Positions 1 through 64,000 of a stretch of DNA of 64,000 nt are shown piece after piece; position 1 is the stretch's first letter, and the number at the start of each line of letters is the position of its first letter. The notes under the pieces are model-generated. The model did not search any database, had not been told where the DNA came from, and worked only from the letters and a program-made list of their open reading frames with translations. The position numbers and the translations under genes are program-made. Source of the stretch: Candidatus Aquabacterium excrementipullorum (GTDB lineage: Bacteria > Pseudomonadota > Gammaproteobacteria > Burkholderiales > Burkholderiaceae_C). The stretch covers positions 1 to 64,000 of the forward strand of contig DXIO01000147.1 in NCBI GenBank assembly GCA_019112875.1, written 5' to 3'.

Positions 1-1228
1 CCTGGGCGTGGCCGGCCTCGCATTCAGCACCGTGGCGCAAGCCGCCGACACCATCAAGGTCGGCGTGCTGCACTCGCTGTCGGGCACCATGGCCATCTCG
101 GAAACGGTGCTCAAGGACACCGTGCTGATGGCCATCGACGAGATCAACGCCAAGGGCGGCCTGCTGGGCAAGAAGCTCGAGCCCGTGGTGGTGGACCCGG
201 CCTCCAACTGGCCCCTGTTCGCTGAAAAGGCCAAGCAACTGCTGACGCAGGACAAGGTCGCCGTGACCTTCGGCTGCTGGACCTCGGTGTCGCGCAAGTC
301 GGTGCTGCCGGTCTACAAGGAAAACAACGGCCTGCTGTTCTACCCCGTGCAGTACGAGGGTGAAGAGCTCGAGAAGAACGTGTTCTACACCGGCGCCGCG
401 CCCAACCAGCAGGCCATCCCCGCTGTGGAATACCTGATGAGCAAGGACGGCGGCTCGGCCAAGCGCTTCGTGCTGCTGGGCACCGACTACGTCTATCCGC
501 GCACCACCAACAAGATCCTGCGCGCCTTCCTGAAGAGCAAGGGCGTGGCCGATGCGGACATCATGGAGGAGTACACCCCCTTCGGTCACTCCGACTACCA
601 GACCATCATCGCCAAGATCAAGAAGTTCTCGTCCGAAGGCAAGAAGACGGCCGTGGTTTCCACCATCAACGGTGACTCCAACGTGCCCTTCTACAAGGAA
701 CTGGGCAACCAGGGCCTGAAGGCCAAGGACGTGCCCGTGGTCGCCTTCTCCGTGGGTGAAGAAGAGCTGCGTGGCGTGGACACCAAGCCCCTGGTCGGCC
801 ACCTGGCCGCCTGGAACTACTTCATGAGCATCAAGAACCCGACCAACGCCGAGTTCATCAAGAAGTGGACGGCTTACGCCAAGGCCAAAAACATCCCCGG
901 CCACAAGGACAAGCCCCTGACCAACGATCCGATGGAAGCCACCTACATCGGCATCAACATGTGGGCCCAGGCTGTCAAGAAGGCTGGCAGCACCGACACC
1001 GACAAGGTGATCGCGGCGATGGCTGGCCAGACCTTCCCGGCCCCGGGCGGCTTCATGTCCAAGATGGACGAGAAGAACCACCACCTGCACAAGCCCGTGT
1101 TCATCGGTGAAGTCAAGGCCGACGGCCAGTTCAAGGTGGTCTGGAAGACCCCGGGCCCGGTCAAGGCCCAGCCCTGGAGCCCGTACATCCCCGGCAACGA
1201 CAAGAAGAAGGATGAGCCGGAGAACTGA
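1..1228 (+). CDS. urtA: Urea ABC transporter substrate-binding protein UrtA (5' end missing)
   Basis: Periplasmic receptor that delivers urea to the UrtBC permease. The reading frame is open from base 2, so the true start and the first part of the signal peptide lie outside the window; the visible residues before AQA-ADT look like the end of a Sec signal peptide with cleavage after AQA. The mature protein starts with IKVGVLHSLSGTMA, typical of the Leu/Ile/Val-binding-protein fold of type I ABC receptors, and the segment around FGCWTSVSRKSVLPV with the YPVQYEGEE motif is characteristic of UrtA rather than of amino-acid receptors. About 400 mature residues fits the family. The urtBCDE genes follow in the same direction, which makes the assignment firm. 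A GTG at base 8 is in frame but lies inside the signal peptide and is unlikely to be the start. Confidence 0.95.
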   Translation, partial: LGVAGLAFSTVAQAADTIKVGVLHSLSGTMAISETVLKDTVLMAIDEINAKGGLLGKKLEPVVVDPASNWPLFAEKAKQLLTQDKVAVTFGCWTSVSRKSVLPVYKENNGLLFYPVQYEGEELEKNVFYTGAAPNQQAIPAVEYLMSKDGGSAKRFVLLGTDYVYPRTTNKILRAFLKSKGVADADIMEEYTPFGHSDYQTIIAKIKKFSSEGKKTAVVSTINGDSNVPFYKELGNQGLKAKDVPVVAFSVGEEELRGVDTKPLVGHLAAWNYFMSIKNPTNAEFIKKWTAYAKAKNIPGHKDKPLTNDPMEATYIGINMWAQAVKKAGSTDTDKVIAAMAGQTFPAPGGFMSKMDEKNHHLHKPVFIGEVKADGQFKVVWKTPGPVKAQPWSPYIPGNDKKKDEPEN

Positions 1229-1333
1229 TCTCGTCGTCGGAAAGCGAGCGAGTGCCCGTCCTCGTGCGGGCCTGAGCAGAGCTTGAACGCTCGGCCCAGG
1301 CCCAGACGGGCAGAACCTTGAAGCAGAGCGGTT

Positions 1334-1370
1334 CGCCCCCTGGGGGCTTCTCCAGGGGGCGTCTTTTTTG
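1334..1370 (+). terminator. Hairpin plus T-tract between urtA and urtB
   Basis: A perfect 10-bp stem (CGCCCCCTGG at 1334-1343 pairing with CCAGGGGGCG at 1352-1361) encloses an 8-nt loop and is followed by TCTTTTTT. It has the form of a Rho-independent terminator but sits inside the transporter operon, in the 175-bp gap between urtA and urtB. By analogy with other binding-protein operons it probably acts as a partial terminator that keeps urtA mRNA more abundant than the permease and ATPase message. Confidence 0.8.
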
Positions 1371-1403
1371 ACCGCCGCAGACCACAAGACAGGAACGATC
1401 CCT

Positions 1404-3020
1404 GTGAAAAAAGATGTACTGAGCATCACCACACGCTCGCTGCTGGCCGCTGTTGCGCTGGCAGGCGGGCTGTTCTGGCAAGGTGCCGCGCACGCACTCA
1501 CGGCCGATGAGGCCTACAGCGTGTCCGCTGGCGAGAACGACGACCGCATCGCCGCCCTGCAGAAGCTGCAGGCCAAAGGCGAAGACTCGGCCTTGGCCGC
1601 ACTGCTCGAGGCCCTGATGGCCGACAGCGTCAAAGTGGCCGGCAAGAAGGTCTACATCATCGACGGCGAAGAAGCGAAGGACGCCGCCACCGGTCAGGTA
1701 GTGCCGCTGCCCGCCGATGCCGAAGACGTCGTCAACAACAACCGCATGGGCAGCGAGATCGAGGCCGCGCTGGCCGCCGGCAAGCTCGCATCGCCCGACG
1801 CCGCCGTGCGTTCGGAGGCCATCGATTCGCTGGCCAACGCCGCCGACGAATCCAAGCTGCCCGTGATCGACAAGGCCCTGGCCGCCGAGACCGACGCCAA
1901 GCTCAAGGCCCGCCTGGCCTCCGTGCGCGCCAAGGCCCTGCTGGCCGCCACCGACCCCGCCCGCCGCATCGAGGCGGCCGAGGCGCTGGGTGCCCAGGGC
2001 AACCCCGAGGCCCGCGCCATGCTGATGGAACGCATGGCCGATGGCGGCGAAACCGACGTGAAGGTGCAGAGCGCGCTGCGCACGGCGCTGGACAGCGTCA
2101 ACAGCAAGCTGGCCTGGGGCGAGCGTGCTGGCGTGGTCTTCACCGGCATCAGCCTGGGCTCGATCCTGCTGCTGGCCGCGCTGGGCCTGGCCATCACCTA
2201 CGGCCTGATGGGCGTGATCAACATGGCCCACGGCGAGCTGATGATGATCGGCGCCTACGCCACCTATGTGGTGCAGAACGTGTTCCGCCACTACTTCCCG
2301 GATGCGTTCGGCTGGTACATCCTGCCGGCCATCCCGGCCGCCTTCCTGGCGTCGGCCTTGGTGGGCGCGGTGCTGGAGCGCAGCGTGTTCCGCTTCCTCT
2401 ACGGCCGCCCGCTGGAAACACTGCTGGCTTCCTGGGGCATCAGCCTGGTGCTGATGCAGGCCGTGCGCAGCCTGTTCGGCGCGCAGAACGTGCAGGTCGA
2501 GAACCCTGGCTGGCTCTCGGGCGGCTACGACATCCTGAGCAACCTCACGCTGCCCTACAACCGGCTGGCCATCATCGTGTTCGCCGGCCTGGTGCTGCTG
2601 GGCATGACCTTGCTGATCGCCAAGACGCGCATGGGCCTGTTCGTGCGCAGCGTGACGCAGAACCGCCCGATGGCCTCGTGCATGGGTGTGAACACAGCCC
2701 GTGTGGACACCATGGCCTTCTCGCTGGGCGCGGGCATCGCCGGCCTGGCGGGCTGTGCGCTCTCGCAGATCGGCAACGTGGGCCCTGACCTCGGCCAGAA
2801 CTACATCGTGGACTCGTTCATGGTGGTGGTGCTGGGCGGCGTGGGCCAGATCGCGGGCACGGTGTACGCGGCACTGGGCCTGGGCATCGTCAACAAGTTC
2901 CTGGAAGGCTGGACCGGCGCGGTGCTGGCCAAGATCTTCGTGCTGGTCATCGTGGTGATCTTCATCCAGAAGCGCCCGCAAGGCCTCTTCGCCATGAAGG
3001 GCCGCAGTGCCGAAGCCTGA
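1404..3020 (+). CDS. urtB: Urea ABC transporter permease UrtB
   Basis: Inner-membrane permease half of the urea importer, LivH family. The N-terminal third is an Ala-rich, helical, extracytoplasmic region of about 225 residues that follows a signal peptide (KKDVLSITTRSLLAAVALAG, cleavage near AHA) and is typical of UrtB. The permease proper begins near GVVFTGISLGSILLLAALGL and contains the conserved GLMGVINMAHGELMMIGAY motif. Length is 538 residues. I chose GTG at 1404 because AGGA sits about 9 nt upstream and the signal peptide begins there; a TTG at 1368 is in frame but lies in the terminator T-tract. urtC follows 18 nt downstream. Confidence 0.95.
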   Translation: MKKDVLSITTRSLLAAVALAGGLFWQGAAHALTADEAYSVSAGENDDRIAALQKLQAKGEDSALAALLEALMADSVKVAGKKVYIIDGEEAKDAATGQVVPLPADAEDVVNNNRMGSEIEAALAAGKLASPDAAVRSEAIDSLANAADESKLPVIDKALAAETDAKLKARLASVRAKALLAATDPARRIEAAEALGAQGNPEARAMLMERMADGGETDVKVQSALRTALDSVNSKLAWGERAGVVFTGISLGSILLLAALGLAITYGLMGVINMAHGELMMIGAYATYVVQNVFRHYFPDAFGWYILPAIPAAFLASALVGAVLERSVFRFLYGRPLETLLASWGISLVLMQAVRSLFGAQNVQVENPGWLSGGYDILSNLTLPYNRLAIIVFAGLVLLGMTLLIAKTRMGLFVRSVTQNRPMASCMGVNTARVDTMAFSLGAGIAGLAGCALSQIGNVGPDLGQNYIVDSFMVVVLGGVGQIAGTVYAALGLGIVNKFLEGWTGAVLAKIFVLVIVVIFIQKRPQGLFAMKGRSAEA

Positions 3021-3038
3021 CACGAAGGAACCAATCAA

Positions 3039-4180
3039 ATGAGTGCTGTGATGACTTCTCCGAGCCTGACGCTGGCGGTGCCCACCGTGCCCAACAGCGC
3101 GCTGGGTCCCAAGGGCTGGACGGCCCTGATCGCCGCGGTGATCACCGTGGTGGTGCTGGCACCGGCGCTGAACCTGCTGGTGCCGACGGACAGCGTGTTC
3201 CACCTGTCCGACTACGCCCTGTCGCTGATCGCCAAGATCATGTGCTACGCCATCTGCGCGCTGGCCATGGACCTGATCTGGGGCTATACCGGCATCCTGT
3301 CGCTGGGCCATGGCCTGTTCTTCGCGCTGGGGGGCTATGCCATGGGCATGTACCTGATGCGTCAGATCGGCCGTGACGGCAGCTACAAGAGCGATCTGCC
3401 CGACTTCATGGTCTTCCTGGACTGGAAGACCGTGCCCTGGCACTGGACCTTCAGCGAATCCTTCATCGCCCAGATGATCCTGGTGGTGCTGGTGCCGGGC
3501 CTGCTGGCCTTCGTGTTCGGTTTCTTCGCCTTCCGCTCGCGCATCAAGGGCGTGTACTTCTCGATCATCACGCAGGCGATGACCTTCGCCGCGATGCTGT
3601 TCTTCTTCCGCAATGAAACGGGCTTCGGCGGCAACAACGGCTTCACCGACTTCAAGCGCATCCTGGGCATCACCATCGCGCAGCCGTCCACCCGCATGGC
3701 GCTGTTCGTGATCACGGGCCTCACGCTGATCGGCTTCTACCTGATGGCGCGCTGGCTGGTGAACACCAAGTTCGGGCGCGTGCTGCAGGCCATCCGTGAT
3801 GCCGAGAACCGCGTCATGTTCTGCGGCTACAACCCGCTGGCCTACAAGCTGGCCATCTGGACGCTGTCGGCCATGATGTGCGGCATCGCCGGCGCCCTGT
3901 ACGTGCCGCAGGTGGGCATCATCAACCCGAGCGAGATGTCGCCGGCCGCGGGCATCGAGATGGCGATCTGGGCGGCGGTGGGTGGTCGCGCCACGCTGAT
4001 CGGCCCGATCATCGGCGCCTTCTTCGTCAACGGCGCCAAGAGCTGGTTCACCGTGGCCTTCCCGGAGTTCTGGCTGTACTTCCTGGGCCTGCTGTTCATC
4101 CTGGTCACGCTGTTCCTGCCGCAGGGCATCGTGGGCGGCGTCAAGAAGCTCCTCAACAAGAACAAGGCCGAGGTGAAGGC

Positions 4181-4184
<4 letters not shown>
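3039..4184 (+). CDS. urtC: Urea ABC transporter permease UrtC
   Basis: Second inner-membrane permease subunit, LivM family, 381 residues with about ten hydrophobic segments. Recognisable motifs are the GYTGILSLGHGLFFALGGYA stretch near residue 85 and the cytoplasmic loop with GRVLQAIRDAENRVMFCGYN, which is the permease surface that contacts the ATPases. A GAAGGA ribosome binding site lies just before ATG 3039; a second ATG 12 nt downstream is also possible. The stop codon overlaps the urtD start (ATGA), which implies translational coupling within the operon. Confidence 0.95.
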
Positions 4185-5077
<893 letters not shown>

Positions 5078-5080
5078 GCC

Positions 5081-5785
5081 ATGCTCAACGTTGAACAAGT
5101 CAACCAATACTACGGCGGCTCGCACATCCTGCGTGGCCTGGGTTTCGAGGCCAAGGTGGGCGAGGTCACTGTCGTCCTGGGCCGCAACGGCGTGGGCAAG
5201 ACCACGCTGCTCAAGAGCCTGATGGGCCTGGTGCCGATCAAGTCCGGCGCGATCAAGCTCGATGGGCAAACCATCGACAAGCTCAAGCCCTACGAGCGCG
5301 TGCGTCTGGGCGTGGGCTACGTGCCCCAGGGCCGCGAGATCTTCGGGCGCCTCACGGTGGCCGAGAACCTGCAGATGGGCCTGGCCAGCAAGCCGGGCAG
5401 CACGCCCTTTCCGGAGCAACTCTTCGATCTGTTCCCGGTGCTCAAGCAGATGATGCACCGCCGGGGGGGGGACTTGTCAGGAGGGCAGCAGCAGCAACTG
5501 GCCATCGCGCGGGCGCTGGCGGCCGGCCCCAAGCTGCTGATCCTCGACGAGCCCACCGAAGGCATCCAGCCCAGCATCATCAAGGACATCGGCCGCGCCA
5601 TCCGCAAGCTGGCCGACGAAGGTCTGAATGGCCAGAAGATGGCCGTGGTGCTGGTCGAGCAGTTCTACGATTTCGCCGCGGAACTGGCCGACCAGTACCT
5701 GGTGATGGAGCGCGGCGAGATCATCCAGCGTGGCCGTGGCGCCGACATGGAGGGCGAAGGTGTGCGCCAGCTCATGTCGATCTGA
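5081..5785 (+). CDS. urtE: Urea ABC transporter ATP-binding protein UrtE
   Basis: Second ATPase of the importer, LivF type, 234 residues. Walker A is LGRNGVGKTT, the signature is DLSGGQQQQLAIARAL, Walker B is LLILDEPTEGI, and the H-loop lies in VVLVEQFYDFA. ATG 5081 follows the urtD stop by 3 nt, so it is coupled to urtD. A run of nine G residues (5463-5471) encodes the R-G-G just before the ABC signature; a one-base slip there would destroy the protein. The urt operon ends here: no urease genes follow, so urease must be elsewhere or upstream of the window. Confidence 0.95.
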   Translation: MLNVEQVNQYYGGSHILRGLGFEAKVGEVTVVLGRNGVGKTTLLKSLMGLVPIKSGAIKLDGQTIDKLKPYERVRLGVGYVPQGREIFGRLTVAENLQMGLASKPGSTPFPEQLFDLFPVLKQMMHRRGGDLSGGQQQQLAIARALAAGPKLLILDEPTEGIQPSIIKDIGRAIRKLADEGLNGQKMAVVLVEQFYDFAAELADQYLVMERGEIIQRGRGADMEGEGVRQLMSI

Positions 5786-5854
5786 TGGCTCGTGAGTCGC
5801 TTGACGGGCCGCAAGCCGTTAGACTCGGGCCTCATTTTCTGAAAGGATGCCCCC

Positions 5855-6205
5855 ATGCCGACGACGACCGCCTCTGGCTTGCAATATGAAGACACCGTGG
5901 AGGGCTCGGGCGACGAAGCCAAGGCCGGTGCCTACGTGTCCGTGCACTACACCGGCTGGTTGTTCGACAACGGCACCAAGGGCGCCAAGTTCGATTCCAG
6001 CAAGGACCGCAACGACCCCTTCGAATTCCCGCTGGGTGCTGGCCACGTCATCCGTGGCTGGGACGAAGGCGTGCAGGGCATGAAGGTCGGCGGCACCCGC
6101 GTGCTCACCATCCCGCCCGAGCTGGGCTATGGGGCCCGCGGCGCCGGCGGCGTGATTCCGCCCAACGCCACGCTGCTGTTCGAAGTGGAACTGCTGGCCG
6201 TCTGA
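5855..6205 (+). CDS. FKBP-type peptidyl-prolyl cis-trans isomerase
   Basis: Single-domain FKBP of 116 residues that catalyses proline isomerisation during protein folding. The family core is complete: VHYTGWLFDNG near residue 30, FEFPLGAGHVIRGWDEGVQG in the middle, and IPPELGYGARGAGGVIPPNATLLFEVELL at the end, which carries the aromatic pocket residues. There is no signal peptide, so it is probably cytoplasmic. A GAAAGGA ribosome binding site lies about 8 nt upstream of ATG 5855. It follows urtE by 69 nt with no visible terminator, so it may be read from the urt operon, but nothing links it to urea uptake. Confidence 0.93.
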   Translation: MPTTTASGLQYEDTVEGSGDEAKAGAYVSVHYTGWLFDNGTKGAKFDSSKDRNDPFEFPLGAGHVIRGWDEGVQGMKVGGTRVLTIPPELGYGARGAGGVIPPNATLLFEVELLAV

Positions 6206-6226
6206 GGCTGGGCAAGGGGATCCGGC

Positions 6227-6658
6227 ATGTTCGCGCCCAGCCAGGAAGAGGTGAGACGGTTTTTCTGCAGCGCCTGGGCCAAGCACCAGGCGGTGCAGCC
6301 GCTCACGCCGCTGGAGGCCCTGGCTGTTGACTGGATCACCCAGCACCCCGAATACCACCCGGACCTGTCCGACGTGGAGGCGGCCATCGCCGCCCAGTTC
6401 CAGGTGGAGGAAGGGCGCACCAACCCCTTCCTGCACCTGTCGATGCACCTGTCGATCACCGAGCAGACCAGCATCGACCAACCCCGCGGTATCAAGGCAG
6501 CGGTGGAGCGCCTGGCGCACAGGCGCGCTTCGTTGCACGAGGCGCATCACGAGGTGATGGAGGCGCTGGGCCAGATGGTCTGGGCCTCGCAACGTTCTGG
6601 CCAGCCATTTGACGGCGAGGCCTACATCGCCGAAGTATTGGCGCGCGCCAGCCGCTGA
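6227..6658 (+). CDS. DUF1841 family protein
   Basis: Small soluble protein of 143 residues. It matches the DUF1841 family seen in beta- and gammaproteobacteria: FAPSQEEVRRFF at the N-terminus, the HPEYHPDLSD segment, NPFLHLSMHLSI EQ in the middle, and HEAHHEVMEALGQMVWASQR near the end. The function of the family is unknown. It starts 21 nt after the FKBP gene and is probably co-transcribed with it. No signal peptide or membrane segment is visible. Confidence 0.88.
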   Translation: MFAPSQEEVRRFFCSAWAKHQAVQPLTPLEALAVDWITQHPEYHPDLSDVEAAIAAQFQVEEGRTNPFLHLSMHLSITEQTSIDQPRGIKAAVERLAHRRASLHEAHHEVMEALGQMVWASQRSGQPFDGEAYIAEVLARASR

Positions 6659-6767
6659 TTTTTCGCAATACGACAAAAAGGCGCCGCCTCTCTCGATTTG
6701 GGGGCGTGCCGCAGCATGCGCGATCTGACCTAAAACCTGGTTAATGCAAGCAGGGTCACGTCATATT

Positions 6768-6783
6768 TGTGACTTCGATCACA
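6768..6783. promoter_or_regulatory. CRP/Vfr-type binding palindrome upstream of the first adhesin gene
   Basis: TGTGA-CTTCGA-TCACA is a perfect match to the CRP consensus TGTGA-N6-TCACA. It lies in the 261-bp gap between the DUF1841 gene and the adhesin gene, 136 bp before the adhesin start codon. The likely ligand is a CRP/Vfr-family regulator, inferred from the site alone. The rest of the gap holds no ORF I would support; the adhesin ribosome binding site is AGGA at about 6910. Confidence 0.7.
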
Positions 6784-6919
6784 TGTCTGGTGGGTCGCTA
6801 AGCGCGCCGGCAGGCTTAAACCTGTGATGCATTCCACCTGATTAGGGGTAGCGAGACTGTTTTAGCGCGATCACGGCAGGTTACATTTTGCCGAAACCAC
6901 GTCACAGACAGGATCCGTC

Positions 6920-9900
6920 ATGCCCATTCTTTCAAAGTCTCCCTCCGGCACCGTCACCGGCCTGTGGGGCTCCGCCTTCGTGAAGCTGCCGGGCGGCAAG
7001 CTCAAGCCGCTGCAGGTGGGGGACCATGTGAAACCGGGCGAGCAGATCATCACCACGCAAGATGGCATCGTTCAGATCACGAACCCCAAGGGTAAGGTGG
7101 TCGAGGCCAAGCCAGCGGCACCTGTCGCGGATGTGGACCGCGAAATCGCCGCACTGGAGCGCGGAGACGAAGCCACGGCCGCCGGCCTGACCGGCGGTGG
7201 TGAAGGGGGCTTGACGCCGGGCTTGCGCGTGGACCGTGTCAACGAGTCGGTCACGGGGCTGAACTTTGCATATGGCACCGATCGGCCCGTGCCTGATGTG
7301 CCCACGGGTGTCACCCAGCCCTTCCTCGGCGCGACACAAGCCAACAACCCGCCGGAGGTGGCCGACACGCCCACCAATCCCGGTGGCCCTGGCAGCGCCT
7401 TCGATCCGGTCACCGGCAATTACTCGGTGACCACGCCCGAAGACACACCGGTCAACGGCCAGGTCAAGGCCGTGGACCAGGACGGTGACGCGCTGACATT
7501 CACCAAGGGCAGCGATCCTCAGCACGGCACCGTCACCGTGAACGCCGATGGCACCTGGACCTACACGCCCAACCCAGACTACAACGGCAGCGACAGCTTC
7601 ACCGTGGTGGTCAGTGACGGCAAGGGCGGCAGCGACACCTCCACCGTCGACATCGGTGTCACGCCGGTGAACGACCCGCCCGTGGTGACGGACACGCCGA
7701 CCGATCCCTCGCATCCGACGACGACCTTCGATCCGGTCACGGGCAACTACGCCGTGACGACGCCCGAAGACACGCCTGTCAACGGCCAGGTCAAGGCCAC
7801 CGACAAGGACGGCGACGCGCTGACCTTCACCAAGGGCAGCGACCCGCTGCACGGCACGGTCACGGTGGGCACCGACGGCAAGTGGGTCTACACGCCCAAC
7901 CCCGACTACAACGGCAGCGACAGCTTCACCGTCGTCGTCAGCGATGGCAAGGGTGGCACGGACACCTCCACCATCAGCATCGGCGTCACCCCGGTGAACG
8001 ATCCGCCGGTGGCCGACGACGACTCGGTCACGACGCCGGAGGACCGTCCCGTCGTCATCGACGTGCTCAAGAACGACAAGGATGTCGATGCTGACAAGCT
8101 GACGGTGAGCGAGATCAATGGTCAGCCCATCGCCCCCGGTGGTTCGGTGACCTTGGCCAACAAGGGCACCATCACGCTGAACAACGACGGCACGCTCACC
8201 TTCACCCCGCTGCCCAACTACAACGGCGATGCCAGCTTTGACTACACCGTCAGGGATCCGAGTGGCGCCACCGACAAGGGCCATGTGACCCTGACAGTCG
8301 ATCCGCTGAGCGACACGCCCGTGGCTGCGGCCGACGAAGCGACCACACCGGAAGACACCCCCAAGGTGATCGACCTGCTGGCCAATGACACGGATGCCGA
8401 CGGCGACAAGCTGACCATCACGCAGATCAACGGCCAGCCCATCGGCGTGGGCGGGACCGTGGACCTGCCGGGCAAGGGCAGCGTCACGCTCAACAGCGAT
8501 GGCACGGTCACCTTCAAGCCGGTGCCCAACTACCATGGCGACGCCAGCTTCACCTACACCGTGACAGACGGCCAGACGCCGGTGACGGGCAACGTGAAGG
8601 TGACGGTCACCCCGGTCAACGACGCGCCCGTGGCGGCGCCCGACAGCGTCTCGACCGAAGAAGACACGCCGATCGAAGTGCAGGTGCGCAACAACGACAC
8701 CGACGTCGATGGCGATCCGCTGACGGTGACGGCCGTGACGCAAGGCGCGCACGGCACCGTGACGGTCAACCCGCAGACGGGCAACCCGGTGTACACGCCC
8801 AGCCTGGACTACGTGGGCACGGACAGCTTCACCTACACGATCAAGGACCCGTCCGGCCTGAGCAGCACGGCCACCGTGACGGTCACGATCGGTGGTGTCA
8901 ACGATGCGCCGGTGGCCCATGCGGACACCAACACCGTGGGCCAGAACACCAGCCTGGAGGTGAGCGCCCTCAACGGCGTGATCCAGAGCGCAGCCGCGCC
9001 CGCGGGCCGTGACACCGACCCCGATGGCGACACGCTGACCGTGTCGTCGGTGGGTTTTGGCAGCACGGCCGGCACGGTGGGCCAGGCGCTGGCGGGCCAG
9101 TACGGCACGCTGGTGCTCAAGGCCGACGGCTCCTACACCTACGTGCCCAACGCGGCCGCCAAGGCCCTGGACGATGGCGAGACCGGCCAGGACGTGTTCA
9201 GCTACACCGTCAAGGACGCGGGCGGCCTGAGCAGCACCAGCACGCTGACGGTGACCGTCACCGGCACCAACGACGCGCCCGTGGCCGTGGCCGACAATGC
9301 CACCACGCCCGAGGACACGACCGTGACCCTGCGCGTGCTGGACAACGACACCGACGTCGATGGCGATCCGCTGAGCATCACGCAGATCAACGGCCAGAAC
9401 GTGGCCGTGGGCACCCCGATCGTCCTCAAGGATGCGGGCGGCCTGGAGATCGCCAAGGTCACCGTCAAGGCCGACGGCACGGTGGAGGTGGACCCGGCGG
9501 CCAACTACAACGGCCCGGTCAACTTCAACTACACGGTCAGCGATGGCACGGCCACCAGCGTGGGCCAGGTCAACGTGCTGGTCGACAGCCGCAACGACCC
9601 GCCCGTGGCGGGCGATGACGAGGTCAGTGGCCCGGAGGACACCAAGTTCATCTTCGATCCGCGCGCCAACGACACCGACCCGGAAAACGACGCGCTGACG
9701 ATCACGCAGATCAACGGCCAGCCGATCAGCACGACGCAATCGGTCACGCTGACGCAAGGCGTGCTCAAGCTCAACGCCAATGGCAGCCTGGAGTTCTCGC
9801 CGAACCCGGACTTCAACGGCAAGCTGAGCTTCGAGTACACCATCAGCGACGGCAAGGGCGGCACGGACACCGCCACGGTGAACCTCACGGTCACCCCGGT

Positions 9901-12322
9901 GAACGATCCGCCGGTGGTGACCGACACACCGACCGATCCGTCACACCCGACGACGACCTTCGATCCGGTCACGGGCAACTACGCCGTGACGACGCCCGAA
10001 GACACGCCTGTCAACGGCCAGGTCAAGGCCACGGACAGGGATGGTGACACGCTGACGTTCGTGCAGGGCAGCGATCCGCAGCACGGCACCGTCGCGGTCA
10101 ACCCTGACGGCACCTGGACCTACACCCCTGGCCTCAACTACAACGGCAGCGACAGCTTCACCGTGGTGGTCAGCGACGGCCATGGCGGCACGGACACCTC
10201 CACCATCACCATCGGTGTCACACCGGTCAACGATGCCCCGACCGTCGTATCGGCCACATCCGGTGCCGTGTCGGAAGAAGGGCTGGCCGGTGGCTTGCCT
10301 GACAGCAACGGCTCGTCCTCCGATACCACCAATGCCACCGTGTTCAACGGCAAGATCGTTGTGGCTGATGCAGACGGCGACGCCACCAGCATCACGCTCA
10401 CAGGCCCCAGCGGCATCAAGGCCACTGGTGGCGCAGACGTGGTGTGGAGCAGCGATGGCAACGGCGGCCTGGTCGGCACGGCCGGTGGCGCCACCGTGGC
10501 CACGCTCAGCCTGGACGGATCGGGCAACTACACCTTCAGCCTCAAGGCACCGCTGCAGCATCCGGGGGCGGGCGAAGACACGCTCAACCTGAACTTCGGT
10601 GTGCAGGTGTCCGATGGCAAGGGCGGCTCCAGCAATGCTTCTTTCACCATCTCGGTGGAAGACGACGCCCCGGTGGCCCCGCCCGCGCAGACCGACTCCG
10701 TGGTCGTGCTGGACACCAACCTGCTGGTCACGCTGGACGTGTCGGGCAGCATGAACGACGTCATCCAGGTCAATGGCCAGAGCATGACCCGCCTGGCCGC
10801 CGCGGTGCAGGCCATCAACACGCTGCTGGACCGCTATGACCAGTTCGGCGATGTGGCTGTGCGCCTGGTGACGTTCTCCAGCACCACCAGCACCCTGGGC
10901 GTCGACACCTGGGTGAGCGTGGCGCAGGCCAAGTCCATGCTGGCCAGCATCACCGCCACGGGGGGCACCAACTACGACTACGGGCTCAGTGCTGCGCAGA
11001 CGGCGTTCTCGACCACCGCAGGCAAGATCGTGGGTGCCCAGAACGTGTCCTACTTCTTCTCCGATGGGAACCCGACGCTGTCCAGCACCAACCCCCGCTC
11101 GACCAGCGAGGGTGGCAACAACGACGGCTCGGCCACCAACACCAACCTCGGTGACGGCATCGACACCAACGAGGAAACCACCTGGCAGTCCTTCCTCAAC
11201 AACAACCAGATCAAGTCGTACGCCATTGGCCTGGGCAGCGGGGTCGCGGCCACCTACCTCAATCCCGTGGCCTATGACGGCCATACCTCGTCGGATCTCA
11301 ATGCGACGGTGGTGAGCAACCTGAGCCAGCTCGATTCCGTGCTGGCCGGCACGGTGCGTGAATCAGCCTCGGGCAAGCTGGTGTCGGCCGGCACGCTGGA
11401 CACCACGATGGGTGCCGATGGGTTTGCGCACATTGCCAGCGTCGTCATCAACGGCAAGACCTACTACTACGCGGATGGCCACGTCATCAGCGTCAAGACG
11501 GCCCTGGGCAACCTGCTGAACCTCGATCTGGACACGGGCGACTACACCTACACGGTGCAGACCTCGGTGGCCTCCAGCGCCAGCGAGACGTTCACATACC
11601 AGCTGGCAGACCGCGATGGCGACACGGTGCAGTCCACCCTGACGCTGAACGTGGAGCGCAGCGCCGTCGCGGTGGGCAGCAACACCGCGATCGACACGTT
11701 CAACGGCAGCGCCACGCCTGATTTCTACATCGGCCGTGGCGGCAATGACGTTCTCTCGGGCGGCGACGGCGCCGATCGTCTCTATGGCAACGATGGCAAC
11801 GACACGCTCTCGGGTGGTGGTGGCAGCGACGTGTTGCACGGCGGTGCGGGCAACGACATCCTCGATGGGGGCGCTGGCAACGATCTGCTGATCGGCGGTG
11901 CTGGCAACGACACCCTGACTGGCGGCCTGGGCAAGGACGTGTTCCAGTGGACGTTCGCGGACCCCGGCACCAGCGCGGCCACCCGTGCCACCGACACGAT
12001 CAAGGACTTCAACGTGGCCTCGGCATCGTCCGGCGGCGATGTGCTGGACCTGCGCGACCTGCTCACGGGTGAGAACACCACGGGCGGTGCCGGCAATCTG
12101 GCCAACTACCTGGACTTCGACACGTCCACCGGCAACACCGTGATCCGGATCAGCCCGACCGGCACATTCACGAACGGGGCCTACGATGCCGCGAAGGACT
12201 TCCAGCAGATCGTGCTCGAAGGCGTGAACATCCGCACCGGACTGGGACTCAGTTCCACCGCCACCGACGCCCAGATCATCACCAAGCTGATCCAGGACGG
12301 CAAGCTGCTGGTGGACGGCTGA
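6920..12322 (+). CDS. LapA-like giant adhesin with retention module, VWA domain and RTX repeats
   Basis: Secreted surface adhesin of 1800 residues. Residues 1-70 form a LapA-type retention module ([20 protein letters not shown]), which lodges in the outer-membrane secretin. A TAAG tetrapeptide at residues 86-89, followed by [13 protein letters not shown], matches the LapG protease site. Residues 115-1250 are tandem cadherin/Ig-like modules with recurring [16 protein letters not shown] and [14 protein letters not shown] motifs. Residues 1260-1460 are a von Willebrand A domain with the metal-site motif DVSGS and ATGGTNY. Glycine-rich GGxGNDxL nonapeptides (1600-1674) bind calcium, and the last 125 residues form a type I secretion signal ([21 protein letters not shown]). 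The start has AGGA 8 nt upstream. The type I exporter, LapD and LapG are not in the window. A terminator and a paralogous gene follow. Confidence 0.93.
7715..7800 (+). repeat. 86-bp intragenic direct repeat, copy 1
   Basis: This segment, coding for [20 protein letters not shown] and flanking residues of one adhesin module, is identical base for base to 9947-10032 over 86 bp. A third, diverged copy of the same module is at about 7395-7480. Such identity over 2 kb apart points to recent duplication or gene conversion within the gene. Confidence 0.9.
9947..10032 (+). repeat. 86-bp intragenic direct repeat, copy 2
   Basis: Second copy of the identical 86-bp adhesin segment (see 7715-7800). The flanks remain similar but contain synonymous differences. 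Recombination between the copies would delete 2232 bp in frame (744 codons), shortening the stalk without breaking the reading frame. Confidence 0.9.
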
Positions 12323-12351
12323 TCGGCTCGCTGAGCCAACGTTCCTGGCCG

Positions 12352-12381
12352 AAGAGCCCGCTCTGGCGGGCTCTTTCTTTT
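12352..12381 (+). terminator. Rho-independent terminator of the first adhesin gene
   Basis: A perfect 10-bp stem (AAGAGCCCGC at 12352-12361, GCGGGCTCTT at 12366-12375) with a TCTG loop is followed by TCTTTT. It lies 30 bp after the stop codon. It suggests that the second adhesin gene has its own promoter. Confidence 0.93.
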
Positions 12382-12627
12382 GCGCATCATGAAAATCGAA
12401 GACGCCACCCTTCAAATGCGGTGGATCGGATGTGAGGACGCTGGGATATCGAAGCTGGGGGCAGATACGGGAAAACCGTGCGATTGATCACGCCATGCCC
12501 GCCGCTTATCCGGATAACTTGATGATTCTTTGTGATTTAACGCACTCGGCAGCGCGGTTTTTGGCTGGTTTGGCGCAAGGGCTTGGGTTTACAGTTCTCG
12601 CAGTTGTATTAGCCCTGGAGTTGCCCC
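12382..12627. other. Intergenic region between the two adhesin genes
   Basis: Together with the terminator this is a 305-bp gap with lower GC than its surroundings, as expected for a promoter region. A partial CRP-like sequence, TGTGA-TTTAAC-GCACT at 12531-12546 (8 of 10 consensus positions), lies 82 bp before the next start codon. I could not identify a convincing -35/-10 pair. The open frame across 12432-12680 lacks a ribosome binding site and runs into the adhesin gene in another frame. Confidence 0.5.
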
Positions 12628-15600
12628 ATGCCCCTGCTCGCCAAATCCCAATCAGGCACCGTGACCGGTTTGTGGGGTGAAGCCTGGCTTCAACTCCCTG
12701 ACGGCACCCTCAAGCCCCTGAAGGTCGGGGACCATGTCGAGTGGGGTGAGCAGATCCTCACCGCCCAGGACGGCATCGTCCAGATCACCCGTCCTGATGG
12801 CGCTGTGGCCCAACTGCGCGAAGCCGTGATGGCGCCCACCAACATCGACCGCGACATCGCGGCCCTGGAGCAGGGTGACGAGGATGCGGCCACGGCGGCC
12901 GGTCTGACTGGTGGCGGGGAGGGCGGCTTGACCCCCGGCCTGCGCGTGGATCGCGTCAGCGAGAACGTGTCGCCACTGGCCTTTGCGTTCGACACGGCAC
13001 GGCAGGGGCCGGGCACGCCCGAAGGCGGCGTGCAGCAGGCGTTCCTGGCCGATGACACGCCGGCGGCCCCGCTGCCCACGCTGTCGGTGAGCAGCCCGAG
13101 CACCACCGAAGGGGGCAATGCGGTGTTCACCGTGAACGTGAGCGCGGCATCGAGCACCTCCCAGACCTACAACCTGGTGCTCAACGACGGCACCGCCACC
13201 CAGGGCCAGGACTACCGCAACGCCCTGGAAGTGTCCTTCGACAACGGCGCCACCTGGACCACGGTGAGCAATGGTCAGGTCTCGTTGTCGGCAGGACAGA
13301 CGGGCTTCCTGGTACGCGTGCCGACCATCGACGACAGCATCACGGAGCCCACCGAGACCTTCACGCTGACCGTGTCGGGTGCGAACACGGCCAATGGCAA
13401 TGCCACCGGCACCGCGTCGATCGTGGACAACGATGCCCCGCCGGTGCTGGACCTGGACGCCAACGACTCCAGCGGTGCCACCGGCAGCGGCTACGAGACC
13501 AGCTACACCGAGAAGGGCGCTGCCGTGAGCCTGGCCGACGCGGATGTCAGCATCACCGATGCCGACAGCAGCACCCTGACCGGCGCGACCATCACGCTGA
13601 TCAATGCCCAGGCCGGAGACGTGCTCAGCGTGCTGGGCGCGCTGCCTTCGGGCATCACGGCCACGGTCAATGGCGCGGTCGTGACGCTGACGGGTGAAGC
13701 CAGCCTGCAGGCCTACCAGGCGGCCTTGCGCGAAATCGGCTTCTCCAGCACCAGCAGCAATCCCTCCACGGTGGACCGCAGCGTGGAGATCACCGTCACC
13801 GATGGCGGCCACAACAGCAACACCGCGGTGACGACCATCCACGTGGCCGGTGTCAACGACGCACCAGTGGTGGAGTCGACCACGTCCGGCTCGGTCTCGG
13901 AGGCGGCGCTGCCCGGTGGCGTGACCGACCCCAACGCACCGACCCCTGAATCCGCCGTGTTCCAGGGCAAGGTCGTCGTGGTCGACGCGGACGGCGACGC
14001 CACCACCGTCACGCTGAGCGGCCCCTCCGGCATCCACGCCGCCGATGGCACCGAAGTCGTCTGGGCCAGCGATGGCCATGGCGGGCTCGTCGGCACCGCC
14101 GGCACCACCACGGTCGCGACCCTGGCCATCGATGCTTCGGGCAGCTACACCTTCACCTTGCTGGCGCCGCTGCAGCACAGCGCCCAGGGCGAGGATTCGC
14201 TGACCCTCAACTTCGGCGTGAGCGCCAGCGATGGCCACGGCGGTGTGGGTTCCGGTGCTTTCACCATCACGGTGCAGGACGACACGCCCAGCACCATCGT
14301 TCCCGTGACCGACACGGTCCAGGTCCTGGACACCAACGTGCTGATCGTGCTGGACGTTTCCGGCTCGATGAACAACAGCAGCGGCATCGGCACCCTGAGC
14401 AGCCTGCAAGCCGCCATCCAGTCCGTCAATGCGCTGCTGGACCAGTACGACCAGTTCGGCAACGTGGCCGTGCGCCTGGTCACGTTCTCCGACAAAGCCT
14501 ATGAACAGGGCACCAGCTGGGTGAGCATCACGGAAGCCAAGGCGCTGCTGGCCAACATCTCCGCGCTGGGCAGCACCAACTATGACGATGCCCTGAGCGC
14601 GGCGCAGGATGCATTCACCAGCGTGGGCAAGATCGATGGCGCGCAGAACGTCGCCTATTTCATCTCCGATGGCGACCCCACGCTGTCCAACACCAACCCC
14701 ACCAGCACCGCCTATGGCGGCAACAACGATGGCAGCGCCACCAACCCGGAGCTGGGCGACGGCATCGACGCGGGAGAGGCGCTCGCCTGGCAGGCTTTCC
14801 TCGATGCGAACCACATCACCTCGTATGTGATCGGCCTGGGCACCAGCGTCAACCAGAGCAACCTCGACCCTATCGCGTACGACGGCCAGTCGTCGTCCGA
14901 CCTGGATGCCACGGTGGTGACCGACCTCGGCCAGCTGGGTTCGGTGCTGGCGGGCACGGTGAAGCAGACCACATCCGGCTCCCTGGCGGCTGGACAGCTT
15001 CTCGGAGCGGATGGCTTCGGACACATCGTCAGCATCATCGTCAATGGCGTGGAGTACACCTACCATGCCGATGCCCCGGTCGTGCACATCACCACCGCGC
15101 TGGGCCAGTTGCTGACCCTCGATTTCAACACGGGCGAGTACACCTATACCATCCAGGCGCCGGTGAGCAGCAGCACGACCGAGACCTTCAGCTTCACCCT
15201 GGTCGACCAGGACGGTGACCTGGCCAAGTCCAGCCTCACCATCGATGTGAACCGCACGGTGGTGGGTGAAGGCACGGCCTCGGACGACACCCTGCTGGGC
15301 CACACCGGCGATGCCAACGTCATCCTCGGCCACGAGGGCAACGACACCATCGTCGGCGGCACCGTGGCCGACCAGCTCTTCGGCAACGATGGCAACGACC
15401 GCCTGCAAGGCCTGGCCGGTGACGACCTGCTGCATGGCGGGGCGGGCAACGACACCCTGGTGGGCGGCGCCGGCAACGACACGCTGTATGGGGGCACGGG
15501 CTCCGATGTCTTCCAGTGGAGCCTGGGCGATGCGGGCGCAGACGCCGCGCACCGCGCCGTGGACACGATCAAGGATTTCGATGTCAAGGCGCCAGCGGCC

Positions 15601-15894
15601 GGTGGCGACGTGCTCGACCTGCGTGACGTGCTGGTCGGCGAGAACACCGCGGGCGGTGTCGGCAACCTGGCCAACTACCTGGACTTCGACACCAGCGGCG
15701 GCAACACGGTCATCCGCATCAGCACCACGGGTGGCTTCGCGGGCGGTACGTATGCGGCGTCGGCCGACAACCAGCAGATCGTGCTGGAAGGGGTGAACCT
15801 GCGCAGCGGCCTGGGCCTGACCGCCGATGCCACCGATGCCCAGATCATCGGCAAGCTGATCGAGAACGGCAAGCTGCTGGTCGACAACAGCTGA
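12628..15894 (+). CDS. Second LapA-like adhesin with Calx-beta, VWA and RTX domains
   Basis: Paralogue of the preceding adhesin, 1088 residues. The retention module ([23 protein letters not shown]) and the TAAG LapG-type site (residues 89-92, then [18 protein letters not shown]) are nearly the same as in the first protein. The stalk is different and short: a Calx-beta module at about 150-268 (NDGTATQGQDY, ITEPTETFTLTVSG) and one or two cadherin-like modules. The von Willebrand A domain at about 565-775 ([33 protein letters not shown]), the GGAGNDTL nonapeptides (885-960) and the type I secretion end (DVFQW, DTIKDFDV) again match the first gene. GGAG 8 nt upstream supports ATG 12628. Probable role: calcium-dependent surface attachment, released by a LapG-type protease. 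Confidence 0.92.
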   Translation: MPLLAKSQSGTVTGLWGEAWLQLPDGTLKPLKVGDHVEWGEQILTAQDGIVQITRPDGAVAQLREAVMAPTNIDRDIAALEQGDEDAATAAGLTGGGEGGLTPGLRVDRVSENVSPLAFAFDTARQGPGTPEGGVQQAFLADDTPAAPLPTLSVSSPSTTEGGNAVFTVNVSAASSTSQTYNLVLNDGTATQGQDYRNALEVSFDNGATWTTVSNGQVSLSAGQTGFLVRVPTIDDSITEPTETFTLTVSGANTANGNATGTASIVDNDAPPVLDLDANDSSGATGSGYETSYTEKGAAVSLADADVSITDADSSTLTGATITLINAQAGDVLSVLGALPSGITATVNGAVVTLTGEASLQAYQAALREIGFSSTSSNPSTVDRSVEITVTDGGHNSNTAVTTIHVAGVNDAPVVESTTSGSVSEAALPGGVTDPNAPTPESAVFQGKVVVVDADGDATTVTLSGPSGIHAADGTEVVWASDGHGGLVGTAGTTTVATLAIDASGSYTFTLLAPLQHSAQGEDSLTLNFGVSASDGHGGVGSGAFTITVQDDTPSTIVPVTDTVQVLDTNVLIVLDVSGSMNNSSGIGTLSSLQAAIQSVNALLDQYDQFGNVAVRLVTFSDKAYEQGTSWVSITEAKALLANISALGSTNYDDALSAAQDAFTSVGKIDGAQNVAYFISDGDPTLSNTNPTSTAYGGNNDGSATNPELGDGIDAGEALAWQAFLDANHITSYVIGLGTSVNQSNLDPIAYDGQSSSDLDATVVTDLGQLGSVLAGTVKQTTSGSLAAGQLLGADGFGHIVSIIVNGVEYTYHADAPVVHITTALGQLLTLDFNTGEYTYTIQAPVSSSTTETFSFTLVDQDGDLAKSSLTIDVNRTVVGEGTASDDTLLGHTGDANVILGHEGNDTIVGGTVADQLFGNDGNDRLQGLAGDDLLHGGAGNDTLVGGAGNDTLYGGTGSDVFQWSLGDAGADAAHRAVDTIKDFDVKAPAAGGDVLDLRDVLVGENTAGGVGNLANYLDFDTSGGNTVIRISTTGGFAGGTYAASADNQQIVLEGVNLRSGLGLTADATDAQIIGKLIENGKLLVDNS

Positions 15895-15902
15895 TCCTGG
15901 GC

Positions 15903-16223
15903 TCAGCCAGGACGCGCCGGCGGCAAGGGCGCACTGCGTTCGCAGCGCCCTTGCTTCTCCAGCCAGTACACGACATTGCCCACGATGACGATGCTGCCGG
16001 AGATCACCGCGCTGGCGACGGCCGTGGCGCCTGCCGCTGCGAGCAGCACGCCGCAGCCACTGTCGCGGCAGGCATGGATGGACGCCACTTGCACAGGCTG
16101 CATCTCCATCTTCTGGGAGACGATGCGGCATTCCGGGTCATAGACCTGCGTGGTCCGGGGAACGAACACGCAGGCCGGCAGCAAGGGCAAGGCGGCCATC
16201 ATCCATGCGGCTGGCCACTTCAT
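15903..16223 (-). CDS. Small putative lipoprotein, function unknown
   Basis: A 106-residue protein beginning MKWPAAWMMAALPLLPAC, a short lipoprotein signal peptide with the lipobox Leu-Pro-Ala-Cys at residues 15-18. The mature part has three Cys residues in the middle and a hydrophobic Ala/Gly-rich segment (VLLAAAGATAVASAVISGSI) of about 25 residues that may re-enter a membrane. I do not recognise the family. It lies convergent to the adhesin gene and 9 nt downstream of the acetyltransferase gene, so it is probably co-transcribed with that gene. The coding assignment rests on the lipobox and on codon bias. Confidence 0.6.
   Translation of the reverse strand: MKWPAAWMMAALPLLPACVFVPRTTQVYDPECRIVSQKMEMQPVQVASIHACRDSGCGVLLAAAGATAVASAVISGSIVIVGNVVYWLEKQGRCERSAPLPPARPG
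15924..15958 (+). terminator. Possible terminator of the second adhesin gene
   Basis: CAAGGGCG at 15924-15931 pairs with CGCCCTTG (8 bp), with an inner CTGC/GCAG stem and a GTTC loop, followed by CTTCTCC. The T-tract is weak. The hairpin falls inside the 3' end of the convergent small lipoprotein gene, so it may simply reflect coding sequence. Confidence 0.4.
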
Positions 16224-16232
16224 GTCAGCCCT

Positions 16233-16823
16233 TCAATCCGTGAGGCCCAGCCGCATCCGCAGGCCTCGCTTCACGGCGGGCCACTCGTCGTCGATGATGC
16301 TGAAGCGCACGGAGTTGCGCTTGTAGCCATCGGGCATGATGCGTTCGTGGCGCAGGATGCCTTCCTGCTGCGCACCCAAGCGCAGGATGGCCGCGCGGGA
16401 CCTGGCGTTGCGCTCGTCGGTCTGCAGTTGGACGCGAACGCATCCCATGGCGTCGAAGGCTTCTGTCAGCATCAGCAACTTGGCTTCGGTGTTGGCGAAG
16501 CTGCGCTGCCAGGTGCTCGACAGCCAGGTGTGACCGATCTCGAGCTTGCGGTTCTTGCGATCGATCTTCCAGAACCTGGTCGAGCCGATGAGCTGGCCGC
16601 TGTCGCGCAGGGTGGTGGCGAAGGGCATGACATGCCCTTCGGCCTGCCCGTGCAGGGCTTGTGCGATGTAGTCGTGAACGGTGTGGGCCGAAGGCACGAC
16701 AGTGAACGGCAGGTTCCAGAGCGCACCGTCGCTGGCGGCCTGGACGAGGGCATCGGCATCTGAAGCCAGCAGCGGGCGCATCACGATGCGCTGGCCCGTC
16801 AGCGTGGGAGGCGGGAATGACAT
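16233..16823 (-). CDS. GNAT family N-acetyltransferase (RimJ/RimL-like)
   Basis: Acetyl-CoA-dependent N-acetyltransferase of 196 residues. The fold is visible as TGQRIVMRPLLASDADALV at the start, IGSTRFWKIDRKNRKLEIGHTW in the central strands, and the acetyl-CoA-binding loop region NTEAKLLMLTEAFDAMGCVRVQ, ending with ERNARSRAAILRLGAQQEGI. These are typical of the RimL-like group that modifies protein or amino-acid amines; the substrate cannot be read from sequence. I place the start at ATG 16823 (MSFPPPTLTGQ) because the frame upstream has no family resemblance. Confidence 0.85.
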   Translation of the reverse strand: MSFPPPTLTGQRIVMRPLLASDADALVQAASDGALWNLPFTVVPSAHTVHDYIAQALHGQAEGHVMPFATTLRDSGQLIGSTRFWKIDRKNRKLEIGHTWLSSTWQRSFANTEAKLLMLTEAFDAMGCVRVQLQTDERNARSRAAILRLGAQQEGILRHERIMPDGYKRNSVRFSIIDDEWPAVKRGLRMRLGLTD

Positions 16824-16884
16824 GCCGTCACGATACCGCAGACCCTGTGCACCGCCCAGCCGGGGCGGTGCGCCGATGCTGGCC

Positions 16885-17472
16885 TTATTGCGCCACGGGG
16901 GGCACGGTGATGGTGTCGGTGCACAGCACGCACCGCAGCGGCTGCGAGGCCAGGTTCGGGTAGGTCGCGGCAAAGGCCTTGCGGACTTCCGCCTGTGAGA
17001 ATGGCAGCGGCTGGATCCGCATGCGCGTGAGGAGGCCGCGTGGCGTGGCCTCTTTCGTTTCCCAAATGTCGAAGCTGCCCAGGTGGGTGACCGTGCCCGG
17101 CTTGATCTCGAAGGATCGGTCCCTCAGCGCGCCGGTGATGGCATTGCGGCTCGAGATCTCCTTGGTCAGCGTGGCGTAGGTGATCCATTGGGCCACGGTG
17201 TAGGTGCCCGGTGGCAGCTTGATCGCGACCGTCTGGCCACTCAATTCCTTGGGCAGCGCCGAGTCTTCTCCGAGCGGCATCACGTACTCGCCGCTCCCCC
17301 CGACGGGGCGCACGACGAAGGCATAGCCTTGTATCTTCATCTTGGTGAACAGGCCCGCCACATACCCCGATGCCGGATCGGCTGCTACGGTCGGCGCGAG
17401 CACCGGCTGGACATTCGCGCAGCCGGCGAGGCACGCCACCAGGGTGACGGACAGGACAAAGCGAAACGACAT
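16885..17472 (-). CDS. Putative lipoprotein, function unknown
   Basis: A 195-residue protein with a lipoprotein signal peptide (MSFRFVLSVTLVACLAGC; lipobox Leu-Ala-Gly-Cys). The mature part has a beta-rich look (IQGYAFVVRPVGGSGEYVMP, GTYTVAQWITYATLTKE, GTVTHLGSFDIWE) and resembles DUF2846-like periplasmic lipoproteins, but I cannot name a family with confidence. The C-terminus has a CVLC pair. The start at 17472 is set by the lipobox and by AAGGAAGGG about 5 nt upstream. It is divergent from metE. A longer open frame to 17793 has no supporting features. Confidence 0.7.
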   Translation of the reverse strand: MSFRFVLSVTLVACLAGCANVQPVLAPTVAADPASGYVAGLFTKMKIQGYAFVVRPVGGSGEYVMPLGEDSALPKELSGQTVAIKLPPGTYTVAQWITYATLTKEISSRNAITGALRDRSFEIKPGTVTHLGSFDIWETKEATPRGLLTRMRIQPLPFSQAEVRKAFAATYPNLASQPLRCVLCTDTITVPPVAQ

Positions 17473-17631
17473 AAACCCTTCCTTCTTGCGCGGTGCGCTG
17501 TACTGCTCGGCCTGCACCGTTGTTGGCATGGCCGCTTCCCTGTTCTTGCCCAAGGCTCGGACTTCGGCGCCCTGGTGCTTACACAACTTTACCTTGTATT
17601 GCAACGCGGTCCTCGAGGAGATGTCCATGTA

Positions 17632-17644
17632 TGAATTTCGCTCA
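17632..17644. promoter_or_regulatory. Candidate MetR box upstream of metE
   Basis: TGAA-TTTCG-CTCA differs by one base from the MetR operator TGAA-N5-TTCA and lies 84 bp before the metE start, in the 255-bp divergent gap 17473-17727. MetR is the known LysR-type activator of metE in other proteobacteria. No metR gene is in the window, so this is a motif-level suggestion only. Confidence 0.35.
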
Positions 17645-17727
17645 ACATACTTTGAAAATATGTCGCTTGATTCATGGTTGATGTCAGACCAGACTGCGGG
17701 CATTGCAACGCTTCGCACGCTTCCGTC

Positions 17728-20115
17728 ATGGCACGCACCCACATCCTCGGCTTTCCGCGCATTGGCGCGCACCGCGAACTGAAGTTCGCTCAAGAATCCT
17801 TCTGGCGCGGCGAGTCAGACGATGCGCACCTGCGCCAGACAGGCGCGGACCTGCGCCGCCGCCACTGGCAATTGCAGCGCGAGGCCGGACTGAGCACGGT
17901 GGCCGCAGGCGAGTTCGCCTGGTACGACCAGATGCTCAACACCAGCGCACTGCTCGGAAGCCTGCCTGCGCGCTTCGGCTTCGATGCCAAGGCCCTGACC
18001 TTGCCGCAGTACTTCGAACTGGCCCGCGGCAACAAGGCCCAACCCGCGATGGAGATGACCAAGTGGTTCGACACCAATTACCACTACCTGGTGCCCGAGC
18101 TGGGGCCTCAGTCCACCTTCGATGGCGGTGTGGACTGGCTGTTCGACGAAGTGGCCGAGGCACAGGCCCTGGGGCACACCGTCAAGCCGGTGCTGATCGG
18201 CCCGGTCACCTATCTGTGGCTGTCCAAGTCGCACGTGGCCGGCTTTGATCGCCTGAGCCTGCTGCCCCGCGTGGTGGCGGCCTATGGCCGCGTGCTGGAC
18301 CGACTGAAGGCGCAGGGCATCGATTGGGTGCAGATCGACGAGCCGGCGCTGTGCCTGGATCTGGAGGCCGATTGGCTGGGCGCCTTTGCGCCGGCCTACG
18401 AGACGCTGTCGAGGGCCGGGCTCAAGCTCCTGCTGGCCACGTACTTCGACTCCGCCGCGGACCACGCCGTGCTGGCCGCGCGCTTGCCGGTGCAAGGCTT
18501 CCACATCGACCTGGTCCGGGCACCTCAGCAGCTCGATGCCTGGCTGAAGGTGCTGCCTGCCCAGGCCGTGCTGTCGGTGGGAGCGGTCGATGGGCGCAAC
18601 ATCTGGCGCACGGACCTGCGCCGCGCCCTTGCCCGGTTGACGCCCCTGCAGGCCCAGTTGGGCGATCGCCTCTGGGTGTCGGCATCGTGTTCGTTGCTGC
18701 ACGTGCCGGTATCCCTGGGCAGCGAGGCCAAGCTGGATGCCGAAGTCAAGTCGTGGCTGGCGTTCGCCACCGAGAAGCTCGATGAGATCGCTGTGCTGGC
18801 GCGGGCCTTGAACGATGGCGAGCACGAGGTCGTGGCCGAGCTGTCGGCATCCGACCTGGTCCAGGCCTCCCGACGCGGCTCCAAGCGCGTGGTGAACGAC
18901 GTGGTGCAAAAGCGCCTGGCCGCCGTCACCACGGGCATGGCGCATCGCCGCAGCCCCTTCGCGCAGCGTATCGAGCGCCAGCGCGAGGCCCTGCAGTTGC
19001 CGCCGCTGCCCACCACCACCATTGGCTCCTTCCCGCAGACGGCCACCATCCGTCAGACACGTGCGGCGCACAAGCGTGGCGAGCTCAGCGCGCTGGACTA
19101 CCTGCAGCGCATCCGTGCCGAGATCGAACTGGCCGTGCGCAAGCAGGAAGCGCTGGGCCTGGACGTGCTGGTGCACGGCGAGGCCGAGCGCAACGACATG
19201 GTCGAGTACTTCGGCGAGTTGCTGTGGGGCTATGCCTTCTCCGAGAACGGGTGGGTACAGAGCTACGGTTCGCGCTGCGTGAAGCCGCCCATCATCTATG
19301 GCGATGTCTACCGCCCCGAGCCGATGACGGTGGAGACGGCGCGCTACGCCCAATCGCTGACCGGCAAGCTGATGAAGGGCATGCTGACCGGCCCGGTGAC
19401 GATGCTGCAGTGGTCCTTCGTGCGCGATGACCAGCCGCGCGAAACCACTGCGCTGCAATTGGCCCTGGCCATCCGCGACGAGGTGTCCGACCTGGAGAAA
19501 GCCGGCATCCGCGTGATCCAGATCGACGAGCCGGCCCTGCGCGAAGGCCTCCCCCTGCGCCAGAACGATTGGGCCGCTTACCTGGAGTGGGCGGTGCGCG
19601 CCTTCCGCATCTCGGCCTCCAGCGTCGCGGACGAAACGCAGATCCACACCCACATGTGCTATGCCGAGTTCAATGACATCCTGCCCTCGATCGCTGCGAT
19701 GGACGCGGACGTGATCACGATCGAGACGTCGCGATCGGCGATGGAACTGCTCGATGGTTTCGGCGCTTTCGATTACCCCAATGAGATCGGGCCGGGCGTG
19801 TATGACATCCACTCACCGCGTGTGCCCGGTGTTGACGCCATGGTGAAGCTGCTGGAGCGTGCCTGCGAGGTGATCCCGCCGCAGCGCCTGTGGGTCAACC
19901 CTGACTGCGGACTCAAGACCCGGGGCTGGATCGAAACCGAGGCGGCGCTGGCCAACATGGTCGAGGCCACCAAAGTGCTGCGCGACAAGCTCGGGGAGCC
20001 GGGCTCGGTGGCCTGGACGCAGGTGGCGTCCCGCGCGGAGCGCCGCGGGGCAGGCGCTGCGGGCGCCGGCCATGTCCATGGCCCCGAGTGCCAGGATTGC
20101 GGACGCGCTGCCTGA
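17728..20115 (+). CDS. metE: Cobalamin-independent methionine synthase MetE
   Basis: 5-Methyltetrahydropteroyltriglutamate-homocysteine methyltransferase: makes methionine by transferring a methyl group from folate without B12. The N-terminal half begins [15 protein letters not shown] and the C-terminal catalytic half contains [28 protein letters not shown], the zinc ligands in [13 protein letters not shown] (His, Cys) and [11 protein letters not shown] (Cys). Length is 795 residues, some 30 more than usual, because of a C-terminal Ala/Gly tail ending with [13 protein letters not shown] 17728 is preferred over an in-frame start at 17674 because [13 protein letters not shown] matches the family start. 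No B12 riboswitch is visible upstream. Confidence 0.97.
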
Positions 20116-20267
20116 ACAGACGCTGTCGCCAGCCCTGTTCAGCGCTTCGGCCTGCACGATTTCACGAAGTAGCGTTGCAAACCGGCGGTTGTCCCTCTCC
20201 ATCGAACCGGCTGCTTGGGGGACACTGCCGGGGGCCGGGGGTGTTTCCCGGAGCAGGGCCTTGTTCA

Positions 20268-22121
20268 ATGCGTTTGTTCTCCGCGTCCAGCCTGGACACC
20301 CTCCGCAAGAGAGGCAGTCCGGAGATGGAGGCGCACATCGTGGGGGTGCGCGAGCGAGCCGCGCACGAGATGATTCCCATGGCGATGGCCTGCTCGCTGC
20401 TTGCCTCGCTGGCCCTGGTGGTCGTGTTGCGCGACAAGGTGCCGCTGCTGGGCCTGGGGCTGTGGTTCAGCGCCCGGGTCTTCATCGCGGCCTTGCGCGC
20501 CGCCCACACCTGGCTGTTCCTGACCGGGCGTCTGGCCGGCAGGCCGACCATGCCCCTCTACCGCCTTCTGGCCGGGCTTGATGCATTGCTCTGGAGCGCC
20601 CTGGGCTGGGGACTCACACCGATCTGGAACCTGGAGGTGGCGGTGATCACCGTCAGCACGCTGATCGGCGTGGCGGCACTGGGCGGTTTCATGCTGCACA
20701 TGGACCTGCGGGCCACGAGCCTGTTCATCGTGCCCCTGATGCTGCCCAATGCCTTCTATGCCGCGGGCCGCCAGGACGACATCGGCTGGTACTGCTTCTT
20801 CGGGGTGCTGGGACTGATGGTGGCCCTGCTGTTCGAAGCGTCCCGATCGGGGCGGCGCATCACGGAGTTGCTGCAACTGCGCTTTCAGGCGGATCAACTC
20901 GCACAGGCACAGGCACAGGCCTTGACCGAGGCGCAGTCGTTGGGCGAGATGAAGGGCCGCTTCGTGGCCACCATGAGCCATGAGATGCGCACGCCGCTGC
21001 ACGGGATCCTGGGGGTGGTGCGCATGGTCCGCCAGCAGGCCCGCGATGCGCAGACTCTGCGACACATGGATTTGATCCAGGGCGCCGGCGAACACCTCGT
21101 CAGCGTGATCAATGACGTGCTGGATTTCTCGCGCATCGAGTCCGGCGGCATGCCGCTGCACGAGCAGCCCTTCGACCTGCATGCCCTGCTGGACAACGTG
21201 GTCGAAACCTGGCGCGTGAGTTGCGAGGACAAAGGGGTGCGCATGGAGGCGGTGCTGGACGTGCCGCCCGCCAGCCAGGTGCAGGGCGATCCGGTGCGGC
21301 TGAGGCAGGTGCTCTACAACCTGCTGGGCAATGCGGTGAAGTTCACCTCCCAGGGGCATGTGCGTCTGAGCGTGTTCCGCGCCAGTGCGGCCATGGTGAC
21401 TTTCCGTGTGGAGGACACCGGGGTGGGCATTCCCAGCGACGAGTTGCCCCGTATCTTCGAGGCCTTCCGCCAGGCCGAAGACACGCACCGACGGCGCCTG
21501 GGCGGCTCCGGCCTGGGCCTGACCATTTCGCGCGAACTGTGCGTGGCCATGGGCGGCGACCTGCGCTGTTCCAGCGAGGAGGGTGTCGGCTCGGTGTTCG
21601 AGTTCACGCTGCCGCTGGCCAAAGTGATGCAACTGGGCGGTCCGGCGATGCCCGGGCCACGGGGGCGGGGCGCGCCGCGCTTCGAGGTCGGGCCTGCGCC
21701 GTTCACCGGGTGGACCTTGTCCGATGGTCCGCCGCCGCACGTGCTGCTGGTGGAGGACAACCCCGTCAATGCCCTGGTGGCCGAGGCTGAACTGGCACGG
21801 CTGGGCATCCGCGTGACGGTGCTCGGCAACGGTCAGGAGGCGGTGGACTGGCTGGACAGCGAGCACGCCGACCTGGTGTTGATGGATTGCGAAATGCCCG
21901 TGCTCGATGGGCTGGAGGCCACGCGCCGCATCCGGGAGCGCGAACGCCTGCAGGGCCGTCAGGCCGTGGTCATCGTGGCCTTGACGGCCAATGGCCGCGA
22001 GGTCTACGGCGACCGCTGCCGGGAGGTGGGCATGAACGATCACCTGCTCAAGCCTTTCCAGCCCGAAGACCTGGCGCGCCTGCTCGGCCGCCACCTGCGC
22101 CCTCAGGCCTGTCCGGCCTGA
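20268..22121 (+). CDS. Hybrid sensor histidine kinase/response regulator
   Basis: Membrane-bound hybrid kinase of 617 residues. About six hydrophobic segments fill residues 35-190, followed by a short coiled linker (QADQLAQAQAQALTEAQ). The kinase core has an H-box (FVATMSHEMRTPLHGIL, His near residue 240), an N-box (QVLYNLLGNAVKFT), a G1 box (VEDTGVGIP) and a G2 box (GGSGLGLTIS). A receiver domain near the C-terminus starts VLLVEDNPVNALVAE and carries the phospho-acceptor Asp in LVLMDCEMPVLDG and the conserved Lys in LLKPF. The input signal is unknown. It lies 152 nt after metE, with no obvious partner regulator nearby. ATG 20268 is preferred; the frame is open further upstream. Confidence 0.92.
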   Translation: MRLFSASSLDTLRKRGSPEMEAHIVGVRERAAHEMIPMAMACSLLASLALVVVLRDKVPLLGLGLWFSARVFIAALRAAHTWLFLTGRLAGRPTMPLYRLLAGLDALLWSALGWGLTPIWNLEVAVITVSTLIGVAALGGFMLHMDLRATSLFIVPLMLPNAFYAAGRQDDIGWYCFFGVLGLMVALLFEASRSGRRITELLQLRFQADQLAQAQAQALTEAQSLGEMKGRFVATMSHEMRTPLHGILGVVRMVRQQARDAQTLRHMDLIQGAGEHLVSVINDVLDFSRIESGGMPLHEQPFDLHALLDNVVETWRVSCEDKGVRMEAVLDVPPASQVQGDPVRLRQVLYNLLGNAVKFTSQGHVRLSVFRASAAMVTFRVEDTGVGIPSDELPRIFEAFRQAEDTHRRRLGGSGLGLTISRELCVAMGGDLRCSSEEGVGSVFEFTLPLAKVMQLGGPAMPGPRGRGAPRFEVGPAPFTGWTLSDGPPPHVLLVEDNPVNALVAEAELARLGIRVTVLGNGQEAVDWLDSEHADLVLMDCEMPVLDGLEATRRIRERERLQGRQAVVIVALTANGREVYGDRCREVGMNDHLLKPFQPEDLARLLGRHLRPQACPA

Positions 22122-22148
22122 ATCACACGCGCGCTTTCGAGACGCGCC

Positions 22149-23195
22149 TCAGGCGGCCGTGGTCACTGGTGTGCAGGCCTGGCGCAGCACGTCGAGGTAG
22201 CCCGGCTCGGCGGGCAGGGCGTGCTTGTCGCGCAGCATGCGGTGCATGAGCGGCAGCCGGTAGTAGGGCACCGAAGCCATCACGTGGTGCTCCAGGTGGT
22301 AGTTCACGTGCACAGGGGCCACGGTGATGCGGGCCAGCCAGCCGGCGCGCGTGGTGCGTGTGTTGAGGAACATGTCCGGCGTGCGCGCCAGGCAGCCATG
22401 CTCGGCGATGGAGCGGATGCGGATGAACAGCGGCAGTGGCGTGATGTAGGCCAGTGCCCAGACGCCATACAGCCAGGCGTGGCCCGTGAGCGCCAGGATG
22501 CCCCAGAGCACCGCGTTGGCCAGCAGCATGGGCGCCATGTTGCGCAGCGCGCTGCCCACGTAGTGGTACCAGCGCCGGCCGTTTCGCGGCAGCCACTGGA
22601 TGTCGTTGGACACCGTCCACTTGAGCACGCCGGCGTCCATCAGGATCAGGCCGTAAATCGTCTTCAGGCCCGTGAGGCCGGTGATGTCGCGCAGGAACTT
22701 GCGCGCCATGGAGCGGCGTGTGACGGGGTAGTCGACGTGCAGCAGCAGGTCCGGATCCGCCTCGGTGCCGGTCTTGGTGTGATGGACGAAATGGTGGGCG
22801 CGGTACTTGTGCAGGTGCTGCCATACGGGACGGGCGCACAGCCAGTCCACGATCACATCGTTCATCCAGCGCGTCTTGAACAGGGTGCCGTGCGAGCCTT
22901 CATGCTGCAGGATGGCCAGGCACAGCTGACGCCCCGCGATCACGGCCAGCGCGCCGATGAAGGTGAAGGCATTGGGCCAGCGCGCCAGCACGGCGAAGGT
23001 GGCCGCGATGACACCCCAGGTGGAGAGGATGGCCCAGGCGCCTCGCCAGTCGGAGCGTGCCGTGAGCTGGGCGATCTGCTCGCGGGTGAACAGCTCGTTG
23101 ACCTTGCGCCGCGTGGTGGCCGGCAGCACCGTGGGGGTGGCGCTTTCGGGAGCTGGGGCGGTCTTGTCGAAGGCGGTGGCGGGGCTGGCGGTCAT
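22149..23195 (-). CDS. Fatty acid desaturase family protein
   Basis: Integral-membrane di-iron desaturase or hydroxylase of 348 residues. The three histidine boxes are present in the usual order: HEGSH near residue 118, HFVHH near 155, and HVNYHLEHH near 295. Hydrophobic segments lie before box 1 and between boxes 2 and 3. It introduces a double bond or hydroxyl into a lipid chain; the substrate is not evident. It starts 34 nt downstream of the PaaX-like regulator and is probably in the same transcript. GAGG lies about 8 nt before ATG 23195. Confidence 0.9.
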   Translation of the reverse strand: MTASPATAFDKTAPAPESATPTVLPATTRRKVNELFTREQIAQLTARSDWRGAWAILSTWGVIAATFAVLARWPNAFTFIGALAVIAGRQLCLAILQHEGSHGTLFKTRWMNDVIVDWLCARPVWQHLHKYRAHHFVHHTKTGTEADPDLLLHVDYPVTRRSMARKFLRDITGLTGLKTIYGLILMDAGVLKWTVSNDIQWLPRNGRRWYHYVGSALRNMAPMLLANAVLWGILALTGHAWLYGVWALAYITPLPLFIRIRSIAEHGCLARTPDMFLNTRTTRAGWLARITVAPVHVNYHLEHHVMASVPYYRLPLMHRMLRDKHALPAEPGYLDVLRQACTPVTTAA

Positions 23196-23229
23196 GGTGG
23201 CGCCTCAGGAGAGGCGTTGGCGTTGGGAA

Positions 23230-24120
23230 TCAGTGGGGACGCTCGCCGGGCGGTGAGGTGGCGGCATCGTCGGTCAGGCTGGTGTTGGCGCGGCCGCCGG
23301 TCAGCAGATGGGCCAGCAGCTTCTGCCAGATCACATGGCCGGCGCGGTCGTAAGCCTGCACGGCCTCGTTGAAGGCGCGGCGCTCTGCCACGTCGACCAG
23401 AGGCTCGGGCAGGAGCGGGTCGAACACCAGTTGGCGGATGGCTTCGTTGCCCAGCAGGTAGCACTCGCGGGCGGCCACGTCGGTGTCAAGCTGATCGGCG
23501 TGGGCCATCCAGCGCTGCAGCTTCTGGCGCGTGGCCTGGTAGCTGGCCGTGAGGGCGGGGCCATCCCACAGGTGGCGGGCGGCCTGCTCGCGGCCCTTGT
23601 CCAGATCATGGGCGGAGAAGACGGGGGCGCTGGAATCCAGGCCCAACTTGTACAGGCGCTCGCGCACCACGGGGGCGTGGCCCACCAGGTTGTCGGGACG
23701 CAGGTAGAGCGTGGGCTCAAGCTCGCGGAAGCCCGCCATGGTCAGTGCGCGTTCACGGGCGCGCAGGGCGGGGCGGTCGCTGCGGCCCAGGGCGCCGGTG
23801 CTGACGACGAGCCAGCGGCCATCCCACTCGCAGGCGCGCTGTTCGAGCGTGCGCCAGCGAGAGACATCATCGGCGAGCGGCGCGGCCTGAGGACCCAGGC
23901 GGTAACTGCCACGGCCAGCGGCCTCCACCAGCCCGGCGGCGGCCAGGCGCACCAGGGCCACTCGCACGCTGTTCTCGCGGATACCGAAGAGGGCGCAGGC
24001 GCCGACCGCCTCACGCGAGGTGAGCGGGCCATCGGCGGCCATCAACAGGTTGAGGATGAGGTGCTTCGGGTTCGGAGCCATGGCGGTGTCGAGGTCTGAG
24101 GGGATGTTAGGGAATGACAT
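23230..24120 (-). CDS. PaaX-like transcriptional regulator
   Basis: Regulator of the PaaX family (phenylacetyl-CoA-responsive repressors and relatives), 296 residues. The N-terminal winged helix reads KHLILNLLMAADGPLTSREAV...GIRENSVRVALVRLAAAGLVEAAGRGSYRLG, and the C-terminal domain contains CEWDGRWLVVSTGALG and LYLRPDNLVGH, as in PaaX. A start at ATG 24081 (MAPNPKHLIL) is also plausible, because TTGACA and TAACAT spaced 18 bp apart overlap the upstream start codon and no ribosome binding site favours 24120. No phenylacetate genes are present; the only apparent target is the desaturase gene downstream, so the ligand may be a different acyl-CoA. Confidence 0.85.
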   Translation of the reverse strand: MSFPNIPSDLDTAMAPNPKHLILNLLMAADGPLTSREAVGACALFGIRENSVRVALVRLAAAGLVEAAGRGSYRLGPQAAPLADDVSRWRTLEQRACEWDGRWLVVSTGALGRSDRPALRARERALTMAGFRELEPTLYLRPDNLVGHAPVVRERLYKLGLDSSAPVFSAHDLDKGREQAARHLWDGPALTASYQATRQKLQRWMAHADQLDTDVAARECYLLGNEAIRQLVFDPLLPEPLVDVAERRAFNEAVQAYDRAGHVIWQKLLAHLLTGGRANTSLTDDAATSPPGERPH

Positions 24121-24132
24121 GTTTCTTTGTCA
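24115..24132. promoter_or_regulatory. Palindrome over the PaaX-like gene start, candidate operator
   Basis: TGACA (24115-24119) and TGTCA (24128-24132) form an inverted repeat with an 8-bp spacer. It overlaps the first start codon of the regulator gene and a possible -35 box, a position suited to autorepression of the regulator-desaturase operon. Confidence 0.45.
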
Positions 24133-24313
24133 ATCCTTTTTTGCGATTTCATGTAATCATTCAGCGAGGCTGCATGCAGGTGCTGGAAGATGACGTGAGG
24201 GAACTGGCGCAAAACGGCCGCCGGTGCCAATGTCCGAAAGTATGCCTTTGCGGAAGGGGCGCCGGCTGTGGTGTGGTAGAGCGTGACAGGGATTGACAGG
24301 CCCTTGAATGCGC

Positions 24314-24355
24314 AAAGGCCGCCCCACGTGCCGTATGGCACGGGCGGCGGCCTTT
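24314..24355. terminator. Terminator downstream of the carboxylase gene
   Basis: A perfect 10-bp outer stem (AAAGGCCGCC at 24314-24323, GGCGGCCTTT at 24346-24355) plus an inner GTGCC/GGCAC stem with a GTAT loop, flanked by short T runs on both strands. It lies 41 bp after the stop of the guanidine operon and probably ends it. The remainder of 24133-24313 holds no gene I can support. Confidence 0.8.
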
Positions 24356-24396
24356 TGTGAAAGTGGACGGTGAGTGGCTTGGGATGATGCAGGCGT

Positions 24397-27300
24397 TCAG
24401 GCCGCCAGCACGACCACGTCCTGCCCTGCGGTGACGCCACTGCCTTCCTTGCAGCGCACGCTGAGCACCGTGCCCTTGGCGGGCGCCGTCACGGGGAACT
24501 CCATCTTCATCGACTCGACGATGGCCAGGGTCTGGCCTTCATCGACGGTATCGCCCTTGGCCACCAACACTTTCCACACGCTGCCGGGCACGGGGCTGCC
24601 GACGGCGGTGGCGCCTTCGGGCAGGGCGCTGTCATCGGGCGGTGGGGACAGGTCCAGTTCGCTCAGGCTGCCATCCTGACCCGAGGCCTTCCAGCGCTCG
24701 CGCTCGGCATCGAAGGCGGCCTGCTGGCCTTGCTTGAAGGCGCCGATGCTGTCGGCTTCACGCTGCAGGAACTGGCGGTAGTCGCGCAGGCTGAAGGTGC
24801 CGTGCTCGATGCGCAGCTTCAAGCGCCCTGCGGGGAAGTCGCGGCGCATCTGCAGCAGCTCTTCTTCGCTGGCGGGGTAGAAGCGGATCTGGTCGAAGAA
24901 GCGCAGCAGCCAGGGCTTGCCGGCTTCGAAGTCGGCCGCGCCATGGCGCTCGTCGCGCCAGCGGTTCCACATTTGCACGGTGCGGCCGACGAACTGGTAG
25001 CCGCCGGGGCCTTCCATGCCGTACACGCACAGGTAGGCGCCACCGATGCCCACGGCGTTCTCGGGCGTCCAGGTGCGGGCGGGGTTGTACTTGGTGGTGA
25101 CCAGGCGGTGGCGCGGGTCCAGCGGGGTGGCCACGGGGGCGCCGAGGTAGACATCGCCCAGGCCCATCACCAGGTAGCTGGCATCGAAGAGGATGCGTTT
25201 CACATCCTCGATGCTGCCCAGGCCATTGATGCGGCGGATGAACTCGATGTTGCTGGGGCACCAAGGTGCGTCGGCGCGCACGGACTGCATGTACTTCTCG
25301 ATGGCCAGGCGCGTGGCGCTGTCGTCCCAGGACAGGGGCAGCCACACGGTGCGGGTGGGCACGGTGAGGTCGTCCAGCGAAGGCATCGCGGCTTCGGCCT
25401 GGTCGATCGCTTGCAGCAGATGGGGGCGGGGCAGGGTGGCCGGATCGAAATGGATCTGCAGCGAGCGGATGCCTGGGGTCATGTCGACGATGCCGTCGAG
25501 CTGGCCTTGCTGGCGTTGCGTATCCAGTGCTGTCATCAGTGCGTGCACATGGAAGCGCAGCGTGAGGTCGAGCACCAGGGGGCCGAATTCGATCAGCAGG
25601 TAGCGGTCGCCAGCCTGGCGGATGCAGCGTGCCGGGAGGGCGGTGGTGTCGTCGGCCAGGCGCTGGCTTAGGATGGGGGAGAGACTGGCGGTGACTTCGG
25701 GCGCGGGGATGCCCGCGGGCAGTGGGACGGACGCAGTGAGATTCGAACTCACGGACTTGGCCGAAGCCACGAGTTCATCCTGGGCCTGCTGCAGCGCTTG
25801 CGCCTGCTCATGCGTCAACGCAATGAAGCGCAGCGTATCCCCCGCCTTGAGCTGCCCCAGCTTCCAGCGCTCGGCCGCCACCACCACGGCCGGGCACACG
25901 AAGCCGCCCAGGCTGGGGCCGTCCGGGCCCAGGATCACGGGCATGTCGCCGGTGAAGTCGATCGCGCCGATGGCGTAGGCGTTGTCGTGGATGTTGGAAG
26001 GGTGCAGGCCGGCCTCGCCGCCGTCGGTGCGAGCCCATTGTGGCTTCGGGCCGATCAGGCGCACGCCGGTGCGGCTGCTGTTGTAGTGCACCTGATAGTC
26101 CGTGCCGAAGAAGGTGGTGATGTCTTCGGATGTGAAGAAGTCTGGCGCGCCGTGTGGGCCGTAGAGCACGCCGATGGTCCAGTGCCTGGTGAAGGGGCTG
26201 GTGGCTTCTTGGGTGGCCGAGGTTTCTCGCGGCGCGATGCCTTGCGGCGGTTCGTCAGGCGCTGAGAACGCATGCAGCATGTCCCCCGTGCGCAGCGTGC
26301 GGCCGGCGTGACCACCGAACTGCCCCAGCGTGAAGGTGCTGCGGCTGCCCAGGTAGGTGGGCACGTCCAGGCCGCCCTGCACGGCCAGGTAGGTGCGCGC
26401 ACCGCCTTCGCTCAGCGGCACGGGGCCGAGCTTGAGCGTGCTGCCCGCAGGCAGGCGCAGCGCGCGGTTGAAGGCTTGCGCGAAAGGCAGGGGCTTGCCG
26501 TCGAGCGTGATGGCCATCGGCGCACCACACAGCGCGATGACCAGTTCGCTGTGCAGCTTCAGGGTGGGGCCGGCCACCGTGCATTCCAGGCCTGCGACGC
26601 CGGCCGCGTTGCCCACCAGCGTGTTGGCCAGGCGCAGGTGCAGGTCGTCCATGGGGCCGGAGGGCGGCACGCCCACGTCCCAGTGGCCAGTGCGGCCGGG
26701 CCAGTCCTGCACGGTGGTCTGCACGCCGCCGTCCAGCACCTCCAGCGCGCGCGGGTGCCACGCGAAGCTGCCCAGCGTGCTGGTGACGATGCGGCCTTGC
26801 GCGAACACGTCGGAACCGCTCACGGCACGCAGGTAGCGCAGGTTGGTTTCGATGCCGGCCAGACGTGTGGCGTCCAGGGCCTCTTGCAGCTTGAGCACGG
26901 CTTGTTCACGCGTGTCGGCCGTGACGATCAGCTTGGCGATCATCGGGTCGTAATAGGGCGGCACGTCGCTGCCGGTGTCCACCCAGCCATCGACGCGCAC
27001 GCCTTCGGGGAAGGCCACGTCGGTGAGTACGCCGGCGCTGGGTTGGAAGTTGCGGGCCGGGTCTTCGGCGTACAGGCGCACCTGGATGGAGGCGCCCTTG
27101 GGGACGGGGGCGTGAAGCGCCCATTGGTCGCCGCGTGCCAGGCGCACCATCCACTCGACCAGGTCCACGCCGGTCACCTGCTCGGTCACGCCGTGCTCGA
27201 CCTGCAGGCGCGTGTTGACCTCCAGGAAGTAGAAGGCGCCCGTGTCGGCGTCGAGCACGTATTCCACGGTGCCGGCGGAGCGGTAGTTCACGGCCTGGCC

Positions 27301-28119
27301 CAGGCGTTTGGCGGTGGCCAGCAGTTCGGCGCGCGTCTCTGCGTTGAGGTGCGGCGCGGGCGTCTCCTCGATCACCTTCTGGTTGCGGCGCTGGGCCGAG
27401 CAGTCGCGCTCACCCAGGGCGACGACAGTGCCGTGTCCATCGCCGAACAGCTGCACCTCGATGTGGCGCGCGCGCTCGACGAACTTCTCCAGGAACAGGC
27501 CGGCGTCCTTGAAGTTGGCGCGGGCCAGGCGCTCCACCGCTTCATAGGCCGCGTCCAGCTCGGCCTCGTTGCGCACCAGGCGCATGCCGATGCCGCCACC
27601 GCCGGCCGTGCTCTTGAGCATCACGGGGTAGCCGATGCGCTGGGCTTCTGCTCTCGCGTGAGCCGCGTCTTCCAGCAGCCCGCTTCCGGGCAGCAGCGGT
27701 ACCTGGTGCTGCTCGGCCAGCGCGCGCGCCGTGTGCTTCAGGCCAAAGGCCCGCATCTGATCGGGCGTGGGGCCGATGAAGGCGATGCCGGCGTCCTCGC
27801 AGGCCTGGGCGAAGGCGGGGTTCTCCGACAGGAAGCCGTAGCCAGGGTGGATGGCGCCGGCGCCGGTCTGGCGCGCGGCGGCCAGGATGCGCTCGACATC
27901 GAGGTAGCTTTGCGCGGCGGGCGCGGGGCCGATGCAGATGCTGGCATCGGCCAGGGCCACGTGGCGCGCATCCGCGTCAGCCTCGGAGTAGACGGCCACG
28001 GCCTTCAGCCCCATCTTGCGCAGCGTGCGGATGATGCGGCAGGCGATGGCGCCACGGTTGGCGATGAGGACGGTGTCGAAGCGGAGGGCAGTCGTGTTTG
28101 GGGTGGCGGACGTGCTCAT
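24397..28119 (-). CDS. Guanidine carboxylase (urea carboxylase family), biotin-dependent
   Basis: Biotin-dependent enzyme of 1240 residues with the urea-carboxylase layout. Residues 12-460 are biotin carboxylase ([28 protein letters not shown] for [19 protein letters not shown]). Residues 470-1110 are the carboxyltransferase with AHS2/KipA-like ([20 protein letters not shown]) followed by AHS1/KipI-like parts. The last 80 residues are the biotinyl domain, with the biotinylated lysine in [10 protein letters not shown]. Family members carboxylate urea or guanidine. Here the guanidine-I riboswitch, the two DUF1989 genes and the NitT/TauT-type transporter argue for guanidine as the substrate, giving carboxyguanidine. 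The gene is last in the operon, 148 nt after the DUF1989 gene. The fused or adjacent allophanate hydrolase often seen is absent. Confidence 0.93.
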
Positions 28120-28267
28120 GGGACGAGGGGCGCTTTCGTCGGCGTGGCGCAGGTCGTCCTGCGGTCATCGGGCTTCGCAGCGGGTCGTCCCGCCGGGGCT
28201 GTGTGGTGTCAGCCTGGGTGTCAACCTGGGTATGAGCGTGCCGGTGGGTGGCGCAAAAAAGCTCGTC

Positions 28268-28957
28268 TCACGCGGCATCCCACAGCAGGAAGCGTGCGGG
28301 CGTGGGGTTGTAGGCGTTGCAGGGGTTGTTGAGCTGCGGACAGTTGGACACCAACATCAGGATGTCCATCTCGGCGCGCAACTCCACGTACTTGCCCGGG
28401 CCGGAGACGCCATCGGCGAAAGTGAGCTGGCCGTCTTCGGTCACCGGCACGTTCATGAAGAAGTTGACGTTGGGCACCAGGTCGCGTTTGCTTAAGGCCA
28501 GATCGGCGTGCTGCAGGGCTACAAGATAGTTGTCGCGGCAGCTGTGCATGAACTTCTTCTGGAGGGCGTAGCGCACGGTGTTGCTCTCGGCCGCGCAGGC
28601 ACCGCCCAGCGTGTCGTGGCGACCGCAGGTGTCGGCCACGATGGTCAGCATCGGCCGGCCTTCGCTGCTGGTCAGCACCGAACCCGTGGTCAGGTAGATG
28701 CCGCCCTGGGCGAGCATGGTGTCGGTGGCGCTGTAGTGCTCGGCCGGGTCGTTCGCGTTGTAGAAGATCACGTCGACGGCCTGGTTGCCTTCGACATCGA
28801 CGATGCGCAGGGTCTGGCCCTTGTCGAAGCGCAGCAGGTAGGGCTCGCCGGAGGGCAGGAAGTGGTCGAGCACGGCCTTGCTGGTGTCCAGTGGGCTTTC
28901 CTGGATGCGGATGGCGCTGGCGGAAGGCTGCAAGCCTGGATCGGTCATGGCGTTCAT
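28268..28957 (-). CDS. DUF1989 protein, carboxyguanidine deiminase subunit (UAAP2-like)
   Basis: A 229-residue protein of the urea-carboxylase-associated DUF1989 family. In characterised guanidine pathways, two such proteins form CgdAB, which deiminates carboxyguanidine to allophanate. Visible family features are [19 protein letters not shown], the metal- or substrate-site segment [18 protein letters not shown] with its Cys and His residues, and [15 protein letters not shown]. The start at 28957 has AAGGA 9 nt upstream; the open frame continues upstream but overlaps the previous gene. It follows the other DUF1989 gene by 16 nt. Whether it is CgdA or CgdB I cannot say from sequence; the UAAP2 label rests on its shorter length. 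Confidence 0.9.
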
Positions 28958-28973
28958 GGCGCGTGTCCTTGGG

Positions 28974-29783
28974 TCAGAGGTACTGCATGTCGGCGTTGTG
29001 GAGGGCGCGCGCGCACTCGGGGCGGAAGGCGCGGTTGAAGTCGTCCTTGGGCGCGGGGCCTGATTTCCAGGCGACCAGGCCGATCTTCCTGGGCGCATAC
29101 GTGGGCGCTGGGTCCAGTGGGTGCGGCGCGGTGGAGAACGCGATCAGCGTGTCCATGTCGAAGCGCAGCTCGACCATGCCGCCGGCCGGCGTGTGCCCGG
29201 GTGCGAACTGGAATCGGCCTTCGGCATCCACCGACACCTTGCTGAAGAAGTTCACCGGTGCGATCAGGTCGCGGCGCGCCAGGCCGTATTTGCCGATCTC
29301 GATCAGCAGGCCATCCTTGCCGCTGCGGTGCATGGCGTTGCGGTGAGTGTGGAAGGTCTTCGCATCGCTGGCGTACTTGGTGCGCAGGCGCTCGGCATCG
29401 AGCAGCGCGCCCAGCGGGTCGTGCCAGCCGACGGTGTCTTCGGTGATGCTGGCCAGCGAACGGCCCATGTCGCTCATCAGGGTATGGCCGCGCGTGAAGT
29501 GGGCCGTGTGCTGTGCCTTGAGCGAATCGGGCATGTTGTAGCGCTCGAGCTTCTCTCGCGCGTGGTAGAGCACCATGCTCAGATTGGCGCCGGCTTCCAG
29601 CGCGACCATGCGCAGGCGGCTGCCACGCGGCATCACGTAGGACCAATGGCCGCCGCCGGGCACGATCTCGGACCACATGACGCGGTCTTCGGGCAGTTCG
29701 GGCGCGAAGCGTTTCCAGTGCGCGATCGCATCCACGGGGCTGGTGACGGGCGGGTTGCCGGGGATCTCGGTGAAATGTTCCAT
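28974..29783 (-). CDS. DUF1989 protein, carboxyguanidine deiminase subunit (UAAP1-like)
   Basis: A 269-residue paralogue of the following gene and the probable second subunit of carboxyguanidine deiminase. Family features are [20 protein letters not shown] near residue 42, the [20 protein letters not shown] segment, and [22 protein letters not shown] 29783 is taken as the start because the resemblance begins there (the upstream GTG at 29816 overlaps the ATPase gene). It sits 29 nt after the ATPase gene and 16 nt before the second DUF1989 gene, so it is well inside the operon. Confidence 0.9.
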
Positions 29784-29812
29784 CGTGGTTCTTTCTTGGA
29801 TGCGTGCCAGAC

Positions 29813-30670
29813 TCACTCGATGGCACCGGTGGCCACGCCTTCTACAGAGCGGTTGAGCTTGTCCAGCAGGTCCAGGTCGGTCTTCATGCCGGAGGTGTCG
29901 CGGATGCGGTCGAGCAACTGGCGCTTGAGCTGCAGGAACTCGGGCGAGAGCTTCATGTCGCGATGACGTTCGGCCGGCAGCGGCACGTTGACGATGCTGT
30001 CGATGCGGCCGGGGCGTGGCGCCATCAGCACCACGCGGTCGCCCAGGTAAATGGCCTCGTCCACGTCGTGCGTGACGAAGACGATGGTGGTGCGCTCCAG
30101 CTTGTGCACGTGCTTGATCAGGTCGTGCATCACTTCGCGGGTCTGCGCATCGAGCGCACCGAAGGGCTCGTCCATCAGCAGGATGGGCGGGCGGCTCATC
30201 AGCGCGCGGGCAATCGCCACGCGCTGCTGCATGCCGCCGGAGAGCGCCGCCGGGTAGGCCTTGGCCACGTGCGTGAGGCCCATCAAACGCAGGAGCGCAT
30301 CGGCGCGGCCGGCGGCGTCTTCCACGTCGGCGCTGGTGCGGTCTTGCGTGTGGGCCTTGAGCTGGCGGCAGAACTTGATGTTGTCCAGCACCGTGAGCCA
30401 GGGGTAGAGGCTGTAGTGCTGGAACACCATCGCGCGGTCAGGCCCTGGCGCGGCGACGGCGTGGCCGGCCACGCTCACGCTGCCCTGGTTGTGGCTCTCC
30501 AGCCCGGCGATGGTGCGCAGCAGCGTGGATTTGCCGCATCCCGAGGCCCCCACGAAGGTGACGAATTCGTTCGGCCCGATGTTGAGCGACACGTCGCGCA
30601 GCGCGGGCGCGGTGGCGCCGGGGTAGGTCTTCCACACGTGCTCGCAGGTGATGCCGAGGGCTTTTGTCAT
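29813..30670 (-). CDS. ABC transporter ATP-binding protein, guanidine operon (NitT/TauT type)
   Basis: ATPase subunit of a nitrate/sulfonate/taurine-type importer, 285 residues. Walker A is GASGCGKST, the Q-loop is [11 protein letters not shown], the signature is [16 protein letters not shown], and Walker B is [12 protein letters not shown] with the H-loop in VTHDVDEA. The gene is 20 nt downstream of the permease gene. Operons with a guanidine riboswitch often carry exactly this transporter next to the DUF1989 genes and the carboxylase, so guanidine is the likely cargo, though direct evidence is absent. Confidence 0.93.
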
Positions 30671-30690
30671 GGCGTGCTCCTCAATGCGTC

Positions 30691-31575
30691 TCAGCGCGTG
30701 TGCATGTACGGGAAGGCCTTGCGGTGCGCCAGACGGAAGAGCTGGTCGATCACCAGCCCGATCAGGCCGATGATCAAAATGCCCGCGAAGATCTTGTCGG
30801 TCTGCAGAAAGCGCTGCGCTTTCAAGATGGAATAGCCCAGGCCCGAGTTGGCGGCCACCAGTTCGGCCACGACCAGGTAGGTCCAGGCGCAGCCCATGTT
30901 CACGCGCAAGGTGTCCAGCAGCGCGGGCTTGGCCGAGGGCAGGATCACCTTCTCAACGATCTCCCAGCGCGTGGCGCCCATGGTCTGCGCCGCCTCGATC
31001 TGCGCCATGGGCACGCGGCGTGTGTCCTCCGCCACCATCAGCACCATCGGGAAGAACGTACCGATGAAGATGATGGCGACCTTGGCGCCCTCGTCGATGC
31101 CCACCCACACCATCACGAGCGGCACGAAGGCCACCGCAGGCATGTAGCGGATGAAGTCCATCATCGGCTCCAGCAGCGCCTGCACCACGCGCCATGAGCC
31201 GATCAAGAGGCCCAGCGGCAGCGCGAGCAGCGAGGCCAGTGCCCAGCCGACCACCACGCGCATCGTGCTGATGCCGATGTCGCCCAGCAGGCCGTCGGCC
31301 CACCACACCTGCACACGCTCAATCACCTTGGCCGGTCCGGGCAGGAAGACGGGCTCGACCCGGCCGCTGGCCACCGCGAGCATCCACAGCACCAGAGGCG
31401 CGAGCAGGCCCACGATGGCCAGGCCCCAGTACATGCTGGCGGGGATGCCCTGGCGCAGTGCGAACAGTGGAGCCGGCGCTGCCTGAGGCGGCGCGACTTC
31501 AGCGTGATGTGGCGGCGCCTCGCTGAGGGCTTTGGCCGCCAGTGGCAGCGCAATGGAGGGCGGTGATTTGGACAT
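30691..31575 (-). CDS. ABC transporter permease, guanidine operon
   Basis: Inner-membrane permease of the NitT/TauT type, 294 residues with about six membrane segments. The N-terminal 45 residues are a Pro/Ala-rich cytoplasmic tail. The conserved EAA loop appears as EAAQTMGATRWEIVEKVILPSAKPALL near residue 195, which is where the ATPase docks. Features typical of the family are FLPGPAKVIERV and DFIRYMPAVAFVPLVMVWVG. The gene lies 122 nt downstream of the binding-protein gene and 20 nt upstream of the ATPase gene. Confidence 0.93.
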   Translation of the reverse strand: MSKSPPSIALPLAAKALSEAPPHHAEVAPPQAAPAPLFALRQGIPASMYWGLAIVGLLAPLVLWMLAVASGRVEPVFLPGPAKVIERVQVWWADGLLGDIGISTMRVVVGWALASLLALPLGLLIGSWRVVQALLEPMMDFIRYMPAVAFVPLVMVWVGIDEGAKVAIIFIGTFFPMVLMVAEDTRRVPMAQIEAAQTMGATRWEIVEKVILPSAKPALLDTLRVNMGCAWTYLVVAELVAANSGLGYSILKAQRFLQTDKIFAGILIIGLIGLVIDQLFRLAHRKAFPYMHTR

Positions 31576-31697
31576 GGTCAGGCTCCTGTCTCAGAGCGGC
31601 ACGGGGTGCGAGAGCGGGCGTGCCTGGTTTGGCCTGCCTCGGCGCCGCGCCTCGGTGAGGACGGCGGAACCGGCAGGTCAGCCCAGGCCGCGAGGTC

Positions 31698-32801
31698 TTA
31701 CTTCAGCGCCTCGGCCAACAGCGATGCATCGACACCCTTGGCCGCATCGGGCTTGCCGTCGATCAGCTTGTGCTCCAGCAGGAAGCTGGAGATGGTCGGG
31801 GCCACGCCCACGAGGGATTGCGGGCCCTTGCCGTCCAGCGCGGCCTTGTTGGCCGCGGCATCGAAGAACTTGGTCCCCGGCAGGAACACCTTGTATTCAT
31901 CGGGCTTGAGGCTCACGACCTTGCTCATGATCTGCGCGGCTTCGTCGGGTTTGTCGGCGATGAATTTCACCGTGTCGAACCAGGCCTTGATCATGCCGAC
32001 CAGGTCGCGGCGCTTGGCCTTGATGGCCTTGTCCTGCGCCACCAGCAGGTCGGGGATCAGGCCGGGCATGTCCTTGGAGGTGAACAGCGATTTGCCCTTG
32101 CCGCTCTGCTCGATGGTGTGGATCCACGGGTTCCAGACCACGGCGGCGTCCACGCGGCCAGCCATGAAGGCGGCGGCGGCATCACCGGCCGACAGGTTGA
32201 CGATCTTCACGTCGGAGGGCTTCATGCCGTTCTTGGCCAGGGCCGTGGCCAGCACGAAGTGCGACACGCTGAACTCTTCGAGCGCCACGCTCTTGCCCTT
32301 CAGGTCCTTGATGGACTTGATCTTCGGCGAGGCCACCACGGCGTCGTTGCCGGCGGAGTTGTCGTTGACCAGGATGGTCTTGAGTGGCAGGCCCTTGGCC
32401 AGCGGGCCCATGGTGTCGGACCAGGTCTGCGAGTTCGCATCGAGCTGGCCGGAAGACAGCGCGGCGATGGAATCGGTGTAGTTGGCGAACCAGACGAGCT
32501 TGACGTCTGCGCCGTGCTTCTTGAAGAAGCCCTTTTGCTCTGCGACGTACCAGGCCACCCAGCCGGGCCAGTCGGACACGCCCACCTTCACCTCGGCCGA
32601 TGCAGGCAAGGGTGCTGCGAGCGCCATGGCGGCGGCGACCGCGGCCATGGCGCCGAGCACTTTGCCTTTCAATGCCTTCCATGAAGAAAGCACCGAGGGC
32701 CTTGCAAGTGGTGGCAGTGCTTGTGCTGCTGTTGTGTGCTGGGCTGAAATGGCGGCTTGAGTGCGGCTCGGCACGGGACGGAATTCTTCAACACGGCGCA
32801 T
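31698..32801 (-). CDS. ABC transporter substrate-binding protein, guanidine operon
   Basis: Periplasmic receptor of the NitT/TauT type, 367 residues. The mature part starts near AEVKVGVSDWPGWVAWYVAEQ and includes GKSVALEEFSVSHFVLATAL and VDAAVVWNPWIHTIE, typical of this receptor group. The start at ATG 32801 has an AGGAG about 8 nt upstream, giving a long N-terminal region of about 68 residues before cleavage at PASA-E; the hydrophobic core of the signal peptide is at residues 45-65. This is the first gene after the guanidine-I riboswitch, so its ribosome binding site is the likely target of riboswitch control. Confidence 0.92.
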   Translation of the reverse strand: MRRVEEFRPVPSRTQAAISAQHTTAAQALPPLARPSVLSSWKALKGKVLGAMAAVAAAMALAAPLPASAEVKVGVSDWPGWVAWYVAEQKGFFKKHGADVKLVWFANYTDSIAALSSGQLDANSQTWSDTMGPLAKGLPLKTILVNDNSAGNDAVVASPKIKSIKDLKGKSVALEEFSVSHFVLATALAKNGMKPSDVKIVNLSAGDAAAAFMAGRVDAAVVWNPWIHTIEQSGKGKSLFTSKDMPGLIPDLLVAQDKAIKAKRRDLVGMIKAWFDTVKFIADKPDEAAQIMSKVVSLKPDEYKVFLPGTKFFDAAANKAALDGKGPQSLVGVAPTISSFLLEHKLIDGKPDAAKGVDASLLAEALK

Positions 32802-32852
32802 GTAGGGGCTCCTGGCTGGGTGGACGCGCGAGAGGACACTTCTGTCGAAGCG

Positions 32853-32967
32853 AACCTCCCGGGCTTTTGTCCCGCCGTGGAGCCTGCGTCGGTAAATGGC
32901 CGACCCGGGCCGGCAGCTCTCGGACCAGACACTTCAACCTTGCGGATGAAGCCGGAACCCTAGCCAC
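32853..32967 (-). ncRNA. Guanidine-I riboswitch (ykkC class)
   Basis: On the minus strand the leader carries all the conserved blocks of the guanidine-I aptamer in order and with normal spacing: CTAGGGTTCCGG (32963-32952), TCTGGTCCGAGAG (32929-32917), and GGGACAAAAGCCCGGGAGG (32873-32855) preceded by CACGGC. The aptamer binds guanidinium and turns on guanidine transport and breakdown genes. About 50 nt separate it from the start codon of the binding-protein gene, and I see no T-tract terminator, so control of translation is more likely than control of termination. Confidence 0.96.
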
Positions 32968-33015
32968 CATTTCGAAGAAACGACTGCGACATCGTTCCTC
33001 TCAGGGCAAGATGTA

Positions 33016-33031
33016 TGCAAGGTCGGTGCCA
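33016..33031 (-). promoter_or_regulatory. Sigma-54 (RpoN) promoter of the guanidine operon
   Basis: Read on the minus strand, TGGCAC (33031-33026), five bases, then TTGCA (33020-33016) matches the -24/-12 consensus TGGCAC-N5-TTGCA perfectly. The predicted transcription start is near 33005, about 40 nt before the riboswitch core. Position and orientation fit the guanidine operon. Confidence 0.85.
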
Positions 33032-33049
33032 GGTGTTTTGGCGAGGATA

Positions 33050-33066
33050 TGCGCCGTCGTGGTGCG
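33050..33066. promoter_or_regulatory. Candidate NtrC binding site
   Basis: TGCGCC-GTCGT-GGTGCG matches 10 of 12 positions of the NtrC consensus TGCACC-N5-GGTGCA. It lies about 20 bp upstream of the -24 element, closer to the promoter than is usual for an enhancer. Further upstream is the end of the aminopeptidase gene. Confidence 0.45.
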
Positions 33067-33101
33067 CGTGCAGGCCGGGCCATGCGCCCGGCGCAGCTTG
33101 C

Positions 33102-34985
33102 TCAGATCGCTTTGGTGCGTGCCTGCAGCCAGGCCAGTGCATCGCCCGTGACCAGCGGGCTCAAGCGGCGCAGGACCTCGGCGTGGTAATCGTTGAGCCA
33201 CTGGACTTCATCGGCGCGCATCAGTGCCAGGTCGATACAGCGCGTGTCGATGGGGCACAGCGTCAGCGTCTCGAAGGCCAGGTACTGCCCATGCTCGGGC
33301 GTGCCTGGCGCCGCATCGGGCACGGCGGGCGGCACGGGCACGTTCAGCACCAGGTTCTCGATGCGAATGCCCCATTGGCTGGGTCGGTACAGCCCCGGTT
33401 CGATCGACGTGATCATGCCGGCCTGCATGGCCATGTTCGCATCGGGCACGGCCTTGGAGATGGACTGCGGGCCTTCATGCACGTTCAGGAAGTAGCCCAC
33501 GCCGTGGCCGGTGCCATGGCCGAAGTCCAGGCCCTCGGCCCACAGCGGCGCGCGGGCGATGGCGTCCAGCATCGGCGCCAGCGTGCCCCGTGGGAAGCGC
33601 GTGCGCGACAGGCCCAGCGTGCCCTTGAGCACCAGGGTGTAGTCGCGCTTCTGCTCGGCGCTGGGCGTGCCGATGGCCCATACGCGGGTGATGTCGGTGG
33701 TGCCGCCCAGGTACTGCGCGCCCGAGTCGATCAGCAGCAGGCCTTCGGCCGTCAGGCCCTCGGGCGTGCTCAGCACGGCGTAGGCCTCGGGTGTGGCGCG
33801 GTAGTGGGGCAGGGCGCCATTGGCGTTGAAGCCGGCGATCGTCGGGAAGCTCAGCGAGATGAACTCGGCCTGCTTCGCGCGCTCGGCCGTCAGGCGCTCA
33901 TCGATGGTCAGTTCGCTGATGTACTCGCGGCCCAGGGCCTTGTCGAACCAGGCGTAGAAGGCGCACATGGCGGCGCCGTCACGCGCCATGGCCTCACGGA
34001 TGAAGCGGGCCTCGTCCGGCGTCTTGCGGGATTTGGCCAGCGTGCTCGGGTTGATCGACTCGACCACGCGCACGCCCTCGGGCACGGCCTCGCGCAGGCC
34101 CCAGGTCACGCGCTTGGGATCGATCAGCAGCACAGTGTCGGCAGGCAGGGCGGCCAGCGCGTCCAGCGCCAGGCCATAGGTCTGCACCTGCACGCCGTCT
34201 TGGGCCAGGCGGTCACGCAGGTCGGCATTGACCTTGCCATCGGCCACGAACAGGGTGGCGCTGTCCAGGCTCAGCAGCAGGTGGCCCAGGAACACGGGGT
34301 TGTAGTCGACATCGGCGCCGCGCAGGTTCAGCGCCCAGGCCAGGTCGTCCAGCGTGGCGATCCAGTGGTGCGTCGCCCCCTTGTCGGCCAGGGCCTTGCG
34401 GAGCAGGGCCAGTTTGTCGGCACGGCTGGTGGCGGCGTGCGGGGGCAGGTGCTCGAACACGGCGGCAGAGGGCAGGCCGGGGCGTCCGGGCCACACGGCG
34501 TCCAGCACATCGAGGTCGGTGCGCAATTGCCAGCCATCGGCTTTCAGCGCGTCCTGCAACGCCTGCGTCTGGGCCAAGCCCATCACCTGGCCGTCCACCG
34601 CCATTGCCAGCGGGCCAGCAATGCTGTCCAGCCCCAGATCCTTGAGCCACTGCACGTAGGCCGGCGTGGCCGGGCCGTCCAGCTTGACCAGGTCCACGCC
34701 GGTGCCAGCCAGTTCGGCCTCGGCCTGCTCCCAGTAGCGGCTGTCAGTGAACAGCGCGGCTTGGCTTGCGGCCACCAGCAGCGTGCCGGACGAACCGGTG
34801 AAGCCGCTCAGCCAGGCACGTCCTTGCCAGCGCTCGGGCAAGTACTCTGACAGATGAGGGTCGCTGCTGGGCACCAGCACGGCCTGCACCTGGCGGGCGG
34901 CCAGGGCACCGCGCACGGCACTCAGGCGGGAAGGGATGTCGGCGGGGGCGGCGAGGCTGGCGGGGGAGGAGGCGGTCGTGGTCAC
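33102..34985 (-). CDS. Xaa-Pro aminopeptidase, M24B family
   Basis: Cytosolic metallopeptidase that removes N-terminal residues before proline, 627 residues, the size of the three-domain long form (two creatinase-like N-terminal domains plus the catalytic domain). Domain 1 begins LSAVRGALAARQVQAVLVPSSDPHLSEY. The pita-bread catalytic domain shows the metal ligands in LLIDSGAQYLGGTTDITRV (two Asp), HGTGHGVGYFLNVHEG (His), MITSIEPGLY (Glu) and YLAFETLTLCPID (Glu). The start codon is GTG 34985 with no clear ribosome binding site, so the exact start is uncertain. It lies upstream of the guanidine operon on the same strand, but the operon has its own promoter. Confidence 0.93.
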   Translation of the reverse strand: MTTTASSPASLAAPADIPSRLSAVRGALAARQVQAVLVPSSDPHLSEYLPERWQGRAWLSGFTGSSGTLLVAASQAALFTDSRYWEQAEAELAGTGVDLVKLDGPATPAYVQWLKDLGLDSIAGPLAMAVDGQVMGLAQTQALQDALKADGWQLRTDLDVLDAVWPGRPGLPSAAVFEHLPPHAATSRADKLALLRKALADKGATHHWIATLDDLAWALNLRGADVDYNPVFLGHLLLSLDSATLFVADGKVNADLRDRLAQDGVQVQTYGLALDALAALPADTVLLIDPKRVTWGLREAVPEGVRVVESINPSTLAKSRKTPDEARFIREAMARDGAAMCAFYAWFDKALGREYISELTIDERLTAERAKQAEFISLSFPTIAGFNANGALPHYRATPEAYAVLSTPEGLTAEGLLLIDSGAQYLGGTTDITRVWAIGTPSAEQKRDYTLVLKGTLGLSRTRFPRGTLAPMLDAIARAPLWAEGLDFGHGTGHGVGYFLNVHEGPQSISKAVPDANMAMQAGMITSIEPGLYRPSQWGIRIENLVLNVPVPPAVPDAAPGTPEHGQYLAFETLTLCPIDTRCIDLALMRADEVQWLNDYHAEVLRRLSPLVTGDALAWLQARTKAI

Positions 34986-35146
34986 GATGGCAAGGCAGAT
35001 GCGGAAAGCCTGGGCGGCGGATGCAGGCCACGCAGATCAAGCGGTATCACGCACCCGATGCGCAGGCCGATGAGGCCATCCTGCCACGGAACCGGCCCAA
35101 CGTGCGCGAGAGGTGTTTCCGATGAACGCCCGGTAGCGACCGGGCC

Positions 35147-35175
35147 ACAAAAAAGGGCCAGCAATGCTGGCCCTT
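35147..35175 (-). terminator. Rho-independent terminator of ndh
   Basis: On the minus strand a perfect 10-bp stem (AAGGGCCAGC at 35175-35166, GCTGGCCCTT at 35162-35153) with a 3-nt loop is followed by TTTTTTG. It lies 25 bp beyond the ndh stop codon and separates ndh from the aminopeptidase gene. Confidence 0.92.
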
Positions 35176-35199
35176 GGTCATGCTGCCCGCTGATGAAGC

Positions 35200-36696
35200 T
35201 CAAGCAGCGTTGGTCGATCCTGGCGCCGATGTGGTCGCCGCCTTCGTGGCAGCCGCCGCCGTGCCCGCAGGGGAAGCTACAGCGCTGGGCGGTGGCACCC
35301 GCACCAGCATCGCATTGGGCTCCAGCGCGTGCGGATCCGGGAAGACGCGTGCGTGGCGCTGCGAAGTGAAGTACGCCCAGGCCCAGTCCCACATCACCAC
35401 GATGCGGTTGCGGAAGCCGATCAGGAAGTACACGTGCACGAACAGCCAGAACAGCCAGGCCGGGAAGCCGCTGAACTTCACCTGCTTCTTCGTGAACGGC
35501 AGGTCGATCATGGCCACGGCCGCGCGTCGGCCGATGGTGGCCAGCGAGCCGTAGTCGAAGTACCGGAAGGCCTGCGTCTCCAGCCCGCGGCGGCGTCGGA
35601 TGATGTTGAACGCTGCCTTGCGGCCCATCTGCTTGGCCCCCGGGCTGATGCCGGGCACCGGGGTCGGGTTGGCCGGATCCTGGTAGCTCTTGGCGCTGGC
35701 CAGATCGCCCACCACGTAGATGTTGGGGTGGCCCGGTACGGTCAGGTCGGGTTGCACGACCACGCGGCCCGCACGGTCCAGCTCACAGCCCGTGCTCTTG
35801 GCCAGCGAGCGGCCCAGCGGCGAAGCGGCCACACCCGCACCCCACACCACCGTGCGCGAGGGCAGGAAATGCGAGGTCGGCACGCCGTTCTCGACGGTGT
35901 CGAAATGCACGCCGAACGCGGTGATGTTGGTCACCTTGGCGCCCAGCAGCACCTCCACGCCCAGATCCTTCAGCTGCTCATTGGCGCGCTCGGACAGGTC
36001 TTCCGGATAGACGCCCAGCACGCGCGGCGCCCCTTCGATCAGGATGACGCGGGCGCGGCGCGAGTCGATGCGGCGGAACTCCTCGCGCAGGGTGTGCTGC
36101 GAGATCTCGGCCAGCGTACCGGCCATCTCCACACCAGTGGGGCCCGCGCCGACCACGGCGAAGGTCAGCCAGGGCTCGCGTGCGGCCGGGTCCATCTCGC
36201 GCTCGGCCTGCTCGAAGGCGGTCAACACGCGGCGGCGGATGGTGAAGGCATCGCCCAGCGTCTTCAGGCCGGGGGCGTACTTGGCCCACTGGTCGTTACC
36301 GAAGTAGCTGTGCGTGGCGCCCGCCGCGATGATCAGCTCGTCGTAGTGAAGGTGTTCGCCACCGTCGAGCACGATGCAGTTCGACGCGGTGTCGATGCTC
36401 GTGACCTCGCCCATCAGCACCGTCAGGTTGCCGTGTGCGATCTGCTTGCGCAGCACATGGCGGATCGGTGCCGCGATGGCCGGGGCCGGCAGGCCGGCCG
36501 TGGCCACCTGGTAGAGCAGAGGCTGGAACAGGTGGTGGTTGGTGCGGTCTACCACCACGATCTCCACGTCCGCCTTGGACAGCGCCTTGGCCGCTTCCAG
36601 CCCGCCGAAGCCACAACCCACGATGACCACGCGCGGGCGTTGTCCGTCAGGGCGGTTGGGGGGAGGCGTCGGGGCGAGGGCGGTGTTTTGGGGCAT
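35200..36696 (-). CDS. ndh: Type II NADH dehydrogenase (NDH-2)
   Basis: Flavoprotein that passes electrons from NADH to quinone without pumping protons; peripheral on the inner membrane. Length is 498 residues. The FAD fold starts VVIVGCGFGGLEAAKAL, the NADH fold is AVVGAGPTGVEMAGTLAE, and a third FAD-contact motif is NIYVVGDLAS. The C-terminal part has a hydrophobic anchor (GFPAWLFWLFVHVYFLIGF) typical of NDH-2, then an Ala-rich tail. I chose ATG 36696; an in-frame ATG at 36750 would add 18 residues of no recognisable character. A diguanylate cyclase gene lies upstream on the same strand. Confidence 0.93.
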   Translation of the reverse strand: MPQNTALAPTPPPNRPDGQRPRVVIVGCGFGGLEAAKALSKADVEIVVVDRTNHHLFQPLLYQVATAGLPAPAIAAPIRHVLRKQIAHGNLTVLMGEVTSIDTASNCIVLDGGEHLHYDELIIAAGATHSYFGNDQWAKYAPGLKTLGDAFTIRRRVLTAFEQAEREMDPAAREPWLTFAVVGAGPTGVEMAGTLAEISQHTLREEFRRIDSRRARVILIEGAPRVLGVYPEDLSERANEQLKDLGVEVLLGAKVTNITAFGVHFDTVENGVPTSHFLPSRTVVWGAGVAASPLGRSLAKSTGCELDRAGRVVVQPDLTVPGHPNIYVVGDLASAKSYQDPANPTPVPGISPGAKQMGRKAAFNIIRRRRGLETQAFRYFDYGSLATIGRRAAVAMIDLPFTKKQVKFSGFPAWLFWLFVHVYFLIGFRNRIVVMWDWAWAYFTSQRHARVFPDPHALEPNAMLVRVPPPSAVASPAGTAAAATKAATTSAPGSTNAA

Positions 36697-36819
36697 GCGG
36701 GCGTCTCGTGTCTTTATGGGGAATGAATGAGGCAACAGGCCCATTGACATCCGATTAAATGCGCGGGCGTTGACTCACCTCATGGTTTATACCAGTGACC
36801 GTCCTGTAAGTGTGGTTTT

Positions 36820-36834
36820 GCACCACCGTGGTGC
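36820..36834. repeat. Short perfect palindrome upstream of ndh
   Basis: GCACCAC-C-GTGGTGC is a 7-bp-arm inverted repeat in the 173-bp gap between the cyclase stop codon and the ndh start. No T-tract follows on either strand, so it looks more like an operator than a terminator. No candidate regulator is adjacent. Confidence 0.4.
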
Positions 36835-36869
36835 CTCCCCGGATCACGGGGTTCGTTATCCCGGAGAGA

Positions 36870-38129
36870 TCAGGCTGCCGCGGCAGAGTTTTCGTCATGC
36901 TCCGTGTCGGTCTGGGCCATGACCAGGCGCCCCTTGCCCTCGTGCTTGGCCCGGTACATGGCGGCATCGGCGCGTTGCACCAGTTCCGCGTCGGCCTCGC
37001 GTCCGTCGTACACCACCGCGCCGATGCTCGGCGTCACGGCGATGTGGTGGCCTCCGATGGCGTAGGCCTCGCTCAGGCAGGTCAGGATGCGCTGGCCCAT
37101 GCGCTGGATGTCATGGGTGGTGCCGGCGGCTTCCAGGATCAGCGTGAACTCGTCGCCGCCCATGCGGCAGACGATGTCGGTGGTACGCACGCAGGCCTGC
37201 AACCGCCGCGCTACCTGCACCAGCAACTCGTCGCCCACCTGGTGGCCATGGCGGTCGTTCACGCCCTTGAAGCCGTCCAGGTCCACGCACATGATGGCCA
37301 GCGTCTTCGGATGCCGGCGGGTGCGTGCTGTCGCGCGAAAGAGCTGCTCGCCGAAGGCGCGCCGGTTGGGCAAGCCGGTCAGGCTGTCATGCCGGGCCTG
37401 GTCGGCCATGGCACGCAGCTGTTCCTTCAGCGGGTTCACGTCCTGGAAGACGCGGCAGTGGTGGGTGATGCGGCCCTGGGCATCGCGGATGGCGTTCACG
37501 CTCAGCCACAGGTCCTGTTGCTCGCCACCGGCCGTGGCCAGGCTGGATTCGCCCGACCAGCGGCGGCCTTCGCGCAAGGCGGTGTCCAGCTCGGGCAGGT
37601 GGGTGCCTCGCAGTGGCGCCATGCCCAACAGTTCCGCGGGTTTGCCCAGCACCTCGGTGGGCTCGCGGCCGCTCAAGGTGACGAAGGCAGGGTTGACCAT
37701 CACGATGCGGTCGAGCGCATCCGTCACGGCCATGGCCGCTCCTGATTGATCGAACGCTGCTTCCAGCAAGCGTGCGCCTTGCTGAGCACGTGCATCCTGG
37801 ATGGTCGATGGCTTGCTCGCCGATGAGGATGCCGTACCTGTTTCGGCCTGCTCCAACTGCCCCAACTGCCCGGTGACACCGAGGACCAAGGGGGGCGCGG
37901 GAGTGTGTGCATCCCGCGACCACTGTCGCCAGGCCAGCAGGCCCGCACCCAGGGTGATGACGGCCAGTCCGGCGGGCAGAGGCCAGGCGAGTTGGGCATG
38001 GAAGGCGCAGGCCAGTGCATAGCCACTGAGGGCCAAAAGGACGCCCGTGGCGAGGCAAGAGATCAAAAAAGGCAAACCCGGCTGGCGGCTGGGTGCTGCC
38101 ATGGTCGACGGCGAAGAAGACGTGGACAT
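36870..38129 (-). CDS. PAS-GGDEF diguanylate cyclase
   Basis: Membrane-anchored c-di-GMP synthase of 419 residues. Two hydrophobic segments lie at residues 20-65, followed by a PAS domain (AAFDQSGAAMAVTDALDRIV near 130) and a GGDEF domain from about 255. The active-site motif MGGDEF is intact, and the RxxD inhibitory site (RTTD) sits five residues before it, so product inhibition is expected. Metal-binding Asp lies in CVDLDGFKGVND. I start at ATG 38129 (MSTSSSPSTM), which follows GGGGT; the open frame continues upstream into antisense of the kinase gene and is not coding there. It is divergent from the kinase gene. Confidence 0.92.
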   Translation of the reverse strand: MSTSSSPSTMAAPSRQPGLPFLISCLATGVLLALSGYALACAFHAQLAWPLPAGLAVITLGAGLLAWRQWSRDAHTPAPPLVLGVTGQLGQLEQAETGTASSSASKPSTIQDARAQQGARLLEAAFDQSGAAMAVTDALDRIVMVNPAFVTLSGREPTEVLGKPAELLGMAPLRGTHLPELDTALREGRRWSGESSLATAGGEQQDLWLSVNAIRDAQGRITHHCRVFQDVNPLKEQLRAMADQARHDSLTGLPNRRAFGEQLFRATARTRRHPKTLAIMCVDLDGFKGVNDRHGHQVGDELLVQVARRLQACVRTTDIVCRMGGDEFTLILEAAGTTHDIQRMGQRILTCLSEAYAIGGHHIAVTPSIGAVVYDGREADAELVQRADAAMYRAKHEGKGRLVMAQTDTEHDENSAAAA

Positions 38130-38225
38130 GGACACCCCGGATGGAATGGGAAAAAGAGACAGTGCCTGGTTTTCGGACAAGCCCGGGCCCAACTTGAGCC
38201 GCAGCCCCTGGGGTAAGCTTTGAGG

Positions 38226-39830
38226 GTGAACCAAGCCACCGCTTCTTCCAGAGACGCCCTGCCAACCGGCACCCGGTTGATGGACTACGATATCGAAGGC
38301 CTGTTGGGCGTGGGTGGCTTCGGTCTGGTTTACCGCGCCCGTGACGCGGTATTGCAGCGCACCGTCGCCATCAAGGAATACCTGCCGTCGAACCTTGCCA
38401 TGCGGGGTGAACGCGGCGAGGTGATCCTGAAATCGCCGAATCACCAGGAGTCCTTCGCACTGGGCCTGCGCTCCTTCATCAACGAGGCGCGCCTGCTGGC
38501 CCGCTTCGATCACCCGTCGCTGGTGAAGGTGTTCCGCTTCTGGGAAGCCCAGGGCACGGCCTACATGGTGATGCCTTGCTACGAAGGCCCGACCTTGTAC
38601 GAGGTGCGCCGCGCGCTTGAAGGCCCGCCCGACGAGGCCTGGCTGCGTGCCCTGATGGACCCTCTGCTGGGCGCCCTGGACAGCCTGCACCGAGAGCAGG
38701 TCTACCACCGCGATGTCGCGCCCGACAACATCCTCGTGGTGGACGATCCTGATGCACCGCGGGGTATCCGCCCAGTGCTGCTGGATTTCGGCGCTGCCCG
38801 CCGCGTCATCACCGAGAGCTCGCAGGCACTCACCGCCATCCTCAAGCCCAGCTTCGCGCCCATCGAGCAGTACGCGGAAACCAGCCAGCTGCGCCAGGGC
38901 CCCTGGACGGACCTCTACGGCCTGGGCGCGGTCCTGCATTACTGCATCACCGGCCGCACGCCCGTGCCGGCCACAGCGCGTGCGGTACACGACGACCTGC
39001 CGGTGCTGAGCCAAATGGCCGGCGCATTGGCGCAGGATTTCGGGCGCAGCTACAGCCCGGCCTTGCTGGCCACCATCGACCAGGCCCTGGGCGTGCGCCC
39101 CGACGTCCGCCCTGCCTCCGTGGCCGCATGGCGGGAAGCCTTGCACGCCGAGCCCGGTCAAGCGTCCGCGCGGCGCGATGAGCAGCCCGCAACGGTGCCC
39201 ACGGCGCGGGCGGCCTGGTCGGAGCGCACCGTCATGGTCTCGCCGGGTGATGGCAAGCAGCGCCTGCGTACGGAGAGCGATTTCCCCACCACGCATGCTC
39301 TGGCGGCGAGTGGGCTGTTCGCCGGCCCTTCGCCTGCATCGATGCGCTGGTCACGAGGCGCTGTGCTGGGGATGGGTGGGCTGTTGCTGGCGGGGATCGT
39401 GGCATTGTCAAGCTGGTCACTGCACCGCCACCGCGAAGCTTCGGCGGGCGACGTTGCGGTGTCACAGGAGGCCACAGTCCAGGCGCCGACCGCCAAGTCG
39501 GGCCTGCGGCCCGTGCTGATGGAGTCAGCCGCGCAGGATGGTCAAAGTGCGGTCCCCGAGGCAACGCGAGATCCTGAGCAGGCGGGCAAGCCGAACAGCG
39601 CAGCGGCTTCCGGGGCCGTCAAGTTGGCCCGAGGGGGGGAGGCGGCCGAGCGTCCTGCGCGCGAACGCCTGCCGCTCAATCCGCGTCTGGCCTGCGGCGA
39701 CCGGGTCTTCATCGCCATGGCGATCTGCATGAAGAACTACTGCGGCAAGCCTGATTACAAGGGCCACGCCGAGTGCACCCGCATGCGCCAGCAGGAAGAA
39801 GCGCAGCGCAACCGCTACGACTTCAATTGA
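38226..39830 (+). CDS. Membrane-anchored Ser/Thr protein kinase
   Basis: Eukaryotic-type protein kinase of 534 residues. The kinase domain covers roughly residues 18-300 and is complete: glycine loop LLGVGGFGLVYRA, ATP-anchoring Lys in VAIKEYLP, catalytic loop YHRDVAPDNIL, metal motif LDFGAAR, and FAPIEQYAE in the substrate region. A membrane helix (GMGGLLLAGIVALSSWSL) lies near residue 380, followed by a periplasmic tail of about 140 residues with five Cys residues (CGDRVF, ICMKNYCG, ECTRM). Start options are GTG 38226 or TTG 38220. No phosphatase or FHA gene is adjacent, so substrate and signal are unknown. Confidence 0.88.
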   Translation: MNQATASSRDALPTGTRLMDYDIEGLLGVGGFGLVYRARDAVLQRTVAIKEYLPSNLAMRGERGEVILKSPNHQESFALGLRSFINEARLLARFDHPSLVKVFRFWEAQGTAYMVMPCYEGPTLYEVRRALEGPPDEAWLRALMDPLLGALDSLHREQVYHRDVAPDNILVVDDPDAPRGIRPVLLDFGAARRVITESSQALTAILKPSFAPIEQYAETSQLRQGPWTDLYGLGAVLHYCITGRTPVPATARAVHDDLPVLSQMAGALAQDFGRSYSPALLATIDQALGVRPDVRPASVAAWREALHAEPGQASARRDEQPATVPTARAAWSERTVMVSPGDGKQRLRTESDFPTTHALAASGLFAGPSPASMRWSRGAVLGMGGLLLAGIVALSSWSLHRHREASAGDVAVSQEATVQAPTAKSGLRPVLMESAAQDGQSAVPEATRDPEQAGKPNSAAASGAVKLARGGEAAERPARERLPLNPRLACGDRVFIAMAICMKNYCGKPDYKGHAECTRMRQQEEAQRNRYDFN

Positions 39831-39848
39831 GCTTTTTCTGAAGCCGGA

Positions 39849-40373
39849 TCAGGCCACGGCCTGATGCCGCTCGCGCATGGCCACCAGGGTCATCTGAAGC
39901 AGGCGGGCATCGCTGCTGGCGCGGTGGCGCGTGAGGTTGGCGCGCTTGGCCACCGACAGCTTCAGGTCGTGCCAGCGGTTGGCCTCGTTGTCGGTCAGCA
40001 GTGCACGCAGGTTGTCCAGCCGGAAGCTGGGCACGCTGTCGGCGGCGTCGTAGAGCTTGTTGAGCCAGGTGTAGTCGTGCGCCCAGGCGTCGGAGTAGAC
40101 CACCATGCCGCGCAGCCAGTCGTTCAGCGCCCTGGCCACCTCCAGGGGGCCGCGGCCATGCTGCTGCAGTTGATCCCGGGAAATGTGGTGGATGGCCGCC
40201 GCATTGGGATCCCAGTGCTGCCAGCCGGGCTCGGGCTTGACCAGCGAGCACCAGCTGCGGCCGTCCGGCATGATCACGCCCACCTCGATCGGGTAGCTGC
40301 CCAGCCCGAATCCCGAGGCCTCGATGTCCAGGATGGGGGGCGGCAGCCCCGGCGCAAACGTCTCGGATGTCAT
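39849..40373 (-). CDS. 3'-5' exonuclease, DEDDh (RNase T/DnaQ-like) family
   Basis: Small exonuclease of 174 residues. The DEDD acidic residues can be followed: Asp and Glu in ILDIEASGFG at the start, Asp in AWAHDYTWLNKLYD in the middle, and the final His and Asp in HRASSDARLL near the C-terminus. This is the DnaQ-like fold used in proofreading and RNA trimming; the substrate is not evident. It is convergent with the kinase gene, and the two stop codons are only 18 bp apart. Confidence 0.83.
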   Translation of the reverse strand: MTSETFAPGLPPPILDIEASGFGLGSYPIEVGVIMPDGRSWCSLVKPEPGWQHWDPNAAAIHHISRDQLQQHGRGPLEVARALNDWLRGMVVYSDAWAHDYTWLNKLYDAADSVPSFRLDNLRALLTDNEANRWHDLKLSVAKRANLTRHRASSDARLLQMTLVAMRERHQAVA

Positions 40374-41031
<658 letters not shown>

Positions 41032-41061
41032 TCCCGCTTCAGTGCTGACGCGGGCCTGCGA

Positions 41062-41700
41062 TCAGGTGCCGCGTGCCACGCCGCCCGGTGCTGCTGTGTC
41101 CTGCAGCTCCGGCGGCGTTTGTGCTTTCAGCGCCACAGCGGCCTCGTGCAGGCGGGTGAGCAGGCGTTCGATCTGGTCGTCCACCAGCAGCAGCTCCTGC
41201 ACGTCGGGCCACAGGAAACCCGATTCGCGGCTGCGTTCGATGAAGCGCAGCAGGTCGTCGTAGTAGCCCGCCACGTTCAGAAGGCCCAGCGGCTTGGCGT
41301 GGTAGCCCAGCTGGCGCCACGTCCAGATCTCGAAGATCTCTTCCATCGTGCCGATGCCGCCCGGCAGGGCCACGAAGGCGTCCGACTGCTGTGCCATCAG
41401 CTGCTTGCGCTGGTGCATGGAGTCGACCACCTGCAGCTCGGTCACACCGCCGTGGCCCAGCTCGCGCTGGATCAGCCGCTCGGGGATGACGCCGATCACG
41501 GGCGCGCCGGCCTGCAGCGCCGCGTTGGCCACCGTGCCCATCAGGCCGGTGCTGCCGCCGCCATAGACGAGACCCCAGCCCTGCGCGCCGATGAAGCTGC
41601 CGCAATCGCGGGCGGCCTGGGCGTGGCGCGCGTCCTCGCCATCGCGGGAGCCGCAGTACACACACACGGAAAAATCGGCACGGGGGGAAGCGTCGGTCAT
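41062..41700 (-). CDS. LOG family protein (TIGR00730, phosphoribohydrolase-like)
   Basis: Rossmann-type protein of 212 residues. Members release adenine-type bases from nucleoside monophosphates; in plants and some bacteria this produces cytokinins. The hallmark is ALPGGIGTMEEIFE near residue 120, preceded by GLVYGGGSTGLMGTVANAAL, which forms the nucleotide pocket. ATG 41700 overlaps the stop of the RDD gene by 4 nt (ATGA), so the two are translationally coupled and this is the last gene of a five-gene operon. The open frame extends upstream inside the RDD gene and is not coding. Confidence 0.9.
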   Translation of the reverse strand: MTDASPRADFSVCVYCGSRDGEDARHAQAARDCGSFIGAQGWGLVYGGGSTGLMGTVANAALQAGAPVIGVIPERLIQRELGHGGVTELQVVDSMHQRKQLMAQQSDAFVALPGGIGTMEEIFEIWTWRQLGYHAKPLGLLNVAGYYDDLLRFIERSRESGFLWPDVQELLLVDDQIERLLTRLHEAAVALKAQTPPELQDTAAPGGVARGT

Positions 41701-42236
41701 GGTCGGGTATCGATCACACGTGTGCGGCACAGCACATCGTGCAGAAATTGGCGTTGGGGCAGGAAGAAACTCAGCACGGCATAGGCCACGACCCACAGGG
41801 CCAGCAGGCTGCCGATCGGCTTGCCCTGGTGCCACTGGGCTGTCCATGCCACTGCGAGGGCGGGGCCGAACCACAACCATGACAGCAGGGCTCGGGCCGT
41901 GGCTTGGGGCAGGGTGGGCGGCAAGCCGTCCTGGCGTACCAGGCGCACGTGCCAGGTCTTCATGGCCAGGGTCTGGCCGCCGTGCGTCCAGAACCAGATG
42001 AAGTACATCGACAGCACCAGGAACAGGATGGCCTGCAGCCCTTCGCGGCCGGTCAGGGCATGGCGCTGTTGGGTGGCGATGCCGAACACCATGCCCACCA
42101 GCATGACCACGCCGAACAGCAGCACACCTTCATAGAGGAAGGCGGCCAACCGGCGCTTGAGGGGGGCGGCAGGGCCGGCGGCACGTTCGGCGCACTGGGC
42201 CAGCGTCAGGGGCGGAACAACGGGGGGGCGAAGCAT
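41697..42236 (-). CDS. RDD family membrane protein
   Basis: Small membrane protein of 179 residues with about four hydrophobic segments. The RDD signature region appears as LKRRLAAFLYEGVLLFGVVM near residue 26, with the usual GGQTLAMKTWHVRLVRQDG loop in the middle; the second Asp of the classic Arg-Asp-Asp pattern is replaced (FLYEG here). The function of the family is uncertain; some members exchange sodium or lithium for protons. It lies 46 nt downstream of the DUF3106 gene. Confidence 0.82.
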   Translation of the reverse strand: MLRPPVVPPLTLAQCAERAAGPAAPLKRRLAAFLYEGVLLFGVVMLVGMVFGIATQQRHALTGREGLQAILFLVLSMYFIWFWTHGGQTLAMKTWHVRLVRQDGLPPTLPQATARALLSWLWFGPALAVAWTAQWHQGKPIGSLLALWVVAYAVLSFFLPQRQFLHDVLCRTRVIDTRP

Positions 42237-42282
42237 GCCGGGGAGGATAACCGCAGGCCGAGAGGCCCCGGTGCCATCGACA

Positions 42283-43107
42283 TCAAGGATTGGCCGTTTT
42301 GGCGGCGGTGGACGGCGGCGCCGGACGTTGCACGGGCGTCATGCCGGCGCCTTGCGAGCCCTTGCGCGGCAGCAGGGTGGCCGGATCCACAAAATTCTTG
42401 GTGGCGGCGATCTTGGGCAGGCCGGTGTGCTGATGCAGCGGCGGCGTGGCCGCCTGCGTCACCAGCGACGTGGTGGCACCGGGGCCGGCCTTCACCACGG
42501 CGGGCGCGACCACTTCGGGCGAGGGCGCGGAGCGCGTGGGATTGGGCACCAGGTTCGCCTTCGTGCCCGAAGACGGCCGCTGGCGACCCTTGAGCGCGGC
42601 TTGCTGCGAGGCCTCGCGCGGGCCGGGTTCGGCATCCGGCAACACCACGGGCTTCTGCTTGCGGCGGGCCTGCTGGGCGAGCTTCTGCTTTTCTTCAGAG
42701 GGCAGGGCCTGGTAGGCCTCCCACTTCTGCTGGCGCTCCTGGGGTGTGAGCTGGCGGGTGTTCTGGAAGCGCAGCCGGGCTTCGCCGCGCTGCTGGGCGG
42801 GCAGTTGCGACCATTGCGTCATGCGGTCCTGCATGCGCTTTTGCTCCACGGCCGAGAGGCGCGGAAAGCGATTGGCCACGTTGGTCCACTTGTCGCGGCT
42901 GGTGCTGTCCAGCGTGTGCCACTGGGCGGCCAGCGGGCTCAGGGCCTTTTTCTGGGCAGGCGTGAGGGCGGCCCAGCTGCTGTCCACGGGCTGCAAGGCC
43001 GCCGTGCGTGGTGTGCCTGGTTGGGCCTGCGAGTGCCCGGCTTGCAGCAAGGCCAGCGCGATCAACAGGCCGGCACCCGCTGAGCGCAGAACGGTGCTGG
43101 TGCGCAT
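42283..43107 (-). CDS. DUF3106 domain-containing secreted protein
   Basis: Exported protein of 274 residues with a signal peptide (VLRSAGAGLLIALALLQAG, cleavage near SQA-Q). The DUF3106 region has repeated short helices with the pattern WAALTPAQKKALSPLAAQW, WTNVANRFPRLSAVEQKRMQ and LTPQERQQKWEAYQALPSEE. The C-terminal 120 residues are Pro/Ala/Thr-rich and probably disordered. ATG 43107 has a strong GAGGGG 7 nt upstream. It follows the DUF3619 gene by 11 nt. Function unknown; the helical repeats recall periplasmic proteins that sense stress, but that is a guess. Confidence 0.85.
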   Translation of the reverse strand: MRTSTVLRSAGAGLLIALALLQAGHSQAQPGTPRTAALQPVDSSWAALTPAQKKALSPLAAQWHTLDSTSRDKWTNVANRFPRLSAVEQKRMQDRMTQWSQLPAQQRGEARLRFQNTRQLTPQERQQKWEAYQALPSEEKQKLAQQARRKQKPVVLPDAEPGPREASQQAALKGRQRPSSGTKANLVPNPTRSAPSPEVVAPAVVKAGPGATTSLVTQAATPPLHQHTGLPKIAATKNFVDPATLLPRKGSQGAGMTPVQRPAPPSTAAKTANP

Positions 43108-43118
43108 CGGGCGTCCCC

Positions 43119-43793
43119 TCATCGAGGCACGGGCGGCGGCAGCAGGGCCGCGGCGTCGCTGGGCATGGCGCCAGCAGCGGATGCATCGGGAGAGACGGCC
43201 GGGGCCAGATCCTCTGCCGAGGCCTGCTCGGCCTCCTGCATGGCGGGGCTCTCGGTGGCCTGGGGCTCGTCCGTCTTGAGGTATTCCTCGAAGCCTGGGT
43301 CGGCGTAGGCGGCTGGCGGCAGGTCGTCGGTCAACAGGGACATGTCCACGTCGGCGGCGGCCTGCACCTGCTCATGGCGGGTCCAGTCGCTCACGCCCCA
43401 CAGGCCGCCCACCAGGGCGATCAGGGGCAGGGCCGAGGCGAAGCGCCAGATCCAGGGCGTGGGGCCATCATCCTGGCGGCGCTGCTGATCGGCCTGCTGA
43501 AGATCGCGATGGCGCTGGCCGAAGGTGGGCGCACTGAAGCCGCCTGCCTGGCCCGCCAGGGCGAGTTCGGGCGAGGTGAGCGTCACGGCGCCGGCGGTGG
43601 CCGGGGCGGCCAGCGCACCCAGGCGGGCCTGCACGGCAGCGGCCACGGCCTGCTGTCGGGCGACACGCAGGCGCTCGCTGATGTCATGGGGCAGTTGGCG
43701 CGCGCCGTCTTCCAGCCGCGCCGTGACGCGCAGCGCGAAGCGGGCCTGCAAGGCCTCGGTCTGCGCGGGAGTCAGGTGAGATGGGGACGACAT
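43119..43793 (-). CDS. DUF3619 family membrane protein, possible anti-sigma factor
   Basis: A 224-residue protein of the DUF3619 family. A basic, helical cytoplasmic part (QTEALQARFALRVTARLEDG, LPHDISERLRVARQQAV) is followed by one membrane helix (ASALPLIALVGGLWGVSDW near residue 125) and an acidic periplasmic tail of about 90 residues. This single-helix topology and the position directly downstream (38 nt) of the sigma factor gene suggest an anti-sigma or sigma-modulating role, which is inference. In Burkholderiales this gene is commonly found between the sigma gene and a DUF3106 gene. Confidence 0.83.
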   Translation of the reverse strand: MSSPSHLTPAQTEALQARFALRVTARLEDGARQLPHDISERLRVARQQAVAAAVQARLGALAAPATAGAVTLTSPELALAGQAGGFSAPTFGQRHRDLQQADQQRRQDDGPTPWIWRFASALPLIALVGGLWGVSDWTRHEQVQAAADVDMSLLTDDLPPAAYADPGFEEYLKTDEPQATESPAMQEAEQASAEDLAPAVSPDASAAGAMPSDAAALLPPPVPR

Positions 43794-43831
43794 GATCGCT
43801 TCTGCAAAAAATCAAAAAATGAGGATGGATG

Positions 43832-44416
43832 TCACAAACCGATGCCGCGTGCCTTCAGGGCCTTGCCCAGCGAAGCGACCGCCCGGGAGCAGTGGGTTTT
43901 GACACTGCCCTCGGAGCAGCCCATCGCGGCTGCGGTTTCAGAAACATCCATTTCCTCCCAGTAACGCATCAGGAAGGCTTCCCGTTGACGGGGCGGCAAC
44001 TGGCCGATCTCTTCTTCGATGATGGCCAGTGTTTCGGTGCGTTGCGCCGTGTCCTCAGCACCTTCCGTGCCGCCGTCGTCGATCCTCAGGATGTCGAGCA
44101 GGTCGAAATCGCCATGCTCGTCGCCCTCGACCGCGGCCTCCAGGTCGCCCATGTTCTGAAAATGCGCGTTGCGCACCTTCTGGCGGCGAAACCAGTCCAG
44201 CGTGGCGTTGGACAGGATGCGCTGGAACAGCATCGGCCATTCGCTGGCGGGCCGGTCGGCGTAGCTGGTGCACAGCCGGATCATCGCGTCCTGCACGATG
44301 TCCAGGGCCGAATCATCGTCGCGGACGGCATAGGCCGTGCGCTTGAACGCCCGGCGCTCCACGCTGCTCAGGAACTCGTTGAGCTCGTCGGCGGTTGACA
44401 GGGGGACGTCGGTCAA
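43832..44416 (-). CDS. RNA polymerase sigma factor, ECF-type
   Basis: Alternative sigma factor of 194 residues with region 2 (FKRTAYAVRDDDSALDIVQDAM, then FQRILSNATLDWFRRQK for -10 recognition) and region 4 (LPPRQREAFLMRYWEEMDVSETAAAMGCSEGSVKTH, a helix-turn-helix for -35 recognition). An acidic linker of about 50 residues separates them. It heads a minus-strand operon with the DUF3619, DUF3106, RDD and LOG genes. Target promoters are unknown. Confidence 0.92.
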   Translation of the reverse strand: MTDVPLSTADELNEFLSSVERRAFKRTAYAVRDDDSALDIVQDAMIRLCTSYADRPASEWPMLFQRILSNATLDWFRRQKVRNAHFQNMGDLEAAVEGDEHGDFDLLDILRIDDGGTEGAEDTAQRTETLAIIEEEIGQLPPRQREAFLMRYWEEMDVSETAAAMGCSEGSVKTHCSRAVASLGKALKARGIGL

Positions 44417-44725
44417 GGAAATGCAGGGGCGGGAAACTGGGACGCGGGATTATGGCATCGCCCGCTTGACGCGGAGTATTCACATTGGTTATGAGTGATG
44501 CGATAATCTACGTCTTTGCGCCATCCCGATCTGGCCTGAGTCGACGCGCCGCGAGGCATTCACAAGCGTCGGTGGCAGGCCGCGCAGGCTTCGAATCCGC
44601 CTCACAAGGGCGAGCCCGGTGTCGATCCGTCGATGTCGGGCTGTGGTCAGGCTCCCAAAGAGCCGGGCTGTGAAGAGGGGCACCGATCGTTTTTCGTTAG
44701 AGAAAATCCGAAAGGTCGATTCATC
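44417..44725. other. Divergent region between the sigma factor and ilv operons
   Basis: A 309-bp gap. It contains a candidate promoter for ilvB and, further right, the ilvB ribosome binding site (AAAGG near 44710). I looked for a branched-chain-codon-rich leader peptide and attenuator in front of ilvB and saw neither; the 62-residue open frame at 44485-44673 has few Leu, Val or Ile codons and no terminator. Confidence 0.5.
44466..44495 (+). promoter_or_regulatory. Candidate promoter of the ilvBHC operon
   Basis: TTGACG (44466-44471) and TATGAG (44490-44495) are spaced by 18 bp, 230 bp before ilvB. The -35 is a 5 of 6 match and the -10 a 4 of 6 match. The long leader that would follow is unexplained. 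Confidence 0.35.
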
Positions 44726-46477
44726 ATGGACATGTCCCAAGGCAACGCGCACGGCAGCGCGGCCGAAATCCTCAATGGCTCCGACATCCTCGTGCGATGT
44801 CTGCAGGCCGAAAACGTCAAGTACATGTGGGGCTACCCCGGCGGTGCCGTCCTGTACATCTACGACGCCCTCTACAAGCAAGACACCATCGAGCACGTGC
44901 TGGTGCGCCACGAACAGGCCGCCGTGCACGCCGCTGACGGCTACGCACGCGCCACCGGCGACGTCGGCGTGGCCCTGGTCACCTCGGGCCCCGGCGTCAC
45001 CAATGCCATCACCGGCATCGCCACGGCCTACATGGACTCCATCCCGATGGTGATCATCACCGGCCAGGTGCCCACGCCCGCGATCGGCCTGGACGCCTTC
45101 CAGGAGTGCGACACCGTCGGCATCACGCGTCCGATCGTCAAGCACAACTTCCTGGTCAAGGACGTGGCCGAGCTGGCCACCACCCTGAAGAAGGCCTTCC
45201 ACATCGCGCGCACCGGTCGTCCGGGCCCCGTGGTGGTCGATATCCCGAAGGATGTGTCGCTCAAGACCACGGCTTTCCACTACCCCGAGTCGGTGGAAAT
45301 GCGCTCGTACAACCCGGTGCGCAAGGGCCACGGCGGCCAGATCCGCAAGGCCGTGCAGCTGCTGCTGGGCGCCAAGCGTCCCTACATCTACACCGGCGGC
45401 GGCGTGATCCTGGCGGAAGCCGCCAAGGAACTGCGCGAGCTGTGCGCGCTGCTGAACTACCCCTCCACCAGCACGCTGATGGGCCTGGGTGCGATCCCCG
45501 CGTCCGACCCGAACTTCCTGGGCATGCTGGGCATGCATGGCACGTACGAAGCCAACATGACCATGCAGAACGCCGACGTGGTGATCGCCGTGGGCGCCCG
45601 CTTCGACGACCGCGTGATCGGCAACCCCAAGCACTTCGCCCAGGTCGAGCGCAAGATCATCCACATCGACATCGACCCGTCGAGCATTTCCAAGCGCGTC
45701 AAGGTCGACATCCCCATCGTGGGCGATGTGAAGGACGTGCTGCAGGAGTTGATCGCCCAGATCAAGGAATCCACCCAGCGCCCCGACCAGAACGCCCTGG
45801 CCACCTGGTGGAACCAGGTCAACGAGTGGAAGAAGCGCGACTGCCTGAAGTACAAGCTCTCGGACGAGGTGATCAAGCCCCAGTTCGTGATCGAGAAGCT
45901 GACCGAGCTGACGCGTGGCACCGACCACTACATCACGTCCGACGTCGGCCAGCACCAGATGTTCGCCGCGCAGTTCTGCAAGTTCGAGGAGCCGCGCCGC
46001 TGGATCAACTCCGGTGGCCTGGGCACCATGGGTGTGGGCCTGCCCTACGCCATGGGCATCAAGCTGGCCAAGCCCGACGCCGACGTGTTCTGCGTGACCG
46101 GCGAAGGCTCGATCCAGATGTGCATCCAGGAGCTCTCGACCTGCCTGCAGTACAACACGCCGGTCAAGGTGCTGTCGCTCAACAACCGCTACCTGGGCAT
46201 GGTGCGCCAGTGGCAGCAGCTGGACTACGGCAGCCGCTACTCGCACAGCTACATGGACGCGCTGCCCGACTTCGTGAAGCTGGCCGAGGCCTATGGCCAC
46301 GTCGGCATGCTGATCGAGCGCCCGGGTGACGTCGAAGGCGCGCTGCGCGAGGCCATCAAGCTGAAAGACCGCACGGTGTTCCTGGACATCCGCACCGACC
46401 CGACGGAAAACGTCTGGCCGATGGTGCAGGCCGGCAAGGGCATCTCCGAGATGCTGCTGGGCTCCGAGGACCTGTGA
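44726..46477 (+). CDS. ilvB: Acetolactate synthase large subunit
   Basis: Thiamine-diphosphate enzyme (AHAS) that makes acetolactate or acetohydroxybutyrate, the first common step of valine, leucine and isoleucine synthesis. Length is 583 residues. Seen in order: VKYMWGYPGGAVLYIYDAL, the catalytic Glu in LVRHEQAAVHAADGYARA, GPGVTNAITGIATAYMDSIP, the FAD-binding middle domain (VGARFDDRVIGNPKHF), and the thiamine-diphosphate motif GEGSIQMCIQELSTCLQYN. ATG 44726 is preferred over an upstream in-frame start at 44633 because family similarity and a ribosome binding site begin there. ilvH and ilvC follow. The symbol ilvI would serve equally. Confidence 0.96.
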   Translation: MDMSQGNAHGSAAEILNGSDILVRCLQAENVKYMWGYPGGAVLYIYDALYKQDTIEHVLVRHEQAAVHAADGYARATGDVGVALVTSGPGVTNAITGIATAYMDSIPMVIITGQVPTPAIGLDAFQECDTVGITRPIVKHNFLVKDVAELATTLKKAFHIARTGRPGPVVVDIPKDVSLKTTAFHYPESVEMRSYNPVRKGHGGQIRKAVQLLLGAKRPYIYTGGGVILAEAAKELRELCALLNYPSTSTLMGLGAIPASDPNFLGMLGMHGTYEANMTMQNADVVIAVGARFDDRVIGNPKHFAQVERKIIHIDIDPSSISKRVKVDIPIVGDVKDVLQELIAQIKESTQRPDQNALATWWNQVNEWKKRDCLKYKLSDEVIKPQFVIEKLTELTRGTDHYITSDVGQHQMFAAQFCKFEEPRRWINSGGLGTMGVGLPYAMGIKLAKPDADVFCVTGEGSIQMCIQELSTCLQYNTPVKVLSLNNRYLGMVRQWQQLDYGSRYSHSYMDALPDFVKLAEAYGHVGMLIERPGDVEGALREAIKLKDRTVFLDIRTDPTENVWPMVQAGKGISEMLLGSEDL

Positions 46478-46689
46478 ACCCATTGAAGTAACCCCGTGCC
46501 CCGGCGCTGCCCGGGGATCGACGCCCCTGCGCTTTCCGGCGCGTGGGCGGGCGATTCAAGCCTCGCGCCGCCATGCGGCGATGGGGCAGGGCGGCACCAA
46601 GGGCGTTTTTCCCTGACTTTGTCGAACCCCGTGGCCACGGCCTGCCGGTTACCGCCGGCTGGCTCAAGAGCGCGAAAGGACGATTGAAT

Positions 46690-48268
<1,579 letters not shown>

Positions 48269-48310
48269 TCGTGTTGGCCGGCCCTGGTGCCGGCCGTCGC
48301 AGAGTTCGAG

Positions 48311-48340
48311 AAAGCCGCCCCCCGGGGCGGCTTTTTGTTT
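48311..48340 (+). terminator. Rho-independent terminator of the ilvBHC operon
   Basis: AAAGCCGCCC (48311-48320) pairs with GGGCGGCTTT (48325-48334) around a CCCG loop, followed by TTTGTTT. It is 42 bp after the ilvC stop codon. The convergent ankyrin gene ends 41 bp further on. Confidence 0.95.
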
Positions 48341-48380
48341 TGTGCGCCCGGTGTGGCGGCAGTGTGTTTGCCGCCTGGTT

Positions 48381-50894
48381 TCAGCGCGGGGGCAGGTGTT
48401 CCCGCAGCCAGCGTTCCGAATCGCCTTGCTTGAAGAAGCTCGCCCAGGCGAACACGTCCTGCCCGTGATCGTCGCGCTGAGAGGCATCGGCGCCGTGGTC
48501 GAGCAGCCACTGCATGGCGGCGATGCGGCCCTTGGCGGCGGCCAGCTGCAGCGGGCTTTCACCGCGGCTGGCGGTGGCGCGGGTGTTGAGCGGCAGGCCA
48601 CGCTTGAGCAGCGTGTCCAGGCAGGGCACGCAGTCGCCCATGGCGGCCATGTGCACGGGTGTCCAGCCCCAGCGGTTGGCCACGTCGGTGCGGGCGCCGG
48701 CCGCGAGCAGTTTCTCGAAGGCCTCGGGCTGTCCGAAGTAGGCGGCCATCAGCAAGGCGGTGTCGCCGCGTTCGTTCACGCTGATCTGGTCGGCGTAGTT
48801 CACGTCGGCGCCGTGCTGCAGCAGGGTGTCCATGATGGGCAGCAGGCCGCGCCCGGCGGCCAGCATCAGCACCGAACGGCCCGAATCGCTGGTGGCGGAT
48901 GGATTGGCGCCATCACGCAGGGCCTTGCGCACGGCGCGTTCGTCCGCCGCGTCGATGGCGCGCAGCAGGGCCTGATCGGCCAGACCGATGCTGAGCAAGG
49001 CATTGAACTGCTGGTGCACGGGGCGCAGCCAGGCGCGAGCGGTGTCGTTCGCTGTCAGCGACAAGGCCGCGTCCAGATGCGTGGCGAACGCCAGGCTGAT
49101 CACAGTCAACAGGAGCCAGCCGGTGAGGGTGCTGATGCGCTCACGCGCGGTAGGTGAGCGGGCGGTGAAGGTGGCAGCATCGGCCCTGGGCTTGGCCTGC
49201 TGCCGCAGCTTCTGGAGTTGCTCGGCCGCGCCCAGCGCGACGCCCAGCCCGGGCAGCGGGGGCGTCACGCTCTGACGGCGCAGGGTGTTGCTGTCCCATT
49301 GTTCGAGCAGGTGGTGGCCGGCGGCCTGGCCATGGGCTTTCTGGGTGTGCGTGAGCCGGGGTGCCAGGGCGCTGTCTGGTGCGACTGCCAGCACCGTGAA
49401 ATGCCGCCGCAGGCTCGATGAGCGGTCCAGCCACCAGGCGCCAGGTGTGATCCCCACCACCCAACGGCGGGTGCCGACATGCAGGGCCAGGCCGATGGTG
49501 AGCATGGAGCCGAGCATGCCCAGAAGCCAGATGAGCGCATCGGCCGATTCTTCGGCATGGAAGTGCTGGCGTGATGCCACGGCAAGGCCCAGGCTGAACA
49601 GGCCGATGGCGATCGCACCGCCCACCCGCCACGGCCGTGTGAAATGGGCCAGTTGAAGGCCATGTTCCTGGCTCAGCCACATCACCGTGGGCGGTACGGC
49701 TTCGGCCGTGGCTGCGGGCAAAGGTGCCTCGGCAGCGGTGGAGGTTGGCGTGACCACGAAGCCCGGTCTGCCGGCTTGCACGGGCAGATCGAACACCTGT
49801 TCGCCCCTTCGCTTCGCTTCTTCCACGATCAGGCGCCAGCTGATCCGGTGGCCTTCCTTGTCGATGCCGGAGCGCTGGGCATGGGCCGGCCAATGCACCT
49901 TCATGCGCAGATGTGCGCCGCCATCCCCCGTGGGATGGATGCTCAGTGGCAAGACCTGTTCGCTCAGTGTTTCCTCCGAGCGCTCCGAATCGTCATGGGG
50001 CAGGCGGCTTTGCACCAGGCGTGCCTTCCAGCCTGATGCGTCGGCATGGCGCCAGCGAGCGGGTGGGAGATGCAGTGTGAGGCCTGATGGTTCGCCAGCG
50101 TGCAGGGCGTCGTTGTCCAGTGTCAATGCGCTACCACGGTGGCGCAACGCTTGGCGCCAGGTGGCCACGGCGGCCCAGGCCATCAGCAGGCCGACGGCGG
50201 GGAACAGCCCGACGAAGACATCGGCGAAGCGCCAGCCCTCTCGATCGGCCCAGACCGCCAGCGCGATGGGAAAAGCAATGAGGTTCCACAGCAGCGTGAA
50301 GATGGTGATGCCCCAGGCCTTGGCCTTGCTGTTGTCCCGCAGCGCGCCTGATGGAGGCGGCACGGGCAAACCGTCCGCGGGGGTGTCGTGCGGGCCTCTC
50401 AGGACCGCGATCAGGGCCACCAGCGCACCCAGGCCCACGGCCGGAAAGATGAGCGCGAAGGGCAGCAGGAATGCGAGTTGGCGCCATCTTGGCTCACGAT
50501 CGAGCAGGGCCATGCCAGGGTGCTCGGGGTCGATCCAGGCGGTCACGGTCTGGCCCGTGCGTTGTGCGGCCTCAAGGCGAGCGTGCCATTGCTTCTGCTC
50601 GTGGCTGTTCAGGCTCCAGGCGATGCGGTCACCCGTCAGGGTTCGGCCCGAATACTGGTATTGGTAGCGGACGACGGGATGGAGGTCCCCATCGCTGTCT
50701 TCTTCCATGCGGACATCCAGCACGCGGGCCGGCACGGGCACGTAGTGCTGCAGGCGGGGCGCTTCCTTCAGTGCGTGCCACAGGGGCCGCACGCCGATCA
50801 CCAGCCCGCCCGCGCCGAAGGCCAGCACGAACAAGGACAGGAACAAGGCGATGCCGATGCGGCCGAGCAGGCCCAGCTTGCGGGGTGCACCCAT
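48381..50894 (-). CDS. Membrane protein with DUF3592-like region and C-terminal ankyrin repeats
   Basis: A large membrane protein of 837 residues. A hydrophobic N-terminus (GRIGIALFLSLFVLAFGAGG) is followed by an extracytoplasmic DUF3592-like domain (RVLDVRMEEDSDGDLHPVVRYQYQYSGRTL shortened by eye). Further hydrophobic pairs lie near residues 135-165, 200-240 and 425-470. The last 190 residues are about five ankyrin repeats (SVLMLAAGRGLLPIMDTLL, TALLMAAYFGQPEAFEKLL, TPVHMAAMGDCVPCLDTLL, SPLQLAAAKGRIAAMQWLL). Ankyrin repeats bind proteins; the partner is unknown. ATG 50894 precedes the first hydrophobic segment, but no clear ribosome binding site supports it. It is convergent with ilvC. Confidence 0.82.
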   Translation of the reverse strand: MGAPRKLGLLGRIGIALFLSLFVLAFGAGGLVIGVRPLWHALKEAPRLQHYVPVPARVLDVRMEEDSDGDLHPVVRYQYQYSGRTLTGDRIAWSLNSHEQKQWHARLEAAQRTGQTVTAWIDPEHPGMALLDREPRWRQLAFLLPFALIFPAVGLGALVALIAVLRGPHDTPADGLPVPPPSGALRDNSKAKAWGITIFTLLWNLIAFPIALAVWADREGWRFADVFVGLFPAVGLLMAWAAVATWRQALRHRGSALTLDNDALHAGEPSGLTLHLPPARWRHADASGWKARLVQSRLPHDDSERSEETLSEQVLPLSIHPTGDGGAHLRMKVHWPAHAQRSGIDKEGHRISWRLIVEEAKRRGEQVFDLPVQAGRPGFVVTPTSTAAEAPLPAATAEAVPPTVMWLSQEHGLQLAHFTRPWRVGGAIAIGLFSLGLAVASRQHFHAEESADALIWLLGMLGSMLTIGLALHVGTRRWVVGITPGAWWLDRSSSLRRHFTVLAVAPDSALAPRLTHTQKAHGQAAGHHLLEQWDSNTLRRQSVTPPLPGLGVALGAAEQLQKLRQQAKPRADAATFTARSPTARERISTLTGWLLLTVISLAFATHLDAALSLTANDTARAWLRPVHQQFNALLSIGLADQALLRAIDAADERAVRKALRDGANPSATSDSGRSVLMLAAGRGLLPIMDTLLQHGADVNYADQISVNERGDTALLMAAYFGQPEAFEKLLAAGARTDVANRWGWTPVHMAAMGDCVPCLDTLLKRGLPLNTRATASRGESPLQLAAAKGRIAAMQWLLDHGADASQRDDHGQDVFAWASFFKQGDSERWLREHLPPR

Positions 50895-50995
50895 GGCGAT
50901 GAGTTTGGATTGACTGGCGCCAAGATACCTCAGCCCCTGAGGCATGGCTGCGCGCTCAATCCCTCGGGCGTTGCGCCGTGGCTGCACTCAGGTGC

Positions 50996-52195
50996 TCAAG
51001 CGTTCGTACGCCTCCATGGCTGCCAGCGCAACCGCCAGCCCAGCAGCAGACCCAGGCCCGCGCAGAGAAGGAAGACCCAGCCCGACACGGCAGCTGCCAT
51101 GATCCCTGACAGCAAGGTGCCCACGGTGCAGCCCAGCGCCAGCATGCTGCCCAGGCCCATCAGCAGGCCCCCAACAAAGTTACGGGCGGCTTCTTGCCTG
51201 GTTGGCCAGCGCGGTTTGAAATCACCAGCAATCAGTGCGGCGGCGAAGGCACCCAGCACCAGGCCGACCACCAGCGCGCCGTTGTTCGACCACAGGGTCT
51301 CCTTGATGGTGGTGACGCAGCCACGGAAGGTGTCGAGCCCTTCCAGCCGGCTGGGCAGCAGCCAGCCTTGCTGGTCCGCCAGCGTGCGCGCCAGGCTGCC
51401 GAGTTCAGAGGTGACGCCCAATGGCGACACGCGCAGGAAGGCCAGCACGCCGAGTCCGCCGATGAGCACGCCGCCCATGTGGGGCGTCCAGCGTCGCTGC
51501 CACCAGGCCACCTTGAGCCCAACTGGCGATTCGGGTGTGCGATGGAATTTCCAAAGCAGCCATGCCAGCGCACCCAATCCCAGCAGTTGTACCGCCAGCG
51601 ATCCCTCATAGCCCAGGTGATGAGGCAGCCACAGCACGGGGGCCTCCTGGATCTGTCGCAGGTACAGGGCATTCCAGGCCTGCAGGCCCAGCACGAAGCC
51701 CAGCACCGTGCCAGCCAGCGCGATCGGGGCGGTCAGCGCGCCTTCGCCCAGCCGGTACAGCTGTGCGCTGATGCACGATCCGGCCAGCGCCATGCCCAGG
51801 CCGAAGGTGAACGAGGCGCCCACCAGCACGACGCTCACCGGCCCGATGTGCGCACCCGGCGGCAAGCGCCCAGGCGCGGGCTCGGGCAGGAAGGCGCCGA
51901 ACACCGCGTGGTAGCCCAGCGTGCCCACGGCCAGCGCCGCCAGGATGCCCAACAGCCCGCGTGCATCCCGCTGCTCGATGAAGTCACGGCTGACGCAATA
52001 AAAACAGAAGCGCGAGCGCTGCAGCAAGGCGCCGAACGCCAGGCCGAACACCAGTGACAGGGCCAGCGCACGGCCCCCCGGCAGCGCAGACAGATGCCGG
52101 TGCAGCAAAAAGGCCGCGCACAGCGCGGCCACGAGGGACAGGAAGGCCATCCAACCGGGCCCTCGCTGCCCGATTGGCAAAGGCGTTGAACTCAT
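50996..52195 (-). CDS. YeeE/YedE family sulfur-compound transporter
   Basis: Polytopic membrane protein of 399 residues with about ten helices, made of two similar halves. The family motifs that carry conserved Cys residues are present: RSRFCFYCVSRDF near residue 60, LAGSCISAQLYRLGEGA near 140, RGCVTTIKETLWSNNGALVV near 290, and GSMLALGCTVGTLLSG near 350. TsuA-type members of this family import thiosulfate. It follows the rhodanese gene by only 7 nt on the same strand, so sulfur transport (thiosulfate or a persulfide) is the likely role. Confidence 0.88.
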   Translation of the reverse strand: MSSTPLPIGQRGPGWMAFLSLVAALCAAFLLHRHLSALPGGRALALSLVFGLAFGALLQRSRFCFYCVSRDFIEQRDARGLLGILAALAVGTLGYHAVFGAFLPEPAPGRLPPGAHIGPVSVVLVGASFTFGLGMALAGSCISAQLYRLGEGALTAPIALAGTVLGFVLGLQAWNALYLRQIQEAPVLWLPHHLGYEGSLAVQLLGLGALAWLLWKFHRTPESPVGLKVAWWQRRWTPHMGGVLIGGLGVLAFLRVSPLGVTSELGSLARTLADQQGWLLPSRLEGLDTFRGCVTTIKETLWSNNGALVVGLVLGAFAAALIAGDFKPRWPTRQEAARNFVGGLLMGLGSMLALGCTVGTLLSGIMAAAVSGWVFLLCAGLGLLLGWRLRWQPWRRTNA

Positions 52196-52202
52196 GTGCG
52201 TG

Positions 52203-53117
52203 TCAACGACCGCCCCACAGGGTGCCTGCCGGGTTGTTGATGGGCACGCCCACGGTGTTACCGTACTCCGTCCACGAACCGTCGTAGTTGCGCACGTCGT
52301 AGCCCAGCAGCTTCTTCAGCGCGAACCAGGTGTGGCTGGAGCGTTCGCCGATGCGGCAGTAGGTGATCACCGAGCGCTTGCCGTCGATGCCGGCGCTGGC
52401 GTAGAGCTTGCGCAACTCTTCCACGGGCTTGAAGGTGCCATCGGCGGCCACGGCCTGGCCCCACGGCACGTTGACGGCGCCAGGCACATGGCCCGCGCGC
52501 ACGGCCAGCTCCTGCACGCCGGTGGGCGCGAATACCTTGCCGCTGTACTCGTCGGCCGAGCGGATGTCGACCAGCGCGGTGTTGCTCTTCTTCTCGGCCG
52601 CGGCGACCACGTCCGGCAGGCGAGCGCGCAGGCCGGTGTTGGCGGCGCTGACCTTGATGTTGCCCGCCGAGGGCGTGGCGGCCAGTGGCGACAGGGCGCG
52701 GCCTTCGGCCTCCCACTTCTTGCGGCCACCATCGAGCAGCTTCACGTTCTTGACGCTGTAGACATCGAAGACCCAGGCGCCCCAGGCGGCGAACCAGTTG
52801 TTGTTGTCACCGTAGAGGATCACGGTGCTGTCCTGGTTGACGCCAGCGGCGCGCAGCTTCTTCTCCAGGTCCTGCGGGGTGGCGATGTCCCGGCGCACGG
52901 GATCGACCAGGTCGGTGTGCCATTCGAAGTTCGACGCGCCAGGGATGTGCCCGCGCTCATAGACGCCTGGCACCACGCTGACCTCGATGATCCGGATCTT
53001 GGGATCATTCAGGTTCTTTTCGAGCCAGTCGGTGCTGACCAGGAAAGGCGAGTTGGCCAGGGCGGGCAGGCTGAACAGCCAGGCGCTGGCCGCCAGTAGC
53101 TTCTTGAACGTCTTCAT
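52203..53117 (-). CDS. Periplasmic sulfurtransferase (tandem rhodanese)
   Basis: Exported thiosulfate/3-mercaptopyruvate-type sulfurtransferase of 304 residues. The signal peptide (MKTFKKLLAASAWLFSLPALA, cleavage after ALA) is followed by an inactive N-terminal rhodanese domain (IRIIEVSVVPGVYERGHIPGA) and a catalytic one (TALVDIRSADEYSG...GHVPGAVNVPW) with the active-site Cys in TYCRIGERSSHTW. ATG 53117 has GAGAGG about 7 nt upstream. It forms a two-gene unit with the YeeE/YedE transporter downstream and is divergent from the flavin reductase gene. Confidence 0.92.
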   Translation of the reverse strand: MKTFKKLLAASAWLFSLPALANSPFLVSTDWLEKNLNDPKIRIIEVSVVPGVYERGHIPGASNFEWHTDLVDPVRRDIATPQDLEKKLRAAGVNQDSTVILYGDNNNWFAAWGAWVFDVYSVKNVKLLDGGRKKWEAEGRALSPLAATPSAGNIKVSAANTGLRARLPDVVAAAEKKSNTALVDIRSADEYSGKVFAPTGVQELAVRAGHVPGAVNVPWGQAVAADGTFKPVEELRKLYASAGIDGKRSVITYCRIGERSSHTWFALKKLLGYDVRNYDGSWTEYGNTVGVPINNPAGTLWGGR

Positions 53118-53224
53118 GTCGTGACCTCTCATGCGCCATGGATGTTGGTGATGCTGGAATGCGGTGGACGCGTGCCGCCGACGCAGTCTCATTCATGTTG
53201 AGTTCATTTGTTAAATGCTGGATT

Positions 53225-53240
53225 CGCATTTGGATATGCG
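53225..53240. repeat. Inverted repeat in the rhodanese/flavin reductase divergent region
   Basis: CGCAT-TTGGAT-ATGCG (5-bp arms, 6-bp spacer) lies 108 bp upstream of the rhodanese start and 79 bp upstream of the flavin reductase start. It could be an operator for either gene. The remaining 53118-53318 shows nothing else I can support. Confidence 0.3.
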
Positions 53241-53318
53241 TTTCCTGGCTGCGACGATGGGACGAGGTCTCCATCGCCCTTCCCGGGCGAGGCTTGGTGC
53301 CGATGGCTACACTGGCTC

Positions 53319-53912
53319 ATGACCGACCGACCCGCCCACGTGGTGCCTGTGGACCTCGCCAAGGCCTACCGCCTGATCAACCACGGCCCGACCGTGCTGG
53401 TCAGCGCGGCCCATGGCGGGCGCCGCAACGTGATGGCTGCTGCCTGGAACATGCCGCTGGATTTCGCGCCGCCCAAGGTGGCGGTGGTGATCGACCGCAA
53501 GACTTATACGCGTGAGCTGATCGAGGCCTCAGGAGAGTTGGTTCTGTGCGTGCCGACGCGCGCGCAGATCGAGGCGGTCTCGCAGGTGGGCAGCACCTCG
53601 GGCCGCGGTCTGGACCAGGCCACCGACAAGTTCGAGGCCGCAGGCCTGACGACCTTCCGTGGCGACCAGGTCGCAGCGCCTTTGGTGGAAGGCTGTGTGG
53701 CCTGGCTGGAGTGCAAGCTGCTGCCCGAGCCCGAGATGGCTCAGCGCTACGACCTGTTCCTGGCCGAGGTGGTCGCGGCCTGGGCCGATAGCCGCGTGTT
53801 CGATGGGGGGCACTGGCGGCCCATCGATGCAGCGCACAGCACGCTGCACCATGTGGCCGGCGGTGTGTTCTTCACGCTGGGCGAGCCGGTCAAGAGCCGC
53901 GACGGCGATTGA
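53319..53912 (+). CDS. Flavin reductase family protein (FMN-binding)
   Basis: FMN-binding split-barrel oxidoreductase of 197 residues. The family signature is visible as AYRLINHGPTVLVSAAHGGRRNVMAAAWNMPLDFAPPKVAVV (shown here for its Asn-rich pocket around residues 15-55) and by SGELVLCVPTRAQIEAVSQVG, with GCVAWLECKLLPEPEM in the second half. Members supply reduced flavin to partner enzymes or reduce small substrates. No partner oxygenase is adjacent. ATG 53319 is chosen because similarity begins there; no strong ribosome binding site is visible. Confidence 0.85.
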   Translation: MTDRPAHVVPVDLAKAYRLINHGPTVLVSAAHGGRRNVMAAAWNMPLDFAPPKVAVVIDRKTYTRELIEASGELVLCVPTRAQIEAVSQVGSTSGRGLDQATDKFEAAGLTTFRGDQVAAPLVEGCVAWLECKLLPEPEMAQRYDLFLAEVVAAWADSRVFDGGHWRPIDAAHSTLHHVAGGVFFTLGEPVKSRDGD

Positions 53913-53935
53913 CCTGACCGCTGAACCTGGGCGGA

Positions 53936-54910
53936 TCAGTCCGCCCAGTCGTTGAGGGGCGAGCCCGACGACAGCTTCTCGCGCTGCTGGCGCACGCGGG
54001 CCTTGAGCTTGTCGTGCACGCCGCGGTCGAACTCCTGCTGCAGCACCACCGGGAAGGCCGCAGACACCGAGCCGATGGCCAGCGGGCGCAGGCGCTCGAA
54101 CAGGTTGTGCACGGTGCGCAAGGCATTGGGCGGCAGGGCCTGCAGCGGATCCTTGTCGGCCCCTGCATCCGCGTCGTCCTGCTGCGGGCTCAGCGATTGC
54201 ATCAACTCTCGCACCATGGCGACCACGAACTGGTCGACATAGGCCTGCGCAATAGCGCGCATGTGCTCGATGAGCTGGTTTTGCAACGCCAGCGAGGTGG
54301 ACAGCGGCACCTTCATCTCGGCCATCTGCTTGCCGATGGCCCACAGCGACGGGCTGAGGATGTCGACCTGCGTATCGGCCTTGAGCGGGCTTTCCTGATC
54401 CACATCGACGGTTTCGTACAACCCGGTGTTGAGCAGCGGCATGACCTGCTCGGCGGTGATGCTTTCACCCCAGTGCTCGGTCAGATCGGCCAGACTCTTG
54501 CGCAAGGGTTGTTCCACGCGGAAGAAGCCGTTGGAAAAGAGCTGGGCAATCAGCGAGTACTCGGCACCGGCGCGGTCCGGCACGCGGGCCAGCAGATCGC
54601 CGATGGCCTCCAGGCCGAACCCCATGTGGCGCATCTCGCGGATGAGTTCCAGCCGGGATTTGTGCTGGCCCGAGTACAGGCCCAGACGCCCATGCAGCAC
54701 GGGTGGTGGCATCAGGCCGGCGGTCTGGTAGGCGCGGATGTTGCGCACCGACACCCCGGTCTGCCGGGCCAGTTCGGCCACCGTCATGCCCGAGCCGCTG
54801 TCGGGGGCGCTGGCGGGTTTGCGTCGCGACACCGCGGCACCCGGCTTGGTGGCGGCCTTGGCGCCCGCAGCGGGCTTCTTGCTCGAAGGTGACGGGGCTT
54901 GAGAGGGCAT
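53936..54910 (-). CDS. MerR family transcriptional regulator
   Basis: DNA-binding regulator of 324 residues. After a 40-residue Lys/Ala/Pro-rich leader, the MerR winged helix reads MTVAELARQTGVSVRNIRAYQTAGLMPPP, then LYSGQHKSRLELIREMRHMGFGLEAIGDLLA. The C-terminal 200 residues form a helical effector domain without the Cys pattern of metal sensors, so the inducer is not a metal of the usual type. The start ATG 54910 is immediately after the divergent region shared with the chalcone-isomerase-like gene, which it may regulate. Upstream in-frame starts would run through the neighbouring gene. Confidence 0.88.
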   Translation of the reverse strand: MPSQAPSPSSKKPAAGAKAATKPGAAVSRRKPASAPDSGSGMTVAELARQTGVSVRNIRAYQTAGLMPPPVLHGRLGLYSGQHKSRLELIREMRHMGFGLEAIGDLLARVPDRAGAEYSLIAQLFSNGFFRVEQPLRKSLADLTEHWGESITAEQVMPLLNTGLYETVDVDQESPLKADTQVDILSPSLWAIGKQMAEMKVPLSTSLALQNQLIEHMRAIAQAYVDQFVVAMVRELMQSLSPQQDDADAGADKDPLQALPPNALRTVHNLFERLRPLAIGSVSAAFPVVLQQEFDRGVHDKLKARVRQQREKLSSGSPLNDWAD

Positions 54911-54914
54911 TTGT

Positions 54915-54960
54915 AATGCAAGTAGCAATCGCGAAATGATGAGCTGCTTAATGTTGCATT
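54915..54960. promoter_or_regulatory. Inverted repeat between MerR-type gene and chalcone-isomerase-like gene
   Basis: AATGCAA (54915-54921) and TTGCATT (54954-54960) are perfect complements separated by 32 bp, with internal matching GTAGC/GCTGC. The arrangement, in a 99-bp divergent gap, is consistent with an operator shared by both genes; the spacer is longer than a classic MerR operator. Confidence 0.4.
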
Positions 54961-55009
54961 CCCGATGTAGCATGACCATCCGTTTTTTCACCAACCTGCT
55001 TTGCGCAAC

Positions 55010-55621
55010 ATGAACAAGCTGAACAAACGCCGTCCGCTCAAGCAGTGGCTGGCGGTGTTGGCGGCGGCTGGGGCATGCCTGATGGCCGTGCCCGGTCAAG
55101 CCGCGGAAGTCGCCGGCGTGACGCTGGATGACGCGGCCACGCTGTCGGGGCAGCCCCTGGTGCTCAATGGCCTGGGCCTGCGCTCCAAGATGTTCATCAA
55201 GGTCTACGTGGTGGGCCTGTACCTGCCGCGCAAGGAAACACGGGCCGCCGATGTGCTGGCCATGCCGGGTGCCAAGCGCGTGCAGCTGGTGATGATGCGG
55301 GACGTGGGCAGCGAATTGCTGGCCGACAGCCTATCCAAGGGCCTGGCCGAGAACACCAGCAAGGCCGAACTGGCGCAGTTGCAGCCGCGCGTGGAGGTGC
55401 TCAAGGCCACGATGAAATCACTGGGCGAGGCACACAAGGGCTCGCGCATCCAGCTGGATTTCCAGCCTGGCGCGGGCACGCACGTGACAGTGGACGGCAA
55501 GGCCGTGGGCAACGACATCCCCGGTGAAGACTTCTACCGGGCGCTGCTGCGCATCTGGATCGGCGACGAAGTGGCGTCCAAGCCCTTGAAGGCCGAGTTG
55601 CTCGGCCTGCCGCCGACCTGA
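55010..55621 (+). CDS. Chalcone isomerase-like secreted protein
   Basis: Exported protein of 203 residues. A signal peptide (LKQWLAVLAAAGACLMAVPG, cleavage near GQA-A) precedes a chalcone-isomerase-like domain: VAGVTLDDAATLSGQPLVLNG, LRSKMFIKVYVVGLYLPRKE, KRVQLVMMRDVGSELLADSL, and GNDIPGEDFYRALLRIWIGD. Bacterial members do not isomerise chalcones as far as is known and may bind fatty acids or related lipids; that is inference from the fold. The start at ATG 55010 precedes a Lys/Arg-rich stretch. It is divergent from the MerR-type regulator. Confidence 0.88.
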   Translation: MNKLNKRRPLKQWLAVLAAAGACLMAVPGQAAEVAGVTLDDAATLSGQPLVLNGLGLRSKMFIKVYVVGLYLPRKETRAADVLAMPGAKRVQLVMMRDVGSELLADSLSKGLAENTSKAELAQLQPRVEVLKATMKSLGEAHKGSRIQLDFQPGAGTHVTVDGKAVGNDIPGEDFYRALLRIWIGDEVASKPLKAELLGLPPT

Positions 55622-55636
55622 TCGTCGGCGGTTTTC
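55610..55636 (+). terminator. Terminator overlapping the end of the chalcone-isomerase-like gene
   Basis: CCGCCGAC (55610-55617) pairs with GTCGGCGG (55624-55631) around a 6-nt loop that includes the TGA stop codon, followed by TTTT. It separates this gene from the convergent ubiE gene 19 bp away. Confidence 0.75.
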
Positions 55637-55640
55637 GGGC

Positions 55641-56372
55641 TCAGCACTTCAGGCCCATGTGCAGGGCCACGACGCCGCCGGTCATGTTGTGCACATCGAC
55701 ATGGCCAAAGCCGGCGTCCTTCATCATGGACTTGAGCGTGGCCTGATCGGGGTGCATGCGGATGGACTCGGCCAGGTAGCGGTAGCTCTCTTCGTCGTTG
55801 GCGACGAGCTTGCCGATCTTGGGCAGGATCTTGAACGAGTACCAGTCATAGGTCTTCTCCAGCGGCTTGGCCACTTTCGAGAACTCCAGCACCAGCAGGC
55901 GCCCGCCCGGCTTGAGCACGCGGCACATCTCTGCCAGGGCCTTGTCCTTGTGCGTCATGTTGCGCAGCCCGAAGGCCACGGTGACGATGTCGAAGGTGTT
56001 CTCGGGAAAGGGCAGCTTCTCGGCGTCGCACAGCGTGGTGGGCAGCATCACGCCGGCGTTGACCAGGCGGTCGCGGCCGGTGGCCAGCATGGCCTCGTTG
56101 ATGTCGGTGTGCACCACGGTGCCGCGCGGGCCCACGCGCTTGGCGAAGGCCTGGGCCAGGTCGCCCGTGCCGCCGGCGATGTCCAGCACCTTGTGGCCTT
56201 CGCGCACGCCGCTGGCGGCGATGGTGTAGGCCTTCCACAGGCGGTGCAGGCCCATCGACATCAGGTCGTTCATGATGTCGTACTTGCCGGCCACGGAGTC
56301 GAAGACGCCGCGCACGCGCGAGGCCTTCTGGGATTCGTCGACGGTCTCGAAACCGAAGTGGGTGTCGCTCAT
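55641..56372 (-). CDS. ubiE: Ubiquinone/menaquinone biosynthesis C-methyltransferase UbiE
   Basis: SAM-dependent methyltransferase of 243 residues that methylates the quinone ring during ubiquinone synthesis (and menaquinone where present). The family pattern is complete: [23 protein letters not shown]-binding [49 protein letters not shown], and [13 protein letters not shown] at the end. ATG 56372 gives the standard N-terminus. Convergent with the chalcone-isomerase-like gene; the flavoprotein gene lies 20 nt upstream on the same strand. Confidence 0.96.
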
Positions 56373-56392
56373 GCGCGCATCTTAGCGCGGGC

Positions 56393-57676
56393 TCAAGGTT
56401 TGCCGGCGGCGATGGCCCTTGCGCAGGCCATGGCACTGGACCAGGCCCACTGGAAGTTGTAGCCGCCCAGCCAACCGGTCACGTCCACCACCTCGCCGAT
56501 GAAATACAGGCCTGGGCGCAGCTTGCTCTCCATGGTCTGTGAGCTGAGTTCGCGGGTATCGACACCGCCGGCCGTGACCTCGGCCTTGGCGTAGCCCTCG
56601 GTGCCGCTGGGCGTGATGGACCAGGCGTTGGCCGATTGGCCCAGGGCATCCAGGTCCTTGTCCTTCAGTTCAGCGACGGCGGCGGTGTCCTGCAGTGCGG
56701 GGTGGCGCGTGGCGGCATCGTGCAGCCAAGCCTGGGCCAGGCGCTGGGGCACGGCCTCGGGCAGGGCGTCTTTCCAGGCGGTGGAGAGCTGGCGGCGGGA
56801 GCCTTGCTTGGCCTCGCGCAGGGCGGCTGCCAGGTCGATGCCGGGCGCCAGGTCGATGGTCAAAGGCTGGCCGGGCACCCAGAAACTGGAGATCTGCAGG
56901 ATGGCCGGGCCGCTCAGGCCGCGGTGGGTGAACAGCAGGTCTTCGTCGAAACTGACGGGTTTGACCTTGTGCTTGCCCTTGGCGTTCTCGGGCGCGGCGG
57001 GTGTCGCCGTGACCGTGACGGGAAGCGCCACCCCGGCCAGCGCCACCCAGCGTGCCCATTGCGTGGCATCGAAGGTCAAGGGCGCCAGGGCAGGGCGCAA
57101 GGGCACGATGCGGTGCCCGAACTGCTGTGCCAGGCGCTGGCCGAAGTCCGTCGCGCCGATCTTCGGGATGGACAGGCCGCCGGTCGCGATCACGACATGG
57201 CCCGTGCGGACCACGCCTTGGTCGGTATCGACCTCGAAACGGTGGCCGCCTTTGGTGGGGGCATCCACGGCGCGAACGGCCTTCACGCCACAGGGCTGGC
57301 GCCGCGTCACGCCACCGCGCTCGCATTCGGTCAACAGCAGGTCGATGATCTGCTGGCTGCTGCCGTCGCAGAACAGCTGGCCCTTGTGCTTTTCGTGGAA
57401 GGCGATGCCGTGCTTGCGCACCAGGTCGATGAAATCGCCGCAGGTGTACTGCGCCAGCGCGGAGCGGCAGAAATGCGGGTTCTCGCTCAGGTAGTTGGCG
57501 GGCAGGGCTTCGCGGTTGGTGAAGTTGCAGCGGCCGCCGCCGGAGATGCGGATCTTCTCAGCCACCTTGGCGGCATGGTCGAGCAGCAGCACGCGCAGGC
57601 CGAGCTGGCCAGCCGCACCGGCACAGAAAAGACCGGCGGCACCAGCGCCGATCACGACGACATCGAAGTCGGACAT
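56393..57676 (-). CDS. NAD(P)/FAD-dependent oxidoreductase, YhiN/HI0933 family
   Basis: Flavoprotein of 427 residues. The FAD fold starts VVVIGAGAAGLFCAGAAGQLG, followed by the family-specific KIRISGGGRCNFTN near residue 45. A second hallmark is IATGGLSIPKIGATDFG near 165 and, near the C-terminus, AKAEVTAGGVDTREL and GLYFIGEVVDVTGWLGGYN. The biological role of the family is poorly defined. ATG 57676 is preferred; an in-frame GTG is one codon upstream. It lies between ubiE and a GGDEF-family gene on the same strand. Confidence 0.92.
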   Translation of the reverse strand: MSDFDVVVIGAGAAGLFCAGAAGQLGLRVLLLDHAAKVAEKIRISGGGRCNFTNREALPANYLSENPHFCRSALAQYTCGDFIDLVRKHGIAFHEKHKGQLFCDGSSQQIIDLLLTECERGGVTRRQPCGVKAVRAVDAPTKGGHRFEVDTDQGVVRTGHVVIATGGLSIPKIGATDFGQRLAQQFGHRIVPLRPALAPLTFDATQWARWVALAGVALPVTVTATPAAPENAKGKHKVKPVSFDEDLLFTHRGLSGPAILQISSFWVPGQPLTIDLAPGIDLAAALREAKQGSRRQLSTAWKDALPEAVPQRLAQAWLHDAATRHPALQDTAAVAELKDKDLDALGQSANAWSITPSGTEGYAKAEVTAGGVDTRELSSQTMESKLRPGLYFIGEVVDVTGWLGGYNFQWAWSSAMACARAIAAGKP

Positions 57677-57707
57677 CACGTAGAGAAAGTCAGGAAAAGG
57701 AAGGCGC

Positions 57708-59015
57708 TCAGGAGCGCACGGGTTTGAAGGCCTGGACCGTGGTCACGGTGGCCGCGCCCTGGGTGTCGACATCGGCCACCACGGCACGTCCAGCGCCTTG
57801 CCGCTTGGCCTCGGCCACGGCCTCGGTGGCGCGGTGGATGGCGTGGTCCATGGTTTCCTGCTCCTGTACCTGGATGATGCCCACGCTCAGCCCCACGGTT
57901 TCGCGGTTGGAGCCGCGCTCTTGCTGCTTGTCGTGCACCAGGCGCGCCATGCGGGTGGCCACGTGCAGGGCATCCTGCGGTGTCGTGTCGGGCAGCAGGG
58001 CGATGAATTGGTCGCCACCCAGCCGACCAACCAGGTCGCGGCCGCGCAACATCGAGCGGGCCACGCCCGACACCAGCCGCAAGGCCGTGTCGCCCGCCGC
58101 GTGGCCGTGCACTTCGTTGAGGTGTTTGAAGCCGTCGATGTCGAACAGCATCAGCGCGCAGGCCCCAGGCGGCGACAGGCGCACCGTCTGCTGCGCCATC
58201 TCCTGGAAGTGGCGGCGGTTGGGCAACTGCGTGAGCATGTCGAAATCGACCATCAGCCGCAGTTGGCGCTGGGATTCGCGCAGGTCCTGCTCTGTGCGCT
58301 CGTAAGTCAGCAGCAAGCCCATGTAAACCGCGAAGATCACCGCCACCGTGAGCGTCAGGCTCAGGAAGGGCTGCTGCACGAAGGTGTTCGGATCGGGCAC
58401 CTGCACGCCCCACAGGCGGATGCCTTCGAGCAATCGGGGGATCTGCACGACCACGCCCAGCGCCATGAACAGCAAGAAGGCCTTGAGGTGCGGGCTTTCG
58501 CGCCATTCGCGGATGGACCACACCATCCAGCAGGCGTAGGCATAGCCCGCGATGCTGGACATGGTGAACGAAGCCACGCGGCCGCCGGCGTCGTCCGGCG
58601 CATGCGACCACACCACCAGCCACCACAGGAAGCCGCCCACCAGCACGACCTGGTCGCCCCAGGGCGGCACGGGCAGCTCCGAGCGCACGTAGAAGCGCCG
58701 CATGCCGCTGAGCATGGTGATGGGCCATTGCAGGGCCAGCAGCACCGAGAGCGCGAACAGGGCAGGGTGCTCGTGCCGGTAGAGGGTGCACACAGCGCCG
58801 GCCAGGTTGAACCACTGCGCCCAGACCCACCACCAGAAGCCCCGGTAGGTGCGCTGCGTCAGGCCCACGAAGGTCATGATGCCGGCGGCCGTGGCCATCA
58901 CCACGATCGTGGTGAAGAACAGCGTGGGGGCGTGCAAGGGCTCCAGAACGGCCATGGGCTTGGGCGTGGTGGTCGGGTGCGTGGTCGAAGTCGAGCACAA
59001 TCCGGGCACTGTCAC
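57708..59015 (-). CDS. Membrane protein with degenerate GGDEF (GGDQF) domain
   Basis: A 435-residue protein. Residues 30-245 hold about six or seven membrane helices, an integral-membrane sensor. The C-terminal domain from about 255 is a GGDEF fold (DFDMLTQLPNRRHFQEM, LMLFDIDGFKHLNEVHGHAAGD), but the active-site motif reads RLGGDQF, with Gln where the catalytic or metal-binding Glu belongs. The RxxD inhibitory site (RGRD) sits five residues before it and is intact. It may therefore bind c-di-GMP rather than make it. Start options are GTG 59015, which has GGGAG 10 nt upstream, or ATG 58955. Confidence 0.87.
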   Translation of the reverse strand: MTVPGLCSTSTTHPTTTPKPMAVLEPLHAPTLFFTTIVVMATAAGIMTFVGLTQRTYRGFWWWVWAQWFNLAGAVCTLYRHEHPALFALSVLLALQWPITMLSGMRRFYVRSELPVPPWGDQVVLVGGFLWWLVVWSHAPDDAGGRVASFTMSSIAGYAYACWMVWSIREWRESPHLKAFLLFMALGVVVQIPRLLEGIRLWGVQVPDPNTFVQQPFLSLTLTVAVIFAVYMGLLLTYERTEQDLRESQRQLRLMVDFDMLTQLPNRRHFQEMAQQTVRLSPPGACALMLFDIDGFKHLNEVHGHAAGDTALRLVSGVARSMLRGRDLVGRLGGDQFIALLPDTTPQDALHVATRMARLVHDKQQERGSNRETVGLSVGIIQVQEQETMDHAIHRATEAVAEAKRQGAGRAVVADVDTQGAATVTTVQAFKPVRS

Positions 59016-59103
59016 TGTGCTCCCGATCGCGCCTGTCTGGTGTCGCGATTATCCCGGGGGCGGGCCTGACTGGAACCCTGTTGTTTTTTTGGAGCACGCA
59101 ATC

Positions 59104-59919
59104 ATGGCGATGGACGTCGTTGACTACGAGATCAAGGGCAGCGAGATGCAGTTCGTGGAGGTTGAGCTCGACCCCGGCGAAGCGGCCATCGGCGAGGCCG
59201 GCAGCATGATGTTCATGGATGGGAGCATCGAGATGGACACCGTCTTCGGCGACGGCTCGCAGCAGCAAGGCGGCCTGTTCGGCAAGCTGCTGGGCGCCGG
59301 CAAGCGGATGATCACGGGGGAATCGCTCTTCACCACCGTCTACACGAACCAGGGCTCGGGCAAGAAACGCGTGGCGTTTGCCGCCCCGTATCCGGGCAAG
59401 ATCATCCCGATGGACCTGGCCCAGCTGGGCGGCACGCTGCTGTGCCAGAAGGATTCCTTCCTGTGCGCGGCGCGCGGGGTATCGCTGGGCATCGGCTTCC
59501 AGCGCAGGCTGGGCGCCGGCTTCTTCGGCGGCGAGGGCTTCATCATGCAGAAGCTCGAGGGCGACGGCCTGGCCTTCGTACACGCGGGCGGCACCTTGCT
59601 GCGGCGTGATCTGCAGGCTGGCGAGGTGCTGATGGTGGACACCGGCTGCGTGGTGGCCTACACGCCCAATGTGGATTTCGACATCCAGTACGTCGGCAAG
59701 ATCAAGACGGCCCTGTTCGGCGGCGAGGGCATCTTCCTGGCCAAGCTGAGCGGCCCGGGCACGGTGTGGCTGCAGAGCCTGCCGTTCTCGCGCCTGGCTT
59801 CGCGCATTTTCGCTGCGGCGCCGCAAAACGGCGGAGGCCGACGCGAGGAGGGCTCCTTGCTGGCCGGCGTGGCGGGCGGTGGCGTTCTGGGTGGCCTGCT
59901 GGGCGGCGACAGCGATTGA
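59104..59919 (+). CDS. AIM24/TIGR00266 family protein
   Basis: A 271-residue protein of the AIM24 (TIGR00266) family, built of beta-prism repeats: EIKGSEMQFVEVELDPGEAAI, EAGSMMFMDGSIEMDT, FLCAARGVSLGIGFQRRLGAG, GDGLAFVHAGGTLLRRDLQAGE and DTGCVVAYTPNVDFDIQYVG. The C-terminus is Gly-rich (GVAGGGVLGGLLGGD). The bacterial function is unknown; the yeast member affects mitochondrial inner-membrane structure. ATG 59104 has GGAG about 9 nt upstream. It is divergent from the GGDQF gene. Confidence 0.92.
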   Translation: MAMDVVDYEIKGSEMQFVEVELDPGEAAIGEAGSMMFMDGSIEMDTVFGDGSQQQGGLFGKLLGAGKRMITGESLFTTVYTNQGSGKKRVAFAAPYPGKIIPMDLAQLGGTLLCQKDSFLCAARGVSLGIGFQRRLGAGFFGGEGFIMQKLEGDGLAFVHAGGTLLRRDLQAGEVLMVDTGCVVAYTPNVDFDIQYVGKIKTALFGGEGIFLAKLSGPGTVWLQSLPFSRLASRIFAAAPQNGGGRREEGSLLAGVAGGGVLGGLLGGDSD

Positions 59920-60069
59920 CCTGTCCGTCCCAAGGCCGCACTCACGTCAGCGCAACCCCCGATTCATGCGTTTGACCTGGGTCGGCCTGAGGGGCTGATG
60001 GGCCGCGTAAACTGCGCGGTTCGATTGCAGGTGACCGAATTGACTCAACGTGGCTTCCCCCAGGCGCGC

Positions 60070-61113
60070 ATGCGCCGGTCCTTCATGCTGTCCGGTGTGC
60101 GTTACGCGCTGTCGGGTCTGGCCATCTCGGCGCTGCCCACCGCGTGGGCCCAGGGCGCCTCGGCGCCGGTCGGCCCGCTGGCCAAGGCCGCCAAACCGCC
60201 GATCTTCGTGCTGAACTCGCTGGACGCCAACGTCAGCGTGATCGATCCGGTCACCTTCAAGGAGATCAAGCGCATCCCGACGGGCAAGGAGCCGCACCAC
60301 CTGTACCTCACGCCGGATGAGCGCTCGCTGCTGGTGGCCAATGCCCTGAGCGACACCATCACCCTGCTGGACCCGCTCACCGGCGACATCCAGAAGGTGA
60401 TCGGCGGCATCTCCGACCCGTACCAGCTGCGCTTCTCGCCGGACATGAAATGGTTCATCACGGCGGCCAACCGCCTGGACCACGTCGACATCTACCGCGT
60501 GAGCTACACCCAGCCCGCCGGCCTGAACTTCACGCTGGCCAAACGCATCCCCAGCGGCAAGACGCCCAGCCACATCACCATCGACAGCAAGAGCACCGTC
60601 ACCTACGTGTCCATGCAAGACAGCGACGAACTGATCGCCATCGACCTGGCCACGCAGACGCCGCGCTGGAAGGTGCCCGTGGGCAAGATGCCCGCCGACG
60701 TCTTCCTGACGCCGGACGATCGTTTCCTGCTGCTGGGCCTGACGGGCGACAAGTTCGTCGAGGTCTACGACGTGCGCGGCCCCAAGCCGGTGCTGGTCAA
60801 GCGCATCGAAACGGGGGAGGGCGCGCACGCCTTCCGCGCCTGGGGCGACAAGCGCCACCTGCTGGTCAGCAACCGCGTGGCCAACACCATCAGCCGCATC
60901 GACCTGCAGACCTTCACCGTGGTGGCCAACTACCCGGCCCCGGGTGGCCCGGACTGCATGGACGTGCTGTCCGATGGCAAGACCATCCTGACCACCTCGC
61001 GCTGGGCCCGCAAGCTCACCTACATCGACACCGTGCAGGGCAAGGTGATCCGCCAGGTCAAGGTGGGCCGTTCGCCGCACGGGGTCTGGACGCTGGACCA
61101 TGCGCCGCGCTGA
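60070..61113 (+). CDS. Exported beta-propeller (YVTN repeat) protein
   Basis: Exported protein of 347 residues. The signal peptide (SGVRYALSGLAISALPTAWA, cleavage near AWA-Q) is followed by about six WD/YVTN-like blades, for example FVLNSLDANVSVIDPVTFKE, LLVANALSDTITLLDPLTGD and LLVSNRVANTISRIDLQTFT. Such propellers act as binding scaffolds. The gene overlaps the next one by 14 nt, so the two are coupled and probably work together. ATG 60070 (MRRSFMLSG) is chosen for its signal peptide; the upstream in-frame start at 59998 would place a non-signal stretch in front. Confidence 0.85.
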   Translation: MRRSFMLSGVRYALSGLAISALPTAWAQGASAPVGPLAKAAKPPIFVLNSLDANVSVIDPVTFKEIKRIPTGKEPHHLYLTPDERSLLVANALSDTITLLDPLTGDIQKVIGGISDPYQLRFSPDMKWFITAANRLDHVDIYRVSYTQPAGLNFTLAKRIPSGKTPSHITIDSKSTVTYVSMQDSDELIAIDLATQTPRWKVPVGKMPADVFLTPDDRFLLLGLTGDKFVEVYDVRGPKPVLVKRIETGEGAHAFRAWGDKRHLLVSNRVANTISRIDLQTFTVVANYPAPGGPDCMDVLSDGKTILTTSRWARKLTYIDTVQGKVIRQVKVGRSPHGVWTLDHAPR

Positions 61114-61996
61114 AGGCGGGTCAAGGCGGCGCAGGCTGCTTCAGGGCGTGTTGGCGCTGCTCACGGCGACATCCGCCTGGGCTGCACCTGCCTCCTCGTC
61201 GGGCGTCGCGCCCAAGCCCGCCCAAAGCGGCGCGACCTGCCAGCACCCCGTCTACCTCACCTTCGACACAGGCCACATGGGCGTGGCCACGCTGATCGCC
61301 GACGTGCTCAAGCGCCAGCAGGTGCATGTCACCTTCTTCCTGGCCAGCGAGCGCACCCGGGCCGTGGGCGATCGCCCGGAAGGCACAACGCTCGACGAGC
61401 ATTGGGCCCCCTGGTGGAAGGCCATGGCCGCCCAAGGGCACGATTTCGGCTCCCACACCTGGGACCATCTGATCTGGCGCAAGGACACCCCCACCGGCTT
61501 CGCATTCCGCCCCACCGCTGGCCCGAAGAACGGCCAGACCGTGGCACTGACGCCGCCCGAATACTGCGAGGAACTGGCCCGCAGCGCCCAGCGCTTCCAG
61601 GCCATGACGGGCCAGCCCATGCGCGCCATCTTCCGCGCCCCGGCAGGCAAGACCTCGCCCAAGCTGCTGGCCGCCGCCCGCGCCTGTGGCTGGCACCACG
61701 TGCCCTGGACGGCCGCCGGCTTCCTGGGTGACGAACTCCCCAGCGACCGCTACCCCAACGACCAGTTGCTGCGCCAGGCGCTGGCCAAGGTTCGCGAGGG
61801 CGACATCCTGCTGGCGCACCTGGGCATCTGGTCGCGCCAGGAACCCTGGGCGCCATCCGTGCTCGAACCCCTGATCGTCGGCTTGAAGGCCAAGGGCTTG
61901 TGCTTTGCCACCTTGCGCGATCATCCAGATTACCGGGGTGTCGGCAACGCGCCCCGGGCAAGTGACGCACAAGTGACGTACGCGACGGAGCATTGA
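61100..61996 (+). CDS. Polysaccharide deacetylase family protein (NodB-like)
   Basis: Exported carbohydrate esterase of the NodB homology type, 298 residues. The signal peptide (RRRRLLQGVLALLTATSAWA) is followed by motif 1 VYLTFDTGHMG (the second Asp of the usual TFDDG is Thr here), motif 2 FGSHTWDHLIW with the two metal His residues, motif 3 AIFRAPAGKTSPK, and a final HLGIWSRQ. These enzymes remove acetyl groups from polysaccharide or peptidoglycan. The first motif deviation leaves metal binding by Asp-His-His possible, because the first Asp remains. It overlaps the propeller gene. Confidence 0.88.
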   Translation: MRRAEGGSRRRRLLQGVLALLTATSAWAAPASSSGVAPKPAQSGATCQHPVYLTFDTGHMGVATLIADVLKRQQVHVTFFLASERTRAVGDRPEGTTLDEHWAPWWKAMAAQGHDFGSHTWDHLIWRKDTPTGFAFRPTAGPKNGQTVALTPPEYCEELARSAQRFQAMTGQPMRAIFRAPAGKTSPKLLAAARACGWHHVPWTAAGFLGDELPSDRYPNDQLLRQALAKVREGDILLAHLGIWSRQEPWAPSVLEPLIVGLKAKGLCFATLRDHPDYRGVGNAPRASDAQVTYATEH

Positions 61997-62000
61997 AGGC

Positions 62001-62990
62001 ATGTGGGATACATGGATCGCCTGGCTGTCTGACCAGTTCGGATCGCTGCAGCAGGGGCTGTTCGAGCACGCCGTGCAGCCGCTGCTGTTCGGGCTGGGCT
62101 GGGGCAACCTGCTCGAAGACGCGTTTGACGCCACCGGCTGGCTGCTGGTGGGCATCGTGCAACTGCTGGTGATGCTGGCCGTGTTCTGGCCGCTGCAGCG
62201 CTGGCGCCCGGTCGAATCCATCACCGACCGCAAGGCCGTGCGTGTCGACATCCTCTACACCCTCATCCACCGCCTGGGCCTGTTCCGGGTGGCGCTGTTC
62301 TTCTCCATTGAGCCAGTACTCGATGGCGTGTTCGGCTGGGCCAGCGTGAACGATGTGAACGGCTTCCAGCTCGATGCCCTGGTGGCGCCGCTGTGGCCCG
62401 GTGTCACGGACACGGCCTGGCTCAGCTTTCTGCTCTATCTGCTGGTCTTCGATTTCGTCGATTACTGGATCCACCGGGGCCAGCACGGCCTGAACCGCTG
62501 GTGGGCCTTGCATTCGCTGCACCACAGCCAGCGCCAGATGACCATGTGGAGCGACAACCGCAACCACGTGATCGACGACCTGCTGCGCGACATGATCATC
62601 GTCATCGTGGCGCGCGTGATCGGCGTGCCGCCGGGGCAGTTCATCGCGCTGGTGGCGCTCACGCAGCTGGTCGAGAGCCTCTCGCATGCCAACGTGCGCA
62701 TGAGCTTCGGCCCGTTGCTGGAGCGCCTGGTGGTGGGGCCGCGCTTCCACCGCGTGCACCACGGCATCGCGATCGGGCATGAATCCAACGGGCCGCACTC
62801 GCTGGGCGGCTGCAACTTCGCGGTGCTGTTCCCGGTGTGGGACATCGTCTTCCGCACGGCCGATTTCCGCACGCCGGTGCAGCCCACGGGCATCCGCGAC
62901 CAACTGCCAGAGCATGGCGCGCGTGACTACGGCCAAGGCTTCTGGGCGCAGCAGTGGCTGGGCCTCAAGCGCCTGGCCGGTCGAGGCTGA
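62001..62990 (+). CDS. Sterol desaturase/fatty acid hydroxylase family membrane protein
   Basis: Di-iron membrane enzyme of the fatty acid hydroxylase superfamily, 329 residues. The histidine clusters are DYWIHRGQHGLNRWWALHSL followed by HHS, and further on RFHRVHHGI, with HESNG near the C-terminal end. Four or more hydrophobic segments precede and flank them. The substrate is probably a lipid. It starts 4 nt after the deacetylase stop codon, so the propeller, deacetylase and this gene form one operon, which suggests a common role in envelope lipids or glycans. Confidence 0.9.
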   Translation: MWDTWIAWLSDQFGSLQQGLFEHAVQPLLFGLGWGNLLEDAFDATGWLLVGIVQLLVMLAVFWPLQRWRPVESITDRKAVRVDILYTLIHRLGLFRVALFFSIEPVLDGVFGWASVNDVNGFQLDALVAPLWPGVTDTAWLSFLLYLLVFDFVDYWIHRGQHGLNRWWALHSLHHSQRQMTMWSDNRNHVIDDLLRDMIIVIVARVIGVPPGQFIALVALTQLVESLSHANVRMSFGPLLERLVVGPRFHRVHHGIAIGHESNGPHSLGGCNFAVLFPVWDIVFRTADFRTPVQPTGIRDQLPEHGARDYGQGFWAQQWLGLKRLAGRG

Positions 62991-63060
62991 TCCCTTTGCA
63001 TCATCCCCGGCGTTGACCCGCTGCGGGCGCTGTTGATCCGCCTTGGGTATGCTGGCGGAC

Positions 63061-64000
63061 ATGCAGATGCCCGCATCCAACCCGACATCGCCGCCCCTGG
63101 GGAACCGCCCGGCCACCTTGGCTTCGGCCTCCGTCGTGGACGCCGCCTGGCGCGCCATGCTGTATTGCCTGCACCCCAGGGTGATCTGGCTGTCCCTGTT
63201 GCCCGTGATCCTGCCCATGGTGTGCCTGGGGCTGCTGGCCTGGTGGGGATGGGATGGCGCGGTGGCGCAGATGCGCGCCTGGCTGGACACATGGTCCTTG
63301 AGCCAGACCTTGCTCGGCTGGCTCGATGGCCTGGGCGCCACGGGTTTTCGCGCCGTGCTGGCCCCGCTGCTGGTCGTGATCGTGAGCGTGCCGGTGGTGG
63401 TTGTGATCTGCCTGCTGGTGGTGGCCACGATGATGACGCCAGCCATCGTCAAGCTGGTGGCGCAAAGGCGGTTCCCGGCCCTGGAAGAGCGCCGGGGCGG
63501 CCGCTGGTGGGCCTCGCTGGGTTGGTCCTTTGGTGCCACCATCGTGGCCTTGCTGGCGCTGTTCGTGTCGCTGCCACTGTGGCTCATCCCGCCGTTCGCG
63601 CTGGTGCTGCCGCCGGTGATCTGGGGCTGGCTCACCTACCGCGTGATGGCCTACGACACCCTGGCCGATCACGCCAGCGTCAAGGAGCGCCAGCAACTGT
63701 TGAAAGAGCGTCGCTCGGCCCTGCTGGCCATCGGCGTGATCACCGGGTACCTCGGTGCGGCGCCCGCGGCGCTGTGGGCGCTGAGCGCCTTCACCATCAT
63801 CTTCGCCCCGGTTTTGGTGGTGGTGTCAGTGTGGCTCTACACCTTGGTGTTCGCCTTCTCCAGCCTGTGGTTCGCTCACTACCTGCTGGCGGCCTTGCAG
63901 ATCCACCGCGCATCGGAGGCGCGGGCCGTGCCCGTCAGCGAGTTGCGTCCGGCCGACGCCATGCCGCGCGCGCCCGAGCATGCGCCGGACACCACGGTGA
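63061..64000 (+). CDS. EI24 domain-containing membrane protein (3' end missing)
   Basis: Open frame that runs to the right edge with no stop in 313 codons. The protein has a Pro/Ser-rich N-terminus, then about five hydrophobic segments (VIWLSLLPVILPMVCLGLLA, LLVVIVSVPVVVVICLLVVA, IVALLALFVSLPLWLIPPFA, LAIGVITGYLGAAPAALWAL, and a last one near 63820-63880). The segments AWRAMLYCLHPRVIWLSLLP and WGWLTYRVMAYDTLADHAS fit the EI24 (CysZ-like) family seen in Burkholderiales. CysZ transports sulfate, but the relation of this branch is unclear. ATG 63061 is preferred; in-frame ATGs at 63049 and 63067 are alternatives. It follows the sterol-desaturase-type gene by 70 nt. Confidence 0.82.
   Translation, partial: MQMPASNPTSPPLGNRPATLASASVVDAAWRAMLYCLHPRVIWLSLLPVILPMVCLGLLAWWGWDGAVAQMRAWLDTWSLSQTLLGWLDGLGATGFRAVLAPLLVVIVSVPVVVVICLLVVATMMTPAIVKLVAQRRFPALEERRGGRWWASLGWSFGATIVALLALFVSLPLWLIPPFALVLPPVIWGWLTYRVMAYDTLADHASVKERQQLLKERRSALLAIGVITGYLGAAPAALWALSAFTIIFAPVLVVVSVWLYTLVFAFSSLWFAHYLLAALQIHRASEARAVPVSELRPADAMPRAPEHAPDTTV

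Follow-up and report, generated by a model that had tools for sequence, protein, structure and literature searches.

The locus examined here raises the question of whether an operon whose enzymes are named after urea in fact serves the use of guanidine, and how its expression would then be tied to that compound. It lies on the minus strand of a 64,000-nucleotide stretch of DNA from Candidatus Aquabacterium excrementipullorum (contig DXIO01000147.1, positions 1 to 64,000; hereafter the window). Our analyses indicate that it is very probably a guanidine-inducible guanidine-assimilation operon under two guanidine riboswitches, comprising import, carboxylase and CgdAB functions and relying on a remote allophanate hydrolase. 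In the proposed pathway, guanidine would enter through a NitT/TauT-type ABC transporter, a biotin carboxylase would convert it to carboxyguanidine at the expense of ATP, CgdAB (a pair of DUF1989 proteins) would turn carboxyguanidine into allophanate, and the allophanate hydrolase encoded elsewhere would release ammonia and CO2. By binding both aptamers, guanidine would gate the operon and the flux through it twice, at a guanidine-I leader for the operon and at an internal guanidine-II element for the carboxylase.

Six genes follow one another in the same direction (minus strand) behind the guanidine-I aptamer and would be transcribed together; the span that a sequence-only reading had given for them, 24397-32967, is correct to within a few bases. 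The leading gene encodes an ABC transporter substrate-binding protein (SBP) of the NMT1/SsuA type (31698..32801; PF09084 and TIGR01728 over their cut-offs, TIGR03427 below), which likely binds guanidine. It is followed by the permease (30691..31575; PF00528) and a NitT/TauT-type ATPase (29813..30670; PF00005), whose best NCBIfam match, ntrCD, is below its cut-off. The models nearest to urea or taurine transport all score below their cut-offs in these ABC genes. The two DUF1989 proteins already recognized in the sequence-only reading come next, both matching PF09347: one of UAAP1 type (28974..29816; TIGR03425, 323.2 bits, cut-off 205.95) and one of UAAP2 type (cgdB, 28268..28957, the start being taken as the ATG at 28957; TIGR03424, 334.3 bits, cut-off 284.7). 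A UAAP1 and UAAP2 pair beside the carboxylase, with both members over the NCBIfam cut-offs, marks them as likely the two subunits of carboxyguanidine deiminase, CgdAB. The last gene encodes a biotin-dependent carboxylase of 1240 residues (24397..28119; TIGR02712, 1858.3 bits, cut-off 1303.85). A simple sigma-70 scan ahead of the operon returned no promoter-like site.

Two sets of relatives served for comparison: 54 named loci (L003-L056) drawn from the best 80 of 591 relatives, and a family sample of 299 genomes, 32 of which hold a TIGR02712 match over cut-off (the window and 31 fetched loci, L101-L131). The sets share at least one record (L022 is L131). The PaaX-like and desaturase-like genes downstream of the carboxylase (22149-24120) were considered as operon members and dropped because neither had a tblastn match (E 1e-8) listed in L003-L056 or L101-L131.

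The guanidine-I aptamer, placed directly upstream of the operon by the sequence-only reading, was recovered in a covariance-model search. An Rfam scan of the whole window matched RF00442 at 32854..32974 on the minus strand over the full length of the model (1-107), scoring 82.9 bits (gathering score 63) with an E value of 2.8e-13. No other guanidine-I match reaches E <= 0.001 anywhere in the 4.75-Mb genome, and 52 nt separate the end of the aptamer from the start codon of the SBP gene (32801). Only two Rfam matches in the window exceed their gathering scores, both of them guanidine riboswitches on the minus strand. The crystal structure described in PMC6031431, as far as its available text goes, sets guanidine aptamers apart from ppGpp and PRPP variants by A46; here the comparison with A46 is at the level of the motif, with CCGAGAG as in the Rfam consensus and a gene context of the guanidine type.

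The substrate of the carboxylase can be approached through its residues. In the accessible portions of PMC11410670, a guanidine carboxylase needs Asp at the position of Kluyveromyces lactis residue 1584 and, in distinction from urea carboxylases, Asp at 1330; the excerpted text of PMC12186494 likewise gives aspartate at the deciding site in guanidine carboxylases and asparagine in urea carboxylases. Despite the TIGR02712 match, the window protein has Asp721 opposite Asn1330 of the K. lactis urea amidolyase (alignment with 3va7, numbered through 5i8i). Its Asp989, placed by motif because the printed alignment stops before 1584, lies 21 residues before Lys1010, the same spacing as from Asp1584 to the active-site Lys1605. 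These residues point to a guanidine carboxylase.

The deciding residue also goes with the neighboring genes. Among 55 sequences (the window and the 54 loci from the best 80 of 591 relatives, the table omitting the other 26, L057-L082, whose matches cover the biotin-carboxylase part only), 48 carry Asp and seven Asn. Relatives of both CgdA and CgdB are present in the fetched locus for 44 of the 48 Asp sequences from this selection; in the remaining four (L018, L042, L044 and L051) the carboxylase match begins no more than 563 nt from a contig end. Again within the best 80 of 591 relatives, CgdAB and riboswitches are both missing from six of the seven Asn sequences. L025, a Hyphomicrobium bin, breaks the residue rule by carrying Asn together with CgdAB and riboswitches. 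In the family sample, Asp and CgdAB occur together in 30 of the 32 genomes with TIGR02712, and the other two loci (L101 and L102) have Asn and lack both CgdAB and a local switch.

Elsewhere in the genome there is no second carboxylase of this kind, all other matches spanning the biotin-carboxylase part only. A urease alpha subunit is encoded (926.9 bits, over cut-off), and UrtA, UrtB, UrtC and UrtE, each over cut-off, lie in the window within 8-5785, the position of UrtD falling outside the scan; urea therefore has its own route. Allophanate hydrolase stands outside the operon, a point that the sequence-only reading did not mention, and is found as two pieces, each at a contig end. The N-terminal part is cut short by the end of contig C100 (521.7 bits, cut-off 511.05) and the C-terminal part is at the start of contig C31; the two are probably pieces of one gene. 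The C100 piece adjoins a gene resembling biuret amidohydrolase, whose score of 255.1 bits falls short of the cut-off of 370. We found neither a guanidine-I nor a guanidine-II switch near either piece. Allophanate hydrolase may thus be common to the guanidine pathway and a biuret pathway.

The second Rfam match, a guanidine-II riboswitch aptamer, was absent from the features listed in the sequence-only reading. It occupies 28149..28196 on the minus strand, within the 148 nt that separate cgdB from the carboxylase gene, and consists of two hairpins (28177-28196 and 28149-28162) with the loops ACGA and ACGA. RF01068 scores it at 35.0 bits, 3 bits above the gathering score of 32, with E values of 0.0027 in the window and 4.8e-5 genome-wide, where it too stands alone at E <= 0.001 in 4.75 Mb. 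In an alignment of 24 guanidine-II rows, 93.5% of cells are paired and 10 of the 13 pairs show changes on both sides; the alignment, which was fitted to the structure of the model, contains 64 double-change cells, where shuffles give 19.9.

Both switches recur among relatives. A guanidine-I leader precedes the operon in 25 of the 30 family genomes with Asp, the window included; in L116 the element would lie across the contig origin if the contig is circular, in L123 it is found downstream of the carboxylase only, and the other three have none. Guanidine-II elements were sought with a model built from the window and 8 of the 54 named loci, and this model placed one at the cgdB-carboxylase junction in 24 of the 30, two of them weakly (E 0.0032 and 0.014); the Rfam model with strict filters finds fewer in the family sample. 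Both switches with the same gene order occur in 20 of the 30, or 21 if L116 is counted. The length of the junction, measured between match ends in the 29 fetched loci with CgdB, separates the two states: all 23 junctions of at least 76 nt hold a guanidine-II element and none of the six of at most 40 nt does. Of four sampled genomes of the window's own genus, the window and L104 have the element and L108 and L113 do not. In the named loci, guanidine-II lies near the carboxylase in 25 of 54 at E values no higher than 0.15, 18 of them reaching E <= 0.0031; guanidine-I accompanies it in 20 of the 25, all counts referring to the best 80 of 591 relatives. In L025 and L028 the guanidine-II element is instead located ahead of cgdA, L016 has one further weak match far from the carboxylase, and the junction gap of -8445 computed for L004 is an artefact of a wrong match.

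Two readings compete with this account of the operon. If the annotation were correct, a true urea carboxylase operon would make allophanate from urea; a full-length TIGR02712 match of 1858.3 bits speaks for this, as does the statement in the available part of PMC12186494 that guanidine carboxylases accept urea, if less well. It would nevertheless leave unexplained the Asp at the deciding site, CgdAB neighbors that are superfluous for a urea route, two guanidine aptamers, separate urease and Urt genes, and the behavior of Asn carboxylases, which lack CgdAB and a local switch in six of seven cases among the best 80 of 591 relatives and in both cases of the family sample. We have set urea aside as the substrate on the strength of the Asp site, the CgdAB neighbors and the separate urea genes, and consider a urea operon very improbable. 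We give equally little credence to a chance origin of the guanidine-II match, by which two fortuitous hairpins would mimic the element and the leader switch would work alone. The narrow excess over the gathering score would fit such an origin, as would the lack of a Shine-Dalgarno-like site, a distance from hairpin to ATG (29 nt) greater than in 21 of 25 other loci, and the absence of the element from two of the four genomes sampled in this genus. Against it stand a single match in 4.75 Mb that falls in the expected gap, the matches near 25 of 54 other carboxylases, even though 8 of those 54 loci served in building the model, and the excess of double changes over shuffles. The main points of the sequence-only reading, that this is a guanidine operon, are upheld by D721 and D989, by the RF00442 match and by the association of Asp with CgdAB, as far as sequence can tell. 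Its remark that the urea carboxylase label misleads also stands because the NCBIfam names for these proteins are urea carboxylase and urea amidolyase associated proteins.

Returning to an operon gated twice by guanidine, how each switch would act is a separate matter. The guanidine-II class is described as translational in the available text of PMC12186494 and PMC7544219. In the window, the carboxylase ATG has no Shine-Dalgarno-like site upstream of it and lies 29 nt from the second hairpin; the same distance is 11-24 nt in 21 of 25 other loci and 41-46 nt in the other four. A predicted fold hides the AUG region of the carboxylase by pairing with the first hairpin, a pairing not conserved in relatives. 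An anti-aptamer model, in which UCGUCCC before the carboxylase AUG pairs with GGGACGA of the first hairpin, was rejected as a general mechanism because CGUCC occurs in the pre-AUG stretch of only L039 among 25 other loci and the length of the duplex can be explained by chance (p 0.22 for the window and 0.70 for L039). We prefer a translational mode for both switches, and are less sure of it for guanidine-I.

For the guanidine-I leader, the window tentatively suggests translational control of the first gene. The likely ribosome-binding site of the SBP gene, GGAGCC (32807..32812, minus strand; 11 nt before the ATG, first G to A), is the exact complement of a GGCUCC strand within the aptamer (32879..32884, minus strand), which the aptamer's own helices also use in the consensus fold. 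The predicted probability of pairing between the two is 0.80, against 0.14 in shuffles, 2 of 20 of which reach as high. We extended the comparison to relatives: 70 guanidine-I leaders from the named and family sets (L131 being left out as a duplicate of L022) gave 50 for use after 10 Firmicutes and cyanobacteria leaders had been set aside beforehand and 10 more were found to lack a GGAG site by the rule that, in place of annotation, picked ribosome sites. Part of these leaders come from L003-L056, and so from the best 80 of 591 relatives. CC follows GGAG in 25 of the 50 proteobacterial leaders, compared with 36 of the 374 GGAG sites elsewhere in these loci (Fisher p 7e-11, overstated since the leaders are related), and GGAGCC is absent from all 10 set-aside leaders. 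Across the 50, the site pairs with the aptamer strand at a mean predicted probability of 0.53, compared with 0.12 after shuffling of the leader with GGAG kept in place. The effect is uneven: predicted pairing is below 0.5 in 20 of the 50 leaders, exchange of only the two bases after GGAG brings the mean no lower than 0.42, and sites match their own aptamers only somewhat better than permuted sites do (29 full matches, permuted mean 24.9, p 0.01).

It is possible that the leader is instead an ordinary transcriptional switch, intrinsic or Rho-dependent, beside which the match between ribosome site and aptamer would be incidental, and we put the chances of this at about even. The class is usually transcriptional, according to the excerpts of PMC12186494, and in 18 of the 50 leaders, including those of the near relatives L003, L039, L125 and L128, four or more consecutive T residues occur 15-45 nt beyond the aptamer, consistent with transcriptional control. 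In the window itself, a stable hairpin lies just after the aptamer and overlaps its 3' end, yet a simple scan of the leader found no terminator-like site, and no T-run between aptamer and ATG exceeds 2; the enrichment of CC after GGAG and the mean pairing of 0.53 against 0.12 likewise weigh against this alternative. Our proposal for translational control is more tentative, and the T-runs noted above, some of them in near relatives, have lowered somewhat further a confidence that was already short of even. It holds that proteobacterial guanidine-I leaders of this kind may control translation without a separate expression platform, the GGCUCC strand of the aptamer acting as the anti-Shine-Dalgarno of the GGAGCC site, which would be freed when guanidine binds. 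On this view, the carboxylase would be gated twice at translation, by RNAs of two classes sharing one ligand, and the second of these gates would be an optional insertion that can come and go at a single gene junction, even among members of one genus. Our literature search, which took in few subscription papers, found no earlier report of ribosome-site pairing with a guanidine-I aptamer.

These findings bear on annotation and on regulation. Automatic annotation of urea carboxylase and urea amidolyase associated proteins would be corrected to a pathway that is predicted to draw nitrogen from guanidine. The layout with switches of two classes, in print for three enterobacteria, proves common in this family and is present in other proteobacterial loci as well. 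The match between ribosome site and aptamer offers a simple handle on whether guanidine-I switches can act on translation.

The pathway and the layout of the operon are already known in kind from PMC12186494, as far as its available text describes them, here with the hydrolase gene elsewhere. That text describes guanidine-I together with guanidine-II for three enterobacteria and is the only report of the dual layout within the literature searched, from which most subscription papers fell outside. As in the window, importer and carboxyguanidine deiminase genes stand behind guanidine-I in those loci, and the carboxylase follows behind guanidine-II immediately downstream. There, however, the allophanate hydrolase gene follows the carboxylase, and the host lineage is another one. 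A review of tandem riboswitches names no tandem arrangement with any guanidine class in the portions available (PMC9481103); we take tandem there to mean neighboring aptamers, not two in one operon. The pathway of the model organism Pseudomonas syringae DC3000 resembles ours, as described, in having an ABC transporter, a guanidine carboxylase, a two-subunit carboxyguanidine deiminase and guanidine-I control, and the excerpted description does not mention guanidine-II (PMC11410670). Finally, the K. lactis urea amidolyase (PDB 5i8i and 3va7) is homologous to the window carboxylase over residues 13-1238, with the same carboxylase domains and with the counterparts of Asp1584 and Lys1605 kept, but it combines Asn1330 with a fused allophanate hydrolase, whereas the window enzyme has Asp721 and no fused hydrolase.

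The minus-strand operon for guanidine use ends close to a gene for a protein of the fatty acid desaturase fold (22149-23195, minus strand), which adjoins a PaaX-like regulator (23230-24120). The desaturase-fold protein matches the GntB model, which describes the guanitoxin arginine hydroxylase, only weakly (85.6 bits against a cut-off of 380 bits), and this gene and its PaaX-like neighbor probably bear no relation to the guanidine operon. Elsewhere in the window, the plus strand carries genes for a urea ABC transporter (UrtA, UrtB, UrtC and UrtE; 8-5785), each scoring above its NCBIfam cut-off, and for two very large proteins of 1800 and 1088 residues (6920-15894). These two are alike at their N-termini and both contain internal tandem repeats; the larger matches profile models for the tandem-95 repeat, BapA/LapF-type adhesins and VCBS.

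Allophanate hydrolase is present in this genome as two pieces at contig ends (L083, 1501-2643, and L084, 8-568), the first of which adjoins a biuret-amidohydrolase-like gene.

In four loci from the family genome sample (L117, L118, L119 and L120), guanidine-I occurs a second time, as a third switch. This additional aptamer is located 3' of the carboxylase and allophanate hydrolase genes and directly precedes, in the same orientation, a gene for a substrate-binding protein. The comparison locus L049 also has a second guanidine-I aptamer, similar to these.

In the Hyphomicrobium loci L025 (6516-6563) and L028 (6533-6579), the guanidine-II element precedes cgdA rather than the carboxylase gene. 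The L025 carboxylase (8001-11591) has Asn at the deciding site, yet its locus encodes CgdAB and carries a guanidine-I aptamer and a weak guanidine-II match. Either this enzyme is an exception to the rule by which Asp marks guanidine carboxylases and Asn urea carboxylases, or its substrate has changed.
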